In this document: piece after piece, positions 1-64,000 of the stretch
Layout of the letters: each line of letters opens with the position of its first letter
Numbering within the stretch: the stretch's first letter is position 1
Assembly (NCBI GenBank): GCA_943789425.1
Contig: CALSUB010000009.1
Span: 62,001-126,000 of the forward strand
Direction of reading: 5' to 3'
DNA: 64,000 nucleotides
Source of the DNA: an uncultured Luminiphilus sp.
Lineage (GTDB): Bacteria > Pseudomonadota > Gammaproteobacteria > Pseudomonadales > Halieaceae
The notes under the pieces: model-generated
Database searches by the model: none
Told to the model about the DNA's origin: nothing
The model's input: only the letters and a program-made list of their open reading frames with translations
Translations under genes and position numbers: made by a program

Positions 1-297
1 GGACAAGAGGTGGTTAGTGCGTTGCTGCAGGCCGGTGAGGATCGTTTTCGCCCCATCATTTTGACGTCTTTGACGACCTTTGTGGGTCTGCTCCCGATCA
101 TGTCAGAGACAAGCGTTCAGGCACAGTTTTTGATTCCCATGGTGACCTCATTGTCCTTCGGCGTGCTGTTCGCCACGGGTGTCACCCTAATACTCGTCCC
201 TGCTCTGTACCTGATCGCGGAGGACCTGAGTGCATTCAAATCACGTTTCTTGGCCCGCTATCAGCGCCACCAAGGGGAGACCCCTAGCCCGTCTTAG
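1..297 (+). CDS. RND-family efflux permease, C-terminal end (partial)
   Basis: The reading frame is open from base 1, so the gene begins outside the window; the GTG at base 10 is internal. The visible ~98 residues match the end of an AcrB/HAE1-type inner-membrane proton-driven efflux pump: a cytoplasmic loop with [18 protein letters not shown], then two hydrophobic segments ending [12 protein letters not shown] and a short charged tail. In this family that loop precedes the last transmembrane helices. The substrate cannot be told from this fragment. The frame ends at a TAG, followed by a stem-loop and the convergent pckA gene. Confidence 0.85.
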
Positions 298-305
298 GCC
301 AGAGA

Positions 306-324
306 GGTGTCGCGTTGTGACACC
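306..324. terminator. stem-loop between convergent RND and pckA genes
   Basis: GGTGTC and GACACC form a perfect 6-bp stem around a 7-base loop in the 56-bp gap between two converging genes. There is no T-run on either side, so a terminator role is inferred mainly from position. Confidence 0.35.
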
Positions 325-353
325 GCTGGGTACCCCGGCGACTGATTATCCTG

Positions 354-1916
354 TCAGCGTGGCTGTGGTCCGGCGGCAATAATGGCCTCACTCACATCAA
401 ACTTCTTAATATTCTCTGTAAAGAGCGTCGCCAATTCATGGGCCTGTTCTTCATAGGCGTCGTCGTTCCCCCAACCTGCTTTGGGATTCGTGAATTGTGG
501 ATCAACGCCCTCAATGTGGGTGGGGTAATAGAGGTTGAGGCTCTCGATGTGCTGGGTCTCTGTGCCGATCAGTGAGCCTTCTTGAGCTGCTTTGACCACT
601 GCGCGGGTAACGGGGATGGGAAAGCGTGCGCCGCTCCCGCCAGGTGCGCCAGAGCCTCCGGCCCATCCGGTATTGATCAAGTAAACCTGACTGCCAAAAT
701 CTTCAATGCGCTTAATCAGTAGCTCAGCGTAGTCCCCTGCCGGTCTTGGCATGAAAGGTGCGCCAAAGCAGGTTGAAAACGTCGGGTTGATGCCGGCCTC
801 AGCGCCCACTTCGGTAGAGCCCACTCGAGCCGTATAGCCGGACAGAAAATGAAAAGCGGCGGCCTCTTTGGATAAGATCGAAACGGGCGGTAACACACCA
901 AATACGTCACAGGTAAGGAAGATGACGCAGCCGGGTTCTCCACCAGCATTACTGGATGAGCGTTTTTGAACATGCTCAAGGGGATAGCAGCAGCGGCCAT
1001 TTTCGGTCAGTTTGGTATCGCAGTAGTCGGCATGTCCTTGCTCGTCGAGTACCACGTTTTCGATGATCGCACCGGTTCGGATCGCGTCCCAAATAACGGG
1101 TTCATTTTTCTGGCTTAAATCAATGGTTTTTGCGTAACAACCGCCTTCAATGTTGAAGACTGATCCTTTAGACCAGCCATGCTCGTCATCACCGATGAGG
1201 TAACGACCGGGATCCGCAGACAGCGTCGTTTTGCCCGTACCGGAGAGGCCGAAAAACAAGGTGGTGTCGCCGGCCTCGCCAATATTGGCGGAACAGTGCA
1301 TCGGCATGACGTCCTTTTCTGGCAGTAAGAAATTCTGAACTGAGAACATCGCCTTTTTCATTTCTCCGGCATAACGCATGCCGGCGATTAAGACTTTACG
1401 TTGTCCGAAATGAATGATGACGGTGCCGTCAGAGTGCGTGCCGTCGCGCTCAGGGTCACAGACAAAGTCGGCAACATTGAGTATTTTCCATTCGGGTTTA
1501 TGCGATGGGTTGTAGGTTTCAGGCTGGATGAACATGTTGCGACCAAACAAGGATTGCCAAGCGGTGGCAGTAATCACTTTGACCGGGAGGTAGTGATCAC
1601 TGTGCGCTCCAACATGCATGTATTGCACCCAGGTCTCGGACTGACTGGCGTGGGATTTAACACGCTCCCAAAGCGCGTCAAAACGATCTGCGTCGAACGG
1701 TCGGTTCACGCCGCCCCAGTCGATCGCCTCCTCGCTGGAGGGCTCTTTAACGACAAAGCGATCTGCAGGCGATCGACCGGTGCGGGGTCCGGTTTCGATT
1801 CGCAACGCGCCGGTGTCAGATAAAATGCCCTCACCCCGCTCAAGTGCCATTTCAATGAGTGCGGCAGGCAATAGTTCGGTGTGAGTGTCAGGAGGTGTGG
1901 GGACTGCGTCGGTCAT
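354..1916 (-). CDS. pckA: Phosphoenolpyruvate carboxykinase (ATP)
   Basis: Converts oxaloacetate plus ATP to phosphoenolpyruvate, CO2 and ADP, the first committed step of gluconeogenesis, in the cytosol. The ATP-dependent family is shown by [10 protein letters not shown] near the N-terminus, the P-loop [11 protein letters not shown], the PEPCK-specific [10 protein letters not shown] block and [13 protein letters not shown]. The open frame runs upstream to base 2006, but the first 30 residues do not look family-like; the ATG at 1916 (MTDAVPTPP) gives 520 aa, close to the usual 520-540. hslO lies just upstream on the same strand, as in many gammaproteobacteria. Gluconeogenesis fits a bacterium growing on lipid-like or aromatic carbon. 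Confidence 0.95.
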
Positions 1917-2009
1917 TTTGGGTTCCGTGATGATTGCATAATGGCAATGGGTTTGTGTGAGTTGCTCGTCGTTTCGCTGTTGGTTTGTTCGTGGTTCATT
2001 CGTCAAATG

Positions 2010-2897
2010 TTAATGAAGCGTCCTAGCCTCGCCGTCAGTGGGCTCGGGAGTGCTAGCGGCTGTTTCCAACACCTCTGGGCCGAAACGATATGATGTACCG
2101 CACAGTTCACAAGTCAACGTGATCTCACCCAGTTCAGCGAGAATGTCCGCTTTTTCTGATTCCGGTAATAAGGCAATGGTATTGGCACTTCGCTCACGAC
2201 TACACCGACATTTAAACAAAATGGGGGTGGGTGGGTACAGCGTTACGGTTTCCTCATGATAAAGCTTGAATAGTAGCGTCTCTGAGGGTAGGTCTAGCAA
2301 CTCAGCCGAGCTGATGGTTTCAGCCAGCGTGCAGAGGTGGTGCCACTGTTCTTCTCGCGCAGTCCCTTCGGATAGCTGTGCGGGGAGCTGTTGCAGCATC
2401 AAGCCAGAGCTGGTTTGACCGTCACTGGCAAGCCAAAATTTGGCCCCCAGTTGTTCACTCTGAGCAAAATAGGCCTCTAGGACCTCGGCGAGAGAGCCGT
2501 TTTCTAAAGCGACGATCCCTTGATATCGCTGTCCTTGGTCCCGCTCTATCGTCAGCGCTAGCTGCCCACCCTCGAGTAGCGACATTGGGTCGGTGCTCTC
2601 TTGTTGAATGTCGCCTTGGGCAATGCCGCGAATATGGCCTTCGCTCGAACACTCCACCATCGCGAGGGTAATCGCTTGGCTACTTCTTGCTTGCAGGATG
2701 ATCCTGCCTTCATATTTCAAGTTATTACTGATCAGTACGGCGGCGGAGGCAAACTCACCGAGTAAGCGGGTGACCGTCTTGCTGTAGGGTTGTTGCCCCA
2801 GCATATCCACTAGGGCTGAGCCTAGCTTGACGGTCTCTCCACGCACATCAATGCCGTCAAATAGGAAGCGGAGGCTTGTATCAGTGAGCATTTTCAT
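2010..2897 (-). CDS. hslO: Hsp33 redox-regulated chaperonin
   Basis: Cytosolic holdase chaperone activated by oxidation. The N-terminal domain (RFLFDGIDVRGE, then YEGRIILQ and EGGQLALTIERDQGQRYQG) is typical Hsp33, and the C-terminal zinc switch is complete: CRCSRERS (CxC) followed about 30 residues later by CELC (CxxC). In the family these four cysteines bind zinc when reduced and form disulfides under oxidative stress. The ORF opens at 2915, but ATG 2897 (or 2891) matches family N-termini better; no strong Shine-Dalgarno separates the choices. It precedes pckA by about 90 bp and may be cotranscribed with it. Confidence 0.95.
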   Translation of the reverse strand: MKMLTDTSLRFLFDGIDVRGETVKLGSALVDMLGQQPYSKTVTRLLGEFASAAVLISNNLKYEGRIILQARSSQAITLAMVECSSEGHIRGIAQGDIQQESTDPMSLLEGGQLALTIERDQGQRYQGIVALENGSLAEVLEAYFAQSEQLGAKFWLASDGQTSSGLMLQQLPAQLSEGTAREEQWHHLCTLAETISSAELLDLPSETLLFKLYHEETVTLYPPTPILFKCRCSRERSANTIALLPESEKADILAELGEITLTCELCGTSYRFGPEVLETAASTPEPTDGEARTLH

Positions 2898-2967
2898 GGG
2901 GCCGCAGTGTATCATTGGGGGCTCACAGCATAGCTGGGTGTCAGCCGCATCCCAATCGGATTACTGA

Positions 2968-3249
2968 ATGTCTGCCATTTATTTATCTGAGTCTCATCAT
3001 CTTGACGCCGATGCCCGAGAGCGGGCCCTGCAGGCGCTGCATGACTACCTGTCACAGAGCTTAGGTGCGAACGTGGTAAGGCATGACGCCGAGCTCGTAT
3101 TCAGTGGAGCCGGCTATTCCGGAACCGTCTCGTTAGAGGAGGAACAAGTTCACGGTGAGTTGAAGCTTGGCCTACTGATGAGGCCGATGAAGGGCACCAT
3201 TACGCGGGAAATAAAAGCGGTATTGGCGACCTACCTCGAGGGCAACTAA
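2968..3249 (+). CDS. Polyhydroxyalkanoic-acid-system-like small protein
   Basis: A 93-aa soluble protein with no signal peptide or membrane segment. The pattern of a short helix (ALQALHDYLSQSLGA), a beta region (ELVFSGAGYSGTVSLEEE) and a C-terminal LGLLMRPMKGTITREIKAVL resembles the PHA_gran_rgn family (PF09650) of roughly 90-100 aa. Members are found near PHA genes but also alone, and their function is not established. No PHA gene is visible in this window. The assignment is by pattern recall, not a search. Confidence 0.55.
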   Translation: MSAIYLSESHHLDADARERALQALHDYLSQSLGANVVRHDAELVFSGAGYSGTVSLEEEQVHGELKLGLLMRPMKGTITREIKAVLATYLEGN

Positions 3250-3268
3250 GCCCTCTCGGTAAGGGGTT

Positions 3269-3535
3269 TTAACTGCTGAGTGCTTTGACTCTTGCGTTCA
3301 GACGGCTCTTATGCCGCGCCGCCTTATTCTTTTTGATGATGCCCCGGTTCGCCATTCGGTCAATCACAGGGACCGCTGAGTCGTAGGCTGCTTGCGCTTC
3401 CTGCGCATTGTCAGCATCGATTGCCGCAACGACCTGCTTAATCTTGGTGCGCACTAAGGATCGTAAGCCGGCGTTATGTGCCCGACGCTTGTCATTTTGT
3501 CGAGCACGCTTTTGTGCTTGGGGGGAATTAGCCAC
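3269..3535 (-). CDS. rpsT: 30S ribosomal protein S20, GTG start
   Basis: Primary 16S rRNA-binding protein of the small subunit. The frame gives 88 aa beginning ANSPQAQKRARQNDKRRAHN after the initiator, and ends in a lysine-rich helix (IIKKNKAARHKSRLNARVKAL). The ORF track extends to 3598, but the real start is the GTG at 3535, preceded by a TTGGAG Shine-Dalgarno about 8 bases upstream. A non-ATG start is notable because E. coli rpsT uses UUG, which is linked to translational autoregulation; the same may hold here. Confidence 0.95.
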   Translation of the reverse strand: MANSPQAQKRARQNDKRRAHNAGLRSLVRTKIKQVVAAIDADNAQEAQAAYDSAVPVIDRMANRGIIKKNKAARHKSRLNARVKALSS

Positions 3536-3642
3536 CAGTAATCTCCAAGGGACTATCAAACGGGCGCGAATGATCAGAGATACACGATTCAATGTCAACT
3601 AGCAGGATCATGACAACGTTGCTAATAGGGCTTATTAACTGT

Positions 3643-3867
3643 TTACCACCCTAACCCGATCAGTAACCAGCCCAGCGCCGCAAAAGCGACCGAAGAACCC
3701 GCCTGGTCTAAGCGAAACAGGGCGTAGCCATAGCTGAGGGGAGGTAACAATAGAGTAACCATCCCCCAAGTAAATTCTGTTCGCCAGGAGGTAATCATGA
3801 GCAGCACCCAGCTGACGAGCAAGCATGCGGCCCCTAGGGTCATTAAAAACGAACTTGAAGCTTCCAT
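3643..3867 (-). CDS. Small membrane protein, unknown function
   Basis: A 74-aa frame starting at an ATG with a good upstream GAGAGGA. It has three hydrophobic stretches (about residues 6-25, 30-50, 57-73) separated by short loops such as TSWRTEF, so it is probably an inner-membrane protein with three helices. An overlapping ORF on the same strand (3635-3988) has ordinary composition and is judged a shadow. I do not recognise the family. It lies downstream of the divergent acyltransferase promoter and runs toward rpsT. Confidence 0.55.
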   Translation of the reverse strand: MEASSSFLMTLGAACLLVSWVLLMITSWRTEFTWGMVTLLLPPLSYGYALFRLDQAGSSVAFAALGWLLIGLGW

Positions 3868-3964
3868 TTGTCCTCTCTGAAGGGTAGGTTGCGATGCGCC
3901 GCGAAGGGTACCAGAAAGCCGCAAGCAAGGGCACAATGACGTGGTGCTTGATCACAGGAATCGC

Positions 3965-5125
3965 ATGACAGAGATCGAACCGCTGCACGACGATGATCCG
4001 TTCGCAGAGATCAGGCCTTATTCCAACCGCGAGGCCCCGGATGTCCTGCGCCGATTGGCCCTCGATGCTGAGCTGACAGAGACCCTTGCCCAGTGGAGGC
4101 TGTCTCGGCTTAATCGTATTTGGCCTGCCTTAGCCCAAGCCCTCGCGAGACTGTGGTTGCAGCGGATGGTGCGTCGATTGTCGTCAGTCGAGGACCTGCA
4201 GAACCTCATTGCGCCAGCACTGTCCCGCACGATTAAGAAAACATCCCAGTTCTCGGTTAGCGGTATTGAGCATCTCGACCTGAAGCAGGCCCGCGTGTAT
4301 CTGAGTAATCACCGCGATATTTTTCTGGATGCTGCGTATGCAAATTACGCGTTGCATCGCATGGGGGCGAGGACGATGTCGCTTGCGATCGGCGATAACC
4401 TACTGTCTAAACAGTGGGTGGCCGACTTAATGCGCCTTAATAAAAGCTTTGTGGTGAAGCGAAATCTCGGCGGCCCTAGGGCATTACTGGCGGCGACAAA
4501 GCTATTGGCGAAATTCATACGACAGTCTGTTACCCAAGATCACAACCCCATTTGGATCGCACAGAGGGAGGGGCGGGCAAAGGATGGCTGCGATGTGACT
4601 GAACCTGCGGTGATCAAAATGCTGACGCTATCTCGGGATCAGAACGAATCACGCGAATCAGTGCTGAAAAGTCTCAATATCGTGCCGCTTGTTATTGCTT
4701 ACGAACTGGATCCCTGCGATGAATTAAAGGCGGCCGAGCTGTCTGCTGGCGCGACCTATACCAAAGCTGAATTTGAGGATGTGGCATCAATGTCTCTCGG
4801 GATTATGGGCCAAAAGGGTTGCGTGCATCTGCATTTCGGAGATCCACTGGACCCTGACCTCGACGTCGCCGGTGTGGTGAGTGCTATCGATCAGCAGATG
4901 GTCGCCCATTATCGTTTATATCGAACCAATGTCTGGGCTTGGGAGTGGCTTCATGGCGAGCAGGTGCCCGATTTTGTGACCGCTCATGAAGGGGAAATTT
5001 CCGAGTCGGCGTTTCGATTACGGATCGAAGCCGCTCCAGTGCAGTATCGAGACCAGTTATTGGCAATGTATGCCAATCCAGTCAGTCGTCTACTGAGCGA
5101 AACGGTCGCACTAGAGGGCCATTAA
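3965..5125 (+). CDS. PlsC-like 1-acyl-sn-glycerol-3-phosphate acyltransferase
   Basis: A 386-aa protein of the glycerolipid acyltransferase superfamily, predicted to transfer an acyl chain to a (lyso)phospholipid precursor at the membrane. The catalytic block reads YLSNHRDIFLD. The His-to-Asp spacing is one longer than the classical HX4D; related gammaproteobacterial proteins also use NHRDI.LD. A second block, RLNKSFVVKRN, and the WIAQREGRAKDG segment match the substrate-phosphate-binding region of that subgroup. The start at ATG 3965 is preceded by AGGA; the ORF upstream to 3941 is ignored. The stop is one base from the dinG start, so the two are probably cotranscribed. Confidence 0.8.
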   Translation: MTEIEPLHDDDPFAEIRPYSNREAPDVLRRLALDAELTETLAQWRLSRLNRIWPALAQALARLWLQRMVRRLSSVEDLQNLIAPALSRTIKKTSQFSVSGIEHLDLKQARVYLSNHRDIFLDAAYANYALHRMGARTMSLAIGDNLLSKQWVADLMRLNKSFVVKRNLGGPRALLAATKLLAKFIRQSVTQDHNPIWIAQREGRAKDGCDVTEPAVIKMLTLSRDQNESRESVLKSLNIVPLVIAYELDPCDELKAAELSAGATYTKAEFEDVASMSLGIMGQKGCVHLHFGDPLDPDLDVAGVVSAIDQQMVAHYRLYRTNVWAWEWLHGEQVPDFVTAHEGEISESAFRLRIEAAPVQYRDQLLAMYANPVSRLLSETVALEGH

Positions 5126-5126
5126 G

Positions 5127-7247
5127 GTGATCGACGAGGCGCTACAGGACGAGATCCGCGTGGCCTATCAGACGCTCACTGAAGCGCTGCAACTCAATCC
5201 CCGGTGGGGACAGCGTCAAATGATCGCGGAGGTAGCCAATGCGCTGGGTGATCCCGAGGCTGACCCACCGATTGCAGTCGTCGAGGCGGGAACGGGTACT
5301 GGAAAAACCGTGGCTTACTTAGTCGCTGCCTTACCAATCGCGCGTAAGCGAGGAAAAAAAGTGGTGGTTGCTTCGGCCACGATTGCGCTACAGGAACAGC
5401 TGTTATTTCGCGATTTACCTGATGTGATGCATAACAGTGGTCTTGAATATGAGGCAGCGCTGGCCAAGGGGAGAGGTCGTTATATTTGCCTCCTGAAGCT
5501 CGATCACCAACTGTCTGAACAGGTCATCGATCCTGTTATCCCACTCTACCCCGACGAATTTGCCGCGCCCGACAGGGCGTTAGCAGGGCCCATTTTTGAT
5601 GAAATGGTAGCCGCGTTGGGCTCAGATCGTTGGGATGGCGACTTCGATTCTTGGCCTGGCAGTCTCGATGTGGGGGTGAAGCGATTGGTGTCGACAGAGC
5701 AAAGTCAGTGTATTGGTCGCCGTTGCCCGCATGTCAGCCAATGTAGCTTTTTCCGTGCCCGCGAAGGTTTAGAGAATGCCGATATCGTGGTCACTAATCA
5801 TGATTTAGTGCTGTCAGATTTACGTCTTGGTGGTGGGGTGATCCTGCCAGCACCGGAGGATTGTTTTTATATTTTTGATGAGGGGCACCAGCTGCCCAGT
5901 AAATGCCTGAATCATTTTGCGCTTCGCTTTCACAGTGGCACCACTTTGCAGGGGTTGCGAGATAGCGAGCGCTGGGTAGAGAGCTCAAGTGTTGGTTGGA
6001 TCAAGCGTGGATTGGATGAGCGAATTATGCCGACGCTGACGGCGCTCTTTGACGATCTGCTTGAGCGCACGCTCCAGATCGCTGAGACAGTCTGGGCATT
6101 GTTTCCTGACGAGGGGGTGGAGCGAGCGGAGTATCGACTACCTCATGGCCGAGTCCCTGCTGGGTTCGCCGAACAGGCAACCCTGCTATTGGCGCAATGG
6201 GAGAAACTGCACCGAGAGGCTGGCCGCCTAGAGGCAATGCTTGAAAATAGAACCAACGAGACCGCGCTGGTGCCAAAAGAGCAGGGCGATCCTGTCAATG
6301 ATCCCGATGTTGACTTAGTCAATGCGCAAGGCATGGTGGCGCGTGCAGAACAGCAGGTCGCGGTATGGAGGGCATTTGCTCAGGCGCCTAGTAATGACCA
6401 GCCTGGTGACGGCTGGGCGCGCTGGTGCTTGCATCGGGGCAATCTGCAGTCAGTAGAATGTCAGGCCAGTCCAATATTACCCGGCGAGTTGCTGAAGGAC
6501 GCGATTTGGGACCGGGCCGCTGGTGCGGTAGTAACGTCTGCAACCCTGGCGGCACTGGGTACTTTTGATCGCTTTCGAGAGCGTTCGGGAATACCGAGCT
6601 CGGCGAGGTGGAAGCAAGTTGCGAGTCCCTTTGATCCTAAGAAAGCCATATTCTCAGTGCCGGCCATGACAACTGAACCGAGTCAAGCAGACGCCCATAC
6701 AGAGGAACTCATCGCCTTGATACCGGAGCTCATACGAGATGATCTCGGCGTCTTGTTATTGTTCACGTCACGTCGTCAACTTGAGGCGGTGTTGGCGGGT
6801 ATCGCCACTGAGATCTCGCATCATCGATTGGTGCAAGACCAGTTGAGTAAAAGTGCTCTGCTTACGGAGCATCGTCGCAATATCGATAGAGGCGAACCGT
6901 CGGCGATATTTGGATTGGCAAGTTTTTTTGAGGGTATCGATCTGCCAGGCGACTACTGCCGACATGTGGTGATTGCTAAGCTACCCTTTGCCGTCCCTGA
7001 CGATCCGATTTCTTCGGCTCACGCGGAACTACTCGACGCACAAGGTCGGGATCCCTTCATGGAGATCAATGTCCCGGATGCCGCACAGAAATTGATTCAG
7101 GCTAGCGGCAGATTGCAGCGCACTGAAGATGATGAGGGCCGTATTACGCTGCTCGACAAGCGCTTATTGAGTCGCCGTTATGGGCGAGTGATGTTGGAGA
7201 CGCTGCCCGCCTTCACCTTTGAGTTGGCGGGAAGCGCGTCACGGTAA
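5127..7247 (+). CDS. dinG: ATP-dependent DNA helicase DinG (XPD-like, Fe-S)
   Basis: 5'-3' superfamily 2 helicase acting on DNA-repair and R-loop substrates. Visible: Walker A EAGTGTGKT at residues 53-61; the Walker B variant DEGH (FDEGHQLP), as in E. coli DinG; and the iron-sulphur cysteines, one in RGRYIC and three in C-x4-C-x5-C (CIGRRCPHVSQC), the E. coli DinG spacing. The C-terminal helicase domain has SFFEGIDLPGD and QASGRLQRTEDD. At 706 aa the length is normal (E. coli 716). It starts with GTG one base after the acyltransferase stop. I saw no convincing LexA box nearby. Confidence 0.93.
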   Translation: MIDEALQDEIRVAYQTLTEALQLNPRWGQRQMIAEVANALGDPEADPPIAVVEAGTGTGKTVAYLVAALPIARKRGKKVVVASATIALQEQLLFRDLPDVMHNSGLEYEAALAKGRGRYICLLKLDHQLSEQVIDPVIPLYPDEFAAPDRALAGPIFDEMVAALGSDRWDGDFDSWPGSLDVGVKRLVSTEQSQCIGRRCPHVSQCSFFRAREGLENADIVVTNHDLVLSDLRLGGGVILPAPEDCFYIFDEGHQLPSKCLNHFALRFHSGTTLQGLRDSERWVESSSVGWIKRGLDERIMPTLTALFDDLLERTLQIAETVWALFPDEGVERAEYRLPHGRVPAGFAEQATLLLAQWEKLHREAGRLEAMLENRTNETALVPKEQGDPVNDPDVDLVNAQGMVARAEQQVAVWRAFAQAPSNDQPGDGWARWCLHRGNLQSVECQASPILPGELLKDAIWDRAAGAVVTSATLAALGTFDRFRERSGIPSSARWKQVASPFDPKKAIFSVPAMTTEPSQADAHTEELIALIPELIRDDLGVLLLFTSRRQLEAVLAGIATEISHHRLVQDQLSKSALLTEHRRNIDRGEPSAIFGLASFFEGIDLPGDYCRHVVIAKLPFAVPDDPISSAHAELLDAQGRDPFMEINVPDAAQKLIQASGRLQRTEDDEGRITLLDKRLLSRRYGRVMLETLPAFTFELAGSASR

Positions 7248-7262
7248 AGGTGGGGTAAAAAG

Positions 7263-7607
7263 ATGGCGTTAACATCAGATGAGTCCGCGCGTAATGAGAT
7301 TGCAGCGCAATTGATTGAGCTGGAGGCTGGCTTGAGACAATCGGGTTTGTGGTCTGATGAAGTGCGTTCACCAGAGTCTTTGATGTCGGATCAACCCTTT
7401 GCTGTCGATGTGCTGGAGATGGAGCAATGGTTGCAGTATGTATTTTTGCCCACGCTATATCACCTATTAGAACAGAATGCCCCTATGCCTGAGCAATGTG
7501 CGATCGCGCCCATGGCTGAGGAAACATTGGGTAAGAAGCCCATTCCTTGCAAGGCACTGATCGCGACGCTAAGGGATCTCGATCGTCTCATTACGGAGAC
7601 GCGCTAA
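7263..7607 (+). CDS. yqcC: YqcC family protein (DUF446)
   Basis: A 114-aa all-helical soluble protein. The order of conserved blocks (QLIELEAGLRQSGLW, QPFAVDVLEMEQWLQYVFLP, a LLEQN-AP-P segment and a final LRDLDRLI helix) matches E. coli YqcC over its whole length. The function is not established. It follows dinG by 15 bp, so it is probably the last gene of that operon. A minus-strand terminator and the convergent catabolic island follow. Confidence 0.85.
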   Translation: MALTSDESARNEIAAQLIELEAGLRQSGLWSDEVRSPESLMSDQPFAVDVLEMEQWLQYVFLPTLYHLLEQNAPMPEQCAIAPMAEETLGKKPIPCKALIATLRDLDRLITETR

Positions 7608-7638
7608 GACACAAGCGCTGTGACCCCGAATAACAGGC

Positions 7639-7665
7639 AAAAAAAACCCCAGACGTACTCTGGGG
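7639..7665 (-). terminator. Rho-independent terminator of the SDR/ACAD operon
   Basis: CCCCAGA and TCTGGGG make a perfect 7-bp stem with a 5-base loop. Read on the minus strand it is followed by eight T. It lies about 20 bp after the stop of the minus-strand SDR gene. It marks the left edge of the catabolic island and separates it from the dinG-yqcC operon. Confidence 0.85.
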
Positions 7666-7685
7666 TCTTGATTAGACAGCAACGG

Positions 7686-8447
7686 TTAGAACTGAACGCG
7701 CTTGGTAAAGCCGCCATCAACCACCACATTGGTGCCTGTTGTCCATCCCGAACGCGGGCTGGCTAAGAAAGCCACGGTGTCCGCTATTTCATAATTGTCG
7801 CCCATTCGCCCCATGGGAATATTGGCAACGGTCGCATCGTAAAAATCGGTCATATGCGTTTTGATTTGCTCCCAGGCGCCGCCCTCAAAATAAACCGGTC
7901 CGGGGCTCACTGAATTCACGCGGATACCAGATCCTGCAAGGGCTTGCGCTAGATTGCTCGCATAATTTAAAAGCCCGGCTTTGATCGCGCCGTACGGGCT
8001 GGGGCCAGCGAAGGCTTCCACCGCCGCAGTGGTTGAAATCACCACGATGGCGCCCGAATCGGATTTTTCGAGATAGGGCTGGGTTAATTCTACGCCACGC
8101 CACGTTCCCATCATGTCGGATTCAAAGTTGGCGCGCCAGCCGGCCTCGCCATTGTCAGCGCCACCCGCCGAGACGTTGGGCACAAAGATATCGATGCCAC
8201 CGAGCGTCTCGGCACAGGCGTTGACCCATGCTTCAAGAGAGGCCGCGTCCGTCACGTCAACAACGCTACCGCAGGCCTTGACGCCTTTGCTGGTCAGTGA
8301 GGCGACCGTCTCATCAACCTCGGCTTGGTTGCGCGCACAGACGCCGATGTGGCAACCCTCATCCGCCAACGTTTCTGCAATGGCGCGACCAATGCCTTTG
8401 GTGGATCCAGTAATCAGGGCGACCTTATCTTTTAGTTGTAAATCCAT
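7686..8447 (-). CDS. SDR family NAD(P)-dependent oxidoreductase
   Basis: Classical short-chain dehydrogenase of 253 aa, predicted to oxidise or reduce an alcohol/ketone with NAD(P). It shows the cofactor motif TGSTKGIG near residue 14 and the catalytic YGAIK (YxxxK) preceded by VVISTTAA for the catalytic serine region. The usual NNAG block is replaced by PNVSAGG. The C-terminus has GTNVVVDGGF. ATG 8447 has AAGGAG upstream. It is last in a minus-strand operon behind two acyl-CoA dehydrogenases (27 bp gap), so a hydroxyacyl-CoA or ring-hydroxyl substrate in the same pathway is likely. The substrate is not known. Confidence 0.85.
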   Translation of the reverse strand: MDLQLKDKVALITGSTKGIGRAIAETLADEGCHIGVCARNQAEVDETVASLTSKGVKACGSVVDVTDAASLEAWVNACAETLGGIDIFVPNVSAGGADNGEAGWRANFESDMMGTWRGVELTQPYLEKSDSGAIVVISTTAAVEAFAGPSPYGAIKAGLLNYASNLAQALAGSGIRVNSVSPGPVYFEGGAWEQIKTHMTDFYDATVANIPMGRMGDNYEIADTVAFLASPRSGWTTGTNVVVDGGFTKRVQF

Positions 8448-8474
8448 AGCGTTTCTCCTTGTTAGTTAATGTCG

Positions 8475-9596
8475 TTATGCGGGACCGGCTGGGGCGATTT
8501 TGTTGTTATCGAGGGCCATGAATTCTTGAAGCGCTTCCCCCTTTGAGCACACCCAGGTTTCTAATGCGGTGACGCGCTTAAAGAAATGCCCCACGATGTA
8601 TTCATCGGTGGTGGCGATGCCGCCATGAAGCTGGATGGCTTCCTGCGTCACTTTTCTGCCCACAGCGGCGGATTTGACCTTAGCCGCGCGCGCAAACCGT
8701 GCTCGATCCGGCGAGTCGCGATCTGCCGCGTCGCAGGCAGCATAGACTAGGGATCGCGTGGTTTCAGTTTGAATGAGCATATTGGCCATGCGATGCTGCA
8801 ACGCTTGAAATGACGCCAGCGGCTGTCCAAATTGCTCTCGCTGCTTGGTGTAATCCACAGTCGTATCGAGTGCTGCCTGCGCTGCACCCAAGGTCTCTGC
8901 ACTGCTCAATGTCATCGCGCACTCCCGAAAGGCCGACAGCGCGTCTGACGCCGCATCTCCCATGAGTAATATTTGGTTATCGTCAATAGCGAGGTCAAAA
9001 TGACAGTTAGCGCCTCCTTTCCCATCGTGCGTTGGAAAAGTTTCACAGCTCAGTCCCTCGGCGTTTTTTGCCACCAATACCCACGCGAGTCCGTTGCAAC
9101 TGTCTGCCAAAACGACAAAGTGCGTGGCGGAGGCACCGGCGCTGATCCAGTATTTCCTCCCCTGCAAGTGCCAGCCAGATTCTGTTTTCGATAAGGTGGA
9201 AGAGGGGGACAGTCGGCTCTCCGCAGTCGGCTCATCAATGGCCGCTATCGCAATTAACTCGCCAGAGATGACGTCTGGTACGAGCGCGCCGGCTTGGTCA
9301 CTGTGCATCAAAACAGTACTCGCGACGGCAAGCGTATCGATTAAGGGTTCAGTGACGAGGTATTGGCCGCACAACTCAGCGAGAATGGCGATTTCGCGTA
9401 GGCCAAAGTTGAGGCCATCCATCGACTCAGGGAAAGGCATCGCTAGCCAGCCCATCTCGGCAAACGCCTGCCATTTCTGCGGCTGGCTATAAACGCCCTC
9501 GGCGATCTGATCACGCCGCTGATTAAAATCAGCATTGTCACGCAAGTATCGATCTGCGGTGTCCCACAGCATGGTTTGTTCTTCGGTCATCGTCAC
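8475..9596 (-). CDS. Acyl-CoA dehydrogenase family protein
   Basis: Flavoprotein of 373 aa introducing an alpha,beta double bond into an acyl-CoA. The domain order is the ACAD one: helical N-terminus (MGWLAMPFPES), a beta domain with GRKYWISAGA, and a helical C-terminus with TKQREQFGQPLASFQALQH and LHGGIATTDEY. It lacks the usual C-terminal YxGT block. It is encoded 9 bp downstream of a second, different ACAD gene. In known steroid side-chain pathways such adjacent unlike ACADs form alpha2beta2 enzymes, so this may be one half of a heteromer. The start is GTG 9596 with GAGG upstream; ATG 9590 is an alternative. Confidence 0.85.
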   Translation of the reverse strand: MTMTEEQTMLWDTADRYLRDNADFNQRRDQIAEGVYSQPQKWQAFAEMGWLAMPFPESMDGLNFGLREIAILAELCGQYLVTEPLIDTLAVASTVLMHSDQAGALVPDVISGELIAIAAIDEPTAESRLSPSSTLSKTESGWHLQGRKYWISAGASATHFVVLADSCNGLAWVLVAKNAEGLSCETFPTHDGKGGANCHFDLAIDDNQILLMGDAASDALSAFRECAMTLSSAETLGAAQAALDTTVDYTKQREQFGQPLASFQALQHRMANMLIQTETTRSLVYAACDAADRDSPDRARFARAAKVKSAAVGRKVTQEAIQLHGGIATTDEYIVGHFFKRVTALETWVCSKGEALQEFMALDNNKIAPAGPA

Positions 9597-9605
9597 GCTA
9601 GTACC

Positions 9606-10805
9606 TCAGAGCCCAAGCACATGCTTGGCGATGATGCTGCGCTGAATTTCTGCCGTACCGCCATAAATGGTGGTCGCTCGGCTGTTGATGTACTCCGCCA
9701 TAGTGGTCACCGATTCGCTGGCGGCAGCCGTGCTGCCGTTATAAGACGGCGCCAACACCTCGCTTTGCCACGGTATAGCACTCTGACCCGCGGCTTCAAT
9801 GAGCAACTCTGCACAGCGTTGTCCCAGCTCCGTGCCCGACACTTTGACAAGTGACGACAGTGCGCCCGGATTATCTCCAGCGGTCAGGCTACCTTTAATG
9901 CGCAGCTCAGTTTGTTCCAGTGCCATGACATCAATCTGTGTCTCGGCAACGCGGTAGGCGAAAGTGGGGTCAGCGGTCACGCGGCATGTCTCGCTCGACA
10001 TCATGTGTTGCATTTTGCTGAGCTGCTTTTTCAGATCGATCGTAAAGTGCTGCCCACCGCGTTCAAACTCAAGCAGCGATTTGGCTACTGTCCAACCTTG
10101 GTTTTCTTCCCCTAGCAGATTTGCAGTAGGCACGCGCACGTCTTCAAAGAAAACCTGACACTGCTCGACCTCACCGTCGAGGCTGGTGAAGGGTTTTACA
10201 GTAATCCCGGGTGTTGCCATATCGATCAACAAAAAGCTGATGCCGGCTTGGGGTTTGACAGCCTTGTCTGTGCGGACTAAACAAAAAATCCAGTCTGAGT
10301 AATGAGCCATACTGGTCCAGATTTTGGTGCCGTTGACAACGAAATCGTCGCCGTCATGGTCGGCTGTTGTTTTGAGAGAGGCCAGGTCTGAGCCAGATCC
10401 GGGTTCGGAATAGCCCTGACACCAAACGTTTTCGCCCGAAATGATGCCCGGTAAAAAACGTTCTTTTTGGCTTGGGGTGCCAAAATGCATCAGCATGGGT
10501 CCCAACATTTGAATGCCCATCATCACTGGGGTGGGGGCATTGGCCTGCCGACACTCTTCCTGAAAAATATAGCGCTGTTGAATGTCCCAACCTGTTCCGC
10601 CGTATTCTAGAGGCCAATCGGGTGCTCCCCATCCGCGCTGATGGAGAATAGATTGCCACTGGCGACCCGCTTCGAAGTCTGAGAAGACGCTAGTGGTGCG
10701 CTCACCTGCTCGAATTAATTCCGGTGTCAGTGCTTCACTCAAAAAATCTCTCACAGCAACGCGGAAGGCGTCAGAGTCCGTGGGTAAGGGGCTGGAAGCG
10801 TTCAC
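9606..10805 (-). CDS. Acyl-CoA dehydrogenase family protein
   Basis: Flavin-dependent acyl-CoA dehydrogenase, 399 aa from the GTG at 10805, which has AGAGGA upstream; the 28 residues the ORF adds before it are not family-like. Motifs: GWGAPDWPLEYGG, CQGYSEPGSGSDLASLKT (flavin/substrate loop), FVVNGTKIWTS, a helix-G LLEFERGG whose Glu is the likely catalytic base in this type, and a C-terminal YGGTAEIQRSII. It is first in the minus-strand operon with the second ACAD and the SDR. The promoter region upstream carries a shared palindrome (10944-10963). The substrate is unknown. Confidence 0.87.
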   Translation of the reverse strand: MNASSPLPTDSDAFRVAVRDFLSEALTPELIRAGERTTSVFSDFEAGRQWQSILHQRGWGAPDWPLEYGGTGWDIQQRYIFQEECRQANAPTPVMMGIQMLGPMLMHFGTPSQKERFLPGIISGENVWCQGYSEPGSGSDLASLKTTADHDGDDFVVNGTKIWTSMAHYSDWIFCLVRTDKAVKPQAGISFLLIDMATPGITVKPFTSLDGEVEQCQVFFEDVRVPTANLLGEENQGWTVAKSLLEFERGGQHFTIDLKKQLSKMQHMMSSETCRVTADPTFAYRVAETQIDVMALEQTELRIKGSLTAGDNPGALSSLVKVSGTELGQRCAELLIEAAGQSAIPWQSEVLAPSYNGSTAAASESVTTMAEYINSRATTIYGGTAEIQRSIIAKHVLGL

Positions 10806-10943
10806 ATTAGGTCCTCTACTGAAATCAGTTAGATAAGGATACACCTTGGTTGCCGAATTATCCGTGCGCCAGCAATACTGGGTGAGCACCCGAGGGTGTT
10901 TGTCAGCGGCCGATAACTATATAGTAGGCGTTACGGTTAAAAC

Positions 10944-10963
10944 AAACCAGCCTGCTTGTTTAT
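10944..10963. promoter_or_regulatory. Candidate TetR operator, site 1 (divergent ACAD promoters)
   Basis: The core AAACCAGCCTGCTTGTTTAT lies within a wider AAACAA...TTGTTT inverted repeat between two divergent acyl-CoA dehydrogenase genes. It agrees with the best site of the set (19119-19138) at 13 of 20 positions, including the GCTTG half-site. The role is inferred from recurrence in four promoter regions of the island. Confidence 0.5.
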
Positions 10964-11043
10964 CCCCTTTGCTTTTGCGCGTTTGCAATCGCGGATTGAC
11001 CACCACCCAGCGGCAACTTAATCCATTCAGAATGAGGTAGGAC

Positions 11044-12261
11044 ATGCTCAACCCCAGCGAGAAAAGCACTCAGATATTGGCTCAGTTGAAGGCATTTATG
11101 GCTGAGCACATCTACCCTAATGAAGTGCCCTATCGCACTGCTTTGCATCAGGCCGAAGATCGTTTTGCATCGATGCCGCTGATGGATGCGCTAAAGGGCA
11201 AAGCGAAGGCAGCGGGGTTGTGGAATCTCTTCGTACCGCCTGAATTCGCCGAATACAGCGATCACGGCGGCATGAGCTTCTTGGATTACGCCCCGCTGGC
11301 AGAGGAAATGGGGCGGGTGATCTGGTCCCCCGAGGTCTTTAACTGCAACGCACCAGACACGGGCAATATGGAAGTATTCATGAAGTTTGGCACCGAGGCG
11401 CAAAAGCGCGCTTGGTTAGAGCCGCTATTAGCGGGCGATATCCGTTCTTCTTACGCGATGACGGAGCCGCAAGTCGCCTCGAGCGACGCAACCAATATTG
11501 AGTTGCAGATTCGTCGCGACGGTGACGAGTGGGTCCTCAATGGCCACAAGTGGTTCATTACCGGCGCTCCCTACGAGCGCTGCAAAATTTTCATTGTCAT
11601 GGGTAAAAGTGACCCAGACAACGCCAGTCGGCACCTGCAGCAGTCGCAAATTCTGGTGCCGAAAGACACCCCCGGGGTGGATATTGTGCGTCCGCTGACG
11701 ACGCTGGGTTATGACGATGCGCCCATTGGGCACGCAGAGGTCACCTTTACCGATGTGCGGGTGCCCGTCGACAATTTATTGCTCGGGGAGGGCAGAGGGT
11801 TTGATATTGCACAAAGCCGCCTGGCGCCCGGAAGAATGCATCATTGTATGAGGCTGATTGGCGCGGGGCAGCGGTGTCTAGAGCTTGCGTGTCAGCGGGT
11901 CGAGGAGCGAGAGACGTTTGGTAAAAAACTGAGCGAGCACCAATCGATTCGAGAAAATATTGCCCGTAGCTACGCCGAGCTCGAAATGGCACGCCTTCTG
12001 GTGCATAAGACCTGCTGGCACATTGACACCCACGGCGTGAAGCCCTCGATTGAGCTGATTTCAGCCACTAAAATCACCATTCCAAAATTAATTCAGTACC
12101 TGATTGACCGATGCATGCAGATGTATGGAGCGGGTGGTCTCACTGAAGACTGGTGTATGGCGGAGCAGTTCAATTACGCACGCTGGTGCCGTCAGGCAGA
12201 TGGTCCTGATGAGGTGCATGAGATGGCCTTGGGCAAGCGAGTCATAAAACACTACGCGTAA
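11044..12261 (+). CDS. Acyl-CoA dehydrogenase (ACAD10/11-like)
   Basis: A 405-aa flavoprotein of the ACAD superfamily. It resembles the ACAD10/11-like branch: LWNLFVPPEF, NCNAPDTGNMEVF, YAMTEPQVASSDATNI, GHKWFITGA and a C-terminal GAGGLTEDW followed by RQADGPDEVH. That branch often acts on long or branched, sometimes hydroxylated, acyl-CoAs. ATG 11044 has GAGGTAGGA upstream. It is divergent from the other ACAD operon and is followed at 91 bp by an NTF2-like gene on the same strand. The substrate is not determined. Confidence 0.85.
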   Translation: MLNPSEKSTQILAQLKAFMAEHIYPNEVPYRTALHQAEDRFASMPLMDALKGKAKAAGLWNLFVPPEFAEYSDHGGMSFLDYAPLAEEMGRVIWSPEVFNCNAPDTGNMEVFMKFGTEAQKRAWLEPLLAGDIRSSYAMTEPQVASSDATNIELQIRRDGDEWVLNGHKWFITGAPYERCKIFIVMGKSDPDNASRHLQQSQILVPKDTPGVDIVRPLTTLGYDDAPIGHAEVTFTDVRVPVDNLLLGEGRGFDIAQSRLAPGRMHHCMRLIGAGQRCLELACQRVEERETFGKKLSEHQSIRENIARSYAELEMARLLVHKTCWHIDTHGVKPSIELISATKITIPKLIQYLIDRCMQMYGAGGLTEDWCMAEQFNYARWCRQADGPDEVHEMALGKRVIKHYA

Positions 12262-12352
12262 ATGGAGTCAGGGTTGTGCCCTGGCACTTAGCGGCCAGCA
12301 GCAACCGGCGTAGTAGAGCTTTGATAAAAAGTAATAAGGGGAGACCTTAACC

Positions 12353-12760
12353 ATGACAGATGATGAAAAGTTGGCCATTGTCGCCACACTTTACGCGAGC
12401 ACGGGCGCCGGAGATTTTGATACGGCGGAAGGGCTGTTGACCGACGATTTTTTTATTATCGAAGCTGAGGGGCTTCCCATGGCGGGGGAGTATCGGGGTA
12501 AGACAGCGCTTCGAGGCCTTTATGCGCATGTCTTTGGCACCCTAAAGGTGGCCGATTTGGAGCCCGAGGGTATGTCCGTGGGAGGGGATTATGTGGTGAA
12601 TTTAATCTCGTTTCGGTTTGAAAATCCTGATTTAGCGTCCGCTCAGCTGGCAGAGGTTTTCCGGTTCCGCGGCGACAAAGTGTGCGAGATTCGTCCCTAC
12701 TACTTCGATCCTAAGCCGATCGTTGATGCTTGGGCGTATTATAGCAACGCTGCCGACTAG
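12353..12760 (+). CDS. NTF2/SnoaL-like domain protein
   Basis: A 135-aa cytosolic protein with a cone-shaped NTF2-like fold expected from the pattern: N-terminal helix (ATLYASTGAGDFDTAEGLLTD), DDFFIIEA, a GEYRGKTALRGLY helix, then strands ending FRGDKVCEIRPYYFDP. Family members include ketosteroid-isomerase-like and small hydrolase or isomerase enzymes as well as non-catalytic proteins, so the reaction cannot be stated. Start ATG with AGGGGAGA upstream. It follows the ACAD gene and is followed by a hairpin with a TTCG loop. Confidence 0.65.
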   Translation: MTDDEKLAIVATLYASTGAGDFDTAEGLLTDDFFIIEAEGLPMAGEYRGKTALRGLYAHVFGTLKVADLEPEGMSVGGDYVVNLISFRFENPDLASAQLAEVFRFRGDKVCEIRPYYFDPKPIVDAWAYYSNAAD

Positions 12761-12768
12761 CCACAGAC

Positions 12769-12803
12769 AGCACGCGCGCCTTCGGGCTGGCGTGCTATCT
12801 TTT
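12769..12803 (+). terminator. Hairpin terminator after the ACAD/NTF2-like genes
   Basis: AGCACGC pairs with GCGTGCT, and an inner GCC/GGC closes a TTCG tetraloop with two mismatches between them. It is followed by ATCTTTTA. It sits 9 bp after the NTF2-like stop codon and before the convergent Rieske oxygenase. Confidence 0.65.
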
Positions 12804-12932
12804 AGGTGTGGTTTGTGACCTGTGCAGCTTTGTCCCTACTTCGATAGGCTGCTAGCGCTATCCTTCTAGCGCTGTAAAGGAGCAATCACCTCACCCTGAC
12901 ATCCGAGACATCAGGTCAGGGGGAGGTAGACC

Positions 12933-14315
12933 TCAGGCGTTCAAGTACTTGTCAATGGTCTGATGTAAGTGCCGTATCCGACTTTCTTGATAACTCGCGA
13001 GTACCACCTTGCCGGTTGCCGAGTTCTTCATGCCTTTTTGCACCGCCGGCAAATTGGCATCATCTTGGTCGAAGACGGGGCCGAGTGAGCCCAGTGCCTC
13101 GCAAGACGCGAAGGGTTCGTCCGCGGACAACACCGTGCAAGGCGCCGCCAGGGGACGCTCAGTGCCCTCTGGGTGACGCAGCAGGATCATGACCTCAAAA
13201 ATACAGCTGTCGGGATCGTTGCCGTTGGGCAAAAACTTATAAACGATATTGCCGCCGTAGCCTATCCACACCTGAAAGTTGGGAAACAGGCTATACAAAA
13301 TGGCGTCTTGCAGCTCAGCCATCGTCGGATCATCAAACGCTTCACCCGCGGCTTCTTCAAACATTTCCCGATTCATCTTAGCAACGTACTCGCGCGCTGA
13401 TTGATCAGTCGGCATGTCGACATTGGCGTCGCTGTCGGTGGCCATGCGACCGGAGAGCTTCAAAATGTCTCGCGTAATGGTTTCTTCGCTCACCTCGCTC
13501 AGGTGAGGGCTTGCGACCCCCATGGGCGTCGCAGATCGGCTGACATTATCGCCAAAGGTATCGTATTGAGAGTTTGCGTCACCGGTGAAGGTCAGAATTT
13601 GCTTGTGCGTCTCCACGGTGTGCCAGGACTCCATGAATGCTTCGGCCCCAACCTTCCAATTACAGTTCATGACCCGTTGCACGTGTACCGCTTTGAAGTA
13701 TTTCTCTAAGGGGAATCGCTCGAAATGCTGAGGCAATACATCCAAATAGTCTTCGAGGGGCTGGCACTCTAAGTCAAAGTTAATGAAAACGAAGCCTCCC
13801 CAAGTAGCGACTTTGACCTGTGGCAAACTCATATCGCGATCGGCGATGTGTTCAAAGTCCCAGTCGTTGGGGATGCCCTTGAACTGGCCATCGAGGTCCC
13901 AGGTCGCACCATGGAAGGGACAGCGAAACTTATCGACTGAGCCAGATTCATCACGCAAACATCGCCCTCGGTGCCGACAGGAGTTAATAAACCCTTTAAT
14001 CTCGCCTGAGGGCGTTCGCGTGACAATCACGCTGCGGTCGATGACCCAGTAGACAAAGTGATCACCGGACTCGGGGATGTCCTCTTCGCGACAGGCCATT
14101 TGCCACGTCTTAGGCCACAGTTTCTCTTTTTCTTCCTTGAAAAACTCGGGGCTGATATAGCGGTCTACCGATAAGTCTTCATCACCCATGTAAGGGTTGC
14201 TCTTGACTCTCAGGTACTCGGGAACCTCGACGGTCTCTAAGTCCAGCAGATCCTGCCAGGTCGTCCCGACAAAACGACCTCCATCGCCTTGTGTTTTTTG
14301 TTCAGCATGTGCCAT
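12933..14315 (-). CDS. Rieske ring-hydroxylating oxygenase, large (alpha) subunit
   Basis: A 460-aa non-haem iron oxygenase predicted to insert oxygen into a ring or alkyl carbon. The N-terminal Rieske [2Fe-2S] centre is seen as CRHRG followed after about 17 residues by CPFHG. The mononuclear iron site is in EAFMESWHTVETH (H-x4-H). No beta subunit is adjacent. The start ATG has AAGGGGAT upstream. It lies downstream of the DUF35-thiolase pair on the same strand (44 bp gap). Electron donors are not encoded next to it; the only ferredoxin in the island is at 22245. The substrate is unknown. Confidence 0.88.
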   Translation of the reverse strand: MAHAEQKTQGDGGRFVGTTWQDLLDLETVEVPEYLRVKSNPYMGDEDLSVDRYISPEFFKEEKEKLWPKTWQMACREEDIPESGDHFVYWVIDRSVIVTRTPSGEIKGFINSCRHRGRCLRDESGSVDKFRCPFHGATWDLDGQFKGIPNDWDFEHIADRDMSLPQVKVATWGGFVFINFDLECQPLEDYLDVLPQHFERFPLEKYFKAVHVQRVMNCNWKVGAEAFMESWHTVETHKQILTFTGDANSQYDTFGDNVSRSATPMGVASPHLSEVSEETITRDILKLSGRMATDSDANVDMPTDQSAREYVAKMNREMFEEAAGEAFDDPTMAELQDAILYSLFPNFQVWIGYGGNIVYKFLPNGNDPDSCIFEVMILLRHPEGTERPLAAPCTVLSADEPFASCEALGSLGPVFDQDDANLPAVQKGMKNSATGKVVLASYQESRIRHLHQTIDKYLNA

Positions 14316-14359
14316 CGTTTATCCCCTTAAAATTCGTGTTAGAGCAACCCTTGTCTGTT

Positions 14360-15502
14360 TTATCGCGTCAAGATATTAACGCCGCTTATTCCTGGAGCGC
14401 CGTAGACATGGGTATAGCCGACTTGCGGTTCCCCAGCTACCTGTCGCTCACCGGCATCGCCTCTTAATTGCATGCAAATCTCGTGAACTTGGCGGAGACC
14501 TGACGCCCCAACAGGCTCGCCATTTGCCAAACAGCCACCATCTGTATTGACCGGCAGTCTGCCATTAATATCGGTTGCGCCCTCTGCCAACCATTGCTCC
14601 TGCTCCCCGTGAGCACAGAAACCATTCTCAGCCATATGCATGATTTCCGCGCCCACCTCTGTGTCTTGCAGTTGAGCCACATCGATATCGCTGGGACCGA
14701 CGCCAGCCAGTTCAAATGCGGCGGTTGATGCTGTCACTGTGGGTGAGTCCGCGACCTCGGGAGGTTGCGATGGACTGAACACCTCGAAACTACCGTAGTT
14801 TCGCGAGCGGACGACGGCGGTTTTCAAATAGATCGGTTTGGGATGAAAGCGATGGGCAATGTCACTGCGGCAGACAACCAGCGCGCAACCACCCTCAGCG
14901 GGAGAGCAAAACATATATTTATTAAGCGGCTCGCTGACCATCGGCGCGTTATCGATTTCTTCCCAAGAGAGCGCGGTTTTCCGCCAGGCGGTCGGTGTCA
15001 GAGAGCCATTGCGATAGGCTTTCTCAGCAACACGGATCAGCGTTTCGCGGGAGATACCGTGATCATGCATGTAACGCTGAATCTTCATGCCAAAATACTG
15101 GGTGGTCAGCATCAATCCGGTTTCACCATACCAATCGTCTAACCCCCAATCTTTGGGTTTGGGGTTGAAGGCGCCGCGTGCGTGCTTATCAAATCCAACC
15201 ACCAGACCGACGTCGTATTGACCACTTTTAATCGCAGAGTAAGCCGCATTCAGTGAACTGCCCCCCGTCGCACAGCCGTTGGCGACGTTGGTGAATTGCA
15301 AGCCCGTCAGACCAAGTAGGTTGACCAAGCTGTCCGCGTTGCCACCGTCTTGACTCCCACCAAAGGCAAATTGCATGGCTTTGAAGTCGGTACCTGCATC
15401 AGCCAGTGCCGATCTGACGGCTGCCGCGCCTTGTTCTAGGCCTGACATGCTGGCGGTTCTTCCAAAGGGGTGTAATCCAACTCCAACGATTGCTACGTCC
15501 AT
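14360..15502 (-). CDS. Thiolase-fold lipid-transfer protein (SCP-x/Ltp2-like)
   Basis: A 380-aa thiolase-superfamily protein. It keeps a cysteine in NVANGCATGGSS at the thiolase nucleophile position. The C-terminal block is GGCLANGEPVGASG, with Glu where classical thiolases have the GHP histidine, and the end reads HVYGAPGISG. That pattern is typical of lipid-transfer-protein thiolases, including the Ltp2-type retro-aldolases of steroid side-chain degradation. Its start overlaps the stop of a DUF35 gene by one base, the partner required by such aldolases. Either thiolytic or retro-aldol cleavage is possible; the pairing makes the second attractive. Confidence 0.82.
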   Translation of the reverse strand: MDVAIVGVGLHPFGRTASMSGLEQGAAAVRSALADAGTDFKAMQFAFGGSQDGGNADSLVNLLGLTGLQFTNVANGCATGGSSLNAAYSAIKSGQYDVGLVVGFDKHARGAFNPKPKDWGLDDWYGETGLMLTTQYFGMKIQRYMHDHGISRETLIRVAEKAYRNGSLTPTAWRKTALSWEEIDNAPMVSEPLNKYMFCSPAEGGCALVVCRSDIAHRFHPKPIYLKTAVVRSRNYGSFEVFSPSQPPEVADSPTVTASTAAFELAGVGPSDIDVAQLQDTEVGAEIMHMAENGFCAHGEQEQWLAEGATDINGRLPVNTDGGCLANGEPVGASGLRQVHEICMQLRGDAGERQVAGEPQVGYTHVYGAPGISGVNILTR

Positions 15503-15936
15503 CAGTGACTCTCCTTGGCAGCGCAGAATTGAAATGTGAGCAACTCCTCACCGTCTCCGTTTTGCCGCACGGTAATCAGTTCCATCGTCATCGGCATGCC
15601 AATGCGCAATTGTTCTGGTGTGTTCTCGCGTAGCCGACTCTCTACCTTTAGCCCGCAAGCTAACTCAATATAACCCACCCCATAAGGGGTAAAGGTCTCT
15701 GGCGTCTCGTCAGTGTCATAGGGTGCTTTGGGCATGAAGGATTGAATCGTCCAGGTCCATAGTGTCCCCTCGCTTCCTAGATTAGCTGGGACCGTATTTT
15801 GACCGGAGCAGGCGCGGCAGGAACTTTGCGCCGGAAAAGCGTGCTCTCCGCAATCGAGACAGCGGCTGCCGATGAGCCCAGCGGCTGGATCCGGCCAATT
15901 AAACAGCCCTTCGTGGAGTGGTTTGGCTTCAGACAT
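15502..15936 (-). CDS. DUF35 / OB-fold protein with zinc ribbon
   Basis: A 144-aa protein with an N-terminal rubredoxin-like zinc ribbon (CLDC then CRAC, C-x2-C-x10-C-x2-C) and a C-terminal OB-fold expected to bind CoA thioesters. In steroid-degrading bacteria such proteins form complexes with lipid-transfer-protein aldolases (ChsH2-Ltp2 type) and with MaoC-like hydratases. The start is ATG 15936 with GGAG upstream; the ORF track's longer start at 15984 has no support. The stop overlaps the thiolase start by one base, so translation is probably coupled. It is first in the minus-strand operon, facing the divergent tetR gene. Confidence 0.87.
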   Translation of the reverse strand: MSEAKPLHEGLFNWPDPAAGLIGSRCLDCGEHAFPAQSSCRACSGQNTVPANLGSEGTLWTWTIQSFMPKAPYDTDETPETFTPYGVGYIELACGLKVESRLRENTPEQLRIGMPMTMELITVRQNGDGEELLTFQFCAAKESH

Positions 15937-16040
15937 GCGTGCTCCAATGATAATGCGGGCAGTGCCGAACCCCGTTGGCTCCAACGTTGCTATCTCACGG
16001 CCGCTGCTAACGATTCAGTCTAGGATATTGCGAATAAAAA

Positions 16041-16060
16041 AAGCAACCCGGATTGTTTGC
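16041..16060. promoter_or_regulatory. Candidate TetR operator, site 2 (tetR/DUF35 divergent promoter)
   Basis: The core AAGCAACCCGGATTGTTTGC, preceded by an A-run, has the inverted halves AGCAA and TTGCT. It lies in the 173-bp gap between DUF35 and tetR, 50 bp before the tetR start. It agrees with the best site at 12 of 20 positions. Autoregulation by the TetR protein is the natural reading. Confidence 0.5.
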
Positions 16061-16109
16061 TGAAGCGACGCGCCAGTGTGTAAGCTACTCCAGCTTAGAT
16101 GGGGGTTAC

Positions 16110-16826
16110 ATGGATTCACAGAACAGTCGCGGTACAGCGCCGGGCAAAGCGGGTCGTAAGACCACTAAACCTAAGTCTGCTCAGCGTGGCGCGCGGAAAA
16201 CAAGCATGGGTGCAGGATGGCAAGCGGAGAAGAGTGCGCTGACCCGTCAAGCCATATTAGAAGCCGCGGTCCGCTGCTTTGTGCAGCATGGCTATACCAA
16301 TACGACAACAGCGATGATCGCAGAGGAGGGAGATGTCTCCCGGGGTGCCATGATGCATCACTTTTCTTCGCGCGCCGCTGTCATGAGGGCGGTCGTGGGT
16401 TATTTGCATGTACGGCGGCTCAATGAGTATCGACAATTGATGAGTGACATTGACTCACCTGATCAGACGCTCACCCGGGCGGCGATCAGAACCTCGGTTG
16501 AGACGGCTTGGAAGTACGTCAACTTACCCTCCTTTATTGCGTACCAGGAACTCTTGGGTGCGGCCCGCACCGACCCCGAGTTGGCAAGCGCCGTTGACGA
16601 AGTTGAACAAGATTTTGATCGCGAGTTTTTAAAAACAGTGAGGGCCGTATTCCCTCACTGGAAGCAGGTCAAATCCCTAAGAGCCGCCCACGAGTTGGTG
16701 CAATTTGTGATGCAGGGGATGGGGGTCGCCCATCGTTCACCGCAACGCGAACAACGCGCTCGGCGGGTCATTGATACCGTGACCGACCATTTGGAAAAAA
16801 TATATGTGGCGGATACGGCGGATTAG
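16110..16826 (+). CDS. TetR/AcrR family transcriptional regulator
   Basis: A 238-aa repressor-type regulator. After a basic, low-complexity N-terminus of about 35 residues (GRKTTKPKSAQRGARK), the TetR helix-turn-helix is clear: TRQAILEAAVRCFVQHGYT, then DVSRGAMMHHFSSRAAVM. The C-terminal helices form a ligand pocket of unknown specificity. The start is ATG 16110; the TTG at 16053 used by the ORF track lies inside the candidate operator. It is the only transcription factor in the island and is placed centrally, so it is the best candidate to bind the four shared palindromes. The inducer might be a CoA thioester, as for KstR-type regulators; that is inference. Confidence 0.88.
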   Translation: MDSQNSRGTAPGKAGRKTTKPKSAQRGARKTSMGAGWQAEKSALTRQAILEAAVRCFVQHGYTNTTTAMIAEEGDVSRGAMMHHFSSRAAVMRAVVGYLHVRRLNEYRQLMSDIDSPDQTLTRAAIRTSVETAWKYVNLPSFIAYQELLGAARTDPELASAVDEVEQDFDREFLKTVRAVFPHWKQVKSLRAAHELVQFVMQGMGVAHRSPQREQRARRVIDTVTDHLEKIYVADTAD

Positions 16827-16889
16827 CGATCATTAACGGGGTGCGCTGCTTGATAAGGCCAAGAATCAATAAACGCGAAGGGGCGATGT

Positions 16890-17654
16890 ATGGGATTAGT
16901 AGACGGTAAGGTGTGTTTGGTGACGGGCGGCGCTTCCAATCCAGGTTTGGGGCACGCGATCGCGCACAAACTGGCGAGCGAGGGGGCTATCGTTATCGTG
17001 ACGGATGTCGATGGCGACGGCGCTGAGCGCACGGCCGCTGAAATCGTCGCGCAAGGTGGACAGGCGCAAGCCTGGGCACAGGATGTGACCGACGAGGCTC
17101 TGTGGGATCAGACATTAGATCGCATTCGCACTGAACACGGCAAAATCGACGCATTAATTAACAACGCCGGTATTGCAGTACTGAAAACATTGCCGGAACT
17201 CACGTTGGCAGACTACAACCGACAGCTGCTGGTCAATATGACGAGTGTTTTTTTGGGTACGCAAAAAGCGGTGGCATTGATGAGGGAAACGGGCGTGAAA
17301 GGGTCCATTATCAACATGTCCTCAGTCGCTGCGCTGGTGGGGGTCCCCGCTTGCAGCGCTTATGCCGCGGCAAAGGGCGGTGTCATCGGATTCACTAAAA
17401 CGGTCGCGTCCGAGACAGCCGCCGAGGGTATCCGCTGCAACACGATTCATCCCGGGCTCATCGATACCAATATGCAGCGGCAATCGTCCGTGGATAATCC
17501 AGAGGAGTACGTCAAATTAAATGCTGCGGTACCGATGGGATATATGGGGCCGCCACAGACTATTGCCGATGCTGCGCTCTTTTTAGTGTCGGACTTGTCG
17601 ACCTATATGACCGGTGCACAGATGGTCATCGATGGCGGTTTGATCAACCAATAA
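16890..17654 (+). CDS. SDR family oxidoreductase
   Basis: A 254-aa short-chain dehydrogenase. The cofactor loop is TGGASNPGLG, two residues longer than the usual TGxxxGxG, a variant seen in some SDRs. NNAG is present (LINNAGIAV), the catalytic triad shows MSSVAAL and YAAAKG, and the C-terminus has MVIDGGL. The start is ATG 16890 after AAGGGGCGATGT. It lies 64 bp after tetR and 27 bp before a SnoaL-like gene, so the three are probably one transcript. Likely oxidises a hydroxyl of a pathway intermediate; the substrate is unknown. Confidence 0.87.
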   Translation: MGLVDGKVCLVTGGASNPGLGHAIAHKLASEGAIVIVTDVDGDGAERTAAEIVAQGGQAQAWAQDVTDEALWDQTLDRIRTEHGKIDALINNAGIAVLKTLPELTLADYNRQLLVNMTSVFLGTQKAVALMRETGVKGSIINMSSVAALVGVPACSAYAAAKGGVIGFTKTVASETAAEGIRCNTIHPGLIDTNMQRQSSVDNPEEYVKLNAAVPMGYMGPPQTIADAALFLVSDLSTYMTGAQMVIDGGLINQ

Positions 17655-17681
17655 ATTTACCGATACGAGAGGTAGGGCAGT

Positions 17682-18089
17682 ATGAGTGACCAGAACCGCG
17701 AAGATGAGTTGGCTATCCGTTCGTTGTTAGAGCGGTATTGTGAGGGCGTTAATCAACGCGATGCGGCCGTGTGGGGCTCGACTTGGGCTGAAGATGCGGT
17801 CTGGGAGTTACCGCATTTGGGGATGGATGGTTTGAAGGGGCGCGACACCATCGTGGGCGCTTGGCTTGAGGCGATGAAGCTGTTCCCTTTTGTCAATATG
17901 ATGGCGATGCCGGGCATGATCTCGGTCGAACACGATCGCGCAACGATGCGCAGTTATACGGATGAGGTGGCCGTTACCGCAGACGGCTCTGAATTAAGGC
18001 CTCGTGGCCAGTATGACGATGAGCTCGTCAAAGTCGGCGGACACTGGCAGTTCAGTCGCCGTAAGTTTACGGTGCTGCACGGCGAGTGA
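17682..18089 (+). CDS. SnoaL-like (NTF2-fold) protein
   Basis: A 135-aa soluble protein. The N-terminus IRSLLERYCEGVNQRDAAVW, then WAEDAVWELP and GRDTIVGAWLEAM, is the signature of SnoaL_4-type NTF2-fold proteins, which include isomerases, dehydratases and small beta-subunit-like folds of ring-hydroxylating oxygenases. The C-terminal GHWQFSRRKFTVLH is also typical. Function unresolved. It is a second, different NTF2-fold protein in the island (the other at 12353), last in the tetR-SDR-SnoaL transcript, and converges on the next SDR with a 13-bp gap. Confidence 0.7.
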   Translation: MSDQNREDELAIRSLLERYCEGVNQRDAAVWGSTWAEDAVWELPHLGMDGLKGRDTIVGAWLEAMKLFPFVNMMAMPGMISVEHDRATMRSYTDEVAVTADGSELRPRGQYDDELVKVGGHWQFSRRKFTVLHGE

Positions 18090-18102
18090 ATGATGAAGTG
18101 GC

Positions 18103-18885
18103 TTAAACGCCGGGGAGACCGGCGGTTGAGCCACCATCGATGACAATCTCGGAGCCCGTGACAAAGCGGGCATCGTCCGAAGCTAGGTAGATCAGCAACG
18201 CCACTATCTCATCCATGCTCCCGAGCCGACCCAAGGGGGCAATACCTTCAAGCATTCCTCGCGCCGCCTCGGGGTCAGGCGCGCCTGAAATCGCCCCTTC
18301 GATTAACGGTGTTTCAATGACGCCCGGATGAATGGAGTTGCAGCGAATCCCGGTTTTCGTCTTAGCGAGGTGCACAGCGGTCGACTTAGCAAGCAATCTC
18401 AGGGCGCCTTTCGTGGTGGAGTAAGTGACATCGCCTGCCAGGGCTAAAATACCGTTGATAGAGCTGTTCAAAATGATTGAGCCGCCACTGTGGTCCGGAT
18501 TTTCTTTCATCAGTTCAATACTGGCCTTGATGGCCAGCATCATGCCTGTGAGATTAATATCCACTAAGTTTTTCCAGGCCTCTACCTCGACAGACTCGAT
18601 ATCACTGTCGCCCGTGTTAGTGCCCGCATTGGAGAAGGTAATGTCTAGCCGGCCTGCATGATCCCGCACCGCTTGCTTCACATCTGACCAGCCCTCAACA
18701 TCTTGCACCGCGTGCTGAATAAAGTGGGCGCCCGTTTCTTTTGCAATGTCATTACCCGCCACGCTGTTGTTGCCAGTGAAAATGACTTGCGCGCCCTCTT
18801 TTATCAGTCCGTGGACCGCTGCCTTGCCGATACCATTGGTGCCGCCAGTGATGAGGGCTACCTTGCCTTGAAGTCTTTCTGTCAC
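18103..18885 (-). CDS. SDR family oxidoreductase
   Basis: A 260-aa short-chain dehydrogenase with TGGTNGIG at the N-terminus, FSNAGTN in the NAG position, LNSSINGILAL and YSTTKGA at the active site, and GSEIVIDGGST near the end. It starts with GTG 18885 preceded by AAGGAG. It is a single minus-strand gene, divergent from the ABM-Rieske pair across a 380-bp gap that carries operator site 3. The substrate is unknown; a ring-hydroxyl dehydrogenase role is consistent with the neighbouring oxygenase. Confidence 0.87.
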   Translation of the reverse strand: MTERLQGKVALITGGTNGIGKAAVHGLIKEGAQVIFTGNNSVAGNDIAKETGAHFIQHAVQDVEGWSDVKQAVRDHAGRLDITFSNAGTNTGDSDIESVEVEAWKNLVDINLTGMMLAIKASIELMKENPDHSGGSIILNSSINGILALAGDVTYSTTKGALRLLAKSTAVHLAKTKTGIRCNSIHPGVIETPLIEGAISGAPDPEAARGMLEGIAPLGRLGSMDEIVALLIYLASDDARFVTGSEIVIDGGSTAGLPGV

Positions 18886-19118
18886 GGGTTGTCTCCTTAA
18901 CAGGATTGGTCGTTGCTATGGTCGGGTTTTAACCGCTTCCCTCGCTTGGTTCGCATCTCACCGGCAGGTTACGACGCAGCAGTTTCGGGAAAGTACCTCC
19001 TGTCGGCGCCTGGTAAGGGAGGGATATTGTTGCTTGGTCTGTGTCCAAATAGGCCTTACATGGCCCCTTTGTTTGTTCCAGAGTGTCTCGCGCCCAGATT
19101 AGGTTTGGCCACAGAAAA

Positions 19119-19138
19119 AAGCAAGCACGCTTGACTTT
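19119..19138. promoter_or_regulatory. Candidate TetR operator, site 3 (best copy)
   Basis: AAGCAAGCACGCTTGACTTT within a longer A-run/T-run context forms a near-perfect palindrome centred on CAAGC-AC-GCTTG. It lies in the 380-bp divergent gap (18886-19265) between an SDR and the ABM-Rieske genes, about 125 bp upstream of the ABM start. Its right arm contains TTGACT, a good -35 match, so a bound repressor would block a rightward promoter. The rest of the gap shows no gene. Confidence 0.6.
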
Positions 19139-19265
19139 TTCTTTGCTGATACATAGGTTGGAGGCTCAATTTCGACAGCCTCACTCATCACGATCGTATG
19201 ATGACAGGGGGCGTGAAAATAAGAACATAGAACCAACTTCAGACAGACACTCAGTGGGGAGAGAA

Positions 19266-19583
19266 ATGAGCACAGTTAGCGTTATTGTTCGCATTCAGCT
19301 AAGTGCTGAGAGTGCGCTTGGGTACGCGGAGGCTGCTAAGCCTGTCGTCGCGGCGACTCGGCAGGAGCCGGGTTGCCAGTGGTATGGTATCGCCGCCGAT
19401 GTTACCGATCCCTGCATCATTTGGGTGTCGGAGCAGTGGGCTTCACAGGCCGATTTAGACGCACATTTGAAGACAGCTCATGTTGCAGACTTTTTGAAGG
19501 CCTGTGCCGGGCTAGAGATACTTGATATGGAAGTGCGGCGTTATGAGGTTGCCTCAGTAGGCGATCTGGTGATGCCCGAATAA
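19266..19583 (+). CDS. Antibiotic biosynthesis monooxygenase (ABM) domain protein
   Basis: A 105-aa protein of the dimeric alpha/beta-barrel ABM superfamily: VSVIVRIQLSAESA, a helix EAAKPVVAATRQEPGC, IIWVSEQWASQADLDAHLKTAH and a final strand region. Members include cofactor-free quinol monooxygenases such as YgiN as well as non-catalytic proteins. The start is ATG 19266 with GGGGAGAG upstream; the longer ORF from 19083 runs through the operator and is not believed. It is 23 bp upstream of the Rieske oxygenase and probably cotranscribed with it. Confidence 0.75.
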   Translation: MSTVSVIVRIQLSAESALGYAEAAKPVVAATRQEPGCQWYGIAADVTDPCIIWVSEQWASQADLDAHLKTAHVADFLKACAGLEILDMEVRRYEVASVGDLVMPE

Positions 19584-19606
19584 TTACGCAGGCTGGGGAG
19601 CAAGCT

Positions 19607-20788
19607 ATGACTGTCGATACCAAAGTGCAATACGCCCGCATGGGTGCACGGCTGATTGATCATGTGAAAAACGGGACGACCGACTGGGCGGCCGACACCA
19701 TGGAAGTGCCGTCTACCAATTACACAGATCCAGATCAATGGCAGCGTGAAATGGATCAAATCTTCAAGGCGCAGCCCATTCTTGTGGGGATCTCCCAAGA
19801 AATTCCCGAGGCGGGCGACTTCAAGACCTTGAACATGCTGGGAGTGCCTTTACTCATCACCCGGCAAAAAGATGGCAGTGCCAAAGTGCTCATGAACGTC
19901 TGTACCCATCGCGGCATGCAATTAACCGCAGAGCCCTGCGGCAATCAAAGAATGTTCAGTTGCCCCTATCACGGCTGGACCTTTAAAGCGGATGGTTCAC
20001 TGCGAGCGGTGGCCGACGCCCCCAAATTCGGTGAGGTCTGCGAGGGCGCGCGTGATTTGGTGCAGTTTCCGAGCCATGAGGAGGGCGGATTGATCTTTGC
20101 GGTGTTAACGCCCGATAGCGATGTGGATATTCGGGCTTATTTGGGCGGCATGATGGACGACGTCGCTGCAAAGGGCATGGATCAGTGGACCTATGTGGGT
20201 AATCGAGTCATTCATGGACCTAATTGGAAAGTGGCCTATGACGGCTACCTCGAGGGCTACCACTTTAAGGCGGCGCATCCCGAGACCATCGAGCCCCGCA
20301 CTTACAGTAACGTCATGGAGTACGATGCACACGGGCCTCACCTGCTGGTTGGGTTTGCTGCTAAAACGATGATGACGTTAGGTGAAGTCGAGCAAAACGA
20401 GCTGTGGCAGCATGAAACCAGAGGCTATGACTTTATCCGATTGTTTTTCCCGAATGTCTCTATTTTCGTTGCGCCAGAAATCACCCAAGTGGCGCAAATG
20501 ATTCCCGGTCCCGGGCCCATGGAGAACACCACCATTCTGCATTTCTTGCATCCGAAGCCGCCAGAAAACGACGAAGATCAGGCCGCACGAATTGAAATGG
20601 CGGATTGGCTGCGCGATGTCGTACAAGAGGAAGATTACAACGTGGGTCTTAAGCTTCAAGAGGGGCTTGCGACGGGACTCATGAAAAGTGTGCTGTTGGG
20701 TCGCAATGAGCGCGGCAATCAATATTTTCACCGCTGGGTGCAGTGGTATGCCGATGGTGACGAGAACGCGCCAAAGCCAGAACTCTGA
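19607..20788 (+). CDS. Rieske non-haem iron oxygenase, alpha subunit
   Basis: A 393-aa oxygenase subunit. The Rieske centre is CTHRG followed by CPYHGW, and the catalytic iron site is in GYLEGYHFKAAHP (H-x4-H with a nearby acidic residue). Length and one-subunit organisation recall the alpha-only oxygenases such as ketosteroid 9-alpha-hydroxylase KshA, carnitine and choline monooxygenases; the substrate cannot be chosen among these. It needs a reductase or ferredoxin, and the Rieske ferredoxin at 22245 is the only candidate nearby. The start ATG has GGGGAG upstream. Confidence 0.87.
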   Translation: MTVDTKVQYARMGARLIDHVKNGTTDWAADTMEVPSTNYTDPDQWQREMDQIFKAQPILVGISQEIPEAGDFKTLNMLGVPLLITRQKDGSAKVLMNVCTHRGMQLTAEPCGNQRMFSCPYHGWTFKADGSLRAVADAPKFGEVCEGARDLVQFPSHEEGGLIFAVLTPDSDVDIRAYLGGMMDDVAAKGMDQWTYVGNRVIHGPNWKVAYDGYLEGYHFKAAHPETIEPRTYSNVMEYDAHGPHLLVGFAAKTMMTLGEVEQNELWQHETRGYDFIRLFFPNVSIFVAPEITQVAQMIPGPGPMENTTILHFLHPKPPENDEDQAARIEMADWLRDVVQEEDYNVGLKLQEGLATGLMKSVLLGRNERGNQYFHRWVQWYADGDENAPKPEL

Positions 20789-20961
20789 GGGGCAACCCTC
20801 AGGTTAAGTCGTTAGGTCGCGCCATCACCACTCGTTTTGTTTCAGGCGATCTTGCGTTTTGTGTTGGGTGACGGACGCGGGGCTAATAACAGTAGGCTGA
20901 TCGCAGTGGCAATAGGGTTGATGAGCCTGTCCGCCACCGGTTGGCGTCATTGCCTTAACCT

Positions 20962-21028
20962 CAATGCCCCAAAAGCCAATGCCCAAAAGCCAATGCCCCA
21001 AAAGCCAATGCTCAAAAACCCAATGCGC
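20962..21028. repeat. Short tandem repeat, about 4.5 copies of a 14-15 bp unit
   Basis: The unit CAATGCCCCAAAAGC is repeated with small changes: two exact copies, one lacking a C, one with CTCAAAAACC, then a partial CAATGCGC. It lies in the 290-bp gap between convergent Rieske and reductase genes. Translating it on the minus strand gives a HWLLG-type repetitive ORF, which I regard as spurious. A CCCCCCT...AGGGGGG hairpin follows near 21045-21070. Confidence 0.85.
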
Positions 21029-21078
21029 GATGGTTGTCGTTCGCCCCCCTCTGTATTCCTGCAGGGGGGGGGTAGGTC

Positions 21079-22089
21079 TCACAGCTTGAGCATTAATTTA
21101 CCGTCGTTACCCCCAGTAAACAGCAGATTGTAGGTATCGAGGCAGTTTTCAATGCCCTCGTTGATATGCTCTCTAAACTTGATTTTGTCTTCCTTGAGCC
21201 ATTGGCTCATCGCTTCCTGCCCCTCTACCACGCGATGGAAGTGATCACTGATCAGATAGCCCTTGACCGTGATGGTTTTGGCCAGAATTTGCCAATAGTT
21301 ATAGGGGCCTGGCACTGGCTCTGTGGCGTTGTAAGTACTGATGGTGCCGCAAAACAACAGTGTGGAGTCCTTATTCATATTGAGCAGTGCGGCGTCGAGA
21401 ATCTCTCCACCCACATTGTCAAAATAGAAGTCGACCCCCTCCGGACACTTCTCTCTAATCGCGGCCTCCATGTCATCCGTGGTGCGATAGTTGATGCAGT
21501 CATCGAAACCGAGTTCGTCCACGACCCACTGGCACTTTTCGTCTGTGCCGGCAATGCCGACCACTTTGAGCCCCATCAATTTGGCGATTTGTCCACCAAT
21601 CGACCCCACTGCACCCGCGGCCGCGCTCATCAGCATGGTTTGGCCTGCTTTGGCTTGGCCGACATCGACAATAGCAAAGTAGGGTGTGAGTCCCACTGCG
21701 CCCAACATGTTTACATAGTAGTGAAGTGGAAATTCACTGTCGCTCGCGATCTTCGTCCAAAACTCTGCTGGTGCGGTGCTATGTGTTTCCCAGCCGCCGA
21801 GTCCAAATACTAGGTCACCTGCCGCCAATTCATCGCTGCCGCTCTCTATGACCTCTCCGACCACGGTGGCTCTAATCGGGTCGCCTATAGGAATGGGTGG
21901 CAGATAGTTGGGGATATCCGACATCCAGAGACGGATCGCTGGGTCGAGTGAGATATAGTGGTTCTTCACCAAGACCATGCCAGCGGCAGTGTCTGGAATG
22001 GCGACTTCCTGGAACACGACTTCAGACGGATCGGGCACGTCTTGTGGACGCTTGGCCAGAATCCATTGCTGCTTATTACCCTGACTCAT
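21079..22089 (-). CDS. Zinc-free MDR enone reductase (CurA/PTGR-like)
   Basis: A 336-aa NADPH-dependent medium-chain reductase. The N-terminus has LAKRPQDVP, ISLDPAIRLWMSD and a GDLVFGLGGW segment; the nucleotide motif is SAAAGAVGSIGGQ; no structural- or catalytic-zinc cysteines are seen. The family (curcumin/prostaglandin reductases) reduces carbon-carbon double bonds of alpha,beta-unsaturated ketones. The start ATG has GAGG upstream. It is divergent from the ferredoxin-MDR-P450 operon and is the most distant of three paralogues in the island. The physiological substrate is unknown. Confidence 0.85.
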   Translation of the reverse strand: MSQGNKQQWILAKRPQDVPDPSEVVFQEVAIPDTAAGMVLVKNHYISLDPAIRLWMSDIPNYLPPIPIGDPIRATVVGEVIESGSDELAAGDLVFGLGGWETHSTAPAEFWTKIASDSEFPLHYYVNMLGAVGLTPYFAIVDVGQAKAGQTMLMSAAAGAVGSIGGQIAKLMGLKVVGIAGTDEKCQWVVDELGFDDCINYRTTDDMEAAIREKCPEGVDFYFDNVGGEILDAALLNMNKDSTLLFCGTISTYNATEPVPGPYNYWQILAKTITVKGYLISDHFHRVVEGQEAMSQWLKEDKIKFREHINEGIENCLDTYNLLFTGGNDGKLMLKL

Positions 22090-22147
22090 AAGGACCTCAT
22101 TATTTTGAGTTGCAAGAGCTGAAGAGACTAGCGATCACCTAAAAAAT

Positions 22148-22167
22148 AAGCAAGCATGATGGTTTTT
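22148..22167. promoter_or_regulatory. Candidate TetR operator, site 4 (ferredoxin/MDR divergent promoter)
   Basis: AAGCAAGCATGATGGTTTTT, with an A-run before and more T after, agrees with site 3 at 15 of 20 positions, including the complete left half AAGCAAGCA. It sits in the 155-bp gap between a minus-strand reductase and the plus-strand ferredoxin operon. Confidence 0.55.
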
Positions 22168-22244
22168 TTCGGGGTATCTGCGGTGCTACCCTTCATAACA
22201 GCGTTGAAACTGGCGCGGTAAAACAGCCAAAGGAGAGATGTGTA

Positions 22245-22556
22245 GTGACAGTCTTTGAGTCGGCTTTTGCCGATGACGAACTCGCGGATAACAAGAGCCG
22301 TGCTGTGACAATCAACGGGCAGAGCGTTCTTATTTGTCGAGCAGCGGGTGAATTATATGCCCTCGAAAACCGCTGTTCTCATCAAGAGGCAGAGTTAGAA
22401 GGCGGGCGAATACGCGGCTGCTTTATTTCTTGCCCGTTACATGGCGTGAGATTTGATTTGCGAGATGGTTCGCCCATGGGGCAGTTGACACGAGTGGCGG
22501 TACCGACCTTTGAGGTGCGGGTAGTCGATGGCATGATCGAAGTCGCGGTCCCTTGA
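22245..22556 (+). CDS. Rieske-type [2Fe-2S] ferredoxin
   Basis: A 103-aa electron carrier. The cluster ligands are CSH and CPLHG about 18 residues apart, with GVRFDLRDG after them, as in the BphF/CarAc-type small ferredoxins. It starts with GTG 22245, preceded by AAAGGAGAG. It is the first gene of a tight operon with a CurA-like reductase (9 bp) and a P450 (3 bp). It could donate electrons to either Rieske oxygenase of the island, or unusually to the P450. No ferredoxin reductase is encoded nearby. Confidence 0.9.
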   Translation: MTVFESAFADDELADNKSRAVTINGQSVLICRAAGELYALENRCSHQEAELEGGRIRGCFISCPLHGVRFDLRDGSPMGQLTRVAVPTFEVRVVDGMIEVAVP

Positions 22557-22565
22557 GGTGAGTTT

Positions 22566-23570
22566 ATGACGCGTGCAGTGGTATTAGCTCGGCACCCTGA
22601 AGGTGCGGTATCAGAGCAAGATTTTGAGGTGATCGAGATGCCGGTGGGTGATTGCCCTGCCGGTTATTTTCGTACGCGTAACCGAGTGATCTCCCTAGAC
22701 GCCGGATTCCGGCAGTGGATGACCGCCGGTGCAGGCGATAATTATTTAACGGGTATGCAGGTGGGTGACCCCGTCCAAAGTATTGTGCTGGGCGAGGTGA
22801 TTGAATCTCATCATCCGGATTACCCCGTCGGGTCCTTTGTCAGCGCTCGCACCGCCTGGGAAGAGTCCAGTGTGCTGGATGGTTCAGATCTCTGCTCGGC
22901 ATTGATCGTCGACGAGAAAATTCCGCTTTATCAGTATATGGGGATCTTAGGGCCAACGGGCATGACAGCCTGGGTGGGTCTGTATGAGATTGGACGGCCC
23001 AAACCGGGAGAGACGATTGTCGTGAGTGCTGCTGGCGGCGCGGTGGGCACGGTGGTAGGCCAATTGGCGAAGTCTGAGGGTTGCCGAGTGATTGGGTTAA
23101 CCAGCACCCGAGAGAAAGCGCAGTGGCTGGAGACGGAAGTGGGTTACGACCGGGTCATTGACCGTGAAACGCAACCGCATCTGGCTAACGCATTATCCGA
23201 GGTGGCTCCGGAAGGGATCGATATCTTTTTCGATAATGTGGGCGGAAACGCCCTCAATGTTGCCATGGGCCAGCTTCGAGAGCAGGCGAGACTCGTGCTC
23301 TGTGGCGCCATTTCGCAGTATGAATCTGCCGTGGAGCCGTTAACGAATAGTTGGGAGCTGATTACGAAGCGCGCAAAAATGGAAGGCTTTATGTTCTCAG
23401 ATTACGTTGAGTCCTTTCCCGCCATTGCGGAGGATATTAGGGCGCGGCTTGACCGGGGTGAGGTGAAAAGCTTCGATGCGGTTTATCATGGCATTGAGCA
23501 AACACCGCGCGCGTTTTGCGACATGATGCATGGTGTCTCTCGCGGCAAATGTTTAGTGACTTTGGATTAA
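22566..23570 (+). CDS. Zinc-free MDR enone reductase (CurA/PTGR-like)
   Basis: A 334-aa NADPH-dependent medium-chain reductase with ISLDAGFRQWMTAG, MGILGPTGMTAWVG, the nucleotide motif SAAGGAVGTVVGQ and FFDNVGG. It is clearly closer to the paralogue at 24978 (both have ISLDAGFR.WM and DGSD) than to the one at 21079. Predicted to saturate an alpha,beta double bond next to a carbonyl. It lies between the ferredoxin and the P450 in one operon, so the P450 product may be its substrate source; that is inference. Confidence 0.85.
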   Translation: MTRAVVLARHPEGAVSEQDFEVIEMPVGDCPAGYFRTRNRVISLDAGFRQWMTAGAGDNYLTGMQVGDPVQSIVLGEVIESHHPDYPVGSFVSARTAWEESSVLDGSDLCSALIVDEKIPLYQYMGILGPTGMTAWVGLYEIGRPKPGETIVVSAAGGAVGTVVGQLAKSEGCRVIGLTSTREKAQWLETEVGYDRVIDRETQPHLANALSEVAPEGIDIFFDNVGGNALNVAMGQLREQARLVLCGAISQYESAVEPLTNSWELITKRAKMEGFMFSDYVESFPAIAEDIRARLDRGEVKSFDAVYHGIEQTPRAFCDMMHGVSRGKCLVTLD

Positions 23571-23573
23571 TCG

Positions 23574-24782
23574 ATGGCGACACAATTACAAGATGTTCCC
23601 TCAGCGCTCTTGAGCGATTTCGATATTGTGGGTGATGTGGGCTTGGTCGCTGATCCACAGCAGCGCCTGTTGGAAACACTCAGAGAAGATCCTCGTGACA
23701 TTGTCTATACCCCGCACAACGGAGGGCATTGGCTGGTGACGTCTCACGAGTTGGGCCGTGAAATTTTGAGTGACGCAGATTTATTCGGTTCATTTCCGAT
23801 CGGTATTCCAGCCAATATGGAGCAGCGACCCCGTTTGATTCCATTGGAGAGCGATGCGGCATCACATCGGCGTTATCGGCGGCTACTGTTGCCGATTTTT
23901 GAGCCCGCCGCCGTGCAGCGCCTACAAACAGGGGCAGAGACACTGGCGCAAGAAGTACTGGACGAGGTGTTGCCCGAGGGCGAATTTGATTTTCTGTGGC
24001 GGGTGGCGAAGCCGATTTCTATGGGGCTGTTTGTTCGTCAGCTGGGCCTTGAACCTGAGCGCTTAGACGAGTTTTATGCCTGGGAATCTGGATTTTATCG
24101 TGCTCCGACGATGGAAGAACGGATTGAGTGTGGTCAAAATATCGGGGCCTACCTCAGTACCGTGGTCAGTCAGCATGTTGAGCACCCAAAAGATGACATC
24201 GTCACCATGCTGCTCAATGTCGAAGTCGAGGGGGAGAAACTGTCCCAGGAAGAGGTGCAATCGATCTGCTATCTGCTCTTCTTGGCGAGTATTGACACCG
24301 TGGCGACGATGCTCAGTTTTATTGTGCGGCATTTGGCACGAGACCAGGTGCTGTTTCGCCGTCTAAAAGAGGATCGTTCAGCCATTGCTGATTCGGTTGA
24401 CGAGTTGCTGCGCATGCATGCCTTCATCAACCTCAATCGCATTTGTGAGCGTGACACCGTCTTTCACGGTGTGGCCTTTCGGGCTGGCGATAATATTGTG
24501 GTGCCGAGCTTTGTGACGGATCGAGATGAGCGTGTTTTTGCGGATCCCGATGCTTTCAATGCAGATCGGAGTAAGCGTGAGAAGAATCAACACCACGCCT
24601 TCGGTGCGGGTGCGCACAAGTGCATCGGCTTGCACGTCGCAAAAATGGAGGTGCGGGTCGTGTTGGAAGCCCTTTTTGACCGAATCGGCTCGCTGAAGCT
24701 GGTGTCGGAATCGGCGGTGACAGGGCACGGCGGCACAACCATGGGTCTTGATGCGATTCCAATCAAGGTGACGCTGGACTAG
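23574..24782 (+). CDS. Cytochrome P450, P450cam (CYP101)-like
   Basis: A 402-aa soluble bacterial P450. The haem loop is FGAGAHKCIG with the cysteine ligand; the ExxR pair is ELLR; the I-helix oxygen-activation segment is ASIDTVATML. RLIPLESDAASHRRYRR corresponds to the IPTSMDPPEQRQFR region of P450cam, and GGTTMGLDAIPIKV to its C-terminus. P450cam relatives hydroxylate terpenoids and other small hydrophobics, but substrate cannot be deduced. The start is 3 bp after the reductase stop. No adrenodoxin-type ferredoxin or reductase is adjacent; the operon's ferredoxin is Rieske-type. Confidence 0.9.
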   Translation: MATQLQDVPSALLSDFDIVGDVGLVADPQQRLLETLREDPRDIVYTPHNGGHWLVTSHELGREILSDADLFGSFPIGIPANMEQRPRLIPLESDAASHRRYRRLLLPIFEPAAVQRLQTGAETLAQEVLDEVLPEGEFDFLWRVAKPISMGLFVRQLGLEPERLDEFYAWESGFYRAPTMEERIECGQNIGAYLSTVVSQHVEHPKDDIVTMLLNVEVEGEKLSQEEVQSICYLLFLASIDTVATMLSFIVRHLARDQVLFRRLKEDRSAIADSVDELLRMHAFINLNRICERDTVFHGVAFRAGDNIVVPSFVTDRDERVFADPDAFNADRSKREKNQHHAFGAGAHKCIGLHVAKMEVRVVLEALFDRIGSLKLVSESAVTGHGGTTMGLDAIPIKVTLD

Positions 24783-24827
24783 GCTGCTGACTCAGCGGCG
24801 TATTGAAAAACTGCTTTGAGAGCCTCC

Positions 24828-24944
24828 ATGACGGACCTTCGATTGCAAGTGGTGACAATCGATATCCGTTTGCCCGATCAAAGAGACGACCAGGCGTGGT
24901 TGCTTATTCAAAAAGATGACAGCGTTATCCGGCTCGAAACCTAA
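24828..24944 (+). CDS. Possible 38-aa small protein after the P450
   Basis: An ATG-to-TAA frame too short for the ORF track, in the 195-bp gap after the P450. The product starts MTDLRLQVVTIDIRLPDQ and is charged, without hydrophobic segments. There is no clear Shine-Dalgarno. It could be a remnant of a longer gene or chance. I see nothing else in this gap. Confidence 0.2.
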   Translation: MTDLRLQVVTIDIRLPDQRDDQAWLLIQKDDSVIRLET

Positions 24945-24977
24945 TGCGAGGGTTGCCTAGCACACTCAGCGGGCACC

Positions 24978-25979
24978 TTAGAGCGCGACGATCGTCTTGC
25001 CGAAATTCTCCCCAGCGAAGAGGTCAGCGAACGCCTTACCCACCCGCTCTATTCCCTCTAATTGATACTCAGGAGACTGGATCGTGCCGTCACGTAACCA
25101 CGCGGACAGCTCCTCCCGCGCCTCTTCGTAGCGTTCGTGTCGAAAATGGGTCATGAAACCCTCCACCGATAGCTCCTTAGTCACCACCTCAAATAAATTA
25201 TTGGGTCCGTGTGGCGCCACGCCATAGCCGGATATCGCCCCGCACAGTGCGAGGCGACCCCGGTGGTTCATATTGCTGATGGCTGCTTCCAGCGTTTGCC
25301 CGCCAACATTATCAAAGAACAGATCGACACCGTCGGGACAAGCGTCAGCGATCGCCTGTGATAGGGGTTGATTGCCTGATCTGATGACCGCTGCGTCGTA
25401 GCCCAAGGTGCTACAAATCCACTCGGCCTTGGCTTGCGAACCCACAATGCCGACCACTCGCGCCCCCGCTAGCTTAGCGATTTGGCCTGCAATCGATCCA
25501 ACGGCGCCCCCAGCACCGCTGATTAAGACGCAGTCCGCCGCGGTGGGTTTGCCGATGTCAGTCATGCCAAAGTAAGCCGACATGCCCGTATCGCCGAGGA
25601 CTCCCATATAAGCACTGGGGTTGAATTCCAGCTCTCTGGGTAGCGGCGCAATGAAGTCTGAACCATCGCTTAGACTGTGAGTTTGCCAAGCAAATCGTGC
25701 CATGAGTCGGTCTCCGACCGAGTAGGCGGGATGGCGTGAAGTGATCACCTGAGACAATACAAGGCCCATGACCGGGGCATCTAATGCCATCGCTGGCAAC
25801 ACCTCATCGCCAGAGTCTTCATTCATCCAGTTACGGAAGCCGGCATCCAACGAGATAAAGTCGTTGCGAGTCAAGAAATGGCCATCAGGCACGGAGGGGA
25901 TGGGTTCTTCGCGAACGGCAAAATCAGTTTCGACTGGGTTACCAATGGGCCGTCTGGCCAGCACTACAGAGTTCATCAT
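24978..25979 (-). CDS. Zinc-free MDR enone reductase (CurA/PTGR-like)
   Basis: A 333-aa paralogue of the reductase at 22566: ISLDAGFRNWMNED, MGVLGDTGMSAYFG, the nucleotide motif SGAGGAVGSIAGQ and FFDNVGGQTLE. Zinc ligands are absent. The start is taken as ATG 25979 (GAGAG about 10 bases upstream); the ORF track's extra 19 residues are not family-like. It is a lone minus-strand gene convergent on the P450 operon. Having three such reductases in one island suggests several enone intermediates. Confidence 0.85.
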   Translation of the reverse strand: MMNSVVLARRPIGNPVETDFAVREEPIPSVPDGHFLTRNDFISLDAGFRNWMNEDSGDEVLPAMALDAPVMGLVLSQVITSRHPAYSVGDRLMARFAWQTHSLSDGSDFIAPLPRELEFNPSAYMGVLGDTGMSAYFGMTDIGKPTAADCVLISGAGGAVGSIAGQIAKLAGARVVGIVGSQAKAEWICSTLGYDAAVIRSGNQPLSQAIADACPDGVDLFFDNVGGQTLEAAISNMNHRGRLALCGAISGYGVAPHGPNNLFEVVTKELSVEGFMTHFRHERYEEAREELSAWLRDGTIQSPEYQLEGIERVGKAFADLFAGENFGKTIVAL

Positions 25980-26109
25980 GTCATTTCTCTCGTTGTCGTT
26001 ATAAGCCCTTACCATCATGCATGCCCGTTCTAGCACGATTGATTGTGGTGGATTCAGCGCCGAGCGTCACCTCGTGAAAAGGGCCAGGGCCGCGGTGCAG
26101 TTCGCCGAG

Positions 26110-26517
26110 CTATAGCGCCGGATTTTTTTCGAATTCGGCGGTGCGTAGATCAGAAGGGCACCAGTCTCGAGCTGTGCTGGTCCAGCAGGTAGTGTCAACA
26201 CTGAGCCAGCTGGTATCTTCCATCCCGCCTGCTTTGATGAACAGCTGACCGGGAATCTCGTCGACAAAGGTGAACATTTGGCTGCCGCAGTTTGGGCAAA
26301 AGCCACGATTGACATGAGAGCCGTCGAAACCCAGTGATGCGAAGGTTTTATAGTCTCCCTCAATCGTCACGGCGTCCATCGGGAACAGGATCACGGTCGC
26401 CTTACCAGAGCCGGTGACCCGCTGACAGTCTTTGCAGTGACAATGCAGCCCAAATCCTGCGCGCGTTTCGTCAAATTGGTATTGAACATCACCGCACAAG
26501 CAATGGCCTTTCTGCAT
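26110..26517 (-). CDS. GFA-domain (CENP-V/glutathione-dependent formaldehyde-activating-like) protein
   Basis: A 135-aa zinc protein with the family cysteines: CLCG near the N-terminus, CHCKDCQ in the middle and CPNCGS later. The start is ATG 26517 with AAGGAG six bases upstream, rather than the ORF's 26535. GFA-family proteins are numerous and mostly of unknown function; a role in glutathione-formaldehyde adduct formation is known for only a few. It sits alone on the minus strand between a reductase and an esterase. The 26536-26707 gap shows only an imperfect GC-rich hairpin. Confidence 0.8.
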   Translation of the reverse strand: MQKGHCLCGDVQYQFDETRAGFGLHCHCKDCQRVTGSGKATVILFPMDAVTIEGDYKTFASLGFDGSHVNRGFCPNCGSQMFTFVDEIPGQLFIKAGGMEDTSWLSVDTTCWTSTARDWCPSDLRTAEFEKNPAL

Positions 26518-26707
26518 TGTTAAACTCCTTTTCATCCGAGATCCAAAATAACACGTTCACACTACTACGGTGTTGGCTAGAAAGATCGGTTTCGGTGGGC
26601 GCCGCTCACCGACGCTCGGGACAGACGGCGGCGTGACTCGCTGGCTAGGGGCAGCGCGCAGACCGACATTGACCGCTACCGCCTCTTTAGTTACAGCAAT
26701 GCGCTGC

Positions 26708-27661
26708 TTACGATGCCAACCCTGCTAATCGGCGGATAGCCGTATATCGTGTGGCCCAGATGCGTCTGCTCAGCGTCGCCTTGGGGGCAAACATTTCTGA
26801 CGCATGGTAAGCGCCAGGCCACAAATGAAACTCAACCGGAACGCCCGCTGCTGACAAGCGCTGAGCAAAAAGGATATCTTCATCACGAAAGAGGTCTAAG
26901 TCTCCGACGTCGATGTAGGTGGGGGGCAAATGAGCCACATCTTCAGCGCGCGCGGGTGCAGCGTAGGCGTCTGCCTCGTTACCACCGAGATACCATTGCC
27001 ACGCTTCAATAGACCCCTCGCGATCCCAAATACCGATATCGACGACTTCGGCGGATGAGGTGGTGCTGTGCCGATCATCAATCATTGGGTAGATGGGTAA
27101 TAGATAGTTTAAGGAGGGACCCTTTCTGTCTCTCAACATCAACGCGGCGGCTAATGCGAGACCGCCGCCAGCCGACGCGCCCATGAGGCCGATATTGTCG
27201 CGTTGCATTCCTATTGCTGCTGCGTTTTCAAATACCCAACAGACGCCTGCATAACAATCCTCAGGCGCTGCGGGGTAAGGGTGTTCGGGGGCCTTTCGAT
27301 AATCGATCGATGCAATAGGCATTTGGAGCTCGGTTGCCATCTCGCGGAGATTTTCATCCTGTGCGTCTAGGTCACCCATGACCATTCCGCCGCCATGAAT
27401 ATAGATAAGCCCGGGAGAGGGCATGGCAGCCGACTTCGGCTGATACAAGCGCAGTGACAGATCACCACCGGGCCCCGGGTAAGTGTGTTCGCTCACCTCA
27501 AGTTGCGGAAATTCGGCTTTGGGCGCTGCATCACGAAAGGCCGACATCGCCTGACGACGCGCCACGATATCGGCGATTCCGTTTAATCCGCCAGGAAGGG
27601 CTTTCCATAATCCTAAAAGCGGTTCTTTACTTTCCGCGTCAATGCGATCCCATAAAGACAT
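26708..27661 (-). CDS. Alpha/beta hydrolase, hormone-sensitive-lipase family
   Basis: A 317-aa esterase/lipase-type hydrolase. The oxyanion-hole motif HGGG (YIHGGGMVMGD) and the nucleophile elbow GASAGGG (usual form GDSAG) are present; the catalytic Asp is expected in VGDLDLFRDED and His in PGAYHASE. No signal peptide, so cytoplasmic. The start is ATG 27661 with AAGGAA upstream. It may hydrolyse an ester or lactone of the island's substrate, for example a Baeyer-Villiger or acyl ester product, but nothing in the sequence shows this. It is the last gene of the island before nrdB. Confidence 0.85.
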   Translation of the reverse strand: MSLWDRIDAESKEPLLGLWKALPGGLNGIADIVARRQAMSAFRDAAPKAEFPQLEVSEHTYPGPGGDLSLRLYQPKSAAMPSPGLIYIHGGGMVMGDLDAQDENLREMATELQMPIASIDYRKAPEHPYPAAPEDCYAGVCWVFENAAAIGMQRDNIGLMGASAGGGLALAAALMLRDRKGPSLNYLLPIYPMIDDRHSTTSSAEVVDIGIWDREGSIEAWQWYLGGNEADAYAAPARAEDVAHLPPTYIDVGDLDLFRDEDILFAQRLSAAGVPVEFHLWPGAYHASEMFAPKATLSRRIWATRYTAIRRLAGLAS

Positions 27662-27746
27662 ATCGATTCCTTCTTTTAAAGCGAGCGGTGTGGCTATATA
27701 GCCTGAGGGTGGCAAGGATGACGTTGTTACAACCCTTTGAGCAAGT

Positions 27747-27775
27747 AAAAAAAAGGGCGCCTACTAAGCGCCCTT
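27747..27775 (-). terminator. Rho-independent terminator of nrdAB
   Basis: AAGGGCGC and GCGCCCTT form an 8-bp perfect stem with a 7-base loop. On the minus strand it is followed by a run of T. It lies 21 bp after the nrdB stop codon. Confidence 0.92.
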
Positions 27776-27796
27776 GCGGATGGATCAGCTTGCTCG

Positions 27797-29049
27797 TTAA
27801 TCCCAGCTCAGTGCGCCGCCTGTTTGGTATTCGATCACTCTGGTTTCAAAGAAATTCTTCTCTTTTCGAGATCCATGATTTCCGACATCCACGGGAAGGG
27901 ATTTTGTCACCCGGGAACTGCTCTACTAAGCCCAGCTGAGTGAGTCGCCGGTTCGCAATGAAGTGCAGGTACTCTTCCATCATGGCTGCGTTCATACCCA
28001 GCACGCCCCGTGGCATCGTATCGCGTGCGTACTCAATCTCGAGGGCGGTCCCCTCTAAGATCATTTGCGTGACTTCCTCTTTGAACTCCGGTGTCCAGAG
28101 GTGGGGATTTTCCAACTTGATCTGGTTGATCACATCAATGCCGAAGTTAAGGTGCATCGACTCGTCCCGCAAAATGTACTGGAACTGCTCGGCGACGCCC
28201 GTCATTTTGTTGCGCCGTCCCATAGACAGGATCTGGGTGAAGCCACAGTAGAAGAAAATGCCTTCTGTCACAGCATAAAACCCAATCAGATTGCGCAGTA
28301 GCTGTTGGTCTGCTTCGGGCGTTCCCGTTGCAAACGTCGGATCAGACAGAATATGGGTATGGCTAATAGACCACGCTGCTTTTTTGGCAACAGAGGGCAC
28401 CTCGCGATACATATTGAACACGGCACCTTCGTCCATGCCCAGTGACTCAATACAGTACTGATAAGCGTGAGTATGGATGGCTTCTTCAAAGGCTTGTCGG
28501 AGCAAGTACTGCCGACACTCAGGGTTCGTGACGAGTCGGTAAATGCCGAGCACCAGATTATTGGCGACCAGCGAGTCAGCTGTTGAAAAGTAACCGAGCG
28601 AGCGCTCAACGATTCTGCGCTCGTCGTCTGTAAGACCCTCTGGATTCTTCCAGGTGGCGACATCAGCCGTCATGTTGACTTCCTGCGGCATCCAATGATT
28701 CGCGCAGCCATCGATATATTTTTGCCAAGCCCAGTCGTACTTAAACGGCACGAGCTGGTTTAAATCTGCCCGGCAATTGATCATCGCTTTTTCGTCAACT
28801 GACACACGTGCCGCACCGATTTCGAGCTCCTCAATACCAGCTGACGCGTCCATATTGGCAACGGCGGCCTCTGCGGCCTTCATTGCCGGTACTGATGCGT
28901 CGTTAGTTGCGACTGCCGCTGCTCGCTGGCTCTGTGGTCTCCTCGGCAGCTTGCTCTGTGGCGACGGCGGCAGCCACGACGGCTGGAGCCGGCGTTTGTG
29001 CCGCCAGATTGTTACTGTCGTCTTGGTTGTAATCATCCCAGTTCAGCAT
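27797..29049 (-). CDS. nrdB: Ribonucleotide reductase class Ia beta subunit, frameshifted here
   Basis: The small subunit carries the diiron-tyrosyl radical used by NrdA to reduce ribonucleotides. The body is intact ([40 protein letters not shown]). Three indels break the frame. The natural start MLNWDDYN at 29049 (AAAGGAG upstream) is in another frame from the body and meets a stop at 28903, so a shift lies around 28906-28960. Near the C-terminus one A is missing at 27902-27905 and one base at about 27862. Restoring them gives [20 protein letters not shown] and the standard ending [10 protein letters not shown]. Conservation on both sides argues for sequencing error rather than decay. Confidence 0.88.
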
Positions 29050-29078
29050 GTTGTTTTATCTCCTTTGCAGTCCGGCTG

Positions 29079-31966
29079 TTATTGGCAAGCTTCACAATCT
29101 GGATCATCCAGTGAGCAGGCTTGCGGTACTGGCGCCGGTTGTGGCGCTGCGGTCGCGTTTGACACGGCGTTTAAATTGCCGGTATCTACGGTTGATTTTT
29201 CGGTTCCTGTGGCGGCGAGTGACCGTAAGTAATAAGTTGTCTTCAAGCCGCTAAACCAAGCCATACGGTAGGTCACATCCAGCTTTTTGCCGCTGGCATT
29301 ATTGATATACAGATTCAATGATTGCGCCTGATCGATCCACTTTTGCCGCCGGCTGGCGCTGTCTACTAGCCATCTGGGTTCTACCTCAAACGCAGTGGCA
29401 TATTTTGCTTTCAGATCTGCGGGCACTCGGTCGATCGTTTGCACACTGCCATCGTAATATTTCAGATCATTGACCATGACCTTGTCCCACAAGTCCCGAC
29501 TTTTTAAATCGTTGACCAGATACGGGTTTACTACAGTGAACTCTCCCGAGAGGTTCGATTTGACGTAGAGATTTTGGTACGTCGGTTCAATCGACTGCGA
29601 TACGCCCGTGATGTTGGCAATGGTGGCCGTTGGGGCAATGGCCATGACATTAGAATTACGCATGCCGGCTTGTGCGACCTTAGCCTTGAGGTCATCCCAG
29701 TCGAGGGTTTTGTCCTGGTTAACGTCGATATACTGCTCGCCGCGTTCCTTGACCAGAATATCGAGGGAATCGAGTGGGAAAATGCCTCTGCTCCATAGCG
29801 ATCCTTCGTAAGACGAGTAGGCCCCTCTTTCTTGCGCTAACTCGCTAGATGCCTCAATCGCAAAATAACTGATTGCTTCCATTGAGCGATCTGCAAACGT
29901 CACTGCGTCATCCGATCCGTAGGAGGTGTCGGTTCTGTACAGGGCGTCCTGAAAGCCCATTAGGCCCAAGCCAATGGGGCGGTGACGGAAGTTTGAGGTC
30001 TCCGCCTGCGGCACGGAGTAGTAGTTAATGTCGATGACATTGTCGAGCATACGGATTGCCGTACGCACTGTGCTCCGCAACTTAGCCAAATTAAGCTTAC
30101 CGTCTTCAATGTGCTGGGGCAGTTCACAGAGCCCAAATTACACACGGCAATTTCTTCCGCATTGGTATTCAGCGTGATCTCTGTGCACAGAGTTTGATGA
30201 ATGCACGACACCGCAATGCTGCTGTGGAGAGCGCAGGTTGCAAGGGTCTTTGAAGGTCATCCACGGGTGTCCTGTCTCAAAAATCATGCCCAGCATCTTC
30301 CGCCAGAGGCTTTGTGCTTTGAGCGTTTTATGCAGCTTCAGTTCGCCGTCTCGTGCCATCTGCTCATATTGCTCGTAGCGCGTCTTCAAACGCCTTGCCA
30401 TAGAGATCATGCAGGTCAGGCGCGTCGTTCGGAGAGAAATAGCGTCCAGTCACCGTCCTCAAATACCCTTTTCATGAACAAGTCAGGTATCCAGTTGGCT
30501 GTGTTCATATCGTGGGTACGACGTCGGTCATCACCGGTGTTTTTACGCAAGTCTAGAAACTCTTCGATATCCATATGCCAGGTTTCTAAGTACGCACATA
30601 CCGCGCCTTTGCGCTTGCCGCCTTGATTGACTGCTACCGCGGTATCGTTGACGACTTTAAGGAAAGGCACGATACCCTGACTTTTACCGTTCGTGCCTTT
30701 GATATAAGCACCCAACGCTCTCACGGGTGTCCAGTCATTGCCCAGGCCGCCAGCAAACTTTGACAGCATGGCGTTGTCTTGGATGGCCCCATAAATTCCG
30801 AACAGATCATCTGGCACAGTGGTGAGATAACATGAGCTTAACTGCGGTCTGAGCGTCCCTGAGTTAAAGAGTGTGGGTGTCGAGCTCATATAGTCGAATG
30901 AAGACAACAGCCGATAGAACTCAATGGCTCGCGCATTGGGGTCGTCCTCTCGGGTCGCCAAGCCCATCGCGACGCGCATAAAAAAGATTTGTGGCAGTTC
31001 AAACCGGATCTCATCGCTGTGAATAAAGTAGCGGTCGTACAGCGTTTGCAGCCCTAAGTAAGTGAACTGTAAATCGCGGTCCGCCTGCAGCGCCTCGCCG
31101 AGTAACGTCAGATCGAACTCTGCTAGGTTGGGGGCTAATAACTCAAGCTCGATGCCTCGTTGAATGTAGGCCTTCAGCGCGGCGGGGTAGTAGGTGTTCA
31201 TGTCCCCTTGTGTCGCGCTCTCTGCGACGCCTAAAAAAGATAGCCCCTCTGCTCGCAAATCATCCAGTAACAGGCGGGCGGCGGCATAGCTATAGTTGGG
31301 CTCTTGCTCAATCAGAGTGCGCGCCGTGATCACTAAGGAGGTGCTACATTCTTTGGCGGACACGCCGTCATAGAGATTACGCAAGGCTTCGTCGATGATG
31401 GCCGACTCGCTGACGTCTTCGAGCCCAGCACAGGCCTCGGCAACAATGGTACCGATTCTGTCGATATCCAGCGGCACAGTGCTACCGTCAGGTTGGACGA
31501 TGTTAATCCCTTTTGCCGCTGCCTGGGACTCGGGGGAGAGCGCCACATTTGCTGCTCGCTCCTGCCGTCGTGCCTCTCGGTAGATCACGTAGTCGCGCGC
31601 TATCTTGTGTTCTCCGCCGCGCATGAGAGCAAGTTCCACTTGATCTTGGATATCTTCGATATGGAGCGTTCCGCCCGAGGGCATTCTGCGCTCGAAAGTC
31701 TCTACGACCTTTTTGGTTAAATCTGCCACCATCTCGTGGATGCGACTGCTGGCAGCCGCAGTGCCACCTTCTACCGCTAAAAATGCTTTAGTGATGGCGA
31801 CTGTGATTTTACTGTCTTCAAACGGAACCACGGTTCCATTTCGTTTAATCACTCTCAGCTGACCCGGAGCGGTCGCTGAAAGCCGGGTAGGATTTGGGGT
31901 TTCTCTTGTCGTTGCTGGAGTGGGTGCAACGTCTTTTTGTTCTAATGACTCACTGCCTGTTTGCAT
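29079..31966 (-). CDS. nrdA: Ribonucleotide reductase class Ia alpha subunit, frameshifted here
   Basis: Catalytic subunit making deoxyribonucleotides, about 960 aa when repaired. Two N-terminal ATP-cone-like segments ([35 protein letters not shown]) are followed by the barrel with [12 protein letters not shown]; the C-terminus ends [12 protein letters not shown] with redox cysteines. Four single-base indels fall between 30120 and 30440: extra bases at about 30437-30439, 30384 and 30191, and a missing one at about 30121. The 30191 indel lies inside the catalytic N-x-C-x-E loop (SSN-LCTE). The start is ATG 31966, with nrdB 29 bp downstream. The coding sequence between indels is fully family-like. 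Confidence 0.88.
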
Positions 31967-32053
31967 GGATATTTGCCTCTGAAACACCATTTTCTGAAAG
32001 ATTTTTTACCGACCCAATCGTCACATGAGCTAATTCTCGTTTTTAGGGCTCAA

Positions 32054-32101
32054 CACCTACATCTAGGGGGTCAAGGGGTCGGCAACCCCAAGATAGGCGG
32101 G
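32054..32101. promoter_or_regulatory. Possible NrdR box pair upstream of nrdA
   Basis: CTACATCTAG (32057-32066) matches the NrdR core CWATATATWG at 8 of 10 positions. A weaker CAAGATAGGC starts exactly 32 bp further on, the roughly three-turn spacing of paired NrdR boxes. They lie about 90-130 bp upstream of the nrdA start. The surrounding gap, 31967-32414, contains no credible gene. Confidence 0.35.
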
Positions 32102-32140
32102 TATGACGCACAATGCAAGCGGAGCATGCTGGGTCTTTTT

Positions 32141-32149
32141 TGTGGACAA
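32141..32149 (-). promoter_or_regulatory. DnaA-box-like 9-mer upstream of nrdA
   Basis: TTGTCCACA on the minus strand is one mismatch from the DnaA box TTATCCACA and sits about 175 bp before the nrdA start. E. coli nrdAB is controlled through DnaA boxes, which is why it is noted. A single 9-mer is weak evidence. Confidence 0.3.
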
Positions 32150-32362
32150 TCTGTGTGTAACGCCCGCGCCGCTCTGGCTGAGTCGCGATAACTCTCTGAC
32201 TTTAGGTTTAAAAATAGGAGGGCGGCTGTTAATGGGCAGTAGTTGGTCGCGCGAGCGAGATTGTGCATTATTTTTAGAAATCCTCGGCTAATTGCTGCCG
32301 CGTGACACTAGTGAGCTTGCCACGTGCTGCGGCGACGCCTCACGGGTCACTGCGCCACAGTC

Positions 32363-32391
32363 ACGACCTCACAGGTTACGACCTCACAGGT
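32363..32391. repeat. Two tandem copies of a 14-bp sequence
   Basis: ACGACCTCACAGGT occurs twice, separated by one base, just after the argF 3' end in the nrdA-argF gap. No function is apparent. Confidence 0.8.
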
Positions 32392-32414
32392 CAGCTAGCC
32401 GGTCACTCAGGTCA

Positions 32415-33323
32415 TTACGCACTCAGTAGCAATTCCATCAGTGCTTTTTGCGCGTGCAAGCGGTTTTCCGCTTCTTGCCAGATGACGGTATCGGGCGCAT
32501 CCATGAGCTCAGCGGTAATCTCTTCGTCACGATGTGCGGGCAAGCAGTGCATGTAAAGGGCGTCGGGTGCGGCGATATCGAGCAGCGCCTGATTCAACTG
32601 ATAGGGCGTCAGCGGACCGATCCGTTCCGCTTGTTCGGCTTCTTGCCCCATGGAAGCCCACACGTCAGTCACTAAAAGATGCGCCTGTTTCACAGCAGCA
32701 GCAGGGTCTCGCTCGATCGTCACACGGTTACCACAGGCCTCCAGTAGTTCTTGAGAAGGGTCGTATCCCTCTGGGCAGGCCACCACCAGCTCAAAATCAA
32801 GGAGTCGTGCGGCATTCATGTAAGAGTGGCAGACATTATTACCGTCGCCAAGCCAGCACACCTTGTGGCCGCTGATATCGCCGCGCACTTCGAAAAACGT
32901 TTGCATGTCGGCGAGCAGCTGGCAGGGATGGTAATCATCGGTGAGCCCATTAATGACGGGGACGGCGGATTGTTCGGCGAAACGCTCAACATCGCGATGA
33001 GCGAACGTGCGGATCATGACGAGGTCGACCATGGAAGAAATGACGCGGGCGCTGTCTTCGATCGGTTCGCCGCGACCGAGTTGGGTGTCTGCGCCAGAGA
33101 GAAATAGCGCGCTGCCGCCCAGCTGGGTAATGCCTGCTTCGAAGGAGACCCGGGTCCGGGTGGACGCTTTGGTGAAAATCATAGCTAAGATTTTGCCCGC
33201 CAAGCTGTGTTGATCTTCGCCGGCCTTTCGCTGCGCCTTTAATGCGATGGCGCGATGGATCAACGCTCTGAGTTCACTGGCTGAGAGGTCCATTAATGTC
33301 AGAAAATGTCTAGGGGTGCTCAT
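32415..33323 (-). CDS. argF: Ornithine carbamoyltransferase
   Basis: Makes citrulline from ornithine and carbamoyl phosphate in arginine biosynthesis. The carbamoyl-phosphate motif STRTR is followed by [12 protein letters not shown]; the ornithine-binding motif [11 protein letters not shown] is near the C-terminus, along with [15 protein letters not shown]. At 302 aa the length is standard for the anabolic type. Its ATG overlaps the argD stop (ATGA), so the two arginine genes are one operon with coupled translation. Confidence 0.95.
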
Positions 33324-34516
33324 AATGCGTTTTCCTGCTCAGCAATGTCGTTGATGATGTTGGCAATGCCGGCACCGAGCTCGCCTGCCTGTTCGTCGGT
33401 CATGACCAGCGGCGGCAATACTCTGATCGTATCCCCCCCCGCCACATTGATCAGCAGGCCGCGATCAAGGCCTCGTTGAACAATCTCTTTCGTTGCTACA
33501 CTGGGTTGAATGCCGATCATTAAGCCGCTGCCTCGCACTTCTGTGATGAGGTCGGGTTGGGCTATTGTTTGATGCAGGGCCGTCAGCAGCACTTCTCGCA
33601 CAATACTCGCGCGCTGCATGACATTGTCATCGCGGAGTGATGTCAGTACGGCGATGGCAGCCGCGCAGCACAAGGGGTTACCGCCATAGGTAGATCCATG
33701 ATCGCCAGGGCCCAGTAGCTGCGCTGCCTCACCTCTCGCCATACACACGCCAATCGGTAGGCCATTGCCTAGTCCCTTTGCCGTCAACAGGACATCGGGT
33801 TTGATCTCGAGTTGGTCGCACACATAAGTGCTGCCGCAGCGCCCATTGCCCGTTTGCACCTCATCGAACATCAGTAGCCATTGGTTTTGCTCGCACAAGT
33901 CACGCAGGCCCTGCAAATAATGGCGATCGAGCGGTCTTACGCCGCCTTCTCCCTGAATCGGCTCCACCAACACGGCGACCACATCTGCCAGCGCGTCGCC
34001 AAGCGCGTTAATGGCGCTCAAATCATTGGCAGGTACATGCAGAAAGCCGTCCAATAGTGGACCAAATCCCCCGCGAATTTTTGGGTTGCCCGTTGCCGAT
34101 AGCGCGCCGATGGTTCTGCCATGAAAGGCACCGTCCAAGACAATAATATGGGGCCTTTCTATCTGCCTGTGATGTCCGAGACGCCGTGCCAGTTTGATCG
34201 CCGCTTCATTGGCCTCTGCCCCCGAATTGCAAAAAAACATGTTTTCCATGCCGGTAGCGTGTCGCAGTAAGTCTGCCGCCTCTTCTTGCAGGCCTATGTG
34301 GAAGAGATTCGAGGTATGCACGAGTCGCGCTGCTTGCTCAGTGACGGCCGCGGTTACTCGGGGATGATTGTGCCCTAAATTCGTCACTGCGATTCCCGAC
34401 ACGCCGTCGAGATAGGCGCGATCAGCGGTATCGTATAAGATCGCCGCCTCGCCCCGGTCGAAGGTAACGGGCAAGCGGCCATAGGTTGGCATAATCGCAG
34501 TGGGTGCGTTTGGCAT
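33320..34516 (-). CDS. argD: Acetylornithine aminotransferase
   Basis: PLP-dependent class III aminotransferase that converts N-acetylglutamate semialdehyde to N-acetylornithine, and may also act in lysine synthesis. Seen: [43 protein letters not shown] and the PLP-lysine segment [14 protein letters not shown]. The chosen start, ATG 34516 ([16 protein letters not shown]), gives 398 aa, close to the usual 400; the ORF's extra 21 residues upstream are unlikely. It precedes argF with a 4-bp overlap, and is divergent from grxD. Confidence 0.93.
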
Positions 34517-34681
34517 GAATCTGTTGTCCACAACAAGGCGGTGGGGTGCCAAGATTAGCGGAGCGGCGCCTCGAGTCAAATCTTCTTGTCGGGAATCTCC
34601 GCGAGCGGCCCCATCGTATTACACTATAGAGTAGCAACTTCATCACCTGATCGGCAGGTGACTGTCACGACGGAGAAACTT

Positions 34682-35011
34682 ATGGACATTATGGATAGCA
34701 TTCGCGAGCAGATTGAGGGAAACCGGATCATTCTGTATATGAAGGGTTCGCCCAACCAACCTCAATGTGGTTTTTCGGCGCGCACTGTTCAGGCACTGAT
34801 GGCCTGCGGTGAGCGTTTTGCTTATGTCGATATATTGAGTAACCCTGAGATCCGAGCCAACTTACCGACTTACGCTAATTGGCCTACTTTCCCTCAGCTT
34901 TGGGTAGAGGGCGAGTTGATCGGTGGCTGCGATATCGTCTGCGATATGGAGTCTTCGGGAGAGCTCAAAGAACTGGTCACTACTGCGGACTCAGCGGATT
35001 CAGAGAGCTGA
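34682..35011 (+). CDS. grxD: Monothiol glutaredoxin, Grx4/GrxD family
   Basis: A 109-aa CGFS-type glutaredoxin that carries and transfers [2Fe-2S] clusters with glutathione and BolA-like partners. Motifs: MKGSPNQPQCGFS at the active site, NWPTFPQLWV (cis-Pro loop) and GGCDIVCDM. The start is ATG 34682 with GGAG upstream, not the ORF's 34586. It is transcribed away from argD and 30 bp ahead of proA. Confidence 0.95.
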   Translation: MDIMDSIREQIEGNRIILYMKGSPNQPQCGFSARTVQALMACGERFAYVDILSNPEIRANLPTYANWPTFPQLWVEGELIGGCDIVCDMESSGELKELVTTADSADSES

Positions 35012-35041
35012 GCGTAGCCCTGTTGATAGGGGTTTGACACC

Positions 35042-36298
35042 ATGGATATTGCGACTCAAATCGAGGACATGGCGCGAGCGGCAAAAGCGGCCTCACCCGT
35101 CGTGGCGAATGCCTCTGTCGATCAGCGCAATGCCGCGCTGCTGGCCATTAGGGAGGCGATTGCTGAGGATCGTGAGGCCATTTTGAACGCCAACGAGCGA
35201 GACCTAGAACACGGGCGTATCAGCGGTCTCGATGAGGCGTTGCTCGACCGTCTGGCACTGAATCCCGCTCGACTCGATGCGGTGGAGGAGGGGCTCATCC
35301 AAGTCGCTGCGCTAGCGGACCCGATTGGCGCCGTGTCCGGTCTTAAGACAATGCCCTCGGGTATTGAAGTCGGCACCATGCGGGTGCCGCTCGGCGTCAT
35401 TGGGATCATTTATGAGTCGAGACCGAACGTCACCGTCGAGGCGGCCGCCCTGTGCTTGAAGGCAGGCAATGCGGTGATTCTGCGCGGTGGCTCCGAGGCC
35501 ATTCACTCCAATGCGCAACTCGGCGCGTCGTTGGCGAGTGGGCTCATTTCATCGGGTTTGCCCGAGGCGGTCGCACAGGTAGTTCCGGTGGTTGATCGTG
35601 CTGCAGTCGGGGCGCTGCTCGGGTTGTCGCAGTATCTCGATTTGATTGTTCCACGCGGCGGCAAGGGCTTGATCGAGCGGGTTGCGGCGGAGTCTCGCAT
35701 CCCGGTGCTTAAGCATTTGGACGGTATTTGTCATGTCTATATCGATGTCGATGCGGATGCTGAGAAGGCGCACCGGATTGCCATCAACGCGAAAACGCAA
35801 CGATACGGTACCTGCAATACGATGGAAACGCTGCTGGTGGCGCGCGAGCGAGCAGCGTTATTACCAGAGTTAGTGGCGGCACTGCAGGCAAAGGGGGTTG
35901 AGGTCCGAGGGTGTGATCGCGCGCGCTCTGCGGCACCCGCGATCACCATAGAAGCAATCGAAGCCGATTGGGGGACCGAGTATTTGGCGCCCATCTTATC
36001 CATTCGAGTGGTCGACCATGTTCAGGCTGCTATGGACCATATTGCCGCGTTTGGCTCTGATCACACTGAAAGTATCGTCACCGAGAACGAGGCGACGGCG
36101 ACGCGATTCCTGCGAGAGGTGGATTCCAGTTCGGTAATGCACAATGCGTCGACACGATTCGCGGACGGCTTCGAATATGGACTCGGCGCCGAGATCGGTA
36201 TTTCGACCGATAAGTTGCATGCACGAGGCCCTGTTGGGTTGGAGGGGCTGACGTCGCAGAAATATATCGTCAAGGGTGACGGCCATATTCGCCAGTGA
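35042..36298 (+). CDS. proA: Gamma-glutamyl phosphate reductase
   Basis: NADPH-dependent second step of proline synthesis, forming glutamate semialdehyde. It shows [47 protein letters not shown] and the catalytic cysteine in [15 protein letters not shown]. At 418 aa it matches the family length. Its TGA overlaps the nadD GTG start, so it heads the proA-nadD-rsfS-rlmH-mrdA run. No proB is adjacent. Confidence 0.96.
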
Positions 36299-36960
36299 GT
36301 GTGTCAATCGTGACTGACGTTCAGGCACTGGGTCTACTGGGTGGGGCTTTTGATCCGGTTCATATCGGTCATCTTCGAGGTGCGATTGCAGTGCGTGAGC
36401 ACTTAGGTCTGGAGAGAGTCGATTTCTTGCCTGCGGCACAGTCGCCGTTGAAAGATGCCGCCACGGTCGCGGCTGCGGATCGACTGGCAATGCTTGAGGC
36501 AGCAGTGCAAGACCAACCGGGGCTGGGGGTTGATGCCCGCGAGCTGGGTCGGGAAGGGCCTTCCTATACGGTGGATACATTGATCGAGTTACGCCGCGAA
36601 GTCGGTCAGGCGCGGCCACTCATTTGGATTGTCGGCACGGATATCCTACCGGCACTGCCAAAGTGGTCCCGCTGGCAGCAGCTGCTCGAGTTGGCACATC
36701 TGGTGATATTGGCCCGCCCAGGTGCCGATTCGCCGCCGCCCGCCGTGACCCAGTGGTTAGATCAGCATCGAATCGATCAAAACGCATTGCTCGCGTTACC
36801 AGCAGGTGGCGTTATGACCTTAGATCAGCCGGTTTTGGACATTGCGTCTTCAGATATCCGCGCGTTACTGGCAGCCGGTCGGGATCCCCGGTTTCTGCTG
36901 CCCGACGTCGTAATGGAGTATATTGAGCACCATAAACTCTTTATGTGTGACACCGTATGA
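36295..36960 (+). CDS. nadD: Nicotinate-nucleotide adenylyltransferase
   Basis: Adenylates nicotinate mononucleotide in NAD synthesis. The nucleotidyltransferase signature [15 protein letters not shown] (with HxGH) opens the protein and [10 protein letters not shown] (SSxxIR type) is near the end. The ORF starts with GTG overlapping the proA stop; a second in-frame GTG at 36310 is also possible. The stop overlaps the rsfS ATG by 4 bp. Confidence 0.93.
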
Positions 36961-37331
36961 CATCTGAAATGCCTATAGCCGCCGTCCCCAAAGGTGCAGA
37001 CCTGCTGGGTATTACCCAAAACGCCTTGGTGGACATGAAAGCAGTTGACCCCATTGTGCTCGACGTGCGGGAGCTGAGTTCGGTGACAGACTTCATGGTG
37101 GTGGCCAGTGGTACGTCGAGTCGCCATGTGAAGTCTCTGGCAAACAGCGTACTGATGGAAGCGAAGGCACAGGGCGCGAGACCATTGGGTGTAGAAGGCG
37201 CTGGCGCTGGCGAGTGGGTCTTGGTCGACTTCGGCGATGTCGTGGTGCATGTCATGCAGCCGGCCACCCGGAGCTTTTATGATCTTGAGCGATTGTGGTC
37301 GGTGCAGGCTGCACAACCACAGGAAAGCTGA
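36957..37331 (+). CDS. rsfS: Ribosomal silencing factor RsfS (Iojap family)
   Basis: Binds ribosomal protein uL14 and blocks subunit joining under starvation. The 124-aa frame contains [39 protein letters not shown] and [16 protein letters not shown], the core Iojap-family blocks. It overlaps nadD by 4 bp and its stop shares a base with the rlmH start; this nadD-rsfS-rlmH order is common. Confidence 0.95.
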
Positions 37332-37801
37332 TGCGGCTCCGAGTGCTGGCCGTTGGGCAGAAAATGCCGGCATGGATCGATCAAGGAGTGGAGGAATACG
37401 CAAGGCGATTGCCCAAGGGCGTTACGGTGGAGTGGTTGAATATTGCGCCGGCCAAACGAGGCACTGAGTCGACCGAGCGGTACCAGCAGATCGAAGCAGA
37501 GTCTATACGAGCCAAACTGACGGCTGAAGACCGGCTTGTGACGCTGCATGTGCAGGGACGGGAAATTACCACAGAGGCCATTGCAGAGCGCCTCGCTCAG
37601 TGGCAGATGGCAGCTAGCCGGGTCTGTATTGTCATCGGTGGGCCAGATGGTTTGCATCCAAGCCTCCTCGCTGCTGCCCAGGAGCAATGGTCTTTCGGTC
37701 GCATTACCTTGCCTCATCCGCTGGTTCGGGTGATTCTTTCCGAACAACTGTATCGCGCTTGGTCCATTCAGGCGGGCCACCCCTACCACAGAGGTAACTG
37801 A
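37331..37801 (+). CDS. rlmH: 23S rRNA pseudouridine(1915) N3-methyltransferase
   Basis: SPOUT-class methyltransferase acting on helix 69 of 23S rRNA. Starting at ATG 37331 gives [15 protein letters not shown] and 156 aa, as in E. coli (155). The SAM/knot region IVIGGPDGL and the C-terminal RVILSEQLYRAWSI...GHPYHR are diagnostic. The ORF track starts 36 bases early. The stop TGA and the mrdA ATG overlap (TGATG). Confidence 0.96.
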   Translation: MRLRVLAVGQKMPAWIDQGVEEYARRLPKGVTVEWLNIAPAKRGTESTERYQQIEAESIRAKLTAEDRLVTLHVQGREITTEAIAERLAQWQMAASRVCIVIGGPDGLHPSLLAAAQEQWSFGRITLPHPLVRVILSEQLYRAWSIQAGHPYHRGN

Positions 37802-39648
37802 TGGCTAGACCACTCGACGCGCTGCGCGACACGCAAAGAGAGTGGATGATCAATCGCTCCCGTTTGATCGCCGCGCTCGTCGGCATCTTTGCGTTGCTAC
37901 TCATTCTGGTCTATCGCTACTACTCATTGCAGATTACGCAGCACGATGACTTCCTAACTCAATCTGACCGCAATCGGATCCGTGTTGAGGTGATTCCCCC
38001 GACGCGAGGGCAAATCGTCGATCGAAAAGGTCGTGTGCTGGCCCTCAATCAACCCACATTTGTGGTGGGTGTTGTTCAGGAGCGCAGCGAAGACCTCGAG
38101 GCCTTAGTCTCGATTTTACGCGAACGCTTTGCCTTATCAGAAAGAGAGGTTGAAAATTTCTGGGAGCGATCTGCTCGTCGACGACCTTTCGAGTCAGTTC
38201 CCATCGCGCTCGGGTTAGACGATACCCAACTTGCCATGGTGGCTGTGGACTTACATTCTTTGCCCGGTGTGGTGGTGGATGCGCAGTTAACCCGTCACTA
38301 CCCGTTTGCTAATACGCTGAGCCATGTTCTGGGCTATGTGGGTCGCATCAGCACGGCAGATCTCGAGGCGCTCGATGCAGAGCGGTATCGCGGTACCTTG
38401 CATACTGGAAAGGTGGGTCTGGAGAAGCGTTACGAGCGACTCTTGCACGGCATGCCGGGCTTCCAGCACGTCGAGACGAATGCTCACGGTCGCTTGCTCC
38501 GGGTACTGGAGAAAGAACCGTCGCAGGCTGGGCGAGATTTACAGCTCTATTTGGACCTTGATTTGCAGCGCGTTGCCACCGAGGCCCTCGGTGACCAGCG
38601 AGGCGCGGTCGTCGCATTAGACCCTCTCACGGGTGGCGTACTGGCAATGGTGTCTAATCCCAGTTATGACGCTAATCTGTTCGTGCAAGGCATTAGCTAT
38701 GTCGACTACGCACAACTGCGCGGATCACTCGATACCCCTCTTTTGAACCGGGCAGTTCAGGGGCAGTACCCGCCAGGCTCAACGGTAAAGCCGCTGCTGG
38801 GTTTGGGCGCTCTGGAGCGAGACTTGATTACGCCCGAGACGACCGTGCGCGACCCCGGGTGGTATCGCTTGCCCGGCGATACCAGACGTTATCGAGATTG
38901 GACGTTGCGTGTCAGAGGAGGTGGTCATGCCGAAACAGTCGACCTCCGACTGGCCATCGCCGAATCCTGCGATACGTATTTTTATGATTTGGCGCATCGA
39001 ACGGGTATCGATGCCATGGCAGAAATGTTGGCTCCCTATGGTCTGGGTCTTCCGACTGGGATCGACACCACCGCCGAGCAGCCTGGCATTTTGCCCAACA
39101 CTGAATGGAAGCGGAGCCAGCTCAAGCAGGCCTGGTATCCGGGCGAGACAATCAGTGCGGGTATCGGGCAGGGTTATATGCTGATGACGCCGCTTCAGTT
39201 GGCTCAAGCGGCGATGGTCATTGCCAACAAAGGCACCAGCTTTGTCCCTTCGCTGGTTCATCGCGTCGGGGATCTGACGGTCGGTGGTGTCCCGCGAGCG
39301 CCAATTGCGATGGCAGAGGAGGATTGGCAGGCGGTGGTTGCGGGGATGGTGGATGTGGTCCACTCGCCTCAAGGGACTGCCGCGTTTATCTCCGATAACA
39401 TCACCTATCAAATGGCGGGAAAAACGGGAACTTCCCAGGTGGTTAGCATCGCTCAAGATGCGATTTATGATGAAGACAGTATTAGTGAACGAAACCGCAA
39501 TCACGGTTTATTCATTGCATTTGCCCCCGTGGATAAGCCGCGCATTGTGGTCGCGGTAATCGCCGAGAATGGTGGGGGAAGCAGTGCTGCCTCCCCCATC
39601 GCGCGCCGTGTCGTTGATGCCTGGCTGATTGAGACTGAGGATGCCTGA
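37801..39648 (+). CDS. mrdA: Penicillin-binding protein 2 (elongasome transpeptidase)
   Basis: Inner-membrane, periplasm-facing DD-transpeptidase for lateral wall synthesis, partner of RodA. One N-terminal membrane segment (LIAALVGIFALLLILVYRYY, residues ~19-38), a pedestal domain with IPPTRGQIVDRKGRVLA, and a transpeptidase domain with STVK (PPGSTVKP), SCD and KTGTSQ as the three active-site motifs. At 615 aa the length is normal. Translation is coupled to rlmH and overlaps rodA. Confidence 0.96.
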   Translation: MARPLDALRDTQREWMINRSRLIAALVGIFALLLILVYRYYSLQITQHDDFLTQSDRNRIRVEVIPPTRGQIVDRKGRVLALNQPTFVVGVVQERSEDLEALVSILRERFALSEREVENFWERSARRRPFESVPIALGLDDTQLAMVAVDLHSLPGVVVDAQLTRHYPFANTLSHVLGYVGRISTADLEALDAERYRGTLHTGKVGLEKRYERLLHGMPGFQHVETNAHGRLLRVLEKEPSQAGRDLQLYLDLDLQRVATEALGDQRGAVVALDPLTGGVLAMVSNPSYDANLFVQGISYVDYAQLRGSLDTPLLNRAVQGQYPPGSTVKPLLGLGALERDLITPETTVRDPGWYRLPGDTRRYRDWTLRVRGGGHAETVDLRLAIAESCDTYFYDLAHRTGIDAMAEMLAPYGLGLPTGIDTTAEQPGILPNTEWKRSQLKQAWYPGETISAGIGQGYMLMTPLQLAQAAMVIANKGTSFVPSLVHRVGDLTVGGVPRAPIAMAEEDWQAVVAGMVDVVHSPQGTAAFISDNITYQMAGKTGTSQVVSIAQDAIYDEDSISERNRNHGLFIAFAPVDKPRIVVAVIAENGGGSSAASPIARRVVDAWLIETEDA

Positions 39649-40780
39649 ATACAGCCGTTCGCTGGCCGATTCGCATCAAGGGTTTGCTCGTCCTAAGACG
39701 CCCGCCGAGCGACTGCATCTGGACTTGGTGTTGCTCCTGCCAGTGATCATGATTATGGCGTTGGGTTTGTTCGTCTTATTCAGTGCTTCTGATTCGGATT
39801 GGGGTACGGTCAACCGTCAGCTCAGAAACTTCATCATCGGCTTTGGCGTCTTGCTGGCTGTTGCGCAAGTCCGAGTCGATACCCTGCAACGTTGGGCACC
39901 CATCCTATATTTGGGAGCCTTACTGCTGCTGTTATTGGTGCCTTTTTTTGGGGTTGGGGCAAAAGGTGCCCAGCGATGGTTGAGTTTGGGGTTTATCCGT
40001 TTTCAACCATCGGAGATTATGAAGATTGCTATGCCTCTGGCGGTCGCTGCTTGGGTGGTGCGAGGAGGTTTGCCCCCTCGGCCCAGTGTCACGCTTGTCG
40101 CTATTATGATCATTGTCGCTCCGGCGGCCACGATTGCTTTTCAACCTGATTTGGGCACGGCCATATTGGTTGCCGCAAGTGGTGTTTTTGTCGTGTTTAT
40201 GGCGGGCATCAGCGGGCTTCAGATTTTGAGTGCGACGCTCGTGGCGCTTGCGGGTATCTGGCCCGCCTGGCTATTTTTACTGCGTGATTATCAGAAACAA
40301 CGCATTCTGACGTTGTTTGATCCCGAGGCTGACAAGTTGGGCGCGGGGTGGAATATCATTCAGTCTAAAACGGCTATTGGCTCCGGCGGCTGGTCGGGAA
40401 AAGGGTGGTTGCAAGGGACTCAATCGCATCTCGATTTTCTACCCGAGAGCCAAACCGATTTTATTATCGCTGTACTGGCGGAGGAGTGGGGTTTTCGAGG
40501 CGTGCTCTGTTTGCTGGCACTATATGGGGCGGCAGTGGCGCGCGGTCTTTGGATTAGCTTTAGCGCGCAAACGAGCTATGGGCGCGTATTGGCGAGCGCG
40601 ATCACACTGACGTTTTGTGTGTATATTATTGTGAATATGAGCATGGTGGCGGGTATATTGCCGGTGGTTGGAGTGCCTTTGCCCTTTGTGAGTTTTGGCG
40701 GCACTTCCATCGTCACACTGATGTTCGGTTTTGGTATTTTGATGGCCATCAGCACTGAAAAAAGGATTATCTCTCGATGA
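39641..40780 (+). CDS. rodA: Peptidoglycan glycosyltransferase RodA
   Basis: SEDS-family polytopic inner-membrane glycosyltransferase that polymerises lipid II with PBP2. About ten hydrophobic segments are visible, with FQPSEIMKIAMPL, FQPDLGTAIL, DFLPESQTDFIIAVLAEEWGF and LPFVSFGGTSIV, all conserved SEDS blocks. The start is taken at ATG 39641 (MPEYSRSL), overlapping mrdA by 8 bp, rather than the TTG at 39629. The stop overlaps the mltB start by 4 bp. Confidence 0.95.
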   Translation: MPEYSRSLADSHQGFARPKTPAERLHLDLVLLLPVIMIMALGLFVLFSASDSDWGTVNRQLRNFIIGFGVLLAVAQVRVDTLQRWAPILYLGALLLLLLVPFFGVGAKGAQRWLSLGFIRFQPSEIMKIAMPLAVAAWVVRGGLPPRPSVTLVAIMIIVAPAATIAFQPDLGTAILVAASGVFVVFMAGISGLQILSATLVALAGIWPAWLFLLRDYQKQRILTLFDPEADKLGAGWNIIQSKTAIGSGGWSGKGWLQGTQSHLDFLPESQTDFIIAVLAEEWGFRGVLCLLALYGAAVARGLWISFSAQTSYGRVLASAITLTFCVYIIVNMSMVAGILPVVGVPLPFVSFGGTSIVTLMFGFGILMAISTEKRIISR

Positions 40781-41805
40781 GAACCATGACACACCGCGGC
40801 AGATCCTTGGCCACTTCTCCTCGTCGGCGCTGGTGCCGAGGGGTAGTGGCGTGGGCCTGTGTCGTCTTGGTATTAGGCGCTCAGGCTCAGGATTATAGTG
40901 ATCGGGAAGAGGTGGCCTCTATTCTCACTGAGGTTGGCAGTGCCGGTGTGGATGTGGCGTGGGCTCGCGATTTACTCGAGGGCGCAAAGCGACAGCAAAG
41001 TATTCTCGATGCCATTGCGCGCCCGGCGGAAAAAACCAAACCCTGGTATGACTATCGAGACATCTTTATGACGGATCGGCGCATCCGCGAGGGGGTCGTC
41101 TTTTGGGATACCCACGCGGCGGTCTTCGAAGAAATCAGTCAACGCACGGGGGTGCCGTCTGCCGTCATCGTGGCGATCATTGGCGTCGAGACATTCTATG
41201 GCCGAATTACAGGCAGCTATCGAGTGATTGACGCGTTGACGACGCTGGCATTTGATTACCCGAGGCGGTCGCCCTTTTTCACTCGTGAGTTAGAGCAGTT
41301 TTTAATTCTGTCCTGGGAGTCCGGTAAGGACCCACTCGCGCTCAAAGGCTCTTATGCAGGCGCGATGGGATATGGACAATTTATGCCATCGAGTTATCGC
41401 GCTTATGCGCGCAGCTTCGAGCCTGGCGGCGTGCCGGATATTTGGGATAATCCTGCTGACGCGATCAGCAGCGTCGGGCATTATTTAAAGGCTCATGGAT
41501 GGCAATCAGGTGAGCGCGTGCTCCTTGATGCCGTTGCGAATGAACCACCTGATTCACTGTTTGAAGCGGGGTTAAAACCCTCTCAATCGATCGAAGCACT
41601 GGCACAGGCGGGGTTGTCGACCGAGGCAGACGCTGATTTCCAAACCCAGGTCACGCCCATCCGCCTTGAAACGACTGAGGGACAGCGCTACTGGCTGGGA
41701 CTGCAGAATTTTTATGTGATTACACGTTATAACCACAGCGCAATGTACGCGATGGCCGTCTGGGAGCTGAGTCAAGCGATCTTGGCGGCGCGGCTAGCCC
41801 CCTGA
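40777..41805 (+). CDS. mltB: Membrane-bound lytic murein transglycosylase B
   Basis: Cleaves the glycan strand of peptidoglycan in the periplasm. The N-terminus has basic residues followed by a signal helix (VVAWACVVLVLGAQAQ); I do not see a clear lipobox cysteine, so it may be soluble (SltB-like). The catalytic Glu is in IGVETFYGR, and GYGQFMPSSYRAYA is the family block. 342 aa. It overlaps rodA by ATGA and precedes rlpA. Confidence 0.92.
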   Translation: MRTMTHRGRSLATSPRRRWCRGVVAWACVVLVLGAQAQDYSDREEVASILTEVGSAGVDVAWARDLLEGAKRQQSILDAIARPAEKTKPWYDYRDIFMTDRRIREGVVFWDTHAAVFEEISQRTGVPSAVIVAIIGVETFYGRITGSYRVIDALTTLAFDYPRRSPFFTRELEQFLILSWESGKDPLALKGSYAGAMGYGQFMPSSYRAYARSFEPGGVPDIWDNPADAISSVGHYLKAHGWQSGERVLLDAVANEPPDSLFEAGLKPSQSIEALAQAGLSTEADADFQTQVTPIRLETTEGQRYWLGLQNFYVITRYNHSAMYAMAVWELSQAILAARLAP

Positions 41806-41834
41806 CATCACTGAATTGGGCAATAGCAGCGGCC

Positions 41835-42575
41835 TTGTTGTCGCTCATGGTCGCGTGCGCGAGTGCTCCTAGGTCTGCCGATCATGCGCCGGTCCAATCT
41901 GAGGTCCCAGCGTGGCAGGACGCAGTGCCGCAGCCTGACCCACTGTTGCCGGCGGGTAACACAACACCTTACCAAGTCTTAGGTAAAACGTATCAGGTCA
42001 TGGCGACGGCTGAAGCTTACCAAGCACAAGGTATTGCGTCTTGGTATGGGATGAAGTTTCAAGGCAGGCCGACAGCCAATGGTGAAATTTTTGACGTGTA
42101 TGCGCCGACAGCTGCGCACCGATCATTGCCAATCCCCTCTTATGTTCGCGTGACAAATCTTAACAACGACCGGAGCGTGGTGTTGCGCGTTAATGACCGT
42201 GGACCCTTTCATCCAGACCGATTAATTGATCTCTCTTATGGTGCGGCAGTGCAATTAGGTTTTGCTGAGCAAGGTACTACCCGCGTCGCGATTGAGGCGA
42301 TTAACCTAGCGGGGATTGACGATCGTCGATCGTTATCAGGATCCACCTATCGCTTTTTGCAGTTAGGCGCTTATCAGTCTGAGCAGACAGCAACAGAATT
42401 GGCCCAATCGGTTCAGCAACGTTGGGGCTACCTCGTATCAATTGATCCAGTAGACATCAATGGTGCGCGCATGCATCGGGTTCGCGTGGGTCCTTTTGAA
42501 CACATGGCGGCATTAGAGCAAGCCAGCAGTCGCCTAGTCGCTAGCGGCTATGGGCCTTTGCTGCGGATACCATGA
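41835..42575 (+). CDS. rlpA: Septal-ring lytic transglycosylase RlpA family protein
   Basis: Outer-membrane-associated wall protein. A double-psi beta-barrel domain (GIASWYGMKFQGRPTANGE, then VVLRVNDRGPF with the catalytic Asp) is followed by a C-terminal SPOR domain (YRFLQLGAYQSE) that binds denuded glycans. The start is uncertain: the frame continues upstream without a stop but without an ATG, so a TTG (41835/41838) or another non-ATG start must be used. ATG 41847 would remove most of the signal region ahead of the cysteine in LMVACAS, the probable lipidation site. Confidence 0.9.
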   Translation: MLSLMVACASAPRSADHAPVQSEVPAWQDAVPQPDPLLPAGNTTPYQVLGKTYQVMATAEAYQAQGIASWYGMKFQGRPTANGEIFDVYAPTAAHRSLPIPSYVRVTNLNNDRSVVLRVNDRGPFHPDRLIDLSYGAAVQLGFAEQGTTRVAIEAINLAGIDDRRSLSGSTYRFLQLGAYQSEQTATELAQSVQQRWGYLVSIDPVDINGARMHRVRVGPFEHMAALEQASSRLVASGYGPLLRIP

Positions 42576-42657
42576 CGGCCTGCGTTAACGCTGCTCCGTC
42601 GGGGATTGTTACACTGGCGTCCCGAAAAACTGCTGCAATTGTGAGAGCCCTGTCATC

Positions 42658-43836
42658 ATGAGTACGAGAGACAATATGAAGCGTTTGATCTGTTGTTTGA
42701 CCTTGGCGCTGATTTTCCCGGTGAGTGGTATTGCTAATTCACCATTAGTCCCCGCTGCGCCTTCAATTAACGCTGATTCTTATCTTTTGATCGATTTCGA
42801 TACGGGCGCTGTTTTGGTGGAGCACAACGCTGATTTACGCTTGCCGCCAGCGAGTTTGACCAAATTAATGACGGCCTACATTTTGGCGCAAGAGGTGGAG
42901 TTGGGGCGCTTGCAACTCAACGATATCGTGCCGGTAAGCCGCAATGCGTGGTCTCAGAACCCCACCTTTAAGGGTTCCTCTTTGATGTGGATCGAGCCTG
43001 GGAAGGCGGTGACAGTAGCAGAGCTAGAGCGAGGTATCGTGATTTCGTCGGGTAATGATGCCACGGTGGCGATAGCAGAGCATATTGCGGGTAGTGAGGC
43101 GGCATTCGCCGATTTAATGAACCAATATGCCGAAACAATGGGCTTGGCGGGTACTCACTTTGAGAATAGCCATGGATTGCCTCATCCAGATCATCTGTCG
43201 ACGGCCCGCGATCTTGCCGCGATAGCCGCTGCCGCTGTTCGCGACCATCCGGATCGCTATGCGGTGTACAAAGAGCAGAGCTACACCTATAACGATATTA
43301 CGCAGTACAACCGTAATCATCTGCTGAGGGAAGACGCCTCAGTCGACGGCCTCAAGACGGGTTATACACGCGTTGCTGGTTATGGTTTGGTGGCCTCTGC
43401 ACAGCGTGAAGAAATGCGATTGATCTCTGTTGTGATGGGCAGTAGTTCAACCGCCAGCCGCAAAGCAGAGACGCGCAGTTTGCTCAATTATGGCTTTCGA
43501 TTCTTTGAGACGGTGCGGCCGCTGGAGGCAGGCATGCCATTGGCTGAACCTCGCGTATGGAAAGGCCGAGCAGAGCAAGTTGTGCTGGGTGTGACAGCGG
43601 ATAAAGTGATGACACTGCCACGGAGTAATGCAGCGATTGAGCGGGTGATCGAGGTCGACGCGCCGCTGCAGGCGCCCCTCAACGTGGGAGATCGTGTCGG
43701 GAGGATTATGCTCAGTCGTTCTGGCGAACCAGTAGGCGAGGTGCCACTTGAGGTGTTACAGGCGGTAGAACCGGCAGGGTTTTTTGCACGCCTGTGGGAT
43801 GGCATCGTGCTCTGGTTTCAACAGCTGTTCGGTTAA
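42658..43836 (+). CDS. dacA: D-alanyl-D-alanine carboxypeptidase (PBP5/6 family)
   Basis: Periplasmic, membrane-tethered carboxypeptidase trimming the peptide stem. A signal peptide (LICCLTLALIFPVSGIA), the active-site SLTK (PPASLTKLM), SSGND and KTGYT motifs, and the C-terminal beta-domain ending in an amphipathic anchor (FFARLWDGIVLWFQQLF) are all present. It starts at ATG 42658, or ATG 42676, which has GAGAGA upstream. 82 bp separate it from rlpA. It is followed closely by ybeD and lipB. Confidence 0.95.
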   Translation: MSTRDNMKRLICCLTLALIFPVSGIANSPLVPAAPSINADSYLLIDFDTGAVLVEHNADLRLPPASLTKLMTAYILAQEVELGRLQLNDIVPVSRNAWSQNPTFKGSSLMWIEPGKAVTVAELERGIVISSGNDATVAIAEHIAGSEAAFADLMNQYAETMGLAGTHFENSHGLPHPDHLSTARDLAAIAAAAVRDHPDRYAVYKEQSYTYNDITQYNRNHLLREDASVDGLKTGYTRVAGYGLVASAQREEMRLISVVMGSSSTASRKAETRSLLNYGFRFFETVRPLEAGMPLAEPRVWKGRAEQVVLGVTADKVMTLPRSNAAIERVIEVDAPLQAPLNVGDRVGRIMLSRSGEPVGEVPLEVLQAVEPAGFFARLWDGIVLWFQQLFG

Positions 43837-43842
43837 AGCGAG

Positions 43843-44109
43843 ATGACAGAGCAACCGCCAAAAATCATCTTCCCCTGCGAGTATCCGATCAAGGTATTGG
43901 GTAGGGCGTGTGAGGCATTTCAACCAACGGTCATGGCGATATTTCGCTCTCATGCGGAAGGATTCGATGTGTCTGGCGTCGTGGTAAAGAATTCTCGCAA
44001 AGGCACGTTTCAGTCGATCACCATCACCATAGAGGCGAACAGCGAGGAGCAGTTGTCCCTGATCCATAGGGAACTAATGGATACTGGTCTGGTCTCGATG
44101 GTGATTTAG
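43843..44109 (+). CDS. ybeD: YbeD family protein (DUF493)
   Basis: An 88-aa ferredoxin-like-fold protein of unknown function. IIFPCEYPIKVLGR, a central FRSHAEGFD segment and SRKGTFQSITITIEANSEEQL match E. coli YbeD. It sits between dacA and lipB, the usual place, 6 bp after dacA and 4 bp before lipB. Confidence 0.92.
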   Translation: MTEQPPKIIFPCEYPIKVLGRACEAFQPTVMAIFRSHAEGFDVSGVVVKNSRKGTFQSITITIEANSEEQLSLIHRELMDTGLVSMVI

Positions 44110-44113
44110 GGTT

Positions 44114-44728
44114 ATGCAATGCCGTCACATGGGGCTGGTGGCCTATCAGCCCACATTGGAGTCGATGAAAGCCTTTACAGCGGGCCGCACTGCGACCACA
44201 GAAGACGAAATTTGGTTGTTACAGCATCCACCTGTTTACACTCAAGGTCTGTCAGGCAAGCCAGAGCATGTGCTTGATCCCGGGGACATCCCAGTCGTTC
44301 AGATTGATCGCGGCGGACAGGTGACGTATCACGGGCCGGGTCAGTGGGTCGCCTACATTTTGTATGACCTGAGACGCGCTGGTGTGAATGTTCGTGAGCT
44401 GGTGACGCTGCTAGAGACCGCCGTGATCAACTTGCTGGCTGAACTGGATATTGTGGCTAATGGTGATCCGCAGGCTCGAGGTGTTTACGTTGACGGTTGT
44501 AAGATCGCGGCGATGGGCTTGAGGGTCAGTAGAGGACGGAGCTACCACGGACTATCGCTCAATGCCGACATGAACCTCGCGCCGTTCTCGGGCATCAACC
44601 CCTGTGGTTATGAAGACTTAACAGTGACATCGATTGCAGAACTATTGGGTGATCGCTGCCCTTCCATAGAGGCAGTGGGCGCGTTATTAGTGCGACATTT
44701 GCAAGACGTATTACCAAGTCCCACCTGA
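44114..44728 (+). CDS. lipB: Octanoyl-[acyl-carrier-protein]:protein N-octanoyltransferase
   Basis: Transfers octanoate from ACP to lipoyl domains in lipoate synthesis. QIDRGGQVTYHGPGQWVAY is the family signature; the catalytic pair is Lys in DGCKIAAMGLRV and Cys in INPCGYEDL. 204 aa. The usual next gene, lipA, is not here; prfC follows after 48 bp, so lipoyl synthase must be elsewhere in the genome. Confidence 0.95.
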   Translation: MQCRHMGLVAYQPTLESMKAFTAGRTATTEDEIWLLQHPPVYTQGLSGKPEHVLDPGDIPVVQIDRGGQVTYHGPGQWVAYILYDLRRAGVNVRELVTLLETAVINLLAELDIVANGDPQARGVYVDGCKIAAMGLRVSRGRSYHGLSLNADMNLAPFSGINPCGYEDLTVTSIAELLGDRCPSIEAVGALLVRHLQDVLPSPT

Positions 44729-44776
44729 CGAGACTCGTGTGGGCTGGCATAATCGCGAGCCGGTCTAGGAGTCACC

Positions 44777-46354
44777 ATGCCTGAATTACAACGCGACATC
44801 GATTCCCGTCGTACTTTTGCCATCATTTCTCACCCCGATGCGGGTAAAACGACGATGACTGAACGGCTCCTATTATTGGGTCAGGCGATTCAGGTAGCGG
44901 GCTCTGTCAAAGGAAAGCGTGGGCCACATGCGACCTCTGACTGGATGACATTGGAACAGGAGCGGGGCATTTCAGTGACCTCTTCAGTCATGCAGTTCCC
45001 TTATCGAGATCGTTGGGTCAATTTGCTCGATACGCCTGGGCACGAGGATTTTTCGGAAGATACCTACCGCACCCTGACGGCGGTAGATTCTGCCCTCATG
45101 GTGATTGATGGCGCCAAAGGGGTTGAGGATCGGACGATCAAACTGATGAATGTGTGTCGGTTGCGCGATACCCCGATCATGACCTTTGTGAATAAACTTG
45201 ATCGCGATATTCGAGATCCGATTGATTTGGTTGATGAAGTCGAAGAGGTGCTTGGTATTGCCGGTGCCCCGATCAATTGGCCGATTGGTATGGGACGAGA
45301 GTTGAAGGGTGTTTATAACCTCTATAACGATACGATTCAGCGATACCGACCCCGGGATGAAACACCCTCAGTGCAGGATGATTTGATTACCGGGCTGGCG
45401 AGCGCTGAAGCGAGAGATCTGTTGGGGGAAGATTACCAGCAGTTTGTCGATGAGATTGAGCTGGTCCGCGGTGCGTCACATGAGTTTTCTCTCGAGGCTT
45501 TCCTGAGCGGTCAGCTGACCCCAGTATTCTTTGGTACTGCGTTGGGTAACTTTGGTGTCAAAGAGATGCTGGACGATTTTGTTGACTGGGCGCCGCCACC
45601 TCAGTCGAGGGAAAGTCATGACCGTGTCGTGGAGGCATCGCAACCGGGTTTTTCTGGCTTTGTTTTTAAAATCCAAGCCAATATGGATCCTAAGCATCGA
45701 GACCGAATCGCCTTTATGCGCATCTGTTCGGGGCGGTATGAAAAAGGGATGAAAATGCGGCATGTCCGATTAGATAAGGACATCAAAATTGCCGATGCGG
45801 TGACGTTTCGGGCGGGGGATCGAACATTGGTTGAGACGGCAGTGGCCGGCGACATCATCGGTCTGCACAATCATGGAACCATCCAAATCGGCGACACCTT
45901 TACCACGGGCGAAGCGATTCGATTCACCGGCATACCCCACTTTGCACCTGAATTATTTCGGCGTATTCGACTCAAAGACCCCATGAAGGCCAAGGCATTG
46001 CAAAAGGGTTTGCAGCAGCTTTCGGAGGAGGGGTCTACTCAGGTTTTCTCACCGCTCAACAATGCGGATCTTATCGTGGGTGCGGTCGGGCAACTGCAAT
46101 TCGACGTGGTGGCGTATCGTCTTGCTGATGAGTACAAGGTGGAAGCATTGTATGAACCGGTTAATGTCTACACGGCGCGCTGGGTTGAGGCCGACGAGGC
46201 ACGAACGCTAGACGAATTCCGTAAAAAGGCAGCCGAGCATTTATCGGAAGACGGTGGGGGTTACCTCACGTATTTGGCACCCACCCGCGTTAACTTATCG
46301 CTGATGGAAGAGCGTTGGCCTGATATTCGCTTTCGTGAAACGCGGGAGCACTGA
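44777..46354 (+). CDS. prfC: Peptide chain release factor 3
   Basis: GTPase that recycles RF1/RF2 from the ribosome after termination. The G1 motif is HPDAGKTT, followed by [15 protein letters not shown] (switch region), [16 protein letters not shown] (G3) and NKLD (G4), then RF3-specific domains. 525 aa, as in E. coli (529). The start ATG has AGGAG upstream. Its stop lies 6 bp from the convergent gpx stop, with no terminator between them. Confidence 0.96.
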
Positions 46355-46360
46355 GGCCAC

Positions 46361-46840
46361 TCAAAGCAGGGCCTCAATATCCTTGGCAATTGCTTCTGGC
46401 TTGGTGGAGGGCGCGTAGCGTTTGACCACTTCTCCCTGCTGGTTGATCAAGAATTTAGTGAAATTCCATTTGATGCGTTTGCTGCCCAGCACGCCTGGCG
46501 CTTCTGATTTCAGGTGTGTAAACAGCGGGTGGCTCGACGCCCCGTTCACTTCGATCTTACTGAACAGCGGAAAGCTGGTTTGGTAATTGAGGTCGCAGAA
46601 TGACTCAATTTCTTGTTCGGTGCCCGGCTCTTGACCACCAAATTGGTTGCAGGGAAACGCCAGTACTGAAAAACCGTTGGCGCTGTAGGTTTTTTGCAGC
46701 GATTCGAGGCCGGTATATTGCGGTGTGAAGCCACATTTTGAGGCGGTATTGACGATCAGCAGTACCTTGCCGGCGTAATCCCCTAAAGCAACTTCATTTC
46801 CGTTACTCAGTGTCGCCGAGAAATCCATCACGGTGCTCAT
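46361..46840 (-). CDS. Glutathione peroxidase family protein
   Basis: Thiol peroxidase of 159 aa reducing hydroperoxides; bacterial members often use thioredoxin. The peroxidatic cysteine is in NTASKCGFTPQY, with FPCNQFGGQEPG and WNFTKFL carrying the other catalytic residues. It is the cysteine, not selenocysteine, form. ATG 46840. It lies downstream of the glutamine-synthetase-like gene on the same strand, with a 38-bp gap. Confidence 0.93.
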   Translation of the reverse strand: MSTVMDFSATLSNGNEVALGDYAGKVLLIVNTASKCGFTPQYTGLESLQKTYSANGFSVLAFPCNQFGGQEPGTEQEIESFCDLNYQTSFPLFSKIEVNGASSHPLFTHLKSEAPGVLGSKRIKWNFTKFLINQQGEVVKRYAPSTKPEAIAKDIEALL

Positions 46841-46878
46841 GCACTACTCCTTCTCATCTCATTGTGTTGCCGCTCACC

Positions 46879-48225
46879 TTATGGTGAAGCGAGGTAAGTT
46901 TCTAGCTCAAAGTCTGTGACGCGGGTTTCAAATTCCACTAATTCTTGCGTTTTAACTGCCGTGAAAGCCGCTTGAAAAGGCTCGCTGAGATAGTCACGCA
47001 CAGCCTGGGAGGCGGAGAACTGTGAAATGGCAGTCCCCATGTGGCTGGGAAGAGGCGGGGTTTTATCATCTTCTAGCCAAGCGTTCCCGCTAATCGGTGT
47101 GGGTGCACTGAGCTTGTGCTCAATACCCATCAGAATGCCCGCCAGAAGCGCTGCGATGGCAAGATAAGGATTGCTATCGGCACCTGCTACACGGTGTTCG
47201 ATTCGAGTCGCTTGACTGTCACTGGCGGGAATTCGCAGCGCCGTCGTGCGATTGTCAAACCCCCAGTTAGGTTGCGTGGGCGCATGATTACCCGGTTGAA
47301 AGCGACGATAAGCGTTGTAACTGGGCGCAAAAATCAGGTGTGTATCGCTCATCATCTGCAGACAGCCCGCTACCGCCTCGCGCAATAACGGTGTGCCAGC
47401 CGCGTCACCACTATCAAACAAATTGCTCCCTGAATTGTCGAGCAAACTGCAGTGCATATGCATCCCATTTCCTGCTTGGTGCTCCATGGGTTTGGGCATA
47501 AAGCTTGCCTGAGCTCCGAACCGGGTCGCTACGGCTCTGATGCCGCGTTGCATGCGCACAATCTGATCACAGTAGGTCAACGCATCGTCTGAGTACGCCA
47601 CATTGATTTCGTACTGTGCCGGCGCAGCCTCTTTGAGCACGCCCTCATAGGGAAGGTCTTGCGTGTCAAAATAGTGGCGCAGGGCTTCAAGCAACGCCTG
47701 GTGTTCATCGAGTGCGGTCAATCCATAGAGATTGCCGCCCGTTTGATGCGCTTTCGGCAGCGCGTCACGGAGAGACTGACCGGCCGTCTGGCGATCGAAT
47801 AGGTTGAATTCGAGCTCAATCGCGACTCGGGGATAGAATCCCTTAGTCTCCAATGCTTGCGTCACGTGCGCGAGTACTTGTCGCGGGTCGGACAACAGCG
47901 GTGAGCCATTATCTTTGAACATGGTGAGCACCACTTGCGCCTGATCAACACCGTGACTGCCTAACACTGGCTTCAGTGACCCGGGAATCGCCTGGCACCA
48001 GCCGTCAATGTCGCCGTTATCCAGCGCAACGCTGGGCACATCTCTGCCCCAGGCATCTTGTGCGATAGCAGACTTGGGTAACTTTATCCCTTCGCTTAAT
48101 AACGCGGATAATTTTTCGATCGGCAACCATTTACCCCGCGCCGCGCCGTTGCAGTCGGTGATGAAGGCCTCCACCATTTTGATGTCGGGGTATTCAGCGA
48201 GTAGTGTTTCAGCGTCCGGGTGCAT
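46879..48225 (-). CDS. Glutamine synthetase family ligase (PuuA/GlnA-like)
   Basis: A 448-aa ATP-dependent ligase of the glutamine synthetase superfamily. IELEFNLFD, GNGMHMHCSL, NRTTALRIP and RIEHRVAGADSNPYLAIAALLAG are the conserved active-site blocks. The short N-terminus (CNGAARGKWLP) is like gamma-glutamylpolyamine synthetases (PuuA) rather than true GlnA, and no adenylylation-loop tyrosine segment is recognised. The amine partner is unknown, and no other putrescine-pathway gene is adjacent. Confidence 0.85.
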   Translation of the reverse strand: MHPDAETLLAEYPDIKMVEAFITDCNGAARGKWLPIEKLSALLSEGIKLPKSAIAQDAWGRDVPSVALDNGDIDGWCQAIPGSLKPVLGSHGVDQAQVVLTMFKDNGSPLLSDPRQVLAHVTQALETKGFYPRVAIELEFNLFDRQTAGQSLRDALPKAHQTGGNLYGLTALDEHQALLEALRHYFDTQDLPYEGVLKEAAPAQYEINVAYSDDALTYCDQIVRMQRGIRAVATRFGAQASFMPKPMEHQAGNGMHMHCSLLDNSGSNLFDSGDAAGTPLLREAVAGCLQMMSDTHLIFAPSYNAYRRFQPGNHAPTQPNWGFDNRTTALRIPASDSQATRIEHRVAGADSNPYLAIAALLAGILMGIEHKLSAPTPISGNAWLEDDKTPPLPSHMGTAISQFSASQAVRDYLSEPFQAAFTAVKTQELVEFETRVTDFELETYLASP

Positions 48226-48388
48226 AGGGTCTCTCGATAGCAGGACGAGAGTGTATCGTTCTCCTGTGCGGCTAACCAGTCAATCGACCTTCAGTGCTGG
48301 CCAGTGCCGGCGCAGCGCTGGCCTCGCTGCCAGCCACGCTGTGGAGTGAGCTTGCTGCTGGTCTGAAGTCAGCTGCGGGGCGACGGCA

Positions 48389-50101
48389 TCATTGCTGCAG
48401 CAGCTGCTGGATCCGCTCGAGTATGTCAGTTGGCGCGACCATTTCAGTCTCGCCGCTTCGACGATGGGTTAATTCAAGATTGCCTTCGGCTAAAGAGCGC
48501 GCGCCAATCGTGATGCGTATCGGTATGCCCAGCAGTTCCATTTCGGCGAACTTGACGCCGGGACGCTCCTTTCTGTCATCCAAGAACGCCGCGATCCCCG
48601 CCTCGGTGCAGGCGGCGTATAACGTCTCGGTCGCGTCTTGCACTGCCTCAGATTTATCGGCGCCTAACGGGACGAGGGCAATATCGAAGGGCGCCATCGT
48701 CGCGGGCCATATGATGCCTTTGTCATCATGATTTTGTTCAATGGCCGCAGCCACAATGCGAGTGATGCCGATACCGTAGCACCCCATAACCATCGGCTGT
48801 TGACGGCCTTGATCATCAAGAACGGTGGCGCTCATCGCCTCCGAATACTTCGTGCCTAGTTGAAAAATATGCCCTACCTCGATGCCGCGACGAATATCGA
48901 GTGTTCCTTGACCACAAGGGCTGGGATCTCCAGCCACAATCTCTCTGATATCCGCAAACTCGCAGTGGGGGACGTCCCGTTTCCAGGTGGCGCCTCTTAA
49001 GTGGTAGTCGTCCTCGTTCGCGCCGCAAACAAAGCTGCTCATCATCGCGGCCGTATGATCGACGATGATCCGCACTGGGAGCTCAACCGGCCCCAGTGAA
49101 CCGAAGCCCGCTCCGAGAATCGCTTTGACCTCGGCTGCTTCTGCAAGCACTAGGGGCGATAGCATGCCCGGTAGTTTCGATGCCTTGATTGCGTTCAGCC
49201 GATGATCCCCGCGGACAACTAAGGCCACCAGACCGCCTTGATCATCTTTTGCTAGCAGCGTTTTAATCGATTGATCTGCTGCGATGTCCAGTTGTTCTGC
49301 TAAGTCATCAATCGTTTTAATGCCCGGTGTGGCGAATCGCTCAAGAGTGGGCGCCGTTTGAGCTGACTCGTCGGGCTTGCCGGCTAGTGCCGGCGCGAGC
49401 TCAACGTTCGCCGCGTAATCGCTCTCACTTGAAAAGGCGATCGCATCTTCTCCCGATGCCGCCAATACATGAAATTCGTGAGAGAGACTGCCCCCGATCG
49501 CACCCGAGTCAGCTTCCACCGCTCTAAAATCTAAGCCCAAGCGTGTGAAGACACTGGTGTAGGCCTGATGCATGCGCCAATACGTGTTTTCCTGGGAGGT
49601 TTGATCGATGTGAAAGGAATAGCCATCCTTCATCACAAATTCTCGAGAGCGCATGACACCGAATCGAGGTCGGATTTCGTCGCGAAACTTGGTTTGTATT
49701 TGAAAAAGGTTCACCGGCAGTTGTTTGTAGCTTTTGATTTCGCTTCGGGCGATTTGTGTGATCACCTCTTCATGCGTCGGTCCGAGGCAAAACGGCCGTT
49801 GGTGACGGTCCTCAAGGCGACAGAGTTCCGGGCCATAAAGCTCCCATCGACCTGACTCCTCCCAGAGCTCAGCTGGCTGTACAACAGGCATGGATAACTC
49901 CAGAGCACCTGCACGTTCCATCTCTTCGCGCACAATCTGTTCCACCTTTCGCAGTACACGCAATCCCAGCGGCATCCAGTTGTAGATACCCGCGGCGACT
50001 CTCCGGATGAGTCCCGCCCGGAGCATGAGCTGATGGCTGACGACTTCCGCATCAGATGGGGTCTCTTTCAGAGTAGAGAGAAGGAATTCACTGGCACGCA
50101 T
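48389..50101 (-). CDS. proS: Prolyl-tRNA synthetase, bacterial type with editing domain
   Basis: Class II aminoacyl-tRNA synthetase. The start is ATG 50101 ([13 protein letters not shown]) with GGAG upstream; the ORF's GTG 50113 adds four residues. Motif 1 region [19 protein letters not shown], motif 2 region [26 protein letters not shown] and motif 3 [12 protein letters not shown] are clear. The insertion between motifs 2 and 3 contains [20 protein letters not shown], the YbaK-like editing domain. 570 aa. Confidence 0.96.
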
Positions 50102-50308
50102 AAGGGGCTCCACAGTAGTGACGCTATTCTAATGTTCTGGGTGGTGGTGCGTACAGGCGCATCTCTGGCAGGATTTTATTGACAGAAAAAGCGTAATTGG
50201 GCGTCTAAGGGGTTGTACCTTTTCCGGGTCTGGTGTTGAATCTCGGCGGACTTAGCAACCTAGCGGGTCGGTCCACAATCGTCCACGACACAAAGAGGTA
50301 TTAACTCA

Positions 50309-50662
50309 ATGGCAAAGAAAGCTGCTCCAAAAGCACCGGCAAAAATGAAAGCCGTGAAAGAGAAAATGACCAAGTCGCAAATGATCGCGACCTTGGCTGA
50401 CGACAGTGGTCTGTCAAAAAAGGAAGTGACTTCAGTCATGGGATCCTTAGAGCGGCTGATTGAGGCCAGTATTGGTAAGCGTGCTGCAGGTGAGTTTACG
50501 CTGCCAGGCCTGATGAAAATTACGACAGTGCGAAAGCCGGCGGTGAAAGCACGCAAGGGGATCAATCCTTTTACGGGTGAAGAGACCATGTTTAAAGCCA
50601 AGCCAGCGAGCACTGCTGTCAAAGTTCGTGCGCTGAAGAAAATGAAAGAGTTCGCCAACTAA
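50309..50662 (+). CDS. HU/IHF family DNA-binding protein with basic N-terminal tail
   Basis: A 117-aa nucleoid protein. The HU core (MTKSQMIATLADDSGLSKKEV, GEFTLPGLMKITTVRKPA, GINPFTGEETMFKAKPAS) is preceded by about 19 residues rich in Lys, Ala and Pro (AKKAAPKAPAKMKAVKEK), which ordinary HU lacks. The tail resembles histone-H1-like linkers and probably adds non-specific DNA contacts. It is a single gene between proS (divergent) and fmdB, ending at a strong hairpin. Confidence 0.88.
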   Translation: MAKKAAPKAPAKMKAVKEKMTKSQMIATLADDSGLSKKEVTSVMGSLERLIEASIGKRAAGEFTLPGLMKITTVRKPAVKARKGINPFTGEETMFKAKPASTAVKVRALKKMKEFAN

Positions 50663-50678
50663 GCGATCACTTTGCGAG

Positions 50679-50703
50679 GGCTCCCACTTTGGGAGCCTTC
50701 CTT
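50679..50703 (+). terminator. Rho-independent terminator after the HU-like gene
   Basis: GGCTCCCA and TGGGAGCC form an 8-bp perfect stem with a CTT loop, followed by TTCCTT. It begins 16 bp after the HU-like stop. Confidence 0.85.
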
Positions 50704-50884
50704 AATATCGTCGAATGAGCAGGCACAAAATGTTAGTGCCTACGCGGTTGTGAGCTCAATTCACAGCCCGCCATCTTCCACTACCGTGGTGTTTGCGGTA
50801 CTCTCCGCGCCCTTATTAACCGTTCCTAGCGCCCCTCGGTCGTTGCCTTGATGACCGCGTTTTATTGGGTCGAGGAGGATCAAT

Positions 50885-51217
50885 ATGCCAATTTATGAAT
50901 ATCAGTGTCAGGAATGTGGGCATGAGCTAGAAGCGATACAGCGTCTGGCAGATGATCCGCTCACCGAGTGTCCAGCGTGTGCCAAGCCGGGCCTGAAGAA
51001 ACGGGTGAGTGCGCCTTCTTTTAGGTTGTCTGGTGGCGGTTGGTACGAGACGGACTTCAAAACTGGTGATAAGAAAAATATTGCCGGCGAGCGCGGCGAC
51101 ACTGCGACGAAAGCGGCGGCGAGCACAGATTCTGGGTCGACCTCAGGCGATGCGACGTCCAAGGCAGCAACCAAGCCGGCGGCCCCCAAAAAGAGTGATA
51201 CCCCTTCGGCGAGCTGA
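50885..51217 (+). CDS. FmdB family zinc-ribbon protein
   Basis: A 110-aa protein with the FmdB/CxxC regulatory domain: MPIYEYQCQECGHELEAIQ and CPAC, giving a C-x2-C...C-x2-C zinc ribbon. The C-terminal half is low-complexity Ala/Ser/Thr/Lys. The start ATG has GAGGAGG upstream. It precedes aspS, a very common pairing in Gammaproteobacteria, but its role is not established. Confidence 0.92.
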   Translation: MPIYEYQCQECGHELEAIQRLADDPLTECPACAKPGLKKRVSAPSFRLSGGGWYETDFKTGDKKNIAGERGDTATKAAASTDSGSTSGDATSKAATKPAAPKKSDTPSAS

Positions 51218-51248
51218 GGGCGGGAATTGAAAGGTGATGGAGATGGGT

Positions 51249-53028
51249 ATGCGAAGCCACTACTGTGGTCTGATTAACGACAGTCTGATTGACCAAACGA
51301 TCACGCTTTGCGGCTGGGTGGATCGACGGCGTGATCATGGTGGCGTGATCTTTCTCGACCTACGAGATCGAGAAGGTGTCGTGCAAGTTGTGTTTGATCC
51401 GGATACCGAAGAGCACTTTCAGCGTGCCGATAGCGTTCGCAGTGAATATGTTCTCTGTATTACCGGCCGGGTGCGCGCGCGCTCAGCGGAAACCGTAAAT
51501 CCTAATATGGCCTCGGGCGGTATCGAGGTTTTGGGTAAAACGTTAGAGGTGCTTAACATCGCGCAAACGCCGCCATTCCCCCTTGACGCACACCATTCTG
51601 TGGGCGAAGACGTGCGTCTCCGTTATCGCTATATGGATCTCCGGCGCCCAGAAATGCAGCAGAACTTGATCGCGCGCGCCAAAATTACTTCCAGTATTCG
51701 TCGTTATCTCGATGATCATGGTTTCTTGGATATCGAAACGCCGATCCTGACTCGGGCAACGCCTGAAGGCGCTCGCGATTACTTGGTCCCCAGCCGCACC
51801 CAGCCGGGCGCTTTTTTTGCGCTCCCCCAGTCGCCTCAGTTGTTTAAGCAACTGCTCATGGTGTCAGGATTTGACCGCTATTATCAGATCGCACGGTGTT
51901 TTCGTGACGAAGATCTCAGAGCGGACCGGCAACCTGAGTTTACCCAGATCGATATTGAAACCTCCTTTCTTGGCGCAGAAGAGGTCATGTCTTTGACCGA
52001 AGGAATGGTGCAGAGGCCTGTTTGCTGAGCAGCTCAATGTGACGCTCGGGGAGTTTCCCCGCATGAGCTGGGCTGATGCAATGGAGCGGTATGGTTCTGA
52101 TAAGCCTGACCTGCGGATCTCTTGGGAGCTGGTGTCGATTGATGATCTGATGGCGGGCGTCGACTTCAAGGTCTTCAGTGGCCCCGCAAAGGACCCTGAA
52201 GGTCGTGTGGCCGCCCTCAAGGTGCCGGGTGGCGCGGGCCTGTCGAGGAAGGAGATCGATGACTATACCCAGTACGTTGGGATTTACGGCGCCAAGGGCT
52301 TGGCTTGGATTAAAGTCAATGATCGAACAGCCGGGATCAGTGGGCTGCAGTCGCCTATTCTCAAATTTATGCCCGAGGATGTCGTGGCTGCCATGATGGA
52401 TCGCCTCGAAGCAGCAGACGGCGATATCCTATTCTTCGGTGCTGATAACCGCTCAGTGGTCAATGAATCCTTGGGTGCGCTGCGACTGAAGGTGGCGACT
52501 GACCTCGAGCAGGTTCAACCGGGCTGGGCCCCCCTCTGGGTGGTGGACTTCCCCATGTTTGAGTCTGACGAGCGAGGCCGAATGTCGGCCCTGCATCACC
52601 CCTTTACCGCGCCTTCGTGTTCCGCTGAGGCGCTGCTGGCTGAGCCTGCAAAAGCGCTCTCTCAGGCTTATGACATGGTGCTGAACGGTAGCGAGATTGG
52701 TGGTGGGTCAGTGCGGATTCATGACCAGGCGATGCAGAAAGTGGTATTCGATTTGTTAGGCATTGATGAGACTGAAGCAGAGTCTAAATTCGGCTTTCTG
52801 TTGAGTGGGTTGCGCCACGGCGCCCCTCCCCATGCAGGCTTGGCCTTTGGGTTGGATCGGCTGGTCATGCTGATGGTAGGTGGTCAGTCTATCCGTGATG
52901 TGATCGCTTTCCCGAAAACGCAGAGCGCGCAGTGCGTGATGACCGAAGCCCCTGGAGTGGTCTCAGAGCAGCAACTGCAAGAGCTTTCGCTGCGGTCCCG
53001 CCGGGTCGAACCCGCAACCAGCGAGTAA
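51249..53028 (+). CDS. aspS: Aspartyl-tRNA synthetase, frameshifted in this sequence
   Basis: Class II aminoacyl-tRNA synthetase, about 592 aa after repair. The N-terminal OB anticodon-binding domain ([20 protein letters not shown]), motif 1/2 regions ([39 protein letters not shown]) and motif 3 ([13 protein letters not shown]) are intact. The frame breaks at 52014-52018: CAGAGGCCTG has one base too many. Removing it gives [11 protein letters not shown] and joins ORFs 51234-52028 and 52039-53028. The gene is essential, so sequence error is likely. The start is ATG 51249 with GGAG upstream; 51243 is also possible. Confidence 0.93.
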
Positions 53029-53037
53029 GAACAGAGC

Positions 53038-53781
53038 ATGGCCGGCCATAGCAAATGGGCGAATATCAAGCACCGCAAGGCGGCTCAGGATGCCAAGCGC
53101 GGTAAATTATTCACCAAGCTGATTCGTGAACTGGTGGTCGCTGCCCGCGCTGGCGGACCCATCGCAGAGGATAATCCGCGACTGCGCGCTGCAGTAGACA
53201 AGGCGTTGGGCGCGAACATGAAGCGCGACACCATCGACAGCGCCATTGCCCGAGGTGCCGGCACTAACGACGCCGATAACATGGAAGAGCTCACCTACGA
53301 GGGTTATGCCCCCGGCGGCGTTGCGATTTTGGTTGAGGTCATGACGGATAATCGTAATCGGACCGTGGGTGACGTGAGACACGCGTTTACGAAACGAGGG
53401 GGTAACTTAGGTACGGATGGTTCCGTCGCTTATCTCTTCAGTCGGTCCGGGCTGATCACCTTTGCCCCAGGCGTTGACGAGGATGTGCTCCTTGAAGTGG
53501 GGCTGGAGTCTGGGGCCGATGACGTCATCGTCGCAGAGGATGGCAGCGTCGACGTGTTGACCCCTTGGGAGAGTCTGACCGAGGTAAAAGATGCCTTGCT
53601 TGCCGCAGGGCTCGAGCCGTTAGATGCAGAGGTGACCATGTTGCCTAGCACCGAAGTCGAACTGGATATTGATGCCGCCACAAGTGTGATGGGTCTGATC
53701 GATATGTTGGAAGATCTTGATGACGTGCAAAATGTCTATTCGAACGCCAACATATCTGAAACGGTGCTCTCCGCTTTGTAA
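53038..53781 (+). CDS. yebC: YebC/PmpR/TACO1 family protein
   Basis: A 247-aa protein of the family linked to transcriptional regulation and, more recently, to relief of ribosome stalling. [22 protein letters not shown] at the N-terminus, [13 protein letters not shown] and a [14 protein letters not shown] block are invariant features. It is 9 bp after aspS and leads into ruvCAB, the standard order. Confidence 0.96.
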
Positions 53782-53843
53782 ATGACCTTTGGTCGACAAT
53801 CGGTCACACTACGCTCTGCCTCTGTTCACGGCGGATTGCCACC

Positions 53844-54362
53844 ATGACAGTCATTCTAGGTATCGACCCTGGATCGCGGAAAACCGGTTTCGGTCTCATC
53901 AGCGTTGATCGGAATAAACCCCACTATGTGTCGAGTGGCACGATTCACTTGCCCAGCAAGGAACCGCTGAGTGTGCGATTGAAAGTGCTATTTGAATCGT
54001 TAACTGAGGTGATCGATACCTACCAACCTCAGGTGGCGGCGATCGAGCGTGTTTTCGTTGCAAAGAGTGCCGATTCAGCGCTGAAGCTAGGCCAGGCTAG
54101 AGGCGCTGCGATGGTGGCTTGTGTGATGAAGGATCTCGTCGTTTATGAATACGCGGCCCGGCAAATCAAGCAGTCGGTAGTCGGTACTGGCGCGGCCAGC
54201 AAGCAACAGGTGCAACATATGGTGACCGCTTTACTGGCCTTATCGGCTGAGCCCAAAGAGGATGCGGCTGATGGGTTAGCAGCGGCATTGTGCCATTGTC
54301 ACGTAGATGGACTGGCCAGCACGCTAGCATCGAGTGGCTTCAGAGCGGGTCGTTTGAGGTAA
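53844..54362 (+). CDS. ruvC: Holliday junction resolvase RuvC
   Basis: Endonuclease that resolves four-way junctions. The four catalytic acidic residues lie in GIDPGSRKTG, AAIERVFV and EDAADGLAAALCH, and the family block KQSVVGTGAASKQQVQHM is present. 172 aa, the standard length. 9 bp before ruvA. Confidence 0.96.
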   Translation: MTVILGIDPGSRKTGFGLISVDRNKPHYVSSGTIHLPSKEPLSVRLKVLFESLTEVIDTYQPQVAAIERVFVAKSADSALKLGQARGAAMVACVMKDLVVYEYAARQIKQSVVGTGAASKQQVQHMVTALLALSAEPKEDAADGLAAALCHCHVDGLASTLASSGFRAGRLR

Positions 54363-54371
54363 AGTATTGTC

Positions 54372-54989
54372 ATGATTGGTCAGATACGCGGCAAGTTGAT
54401 TGGGCGACAGGCCCCAGAGATTCTGGTGGAGGTGGGCGGCGTTGGTTACGAGATACAGGTCCCGATGACAACGCTATACCAGTTGCCTGAAATGGGCCAA
54501 GAGGTCACGTTACTGACTCATTTTGTGGTGCGCGAGGATGCGCAGCAACTTTTTGGTTTTATCGGTGCAGCTGACCGGCGCTTATTCAGAGCGCTGATTA
54601 AAGTCAGTGGCGTTGGCCCGCGCCTCGCTTTGACCCTGTTGTCAGGGATGGATGCGTCAGAGTTTGCGCGGTGTATGCAGCGCGATGATGTGACGGCACT
54701 CGTCGCCTTACCCGGTGTTGGGCGAAAAACCGCCGAGCGTTTACTGGTCGAGATGAAGGACAAAGCGGGCGATTGGCTTGACGAATTATCCCCTGAGGCC
54801 GTATCCGATAGCGATCCGGGTCGTACTCCGGCAACCGATCAGCGAGCCGAAGCAGAGCAGGCGCTCGTCGCGTTGGGGTACAAGTTGCCAGAGGCGGCAA
54901 AGCTCGTTGCGAGCATTGATGTCTCCGATGACATGACCAGTGAGCAATTGATCCGACTCGCACTGCGCTATGCGGGCGGTGGGAAGTGA
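54372..54989 (+). CDS. ruvA: Holliday junction DNA helicase subunit RuvA
   Basis: Tetrameric junction-binding protein that loads RuvB. The OB domain starts MIGQIRGKLIGR, the tandem helix-hairpin-helix region has KVSGVGPRLALTLLSG and LPGVGRKTAERLLVEMKD, and the C-terminal RuvB-binding domain has EAEQALVALGYK. 205 aa. Confidence 0.96.
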   Translation: MIGQIRGKLIGRQAPEILVEVGGVGYEIQVPMTTLYQLPEMGQEVTLLTHFVVREDAQQLFGFIGAADRRLFRALIKVSGVGPRLALTLLSGMDASEFARCMQRDDVTALVALPGVGRKTAERLLVEMKDKAGDWLDELSPEAVSDSDPGRTPATDQRAEAEQALVALGYKLPEAAKLVASIDVSDDMTSEQLIRLALRYAGGGK

Positions 54990-55017
54990 CGGCGTGCTGG
55001 CCCGGTGAGGTGCAGAG

Positions 55018-56067
55018 ATGATTGAAACAGATCGCTTGGTGGCAGCTGACCCCTCAGATGGCCGCGAGGAAGCAGTTGATCGTGCGATTAGGCCACGCCG
55101 TCTCGATGACTATATTGGCCAAACAGCGGTCCGTGAGCAGATGGAGATTTTTCTTTCTGCCGCGCGGGGCCGCGGAGAGCCGCTGGACCATACGCTGATT
55201 TTCGGACCACCCGGGTTAGGTAAGACGACTTTGGCCAGCATCATTGCCGAGGAGATGGGCGTTCAGTTGAAAACGACGAGCGGGCCTATTTTAGAAAAGG
55301 CAGGCGATATTGCGGCGCTGATGACCAACTTAGAGCCGGGCGACGTGCTGTTTATCGACGAAATCCATCGTTTAAGTCCCCATGTCGAGGAGATATTGTA
55401 TCCGGCCATGGAAGATTACCAGCTCGACATTATGATCGGCGAGGGTCCTGCGGCGCGCTCGATCAAGCTCGATTTGCCGCCGTTTACTCTTGTTGGGGCG
55501 ACCACTCGAGCCGGACTCCTCACGTCACCCCTGAGGGACCGGTTCGGTATTGTCCAACGCCTGGAGTTCTATGATGCCGTTGAGTTGACCGAAATCGTCA
55601 GCCGCTCGGCAGGTATTTTAGAGATTCCCACCGACAGCCCCGGTGCCGCAGCCATTGCAAGACGCTCACGCGGCACGCCACGAATCGCTAATCGGCTCCT
55701 GCGCCGGGTGCGAGATTTTGCAGAGGTCAAAGGCGATGGGACCGTGAGCGGTGACACTGCCGAGGCGGCTTTAGACTTATTGAATGTCGATGCCGAGGGT
55801 TTTGACCATTTAGATCGTCGTTTATTGCTGACGTTAATTGAAAAATTTGATGGTGGCCCAGTGGGCGTGGATAGTTTGGCGGCGGCGCTCTCAGAGGAGC
55901 GAGGTACGATTGAGGATGTGCTCGAACCGTTCCTAATACAGCAAGGTTTTATTCTCCGAACCCCCAGAGGCCGCATTGCGACCAGGCATGCGTATGCGCA
56001 CTTCGGATTGCCGTTTCAAGGCTCGGCGGCAGAGCATGTGGGGCTGGATTTGGATCCGTTACGGTAA
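55018..56067 (+). CDS. ruvB: Holliday junction DNA helicase subunit RuvB
   Basis: AAA+ motor of branch migration. The Walker A motif is [10 protein letters not shown] and Walker B is [20 protein letters not shown] is at the N-terminus, [17 protein letters not shown] is sensor 1/arginine-finger region, and RTPRGRIAT is in the winged-helix end. 349 aa. Its stop shares a base with the ybgC start. Confidence 0.97.
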
Positions 56068-56489
56068 TGTCGGAATTTTCTCTGCCGATTAGAGTCTATA
56101 TTGAGGATACGGATGCAGGAGGGATCGTCTACTACGTGAACTACCTCAAGTATTTTGAGCGGGCAAGAACCGAGTTCATGCGAGCGCTAGGGGTGGATCG
56201 TGCGGCCATTTCAGATAATGGATGGATGTTTGTCGTGTCTAAGATGTCTCTCGATTATCGCCAGCCCGCCCGGCTCGATGATGCGCTCTCGGTGACGTTG
56301 GTTGCTCAGCATGTCGGTGCAGCGACGATTGATTTTGATCAGACGGTCCGCCGAGATCAGACTCTGTTAGTAGAAGGCAGTGTTCAAATTGCCTGTGTCG
56401 ACCGAGATACCGGCCGACCGAAAAGATTGGATGGTGGTTTGCGGGCGCAACTCATTCAGGCAACTCAGCAAAATAAGGTGACAGGATGA
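56067..56489 (+). CDS. ybgC: Tol-Pal system-associated acyl-CoA thioesterase YbgC
   Basis: Hot-dog-fold thioesterase, 140 aa, first gene of the tol-pal cluster. The catalytic block EDTDAGGIVYYVNYLKYFERARTE carries the Asp typical of the 4-hydroxybenzoyl-CoA thioesterase family. It overlaps both ruvB (1 bp) and tolQ (4 bp). Confidence 0.95.
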   Translation: MSEFSLPIRVYIEDTDAGGIVYYVNYLKYFERARTEFMRALGVDRAAISDNGWMFVVSKMSLDYRQPARLDDALSVTLVAQHVGAATIDFDQTVRRDQTLLVEGSVQIACVDRDTGRPKRLDGGLRAQLIQATQQNKVTG

Positions 56490-57196
56490 CACAAGAACTT
56501 AGCTTAATAGAGCTCATCCTTGATGCCAGCATCCTCGTGCAGATCGTGATGCTGATTTTGGTGCTGGCGTCCGTCACTTCATGGTTTTTAATTATTCAAC
56601 GCGTCATGTTGATGCGCCGAACCGACGATGAACTGTTCTTATTTGAGGAGCAATTTTGGTCGGGCATTGATCTTGCCCAGCTCTACCGAGAGGGCAATCA
56701 AGCGGTCGCTGATGGGCAATTGCCGACCGGTGTGGAGAGTCTTTTCAGGGCTGGTTTTAAAGAGTTTTCGCGCTTATCCCAGCAGGAACATATGGATGCT
56801 GACGCGATACTAGAGGGTTCGCGTCGCGCCATGCGTGTTGCCTTGATGCGAGAGACTGACCGCATTGAGCAGCATCTGCCGTTTTTAGCCTCGGTGGGAT
56901 CCACCAGCCCCTATATTGGTTTACTCGGCACAGTATGGGGGATCATGAATTCATTTCGTGGATTAGCGAACGCGACTCAAGCAACGTTGGCCACGGTCGC
57001 GCCGGGGATTTCAGAGGCGTTAATTGCGACGGCGATGGGGCTTTTTGCTGCGATACCCGCGGTGCTTGCCTATAACCGGCTGGCAGCCCGCAGCGATGCA
57101 CTACTCAGTCGATACGAGGCATTCGTGGATGAGTTCTCAGGCATTTTACAGCGCCAGACTTACACGGTGAAAGCGCATAAGTCCGAGGGTGGTTAA
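56486..57196 (+). CDS. tolQ: Tol-Pal system protein TolQ
   Basis: Inner-membrane stator of the proton-driven Tol machine that constricts the outer membrane at division. Three membrane segments are seen (about residues 17-37, 140-160, 175-195), with GSTSPYIGLLGTVWGIMNSF and LIATAMGLFAAIPAVLAYN, the ExbB/MotA-type pore helices. 236 aa. Confidence 0.96.
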   Translation: MTQELSLIELILDASILVQIVMLILVLASVTSWFLIIQRVMLMRRTDDELFLFEEQFWSGIDLAQLYREGNQAVADGQLPTGVESLFRAGFKEFSRLSQQEHMDADAILEGSRRAMRVALMRETDRIEQHLPFLASVGSTSPYIGLLGTVWGIMNSFRGLANATQATLATVAPGISEALIATAMGLFAAIPAVLAYNRLAARSDALLSRYEAFVDEFSGILQRQTYTVKAHKSEGG

Positions 57197-57197
57197 C

Positions 57198-57614
57198 GTG
57201 CGAAGGCGGCGCATGCTGGCGGAAATTAATGTCGTGCCTTACATCGACGTGATGCTGGTGTTGCTCGTTATTTTTATGGTGACCGCGCCCATGCTGATGC
57301 AAGGGGTTGAGGTGGATCTTCCCGATGCGGCAGCTGCCCCGGTCGATAATCAGGATGCCGAGCCGTTGATTGTGTCGATTAATGACCGGGGGCAATTATT
57401 TTTAAACCTCGGCGTCGACGAAAAAAAGTCCCTGGCGCTGGCGACCATTCAACAGCGAGTCGGGGCAGTATTGAGACGAACCCCCGAAAAACCCGTGTTG
57501 ATTTGGGGTGACAAGACGGTGCCCTATGGGCAAGTGGTCGTGGTGATGACGGCACTGCAAGCGGCCGGTGCACCGTCGGTTGGTTTGGTCACTGAGAACC
57601 CAGCAGTCGACTGA
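57198..57614 (+). CDS. tolR: Tol-Pal system protein TolR
   Basis: ExbD-family partner of TolQ. A short basic N-terminus, MLAEINVVPYIDVMLVLLVI with the proton-carrying Asp in the membrane helix, then a periplasmic domain. The start chosen is GTG 57198 with GAGGGTGG just upstream; GTG 57189 overlapping tolQ is the ORF-track start. Its stop shares a base with the tolA ATG. Confidence 0.93.
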   Translation: MRRRRMLAEINVVPYIDVMLVLLVIFMVTAPMLMQGVEVDLPDAAAAPVDNQDAEPLIVSINDRGQLFLNLGVDEKKSLALATIQQRVGAVLRRTPEKPVLIWGDKTVPYGQVVVVMTALQAAGAPSVGLVTENPAVD

Positions 57615-58323
57615 TGATATCGGATCGATGGCTCTTCTCCGGGCTACCCGCTCTCCTGGCCATCGGCATTCATGTGGGCATTGTGTTGGTGCTTGGGTTT
57701 CGCTGGGCTGGACCGACGCAAGTCATAGCCGCCGCGCCAACCGCCCAAGCGGTCCAGGCAGTGTTGGTGAGTGCAGATAGCCTGGCGCCAAAACCTAAGC
57801 CAAAACCTAAGCCAAACCAAGCCAAAAGCCAAAACCAAAACCAAAACCACAGGTAGACCCTACTCCAGCAGCCCCTCGCGAGGCACCGCCGCCTGCAGTG
57901 GTCGAGCCGGTACCTGAGATCAAAGACGCTGCAGCTGAGTCGGACGCGACTCAGCTGGCCGCAATGGCTAGGGAAGAGTTGGCTAACATGGCGACATCCG
58001 ATCTGTCGGGATCAGATTCCATCAGTTTGAAGGATGCCGTTGCGGCGACGATCCAACGTGCCGTGATCAACCGTTGGACTAGGCCGCCCAGTGCGCGCAA
58101 CGGTATGGTGTCAGTGCTCTCGATACAATTGGTGCCAACCGGAGAGGTTGTCGGGGTCAGTGTATTGACAACAAGCGGCGATGCTGCCTTCGATAGAAGC
58201 GCGATCAGCGCGGTCGAGCGAGTAGGCAAATTTCCAGAGATTGCGCAGCTGGATAGCCGGGTATTCGAAACCACGTTTCGGCGTTTTCAACTAATTTTCA
58301 GGCCAGAGGATTTGAGGTACTAA
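57614..58323 (+). CDS. tolA: Tol-Pal system protein TolA, frameshifted in a Pro-Lys repeat
   Basis: TonB-like protein connecting TolQR to TolB/Pal. The first ORF holds the membrane anchor (LLAIGIHVGIVLVLGF) and a KPKPKPKP linker; the second (from ~57860) has PPPAVVEPVPEI and the C-terminal domain (LKDAVAATIQRAVINRW, VVGVSVLTTSGDAAFDRSAI). Adding one A at 57814-57816, inside CCAAAACCTAAG-like repeats, joins them. Even when repaired the protein is about 236 aa, much shorter than E. coli TolA (421), because the long helical domain is replaced by a short linker. Sequencing error or true repeat slippage are both possible. Confidence 0.87.
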
Positions 58324-58325
58324 CT

Positions 58326-59615
58326 GTGTTGATAAGACGAATGAGCATATTAGCCCTGCTGTTTTTTGCATCGAACCTGCATGCTGAGTTGCAGATTGAA
58401 ATCAATCAGGGCCTCGATAATCCAACTCCTATTGCGGTGGTGCCCTTCGGCTGGCAAGGATTGGGTGCGGCCCCTGAGGACGTCGCGCAAATTATTGATT
58501 CAGATTTAGTGCGAAGCGGTCAATTTGCCCCCGTAAGCCGCCGCGATATGCTCAGTTATCCGACACGAGAGGCGGAAATGTATTTTCGCGATTGGCGTGC
58601 TATCTCTGCGGAGTATGTGCTGATCGGGCAGGTCACGCTGGGGACACAGATACGAATCGATTTTCAACTTTTCGATACGACGCGACAAATGGCGATCGAT
58701 TCAGGCACGGTGACGGGGCCGGTAACAGAACTGCGCATGCTGTCGCATCGCGTCTCTGACGCCGTCTATGAACGGCTTACGGGCATTTCAGGTGCTTTCG
58801 CAACCCGCCTGTTATATGTGTCAGTCATGCGCAACCCAAATGCTAAGGACTTTTATCGTCTGACATTGGCTGACTCTGATGGCCAGCGGCCTATCGTATT
58901 ACTCGAGGGTCGTGACCCGATACTGTCGCCCACTTGGTCGCCTGATGGGCAAGAGGTAGCCTATGTCTCGTTTGAAACGTCACGGCCAGCGATCTATCGT
59001 CAAAATTTGCGCACCGGCGCGCGCGAACAATTGACCAACTTTCAGGGTCTCAATAACTCTCCTGCTTGGTCGCCCGATGGCAATACGATGGCCTTGGTAT
59101 TGTCTAAAGATGGCAACCCCGATATCTATCTTTTAGACCTGACGACTCGCGCGTTAACTCGGTTAACGCGGCATTTTGCGATTGATACCGAACCGACTTG
59201 GATGCCAGACGGGAAGTCATTGTTGTTTACGTCTGATCGGGGTGGGCGCCCACAGATCTATCGCTACGATCTGCGCACGAAGAAAATTCAACGCATTACT
59301 TTCGAAGGGGCTTTCAACGCCCGCGCTCGCGTCGCTCAGGATGGTCGTAATGTGGCGCTCGTGCATCAACGTGATGGCCGATACCATATCGCGGTGCTTG
59401 ATCTAGTGACCGACAGACTGACGGTGCTGACCGAGACCAGCCTCGATGAGAGCCCCAGTATTGCACCTAATGGTTCGGTGGTGCTGTACGCGACCAAACG
59501 CGGCCAGGACAGTATCTTGGCTGCGGTGGCAGTCGATGGCGGAGTGCGGTTCAGCTTGCCCGCTCGCGAGGGCAGTGTTCAAGAGCCGGCTTGGTCTCCT
59601 TACGTGACGCCGTAA
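58326..59615 (+). CDS. tolB: Tol-Pal system beta-propeller protein TolB
   Basis: Periplasmic protein that binds Pal and TolA. A signal peptide (MSILALLFFASNLHA), an N-terminal domain with PIAVVPFGWQG, and at least five WSPDG-type propeller repeats (PTWSPDGQEVAYVS, PAWSPDGNTMALV, PTWMPDGKSLLFTS) are visible. 429 aa from the GTG at 58326; ATG 58341 would also give a good signal peptide. It starts two bases after tolA. Confidence 0.95.
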   Translation: MLIRRMSILALLFFASNLHAELQIEINQGLDNPTPIAVVPFGWQGLGAAPEDVAQIIDSDLVRSGQFAPVSRRDMLSYPTREAEMYFRDWRAISAEYVLIGQVTLGTQIRIDFQLFDTTRQMAIDSGTVTGPVTELRMLSHRVSDAVYERLTGISGAFATRLLYVSVMRNPNAKDFYRLTLADSDGQRPIVLLEGRDPILSPTWSPDGQEVAYVSFETSRPAIYRQNLRTGAREQLTNFQGLNNSPAWSPDGNTMALVLSKDGNPDIYLLDLTTRALTRLTRHFAIDTEPTWMPDGKSLLFTSDRGGRPQIYRYDLRTKKIQRITFEGAFNARARVAQDGRNVALVHQRDGRYHIAVLDLVTDRLTVLTETSLDESPSIAPNGSVVLYATKRGQDSILAAVAVDGGVRFSLPAREGSVQEPAWSPYVTP

Positions 59616-59632
59616 AAGGCGGCATTTTTTTT
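59606..59632 (+). terminator. Weak terminator or attenuator between tolB and pal
   Basis: ACGCC and GGCGG can pair across the tolB stop codon (GTAAAA loop), followed two to three bases later by eight T. The short stem suggests partial termination before the separate pal promoter. Confidence 0.4.
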
Positions 59633-59658
59633 ACGATCATAACGAGAAAATGTTGTCG

Positions 59659-59686
59659 TTATGCGCTACATTAGCGGCAGTATAAT
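59659..59686 (+). promoter_or_regulatory. Sigma-70-like promoter of pal
   Basis: TTATGC and a perfect TATAAT are separated by 16 bp; the pal start follows about 29 bp further on. This would let pal and cpoB be expressed independently of tolQRAB, as in E. coli. Confidence 0.5.
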
Positions 59687-59714
59687 TTTGGGCCATTAGG
59701 GGAGACAGTAAGCC

Positions 59715-60239
59715 ATGATTAAACCAACGCTTTACGCCAAGTGGGTTAGCCTCGTTTTTGCAGCCTTCGTTCTGGCAGCGTGCTCCAGTAACGATACCAA
59801 AGAAGCCGAAGCCGCTGCTACTGCTGCTGAAGAGCAGGCCGCGCAGGAGGCCGCAGCGCAGGAAGCTGAGCAGCAGGCGCAGGTGAAGGCGCAGCAGGGT
59901 CGAGAAGCTGCCGCCGCTAATGTGGGAACGGTGTTTTATTTTGAGTTTGACAGCTCCTCGCTGACAGAGGATGCGCGCGCGCAAGTTGACGCTCACATTC
60001 AAGCGCTGTTGGGTAATAATGACAGCGTTCGTCTTGAGGGCCATACCGACGAGAGAGGGACTAGAGAATACAATTTAGCCCTCGGTGAGCGACGTGCGAA
60101 CGCGGTTCGCGACTACATGGTGGCTAATGGCCTACCGAGTTATCGAGTCGAGACGATCAGTTACGGCGAAGAAAACCCCGTGGCTTATGGCTCTGGTGAG
60201 ACCAATTGGCAGCAGAACCGACGCGTTGAACTCAAATAG
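59715..60239 (+). CDS. pal: Peptidoglycan-associated lipoprotein Pal
   Basis: Outer-membrane lipoprotein anchoring the envelope to peptidoglycan. The lipobox is LAAC with Cys at residue 23; a Glu/Ala/Gln-rich linker of about 45 residues follows; then the OmpA-like domain with FEFDSSSLTEDARAQVDAH and GHTDERGTREYNLALGERRA. 174 aa. GGGGAGA lies upstream of the ATG. Confidence 0.97.
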   Translation: MIKPTLYAKWVSLVFAAFVLAACSSNDTKEAEAAATAAEEQAAQEAAAQEAEQQAQVKAQQGREAAAANVGTVFYFEFDSSSLTEDARAQVDAHIQALLGNNDSVRLEGHTDERGTREYNLALGERRANAVRDYMVANGLPSYRVETISYGEENPVAYGSGETNWQQNRRVELK

Positions 60240-60253
60240 TTGAGGGTGACGCA

Positions 60254-61237
60254 GTGACAGGGGTATCCCGTAAGCCGGCGTTATTCGCCGGCTTTTTGTT
60301 GGTAACGGTTGCGCTGATAACGTCGGCGCAGAACTACGTTGATGTGGAAGCCGAGCGACGTGCAGAACAAGCCGAGCGACGCGCAGAGGAGGCAGAGCGA
60401 CGCGCAGAAGAAGCCGAGCGACTCGCAGAAGAAGCCAAGCAGAGCAGTGCTGTGGTTACGCCTGTTACGCCGGTGGAAACAGCGCCCGCGGCCTCGACTT
60501 ACTCCGGTATTCGACCTTACTCTGGGACGACAACTGTGGCGCAGGTGCCTGCAGACGTGACTGTGCCCCCCATCATTGGCGATGATTCGGGCAGTATGGT
60601 GCTGCGTGTGCAGCAGCTTGAGACTGACGTCAGGCGGTTGAATGGGCAATTGGAAGAGGCCTTAGAGGCCCTGCGGCAACTAGAGGCGCAAACGCTGGAA
60701 CGCTACGTCGACATCGATCGCCGTCTTGCTGCGGGAGATGGCGTCGGGGGCAGCAGTACCGGCGAGGGGGGATCACCCGGCGGTGCTCTCTCGGAGGCCA
60801 ATGATTCGCAAAAAACCGTTCAGTCCCCTAACACGTCGCCCGCTGTCGACGCGGAAGCCGGTGAAGAGGCTGCTTATCGCGCTGCTTACGAACTGGTTCG
60901 GCTGAAAGAGTTTGATGATGCGGTGACGGCATTTGAGGGCTTCTTAGCCGAGTTTCCTTTTGGACGTTATGCACCCAACGCACATTACTGGATGGGTGAA
61001 CTCTATTTGGTCATAGCGCCGCCAGATCCGGAGCTGGCTCGTCAGAACTTTAAATTGTTATTGGATCAATACCCTGCAGATGCCAAAGTGCCTGATGCGC
61101 TGTACAAATTAGGACGGGTGCAGTTCATCAAAGGCAACCGGCAACGCTCGCGTGAATATTTAGACGAGGTGATTCGAGAGTACCCCTCACATGCCGCGGC
61201 GCAGCTGGCTCGACAGTTTTTATTGGAGAACTTTTGA
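60254..61237 (+). CDS. cpoB: Cell division coordinator CpoB (YbgF)
   Basis: Periplasmic TPR protein that links Tol-Pal function to PBP1B activity. A signal peptide (LFAGFLLVTVALITSAQ) is followed by a heptad-type repeat of AERRAEEAE units (residues ~32-60), a second coiled coil (VQQLETDVRRLNGQLEEALEAL), a Gly/Ser-rich linker and C-terminal TPR repeats (YELVRLKEFDDAVTAFEGFL, PDALYKLGRVQFIKG). 327 aa from GTG 60254. The AERRAEEAE repeat is a local expansion not present in E. coli CpoB. Confidence 0.92.
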   Translation: MTGVSRKPALFAGFLLVTVALITSAQNYVDVEAERRAEQAERRAEEAERRAEEAERLAEEAKQSSAVVTPVTPVETAPAASTYSGIRPYSGTTTVAQVPADVTVPPIIGDDSGSMVLRVQQLETDVRRLNGQLEEALEALRQLEAQTLERYVDIDRRLAAGDGVGGSSTGEGGSPGGALSEANDSQKTVQSPNTSPAVDAEAGEEAAYRAAYELVRLKEFDDAVTAFEGFLAEFPFGRYAPNAHYWMGELYLVIAPPDPELARQNFKLLLDQYPADAKVPDALYKLGRVQFIKGNRQRSREYLDEVIREYPSHAAAQLARQFLLENF

Positions 61238-61259
61238 GGGGTCGCCACCCGAAACCGCT

Positions 61260-61901
61260 ATGCAACTGCGTATCACAGAGATTTTTCACTCCCTACAAGG
61301 TGAAGCGCGATCGGTAGGACTGCCGACGGTTTTTGTTCGCTTAACCGGGTGTCCGCTGCGCTGCCAATATTGTGACACCGCCTATGCTTTTTCAGGTGGT
61401 GAACTGATGACGGTGAATGCCATCCTCAGCAAAATTGAGACGTTCGCGTGTCGTCGTATTTGTGTCACTGGTGGCGAGCCCCTTGCGCAGCCCGGGTGCC
61501 TCTCGTTGTTGGATCAACTTTGCCATCTTGGATTTGATGTCTCGCTGGAAACTAGCGGTGCCCTGAGTATCGCCGAGGTGAACCAAGCGGTGAGTCGAGT
61601 CGTCGACATTAAGACGCCTGATTCAGGGGAAGTGCATCGTAACGATTGGTCCAACGTGGATCATTTGACGCCCAATGATCAAATCAAGTTCGTGCTGTGC
61701 AGCCGCCAAGACTACGACTGGGCGAGAATGCGGATTGATGAAAAGCGGCTGACTGAACGGGTTTCTGATGTGTTGTTTTCCCCCAGCTTTGAGCAGCTCG
61801 ACGCCGCGGTACTTGCAGACTGGATGCTAATGGACAGAGTGCCTGCTCGACTGCAAATACAGCTTCACAAACTGCTGTGGCAGGATGCTCCGGGACACTG
61901 A
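61260..61901 (+). CDS. queE: 7-carboxy-7-deazaguanine synthase
   Basis: Radical-SAM enzyme in queuosine/7-deazaguanine synthesis. The [4Fe-4S] motif is C-x3-C-x2-C (CPLRCQYC, residues 31-38), with [20 protein letters not shown] before it and [11 protein letters not shown] after. The start is ATG 61260, giving 213 aa; the ORF's 61191 lies inside cpoB. It is followed by queC. Confidence 0.95.
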
Positions 61902-61938
61902 ATGGGTTGCAAACAATGAGACGCAGAGGGTTAGAGCC

Positions 61939-62622
61939 GTGAGTAAGGCGATCGTACTGACATCTGGCGGGCTAGACTCTGCCACTGTCTTGGCCGTGGC
62001 GCATGCTGCAGGTAAGGACTGCTTTAGCTTAAGTATCGATTACGGTCAGCGCCATCGGTCTGAGTTGGCCGCGGCTGAGCGCGTCGCAGCGCAATATACT
62101 GATGTCGAGCACCGCGTCGTGACATTGGACCTCTCGTTTTTAAGTGGTTCCGCGCTCACCGATGCGTCGGTGGCGGTGCCAACAACCCCCTCAGCGGGCA
62201 TCCCGGTGACGTATGTGCCTGCAAGAAATACGATTTTTCTCTCGCTGGCATTAGGCTGGGCCGAAGTACTTGGCGCTGATGAACTTTATATCGGCGCAAA
62301 CGCAGTGGATTATTCTGGTTATCCCGATTGCCGACCTGAATTTATTGAGGCGTTTAGTGCGATGTCGTCGCTGGCCACCAAGGCGGGTGTAGAGGGTCAT
62401 CCGATTCGAGTGGAAGCGCCGATCATCGATATGAGCAAAGCAGACATTATTCAGTTAGGTATGCGACTCGGTGTCGATTACGCGCTAACCGTATCTTGTT
62501 ACCAAGCGGATTCGCTCGGTCGCGCCTGCGGTGTCTGTGATAGCTGTCGACTAAGACGAGACGGTTTTGCCGCTGCAGGGGTGCCAGACCCCACGCACTA
62601 CAGTGATTCATCCACCGCTTAA
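61939..62622 (+). CDS. queC: 7-cyano-7-deazaguanine synthase
   Basis: ATP-dependent ligase forming preQ0 from the QueE product. The PP-loop is [37 protein letters not shown] and the four-cysteine zinc site (SCYQ...[10 protein letters not shown]) are diagnostic. The start is GTG 61939 with AGAGGG upstream, not the ORF's 61885. 227 aa. Confidence 0.95.
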
Positions 62623-62819
62623 AGGCTGTGGTCTCTGTCCTGATCTTGAGGCAGAGCGCGATACGAGTCGGGTCATCAGCGCGTCTTTTCGTTGCCCTGT
62701 CGGCTTGTTTTGTTGAATGGGATGGGCAAGTCATGACCCAATCAATGGGTGTTGGCGGCGAACAGAGGGTGGTAAGTGGGTTACGTGCTCAATTACCGGG
62801 GTTTTGATTGGTAAAGGAC

Positions 62820-62847
62820 TTGAATTTTTATCCGGGGGCGTTAGCAT
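62820..62847 (+). promoter_or_regulatory. Promoter of tRNA-Lys
   Basis: TTGAAT and TAGCAT are separated by 16 bp and followed by a GC-rich stretch (ACGCGCC), the discriminator type of stringently controlled stable-RNA promoters. The mature tRNA starts 19 bp after the -10. The remainder of the 62623-62865 gap shows nothing recognisable. Confidence 0.6.
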
Positions 62848-62865
62848 ACGCGCCTTGCCTGTTTT

Positions 62866-62941
62866 GGGCCGTTAGCTCAGTTGGTAGAGCAGTTGGCTTT
62901 TAACCAATTGGTCGCTGGTTCGAATCCAGCACGGCCCACCA
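62866..62941 (+). tRNA. tRNA-Lys (anticodon TTT)
   Basis: A full cloverleaf: acceptor GGGCCGT/ACGGCCC, D-stem GCTC/GAGC, anticodon stem GTTGG/CCAAT with loop CTTTTAA (anticodon TTT), T-stem GCTGG/CCAGC with TTCGAAT, discriminator A and encoded CCA. 76 nt including CCA. It reads AAA and AAG codons. It is a single tRNA gene with its own promoter and terminator. Confidence 0.97.
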
Positions 62942-62950
62942 TTACAGAGA

Positions 62951-62976
62951 AACCACCCGTCGGGTGGTTTTTTTTT
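62951..62976 (+). terminator. Rho-independent terminator of tRNA-Lys
   Basis: AACCACCC and GGGTGGTT form an 8-bp stem with a GTC loop, followed by a run of T. It starts 9 bp after the tRNA CCA end and also lies before the convergent aldolase gene. Confidence 0.92.
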
Positions 62977-62991
62977 GTCAGGTTGCCGCCA

Positions 62992-63756
62992 TTAGGTGGC
63001 GTAGTCTGACGCCTCTTGATCGAGAATGGCTCTGAGCTCGGCAAAGTACCGTTCTGCCTGTTCCGGGTAATCCTCTATCGCTTGGGCCGTTGCGGTTGCC
63101 ACGTCGTCACTCATGACGCGCAACGGTTGCCCCGTCCACAGCGCTTTGATGTAGGTTTCAGCTGCCCGTTCAAAATAAAAGAGTCGATTAAAGGCCTCCG
63201 CAACGGTCTCTCCGATCACTAAAATACCGTGTTGAGACATGATGAGCACCCATTTGGAGGGGTCTGCCAAGTGTTGGCAGCAGCGCTCAGCCTCACGATC
63301 AAGCGCCAGCCCGCCATATTCAGGGTCGATCGCATAGCGATTAAAAAACATCGCGCAATTTTGATCAATCGGTGGCAGGCGGGGGTCTTTCAGCGTTGAC
63401 AATACAGTGGAATAGGTGGGATGCACGTGCAACGCAACGCGGGCCTGCGGACAGTGACGATGAATGGCGCTGTGTAAACCCCAAGCCGTGGGGTCAGGCG
63501 CGTCGGGTCTGCTCAAGGTGTCTGGGTCACTAGCGTCTAGCAGCAACAAGTCGGATGCCTTGATGCGTGAAAAATGTGCCTGATTTGGGTTGATTAAAAA
63601 CGTCGTCTTGCTGTCGCCCACGGCGACACTAAAGTGGTTGGCGACCGCTTCATGAAGATTGAGCCGGGCTGCCCAGCGAAATGCCAAAGCCAGGTCGACG
63701 CGTTGCTGCCAGTGATCTGCTTGTTCGGGAGCATGGCCCGACTGATGCGCAGTCAT
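62992..63756 (-). CDS. Class II aldolase/adducin family protein
   Basis: A 254-aa zinc-dependent protein of the class II aldolase/adducin domain family. Metal-binding histidines are in ALHVHPTYST (HxH) and SQHGILVIG, and ANHFSVAVGD is the usual N-terminal block. Members include fuculose-phosphate and ribulose-phosphate aldolases/epimerases and many of unknown activity; the exact substrate cannot be assigned. It converges on the tRNA terminator. The gap 63757-63948 toward the next gene holds a TACAAT -10-like sequence at 63909. Confidence 0.85.
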   Translation of the reverse strand: MTAHQSGHAPEQADHWQQRVDLALAFRWAARLNLHEAVANHFSVAVGDSKTTFLINPNQAHFSRIKASDLLLLDASDPDTLSRPDAPDPTAWGLHSAIHRHCPQARVALHVHPTYSTVLSTLKDPRLPPIDQNCAMFFNRYAIDPEYGGLALDREAERCCQHLADPSKWVLIMSQHGILVIGETVAEAFNRLFYFERAAETYIKALWTGQPLRVMSDDVATATAQAIEDYPEQAERYFAELRAILDQEASDYAT

Positions 63757-63948
63757 TGTTTGTTAGGACCGATCGGTGGGGTGTGCTTCGCCATAAGTTC
63801 ATGTCCTGATGGGTGTGCATGGAGCAGCGGTGCAGAGTGAGTCGGGAGCCTAAGAGGCGCTAACGATGTAGCGCTTCCTTTGGCATCTTTGTTGTGCTTT
63901 GGACAGGGTACAATACTATCTGAGCAAACGACTAGACGGAGCGCGAGG

Positions 63949-64000
63949 ATGAAAATCGCCCGATATCAGGCCCATGATCACGCGGACGATATTGTCAGCG
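63949..64000 (+). CDS. Start of a gene cut by the window end
   Basis: ATG with GCGAGG just upstream opens a frame that runs to the last base: MKIARYQAHDHADDIVS. The MKIARY start is typical of fumarylacetoacetate hydrolase-family proteins, but 17 residues are too few to assign it. Confidence 0.5.
   Translation, partial: MKIARYQAHDHADDIVS

Follow-up and report, generated by a model that had tools for sequence, protein, structure and literature searches.

Four palindromes in a catabolic island of an uncultured Luminiphilus as predicted operators of one TetR-type repressor

In a catabolic island of Luminiphilus (Halieaceae), palindromes of similar sequence recur in four intergenic regions, which raises the question of whether one regulator may control the island as a whole. 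The window studied here is a stretch of 64,000 nucleotides, part of a metagenome-assembled genome (MAG) of 1.70 Mb. A preliminary description had placed four palindromic cores between divergent genes, one of them 50 bp upstream of the only tetR gene of the island, and it had proposed a single regulator for the pathway. All four cores were located at these positions, each between divergent genes, and the distance from the end of the second site to the likely ATG of tetR is indeed 50 bp. The sites and the regulator gene are as follows:

10939 to 10957, minus strand: predicted operator AAGCAGGCTGGTTTGTTTT, with 1 mismatch, within 10939 to 10961
10944 to 10961: second register AAACCAGCCTGCTTGTTT, within the predicted operator(s) 10939 to 10961 (minus strand)
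16041 to 16059, plus strand: predicted operator AAGCAACCCGGATTGTTTG, between the OB/thiolase/Rieske operon and tetR
16110 to 16826, plus strand: tetR-family regulator of 238 aa, counted from the likely ATG; the ORF runs from TTG 16053
19119 to 19137, plus strand: predicted operator AAGCAAGCACGCTTGACTT, between SDR 18103-18885 (minus strand) and the ABM/Rieske operon
22148 to 22166, plus strand: predicted operator AAGCAAGCATGATGGTTTT, between ADH 21079-22089 (minus strand) and the Rieske ferredoxin/ADH/P450 operon

The earlier hand count of agreement with the 19119 site over 20 bases was reproduced, with 15 for 22148, 13 for 10944 and 12 for 16041. The description was refined at 10939-10961, flanked by the acyl-CoA dehydrogenases 9606-10889 (minus strand) and 11044-12261 (plus strand), where two registers offset by 4 bp overlap (10940 and 10944). 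An ORF beginning at GTG 19083 overlaps the 19119 site and is over-extended, since homology in relatives begins downstream of the site. The genes next to these sites, together with an SDR downstream of tetR, constitute the predicted regulon:

7686 to 10889, minus strand: predicted target operon of an SDR and acyl-CoA dehydrogenases of the pimC/pimD or FadE26-like type, adjoining operator 10939; likely start of its first gene, ATG 10807
11044 to 12261, plus strand: predicted target, acyl-CoA dehydrogenase
12933 to 15984, minus strand: predicted target operon of a Rieske oxygenase alpha subunit, an SCP2/Ltp-type thiolase and an OB-fold (ChsH2_C) partner
16890 to 17654, plus strand: predicted target, SDR downstream of tetR
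18103 to 18885, minus strand: predicted target, SDR
19198 to 20788, plus strand: predicted target operon of an ABM-domain protein and a Rieske oxygenase
21079 to 22089, minus strand: predicted target, medium-chain (ADH_N_2) oxidoreductase
22245 to 24782, plus strand: predicted target operon of a Rieske ferredoxin, an ADH_N_2 oxidoreductase and a CYP101-like P450

The motif was defined outside this genome, from the operators found 5′ of tetR orthologues in other species, as the 18-bp pseudo-palindrome AARCAANCnnGnTTGYTT, and a symmetric scoring matrix was trained exclusively on those tetR-upstream sites. With this matrix, the four sites were the best positions of the window, the top five being 10944 (24.5 bits), 22148 (23.5), 16041 (22.6), the overlapping register at 10940 (20.5) and 19119 (12.5). 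In 200 Markov-simulated windows of 64 kb, the maximum score averaged 11.3 (sd 3.3) and reached 21.0 at the highest, so that 10944, 22148 and 16041 surpass every simulated window and 19119 alone does not. The score of 19119, taken by itself, would thus be compatible with a chance resemblance of palindromes flanked by A/T, an explanation contradicted by all genome-wide, matrix and phylogenetic tests, which leave it hardly any credibility. When the whole MAG was searched with the pattern AAGCAAGCNNGNTTGNTTT at up to 2 mismatches, only two matches appeared besides the four sites, C1:216168 and C9:6682. Both look like chance occurrences and were rejected as regulon members, given that the first is absent from a relative of 96% identity, while a coding frame encloses the second.

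Conservation of the four positions in about 20 species, observed when the orthologous intergenic regions were compared as had been suggested beforehand, refutes a chance origin. The 16041-16059 site stays in place in all 21 genomes compared and the 22148 site was found in 18 of 18; the 19119 site has the best interspecies conservation of the four, with 17 of its 19 columns invariant in 21 genomes. The 10939 site is present at up to 2 mismatches in 9 relatives, and all near-clade loci holding its gene score at least 18 upstream of it. In the more distant Luminiphilus clade, no site lies directly upstream of acyl-CoA dehydrogenase 11044, and the operator stands instead 5′ of the ferredoxin gene that precedes it. 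In every site of the aligned loci, 4 bp separate the CAAG-type half from the CTTG-type half. Across 20 loci of relatives (400 kb), 44 clusters scoring at least 18 fell at the four positions and 5 elsewhere; these five also precede genes of the regulon type, one of them being a class site not listed beforehand. As internal controls, the genes with no site of their own (SDR 16890, the P450, ADH 22566, the thiolase and Rieske 12933) gave mostly background scores, and an own operator for SDR 16890 was absent in the 20 loci. TonB-receptor orthologues of other genomes carried a site at up to 3 mismatches in 19 of 20 loci, and in relatives the regulon is predicted to reach a TonB-dependent receptor and an acyl-CoA ligase.

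The protein encoded by tetR presents the TetR_N helix-turn-helix PF00440 (E=2.9e-14 from ATG 16110, 3.5e-14 for the whole ORF), which was found in 28 of 28 aligned members, and no C-terminal ligand-binding family of Pfam exceeded its cut-off for the window protein. Its AlphaFold2 model is all-helical (pLDDT 84.8) and matched TetR proteins in Foldseek, with EthR2 as the best (E=2.8e-6). Orthologues occur in 25 relatives within the genus at about 56-91% identity, and their recognition helix, SRGAMMHHF, is invariant. It is the only tetR gene of the island, as previously noticed, the other matches in the MAG being weak paralogues. The existence of these weak homologues, and the fact that tetR adjoins just one of the four sites, would also suit real operators bound by a different regulator encoded elsewhere, with tetR as merely one of the targets. 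Nonetheless, the motif tracks tetR across 57 genomes of the genus and into other gammaproteobacterial families. A scan of these 57 genomes at up to 1 mismatch returned 94 matches versus 7 with the reversed pattern; 86 of the 94 belong to the 29 genomes in which the Rieske gene of the island is present, every one of which (29/29) holds the motif, and the 28 genomes left contribute 8 matches, a background level. Matches in the island-free genomes G027, G008, G048 and G013 lie in open coding frames and were dismissed as background, and G053:C1:1459674 and G007:C50 were not retained as regulon sites, not being convincingly 5′ of a target. Furthermore, many alphaproteobacterial TetR genes of 35-40% identity are preceded by an exact instance of the geometry AANCANNCNNGNNTGNTT, indicating that the site follows the regulator and not the species. 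The recognition helix does not vary within this set. No such site was found upstream of the far homologues L160-L162, L167, L174 and L176. The persistence of this geometry beside tetR orthologues, even with different neighbours, and the background counts in genus genomes devoid of tetR and island make a foreign regulator unlikely.

How the sites could act is suggested by their promoter context, in which conserved blocks served to assign the -35 and -10 elements:

10916 to 10923, minus strand: candidate -10 TATATA/TATAGT, 16-18 bp from half-site TTGTTT (10940-10945), toward acyl-CoA dehydrogenase 9606; TACTATATAGT block kept in 10 aligned genomes
16017 to 16022, minus strand: candidate -10 TAGACT, 18 bp from half-site TTGCTT (16041-16046) as -35, toward the OB/thiolase/Rieske operon; relatives keep a AGTCTAGGATA / GATACTAGRAA block, and the candidate does not reach the strict consensus used by the sigma-70 scanner
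19096 to 19101, minus strand: candidate -10 TAATCT, 17 bp from half-site TTGCTT (19119-19124), toward SDR 18103; conserved block
19154 to 19159, plus strand: candidate -10 TAGGTT, 17 bp from half-site TTGACT (19131-19136) as -35, toward ABM/Rieske; conserved TAG block
22125 to 22130, minus strand: candidate -10 TAGTCT, 17 bp from half-site TTGCTT (22148-22153), toward ADH 21079; conserved CTA block

A strict sigma-70 scan of the region returned 0 promoters versus 8.7 expected in shuffles. Half-sites resembling -35 hexamers (TTGCTT, TTGACT) at 16-18 bp from conserved TAGnnT-like blocks could also mean that the repeats are conserved elements of one promoter type, that is, -35 regions with A-tracts, and not sites of a regulator. 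This is very improbable, considering that conservation extends over the two half-sites and the fixed CnnG at the centre, far beyond what a -35 requires, that the motif is absent from other promoters of the island and genome, and that it co-occurs with tetR. The overlap with -35-like hexamers rather suggests repression by promoter occlusion. A TetR dimer would sit on the 18-bp motif between each divergent gene pair and, since the -35 region of one promoter or of both falls on a half-site, would keep RNA polymerase off, so that one protein would repress the whole island and itself. Release would be triggered by a pathway intermediate, most likely the acyl-CoA of a polycyclic or terpenoid-like substrate. 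An activator role of TetR is also conceivable.

Altogether, a motif that withstood the chance, whole-genome and orthologous-region comparisons is best read as the mark of a single regulator acting on the entire island, and the four palindromes are very probably (about 0.88) operators of the TetR-type repressor 16110-16826 controlling the island. As for the inducer or substrate, we would guess at a terpenoid- or steroid-like compound in its acyl-CoA form. An island for the 9,10-seco steroid pathway, of which a KshA-type Rieske oxygenase would be a mark, was considered. The best structure matches of both island Rieske proteins are dioxygenase and carnitine-oxygenase structures, and no KshA-named entry appeared among their structure matches at E<=1e-5. 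Halieaceae have been reported as steroid degraders (PMC5790920); nothing was found in the literature linking Luminiphilus with steroid degradation, and that on the regulators of Zhongshania, SAR92/HTCC2207 or Chol11 held no mention of this regulon, which apparently has not been described so far. For a group of catabolic genes in abundant, little-studied coastal bacteria, the analysis predicts the regulator, its operator and the list of target genes, and the conservation of the operator makes it usable to collect pathway genes located elsewhere in some species (acyl-CoA ligase, TonB receptor, ferredoxins). More tentatively, with odds somewhat short of even, the TetR lineage with the AAnCAnnCnnGnnTGnTT operator may be widespread as the master switch of a single uncharacterised pathway for a steroid- or terpenoid-like compound, both among marine gammaproteobacteria of high abundance (Luminiphilus, SAR92/HTCC2207, HTCC2080, Zhongshania) and among sphingomonads; if so, an operator scan of genomes would delimit the entire pathway, including the TonB uptake receptor.

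Among characterised proteins, the solved folds closest to that of the island TetR are those of the mycobacterial EthR2 and Rv0078, which also rank among its best matches by sequence. Identity across the fold is about 20-23%, and most of the sequence similarity lies in the DNA-binding domain. We know of no regulon common to them and the island TetR. The KstR2 regulon of mycobacteria and rhodococci, for lower cholesterol degradation and with HIP-CoA as the ligand, likewise combines a TetR protein with a palindrome that recurs in a small number of divergent promoters within a single catabolic cluster. The half-site AAGCAAG/CTTGCTT is common to both systems, and the resemblance with a wider spacer pointed out in the preliminary description is correct as sequence, CAAG-4-CTTG here versus the KstR2 motif AnCAAGnnCTTGnT, exemplified by the M. 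smegmatis site TACCAAGCAAGTGCTTGCTTAGGT (PMC3068626). The KstR2 spacer is 2 bp, whereas that of CAAGCnnGnTTG is 4 bp, and KstR2 belongs to a different class of organism with a different gene set. Within the best NCBIfam, PDB or Foldseek matches listed (best 60 and 50), where KstR2 did not occur, the protein showed no special similarity to it. The identification of the island TetR as KstR2 was discarded on the operator spacing. EdcR, which governs estradiol degradation in Caenibius tardaugens, has an unrelated operator, TnnCnnTACnAnTnGTAnnGnnA, that overlaps the -10 and not the -35; it is likewise a TetR repressor of a catabolic cluster, acting on a promoter-overlapping palindrome conserved in a relative (PMC8700777). 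One TetR-type repressor switching a whole pathway is a conventional design, and such a mechanism would not surprise a specialist.

The catabolic island occupies approximately 7.7 to 26 kb of the window, within a MAG of 1.70 Mb that is 80% complete. It comprises acyl-CoA dehydrogenases, an SCP2/Ltp-type thiolase with its OB-fold partner, one tetR gene, several SDR and ADH_N_2 oxidoreductases, and an oxygenase part formed by two Rieske oxygenases, a Rieske ferredoxin and a CYP101-like P450. The best solved structure match for one of the acyl-CoA dehydrogenases was 4x28, the FadE26/FadE27 acyl-CoA dehydrogenase of M. tuberculosis, which acts in the degradation of steroid side chains. Uncultured Luminiphilus are the nearest relatives with a name, and the same regulator also occurs in Luminiphilus syltensis NOR5-1B, which places the window in the genus Luminiphilus (Halieaceae). 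Further along the window, nrdA (class I ribonucleotide reductase large subunit; 29079-31990, minus strand) was broken into two ORFs, and its protein runs on piecewise in other frames at ~30.1-30.4 kb; the pattern suggests an error of sequencing or assembly, with several single-base indels, rather than an insertion.

Upstream of tetR, AAAAAAAGCAAGCnnG[AT]TTGTTT was kept, with few single-letter exceptions, in 25 same-genus relatives and the window genome, and other families presented AAACAATCnnGATTGTTT and similar forms. The core common to all was an 18-bp pseudo-palindrome, AARCAANCnnGnTTGYTT, the same symmetry recognized by eye in the preliminary description, which had proposed sites at 10944, 16041, 19119 and 22148. 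For a symmetric matrix, 27 sites upstream of tetR were taken from other species, with the window genome and its 91% sister left out; its top five among all window positions were 10944, 22148, 16041, 10940 and 19119, and three of the sites exceeded the null maximum of 21.0 (200 simulated windows). Across the whole MAG, AAGCAAGCNNGNTTGNTTT at up to two mismatches matched nothing beyond the four sites except for two chance hits, in a scan slightly biased towards the sites because the pattern was picked after they were seen.

The orthologous intergenic regions were also compared, and sites were kept at the same four positions in 20 relative loci, in which no site was found at island genes that are non-first in their operon, a useful internal control. 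At a matrix score of at least 18, there were 44 clusters at the four positions versus 5 elsewhere (400 kb). One of these five was a class site not listed beforehand (L039), three preceded a ferredoxin gene in the acyl-CoA-dehydrogenase region of a distant clade (L048, L050, L051), and the last (L053) fell where an SDR gene belonging to the same cluster begins. In the 19119 class (21 genomes), 17/19 site columns were invariant versus 13/100 flanking columns, the latter being mostly A/T-tracts and the putative -10.

The island Rieske gene was present in 29 of the 57 genus genomes, all 29 of which had at least one site at up to one mismatch (86 matches in total), versus 8 matches summed over the 28 genomes lacking the gene, one of these being an island fragment (G032); a reversed-pattern control gave 7 matches in all 57 genomes together. 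In one genome (G046), the ferredoxin/ADH-type genes occurred a second time on another contig (G046:C42; L078), where they had an operator of their own, reflecting either duplication or strain mixture.

Outlying sites (at most one mismatch) in L. syltensis and another genome of the genus (G040) precede genes of TonB-dependent receptors. Loci of relatives with such receptor genes were:

L185, 1394-3739, minus strand, and L199-L218: TonB-dependent receptor genes with the same operator, lying beyond the island or on its margin

The palindrome was found at up to three mismatches upstream in 19/20 loci of the orthologues of the first receptor (18 other genomes), whereas in the genome of the window itself no such orthologue reached E<=1e-100. 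In several lineages, including L. syltensis and Zhongshania (ORFs), an extra operon separates the OB/thiolase genes from tetR. In L. syltensis it encodes a complete 2-oxoacid dehydrogenase complex (E1 alpha, E1 beta, E2 and E3; L124 4847-9766), and ORFs of matching size occupy its spot in Zhongshania (L139). In relatives, the acyl-CoA dehydrogenases are also set apart from the 10939-type operator by an acyl-CoA ligase gene. These additional genes are absent from the window's island; throughout its clade the 2-oxoacid dehydrogenase operon is lacking at this spot, and the OB gene directly adjoins the operator.

Novosphingobium, Croceicoccus, Sphingobium, Marinicaulis, Hellea and others have tetR homologues of 35-40% identity that are preceded by exact AANCANNCNNGNNTGNTT, which shuffled sequences essentially never yield; other homologues had no AANCANNCNNGNNTGNTT upstream. 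The recognition helix SRGAMMHHF did not vary across the aligned TetR set. Because the site tracks the regulator over such distance, which is the strongest computational evidence, the island TetR is predicted to be the protein binding the sites. Some Novosphingobium loci harbor two tetR paralogues (L170 6080, L172 6131, L177 4590, L178 4631), the second of which is preceded by AAACATGCTTGCATGCTT (or one letter off), a predicted diverged operator of the same geometry.

The half-sites were assigned to promoters based on conservation, and these assignments are our own:

19119, left half-site, minus strand: TTGCTT, 17 bp from TAATCT
19119, right half-site: TTGACT, 17 bp from TAGGTT
16041, left half: TTGCTT-18-TAGACT
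22148, left half: TTGCTT-17-TAGTCT
10939, half: TTGTTT, 16-18 bp from TATATA/TATAGT

The 19119 site deviates from the palindrome (GACTT, not TGTTT), and this deviation, kept everywhere, would give a good -35. The simplest mechanism would be occlusion, in which a TetR dimer would cover the -35 region of these promoters, keeping RNA polymerase off. A strict sigma-70 consensus scan of 10800-22300 gave 0 promoters versus 8.7 +/- 3.0 in shuffles, so the island promoters are either unusually far from consensus or depleted.

No publication on this regulator was found among the open-licence literature. Since the target genes concern acyl-CoA chemistry, and since KstR and KstR2 have CoA thioesters as ligands (PMC8700777), our guess is that an acyl-CoA intermediate may be the inducer. 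EdcR, a repressor of estradiol degradation (PMC8700777), is another analogue, with an operator unrelated to that of the island. The likeness to KstR2 pointed out in the preliminary description holds for the operator: that of KstR2 is AnCAAGnnCTTGnT (PMC3068626), with a similar half-site and a spacer differing by 2 bp from the island's. Since the spacer differs and KstR2 is not among the best sequence and fold matches listed for the protein, the island TetR is not classed as KstR2, but by analogy it would work like it.
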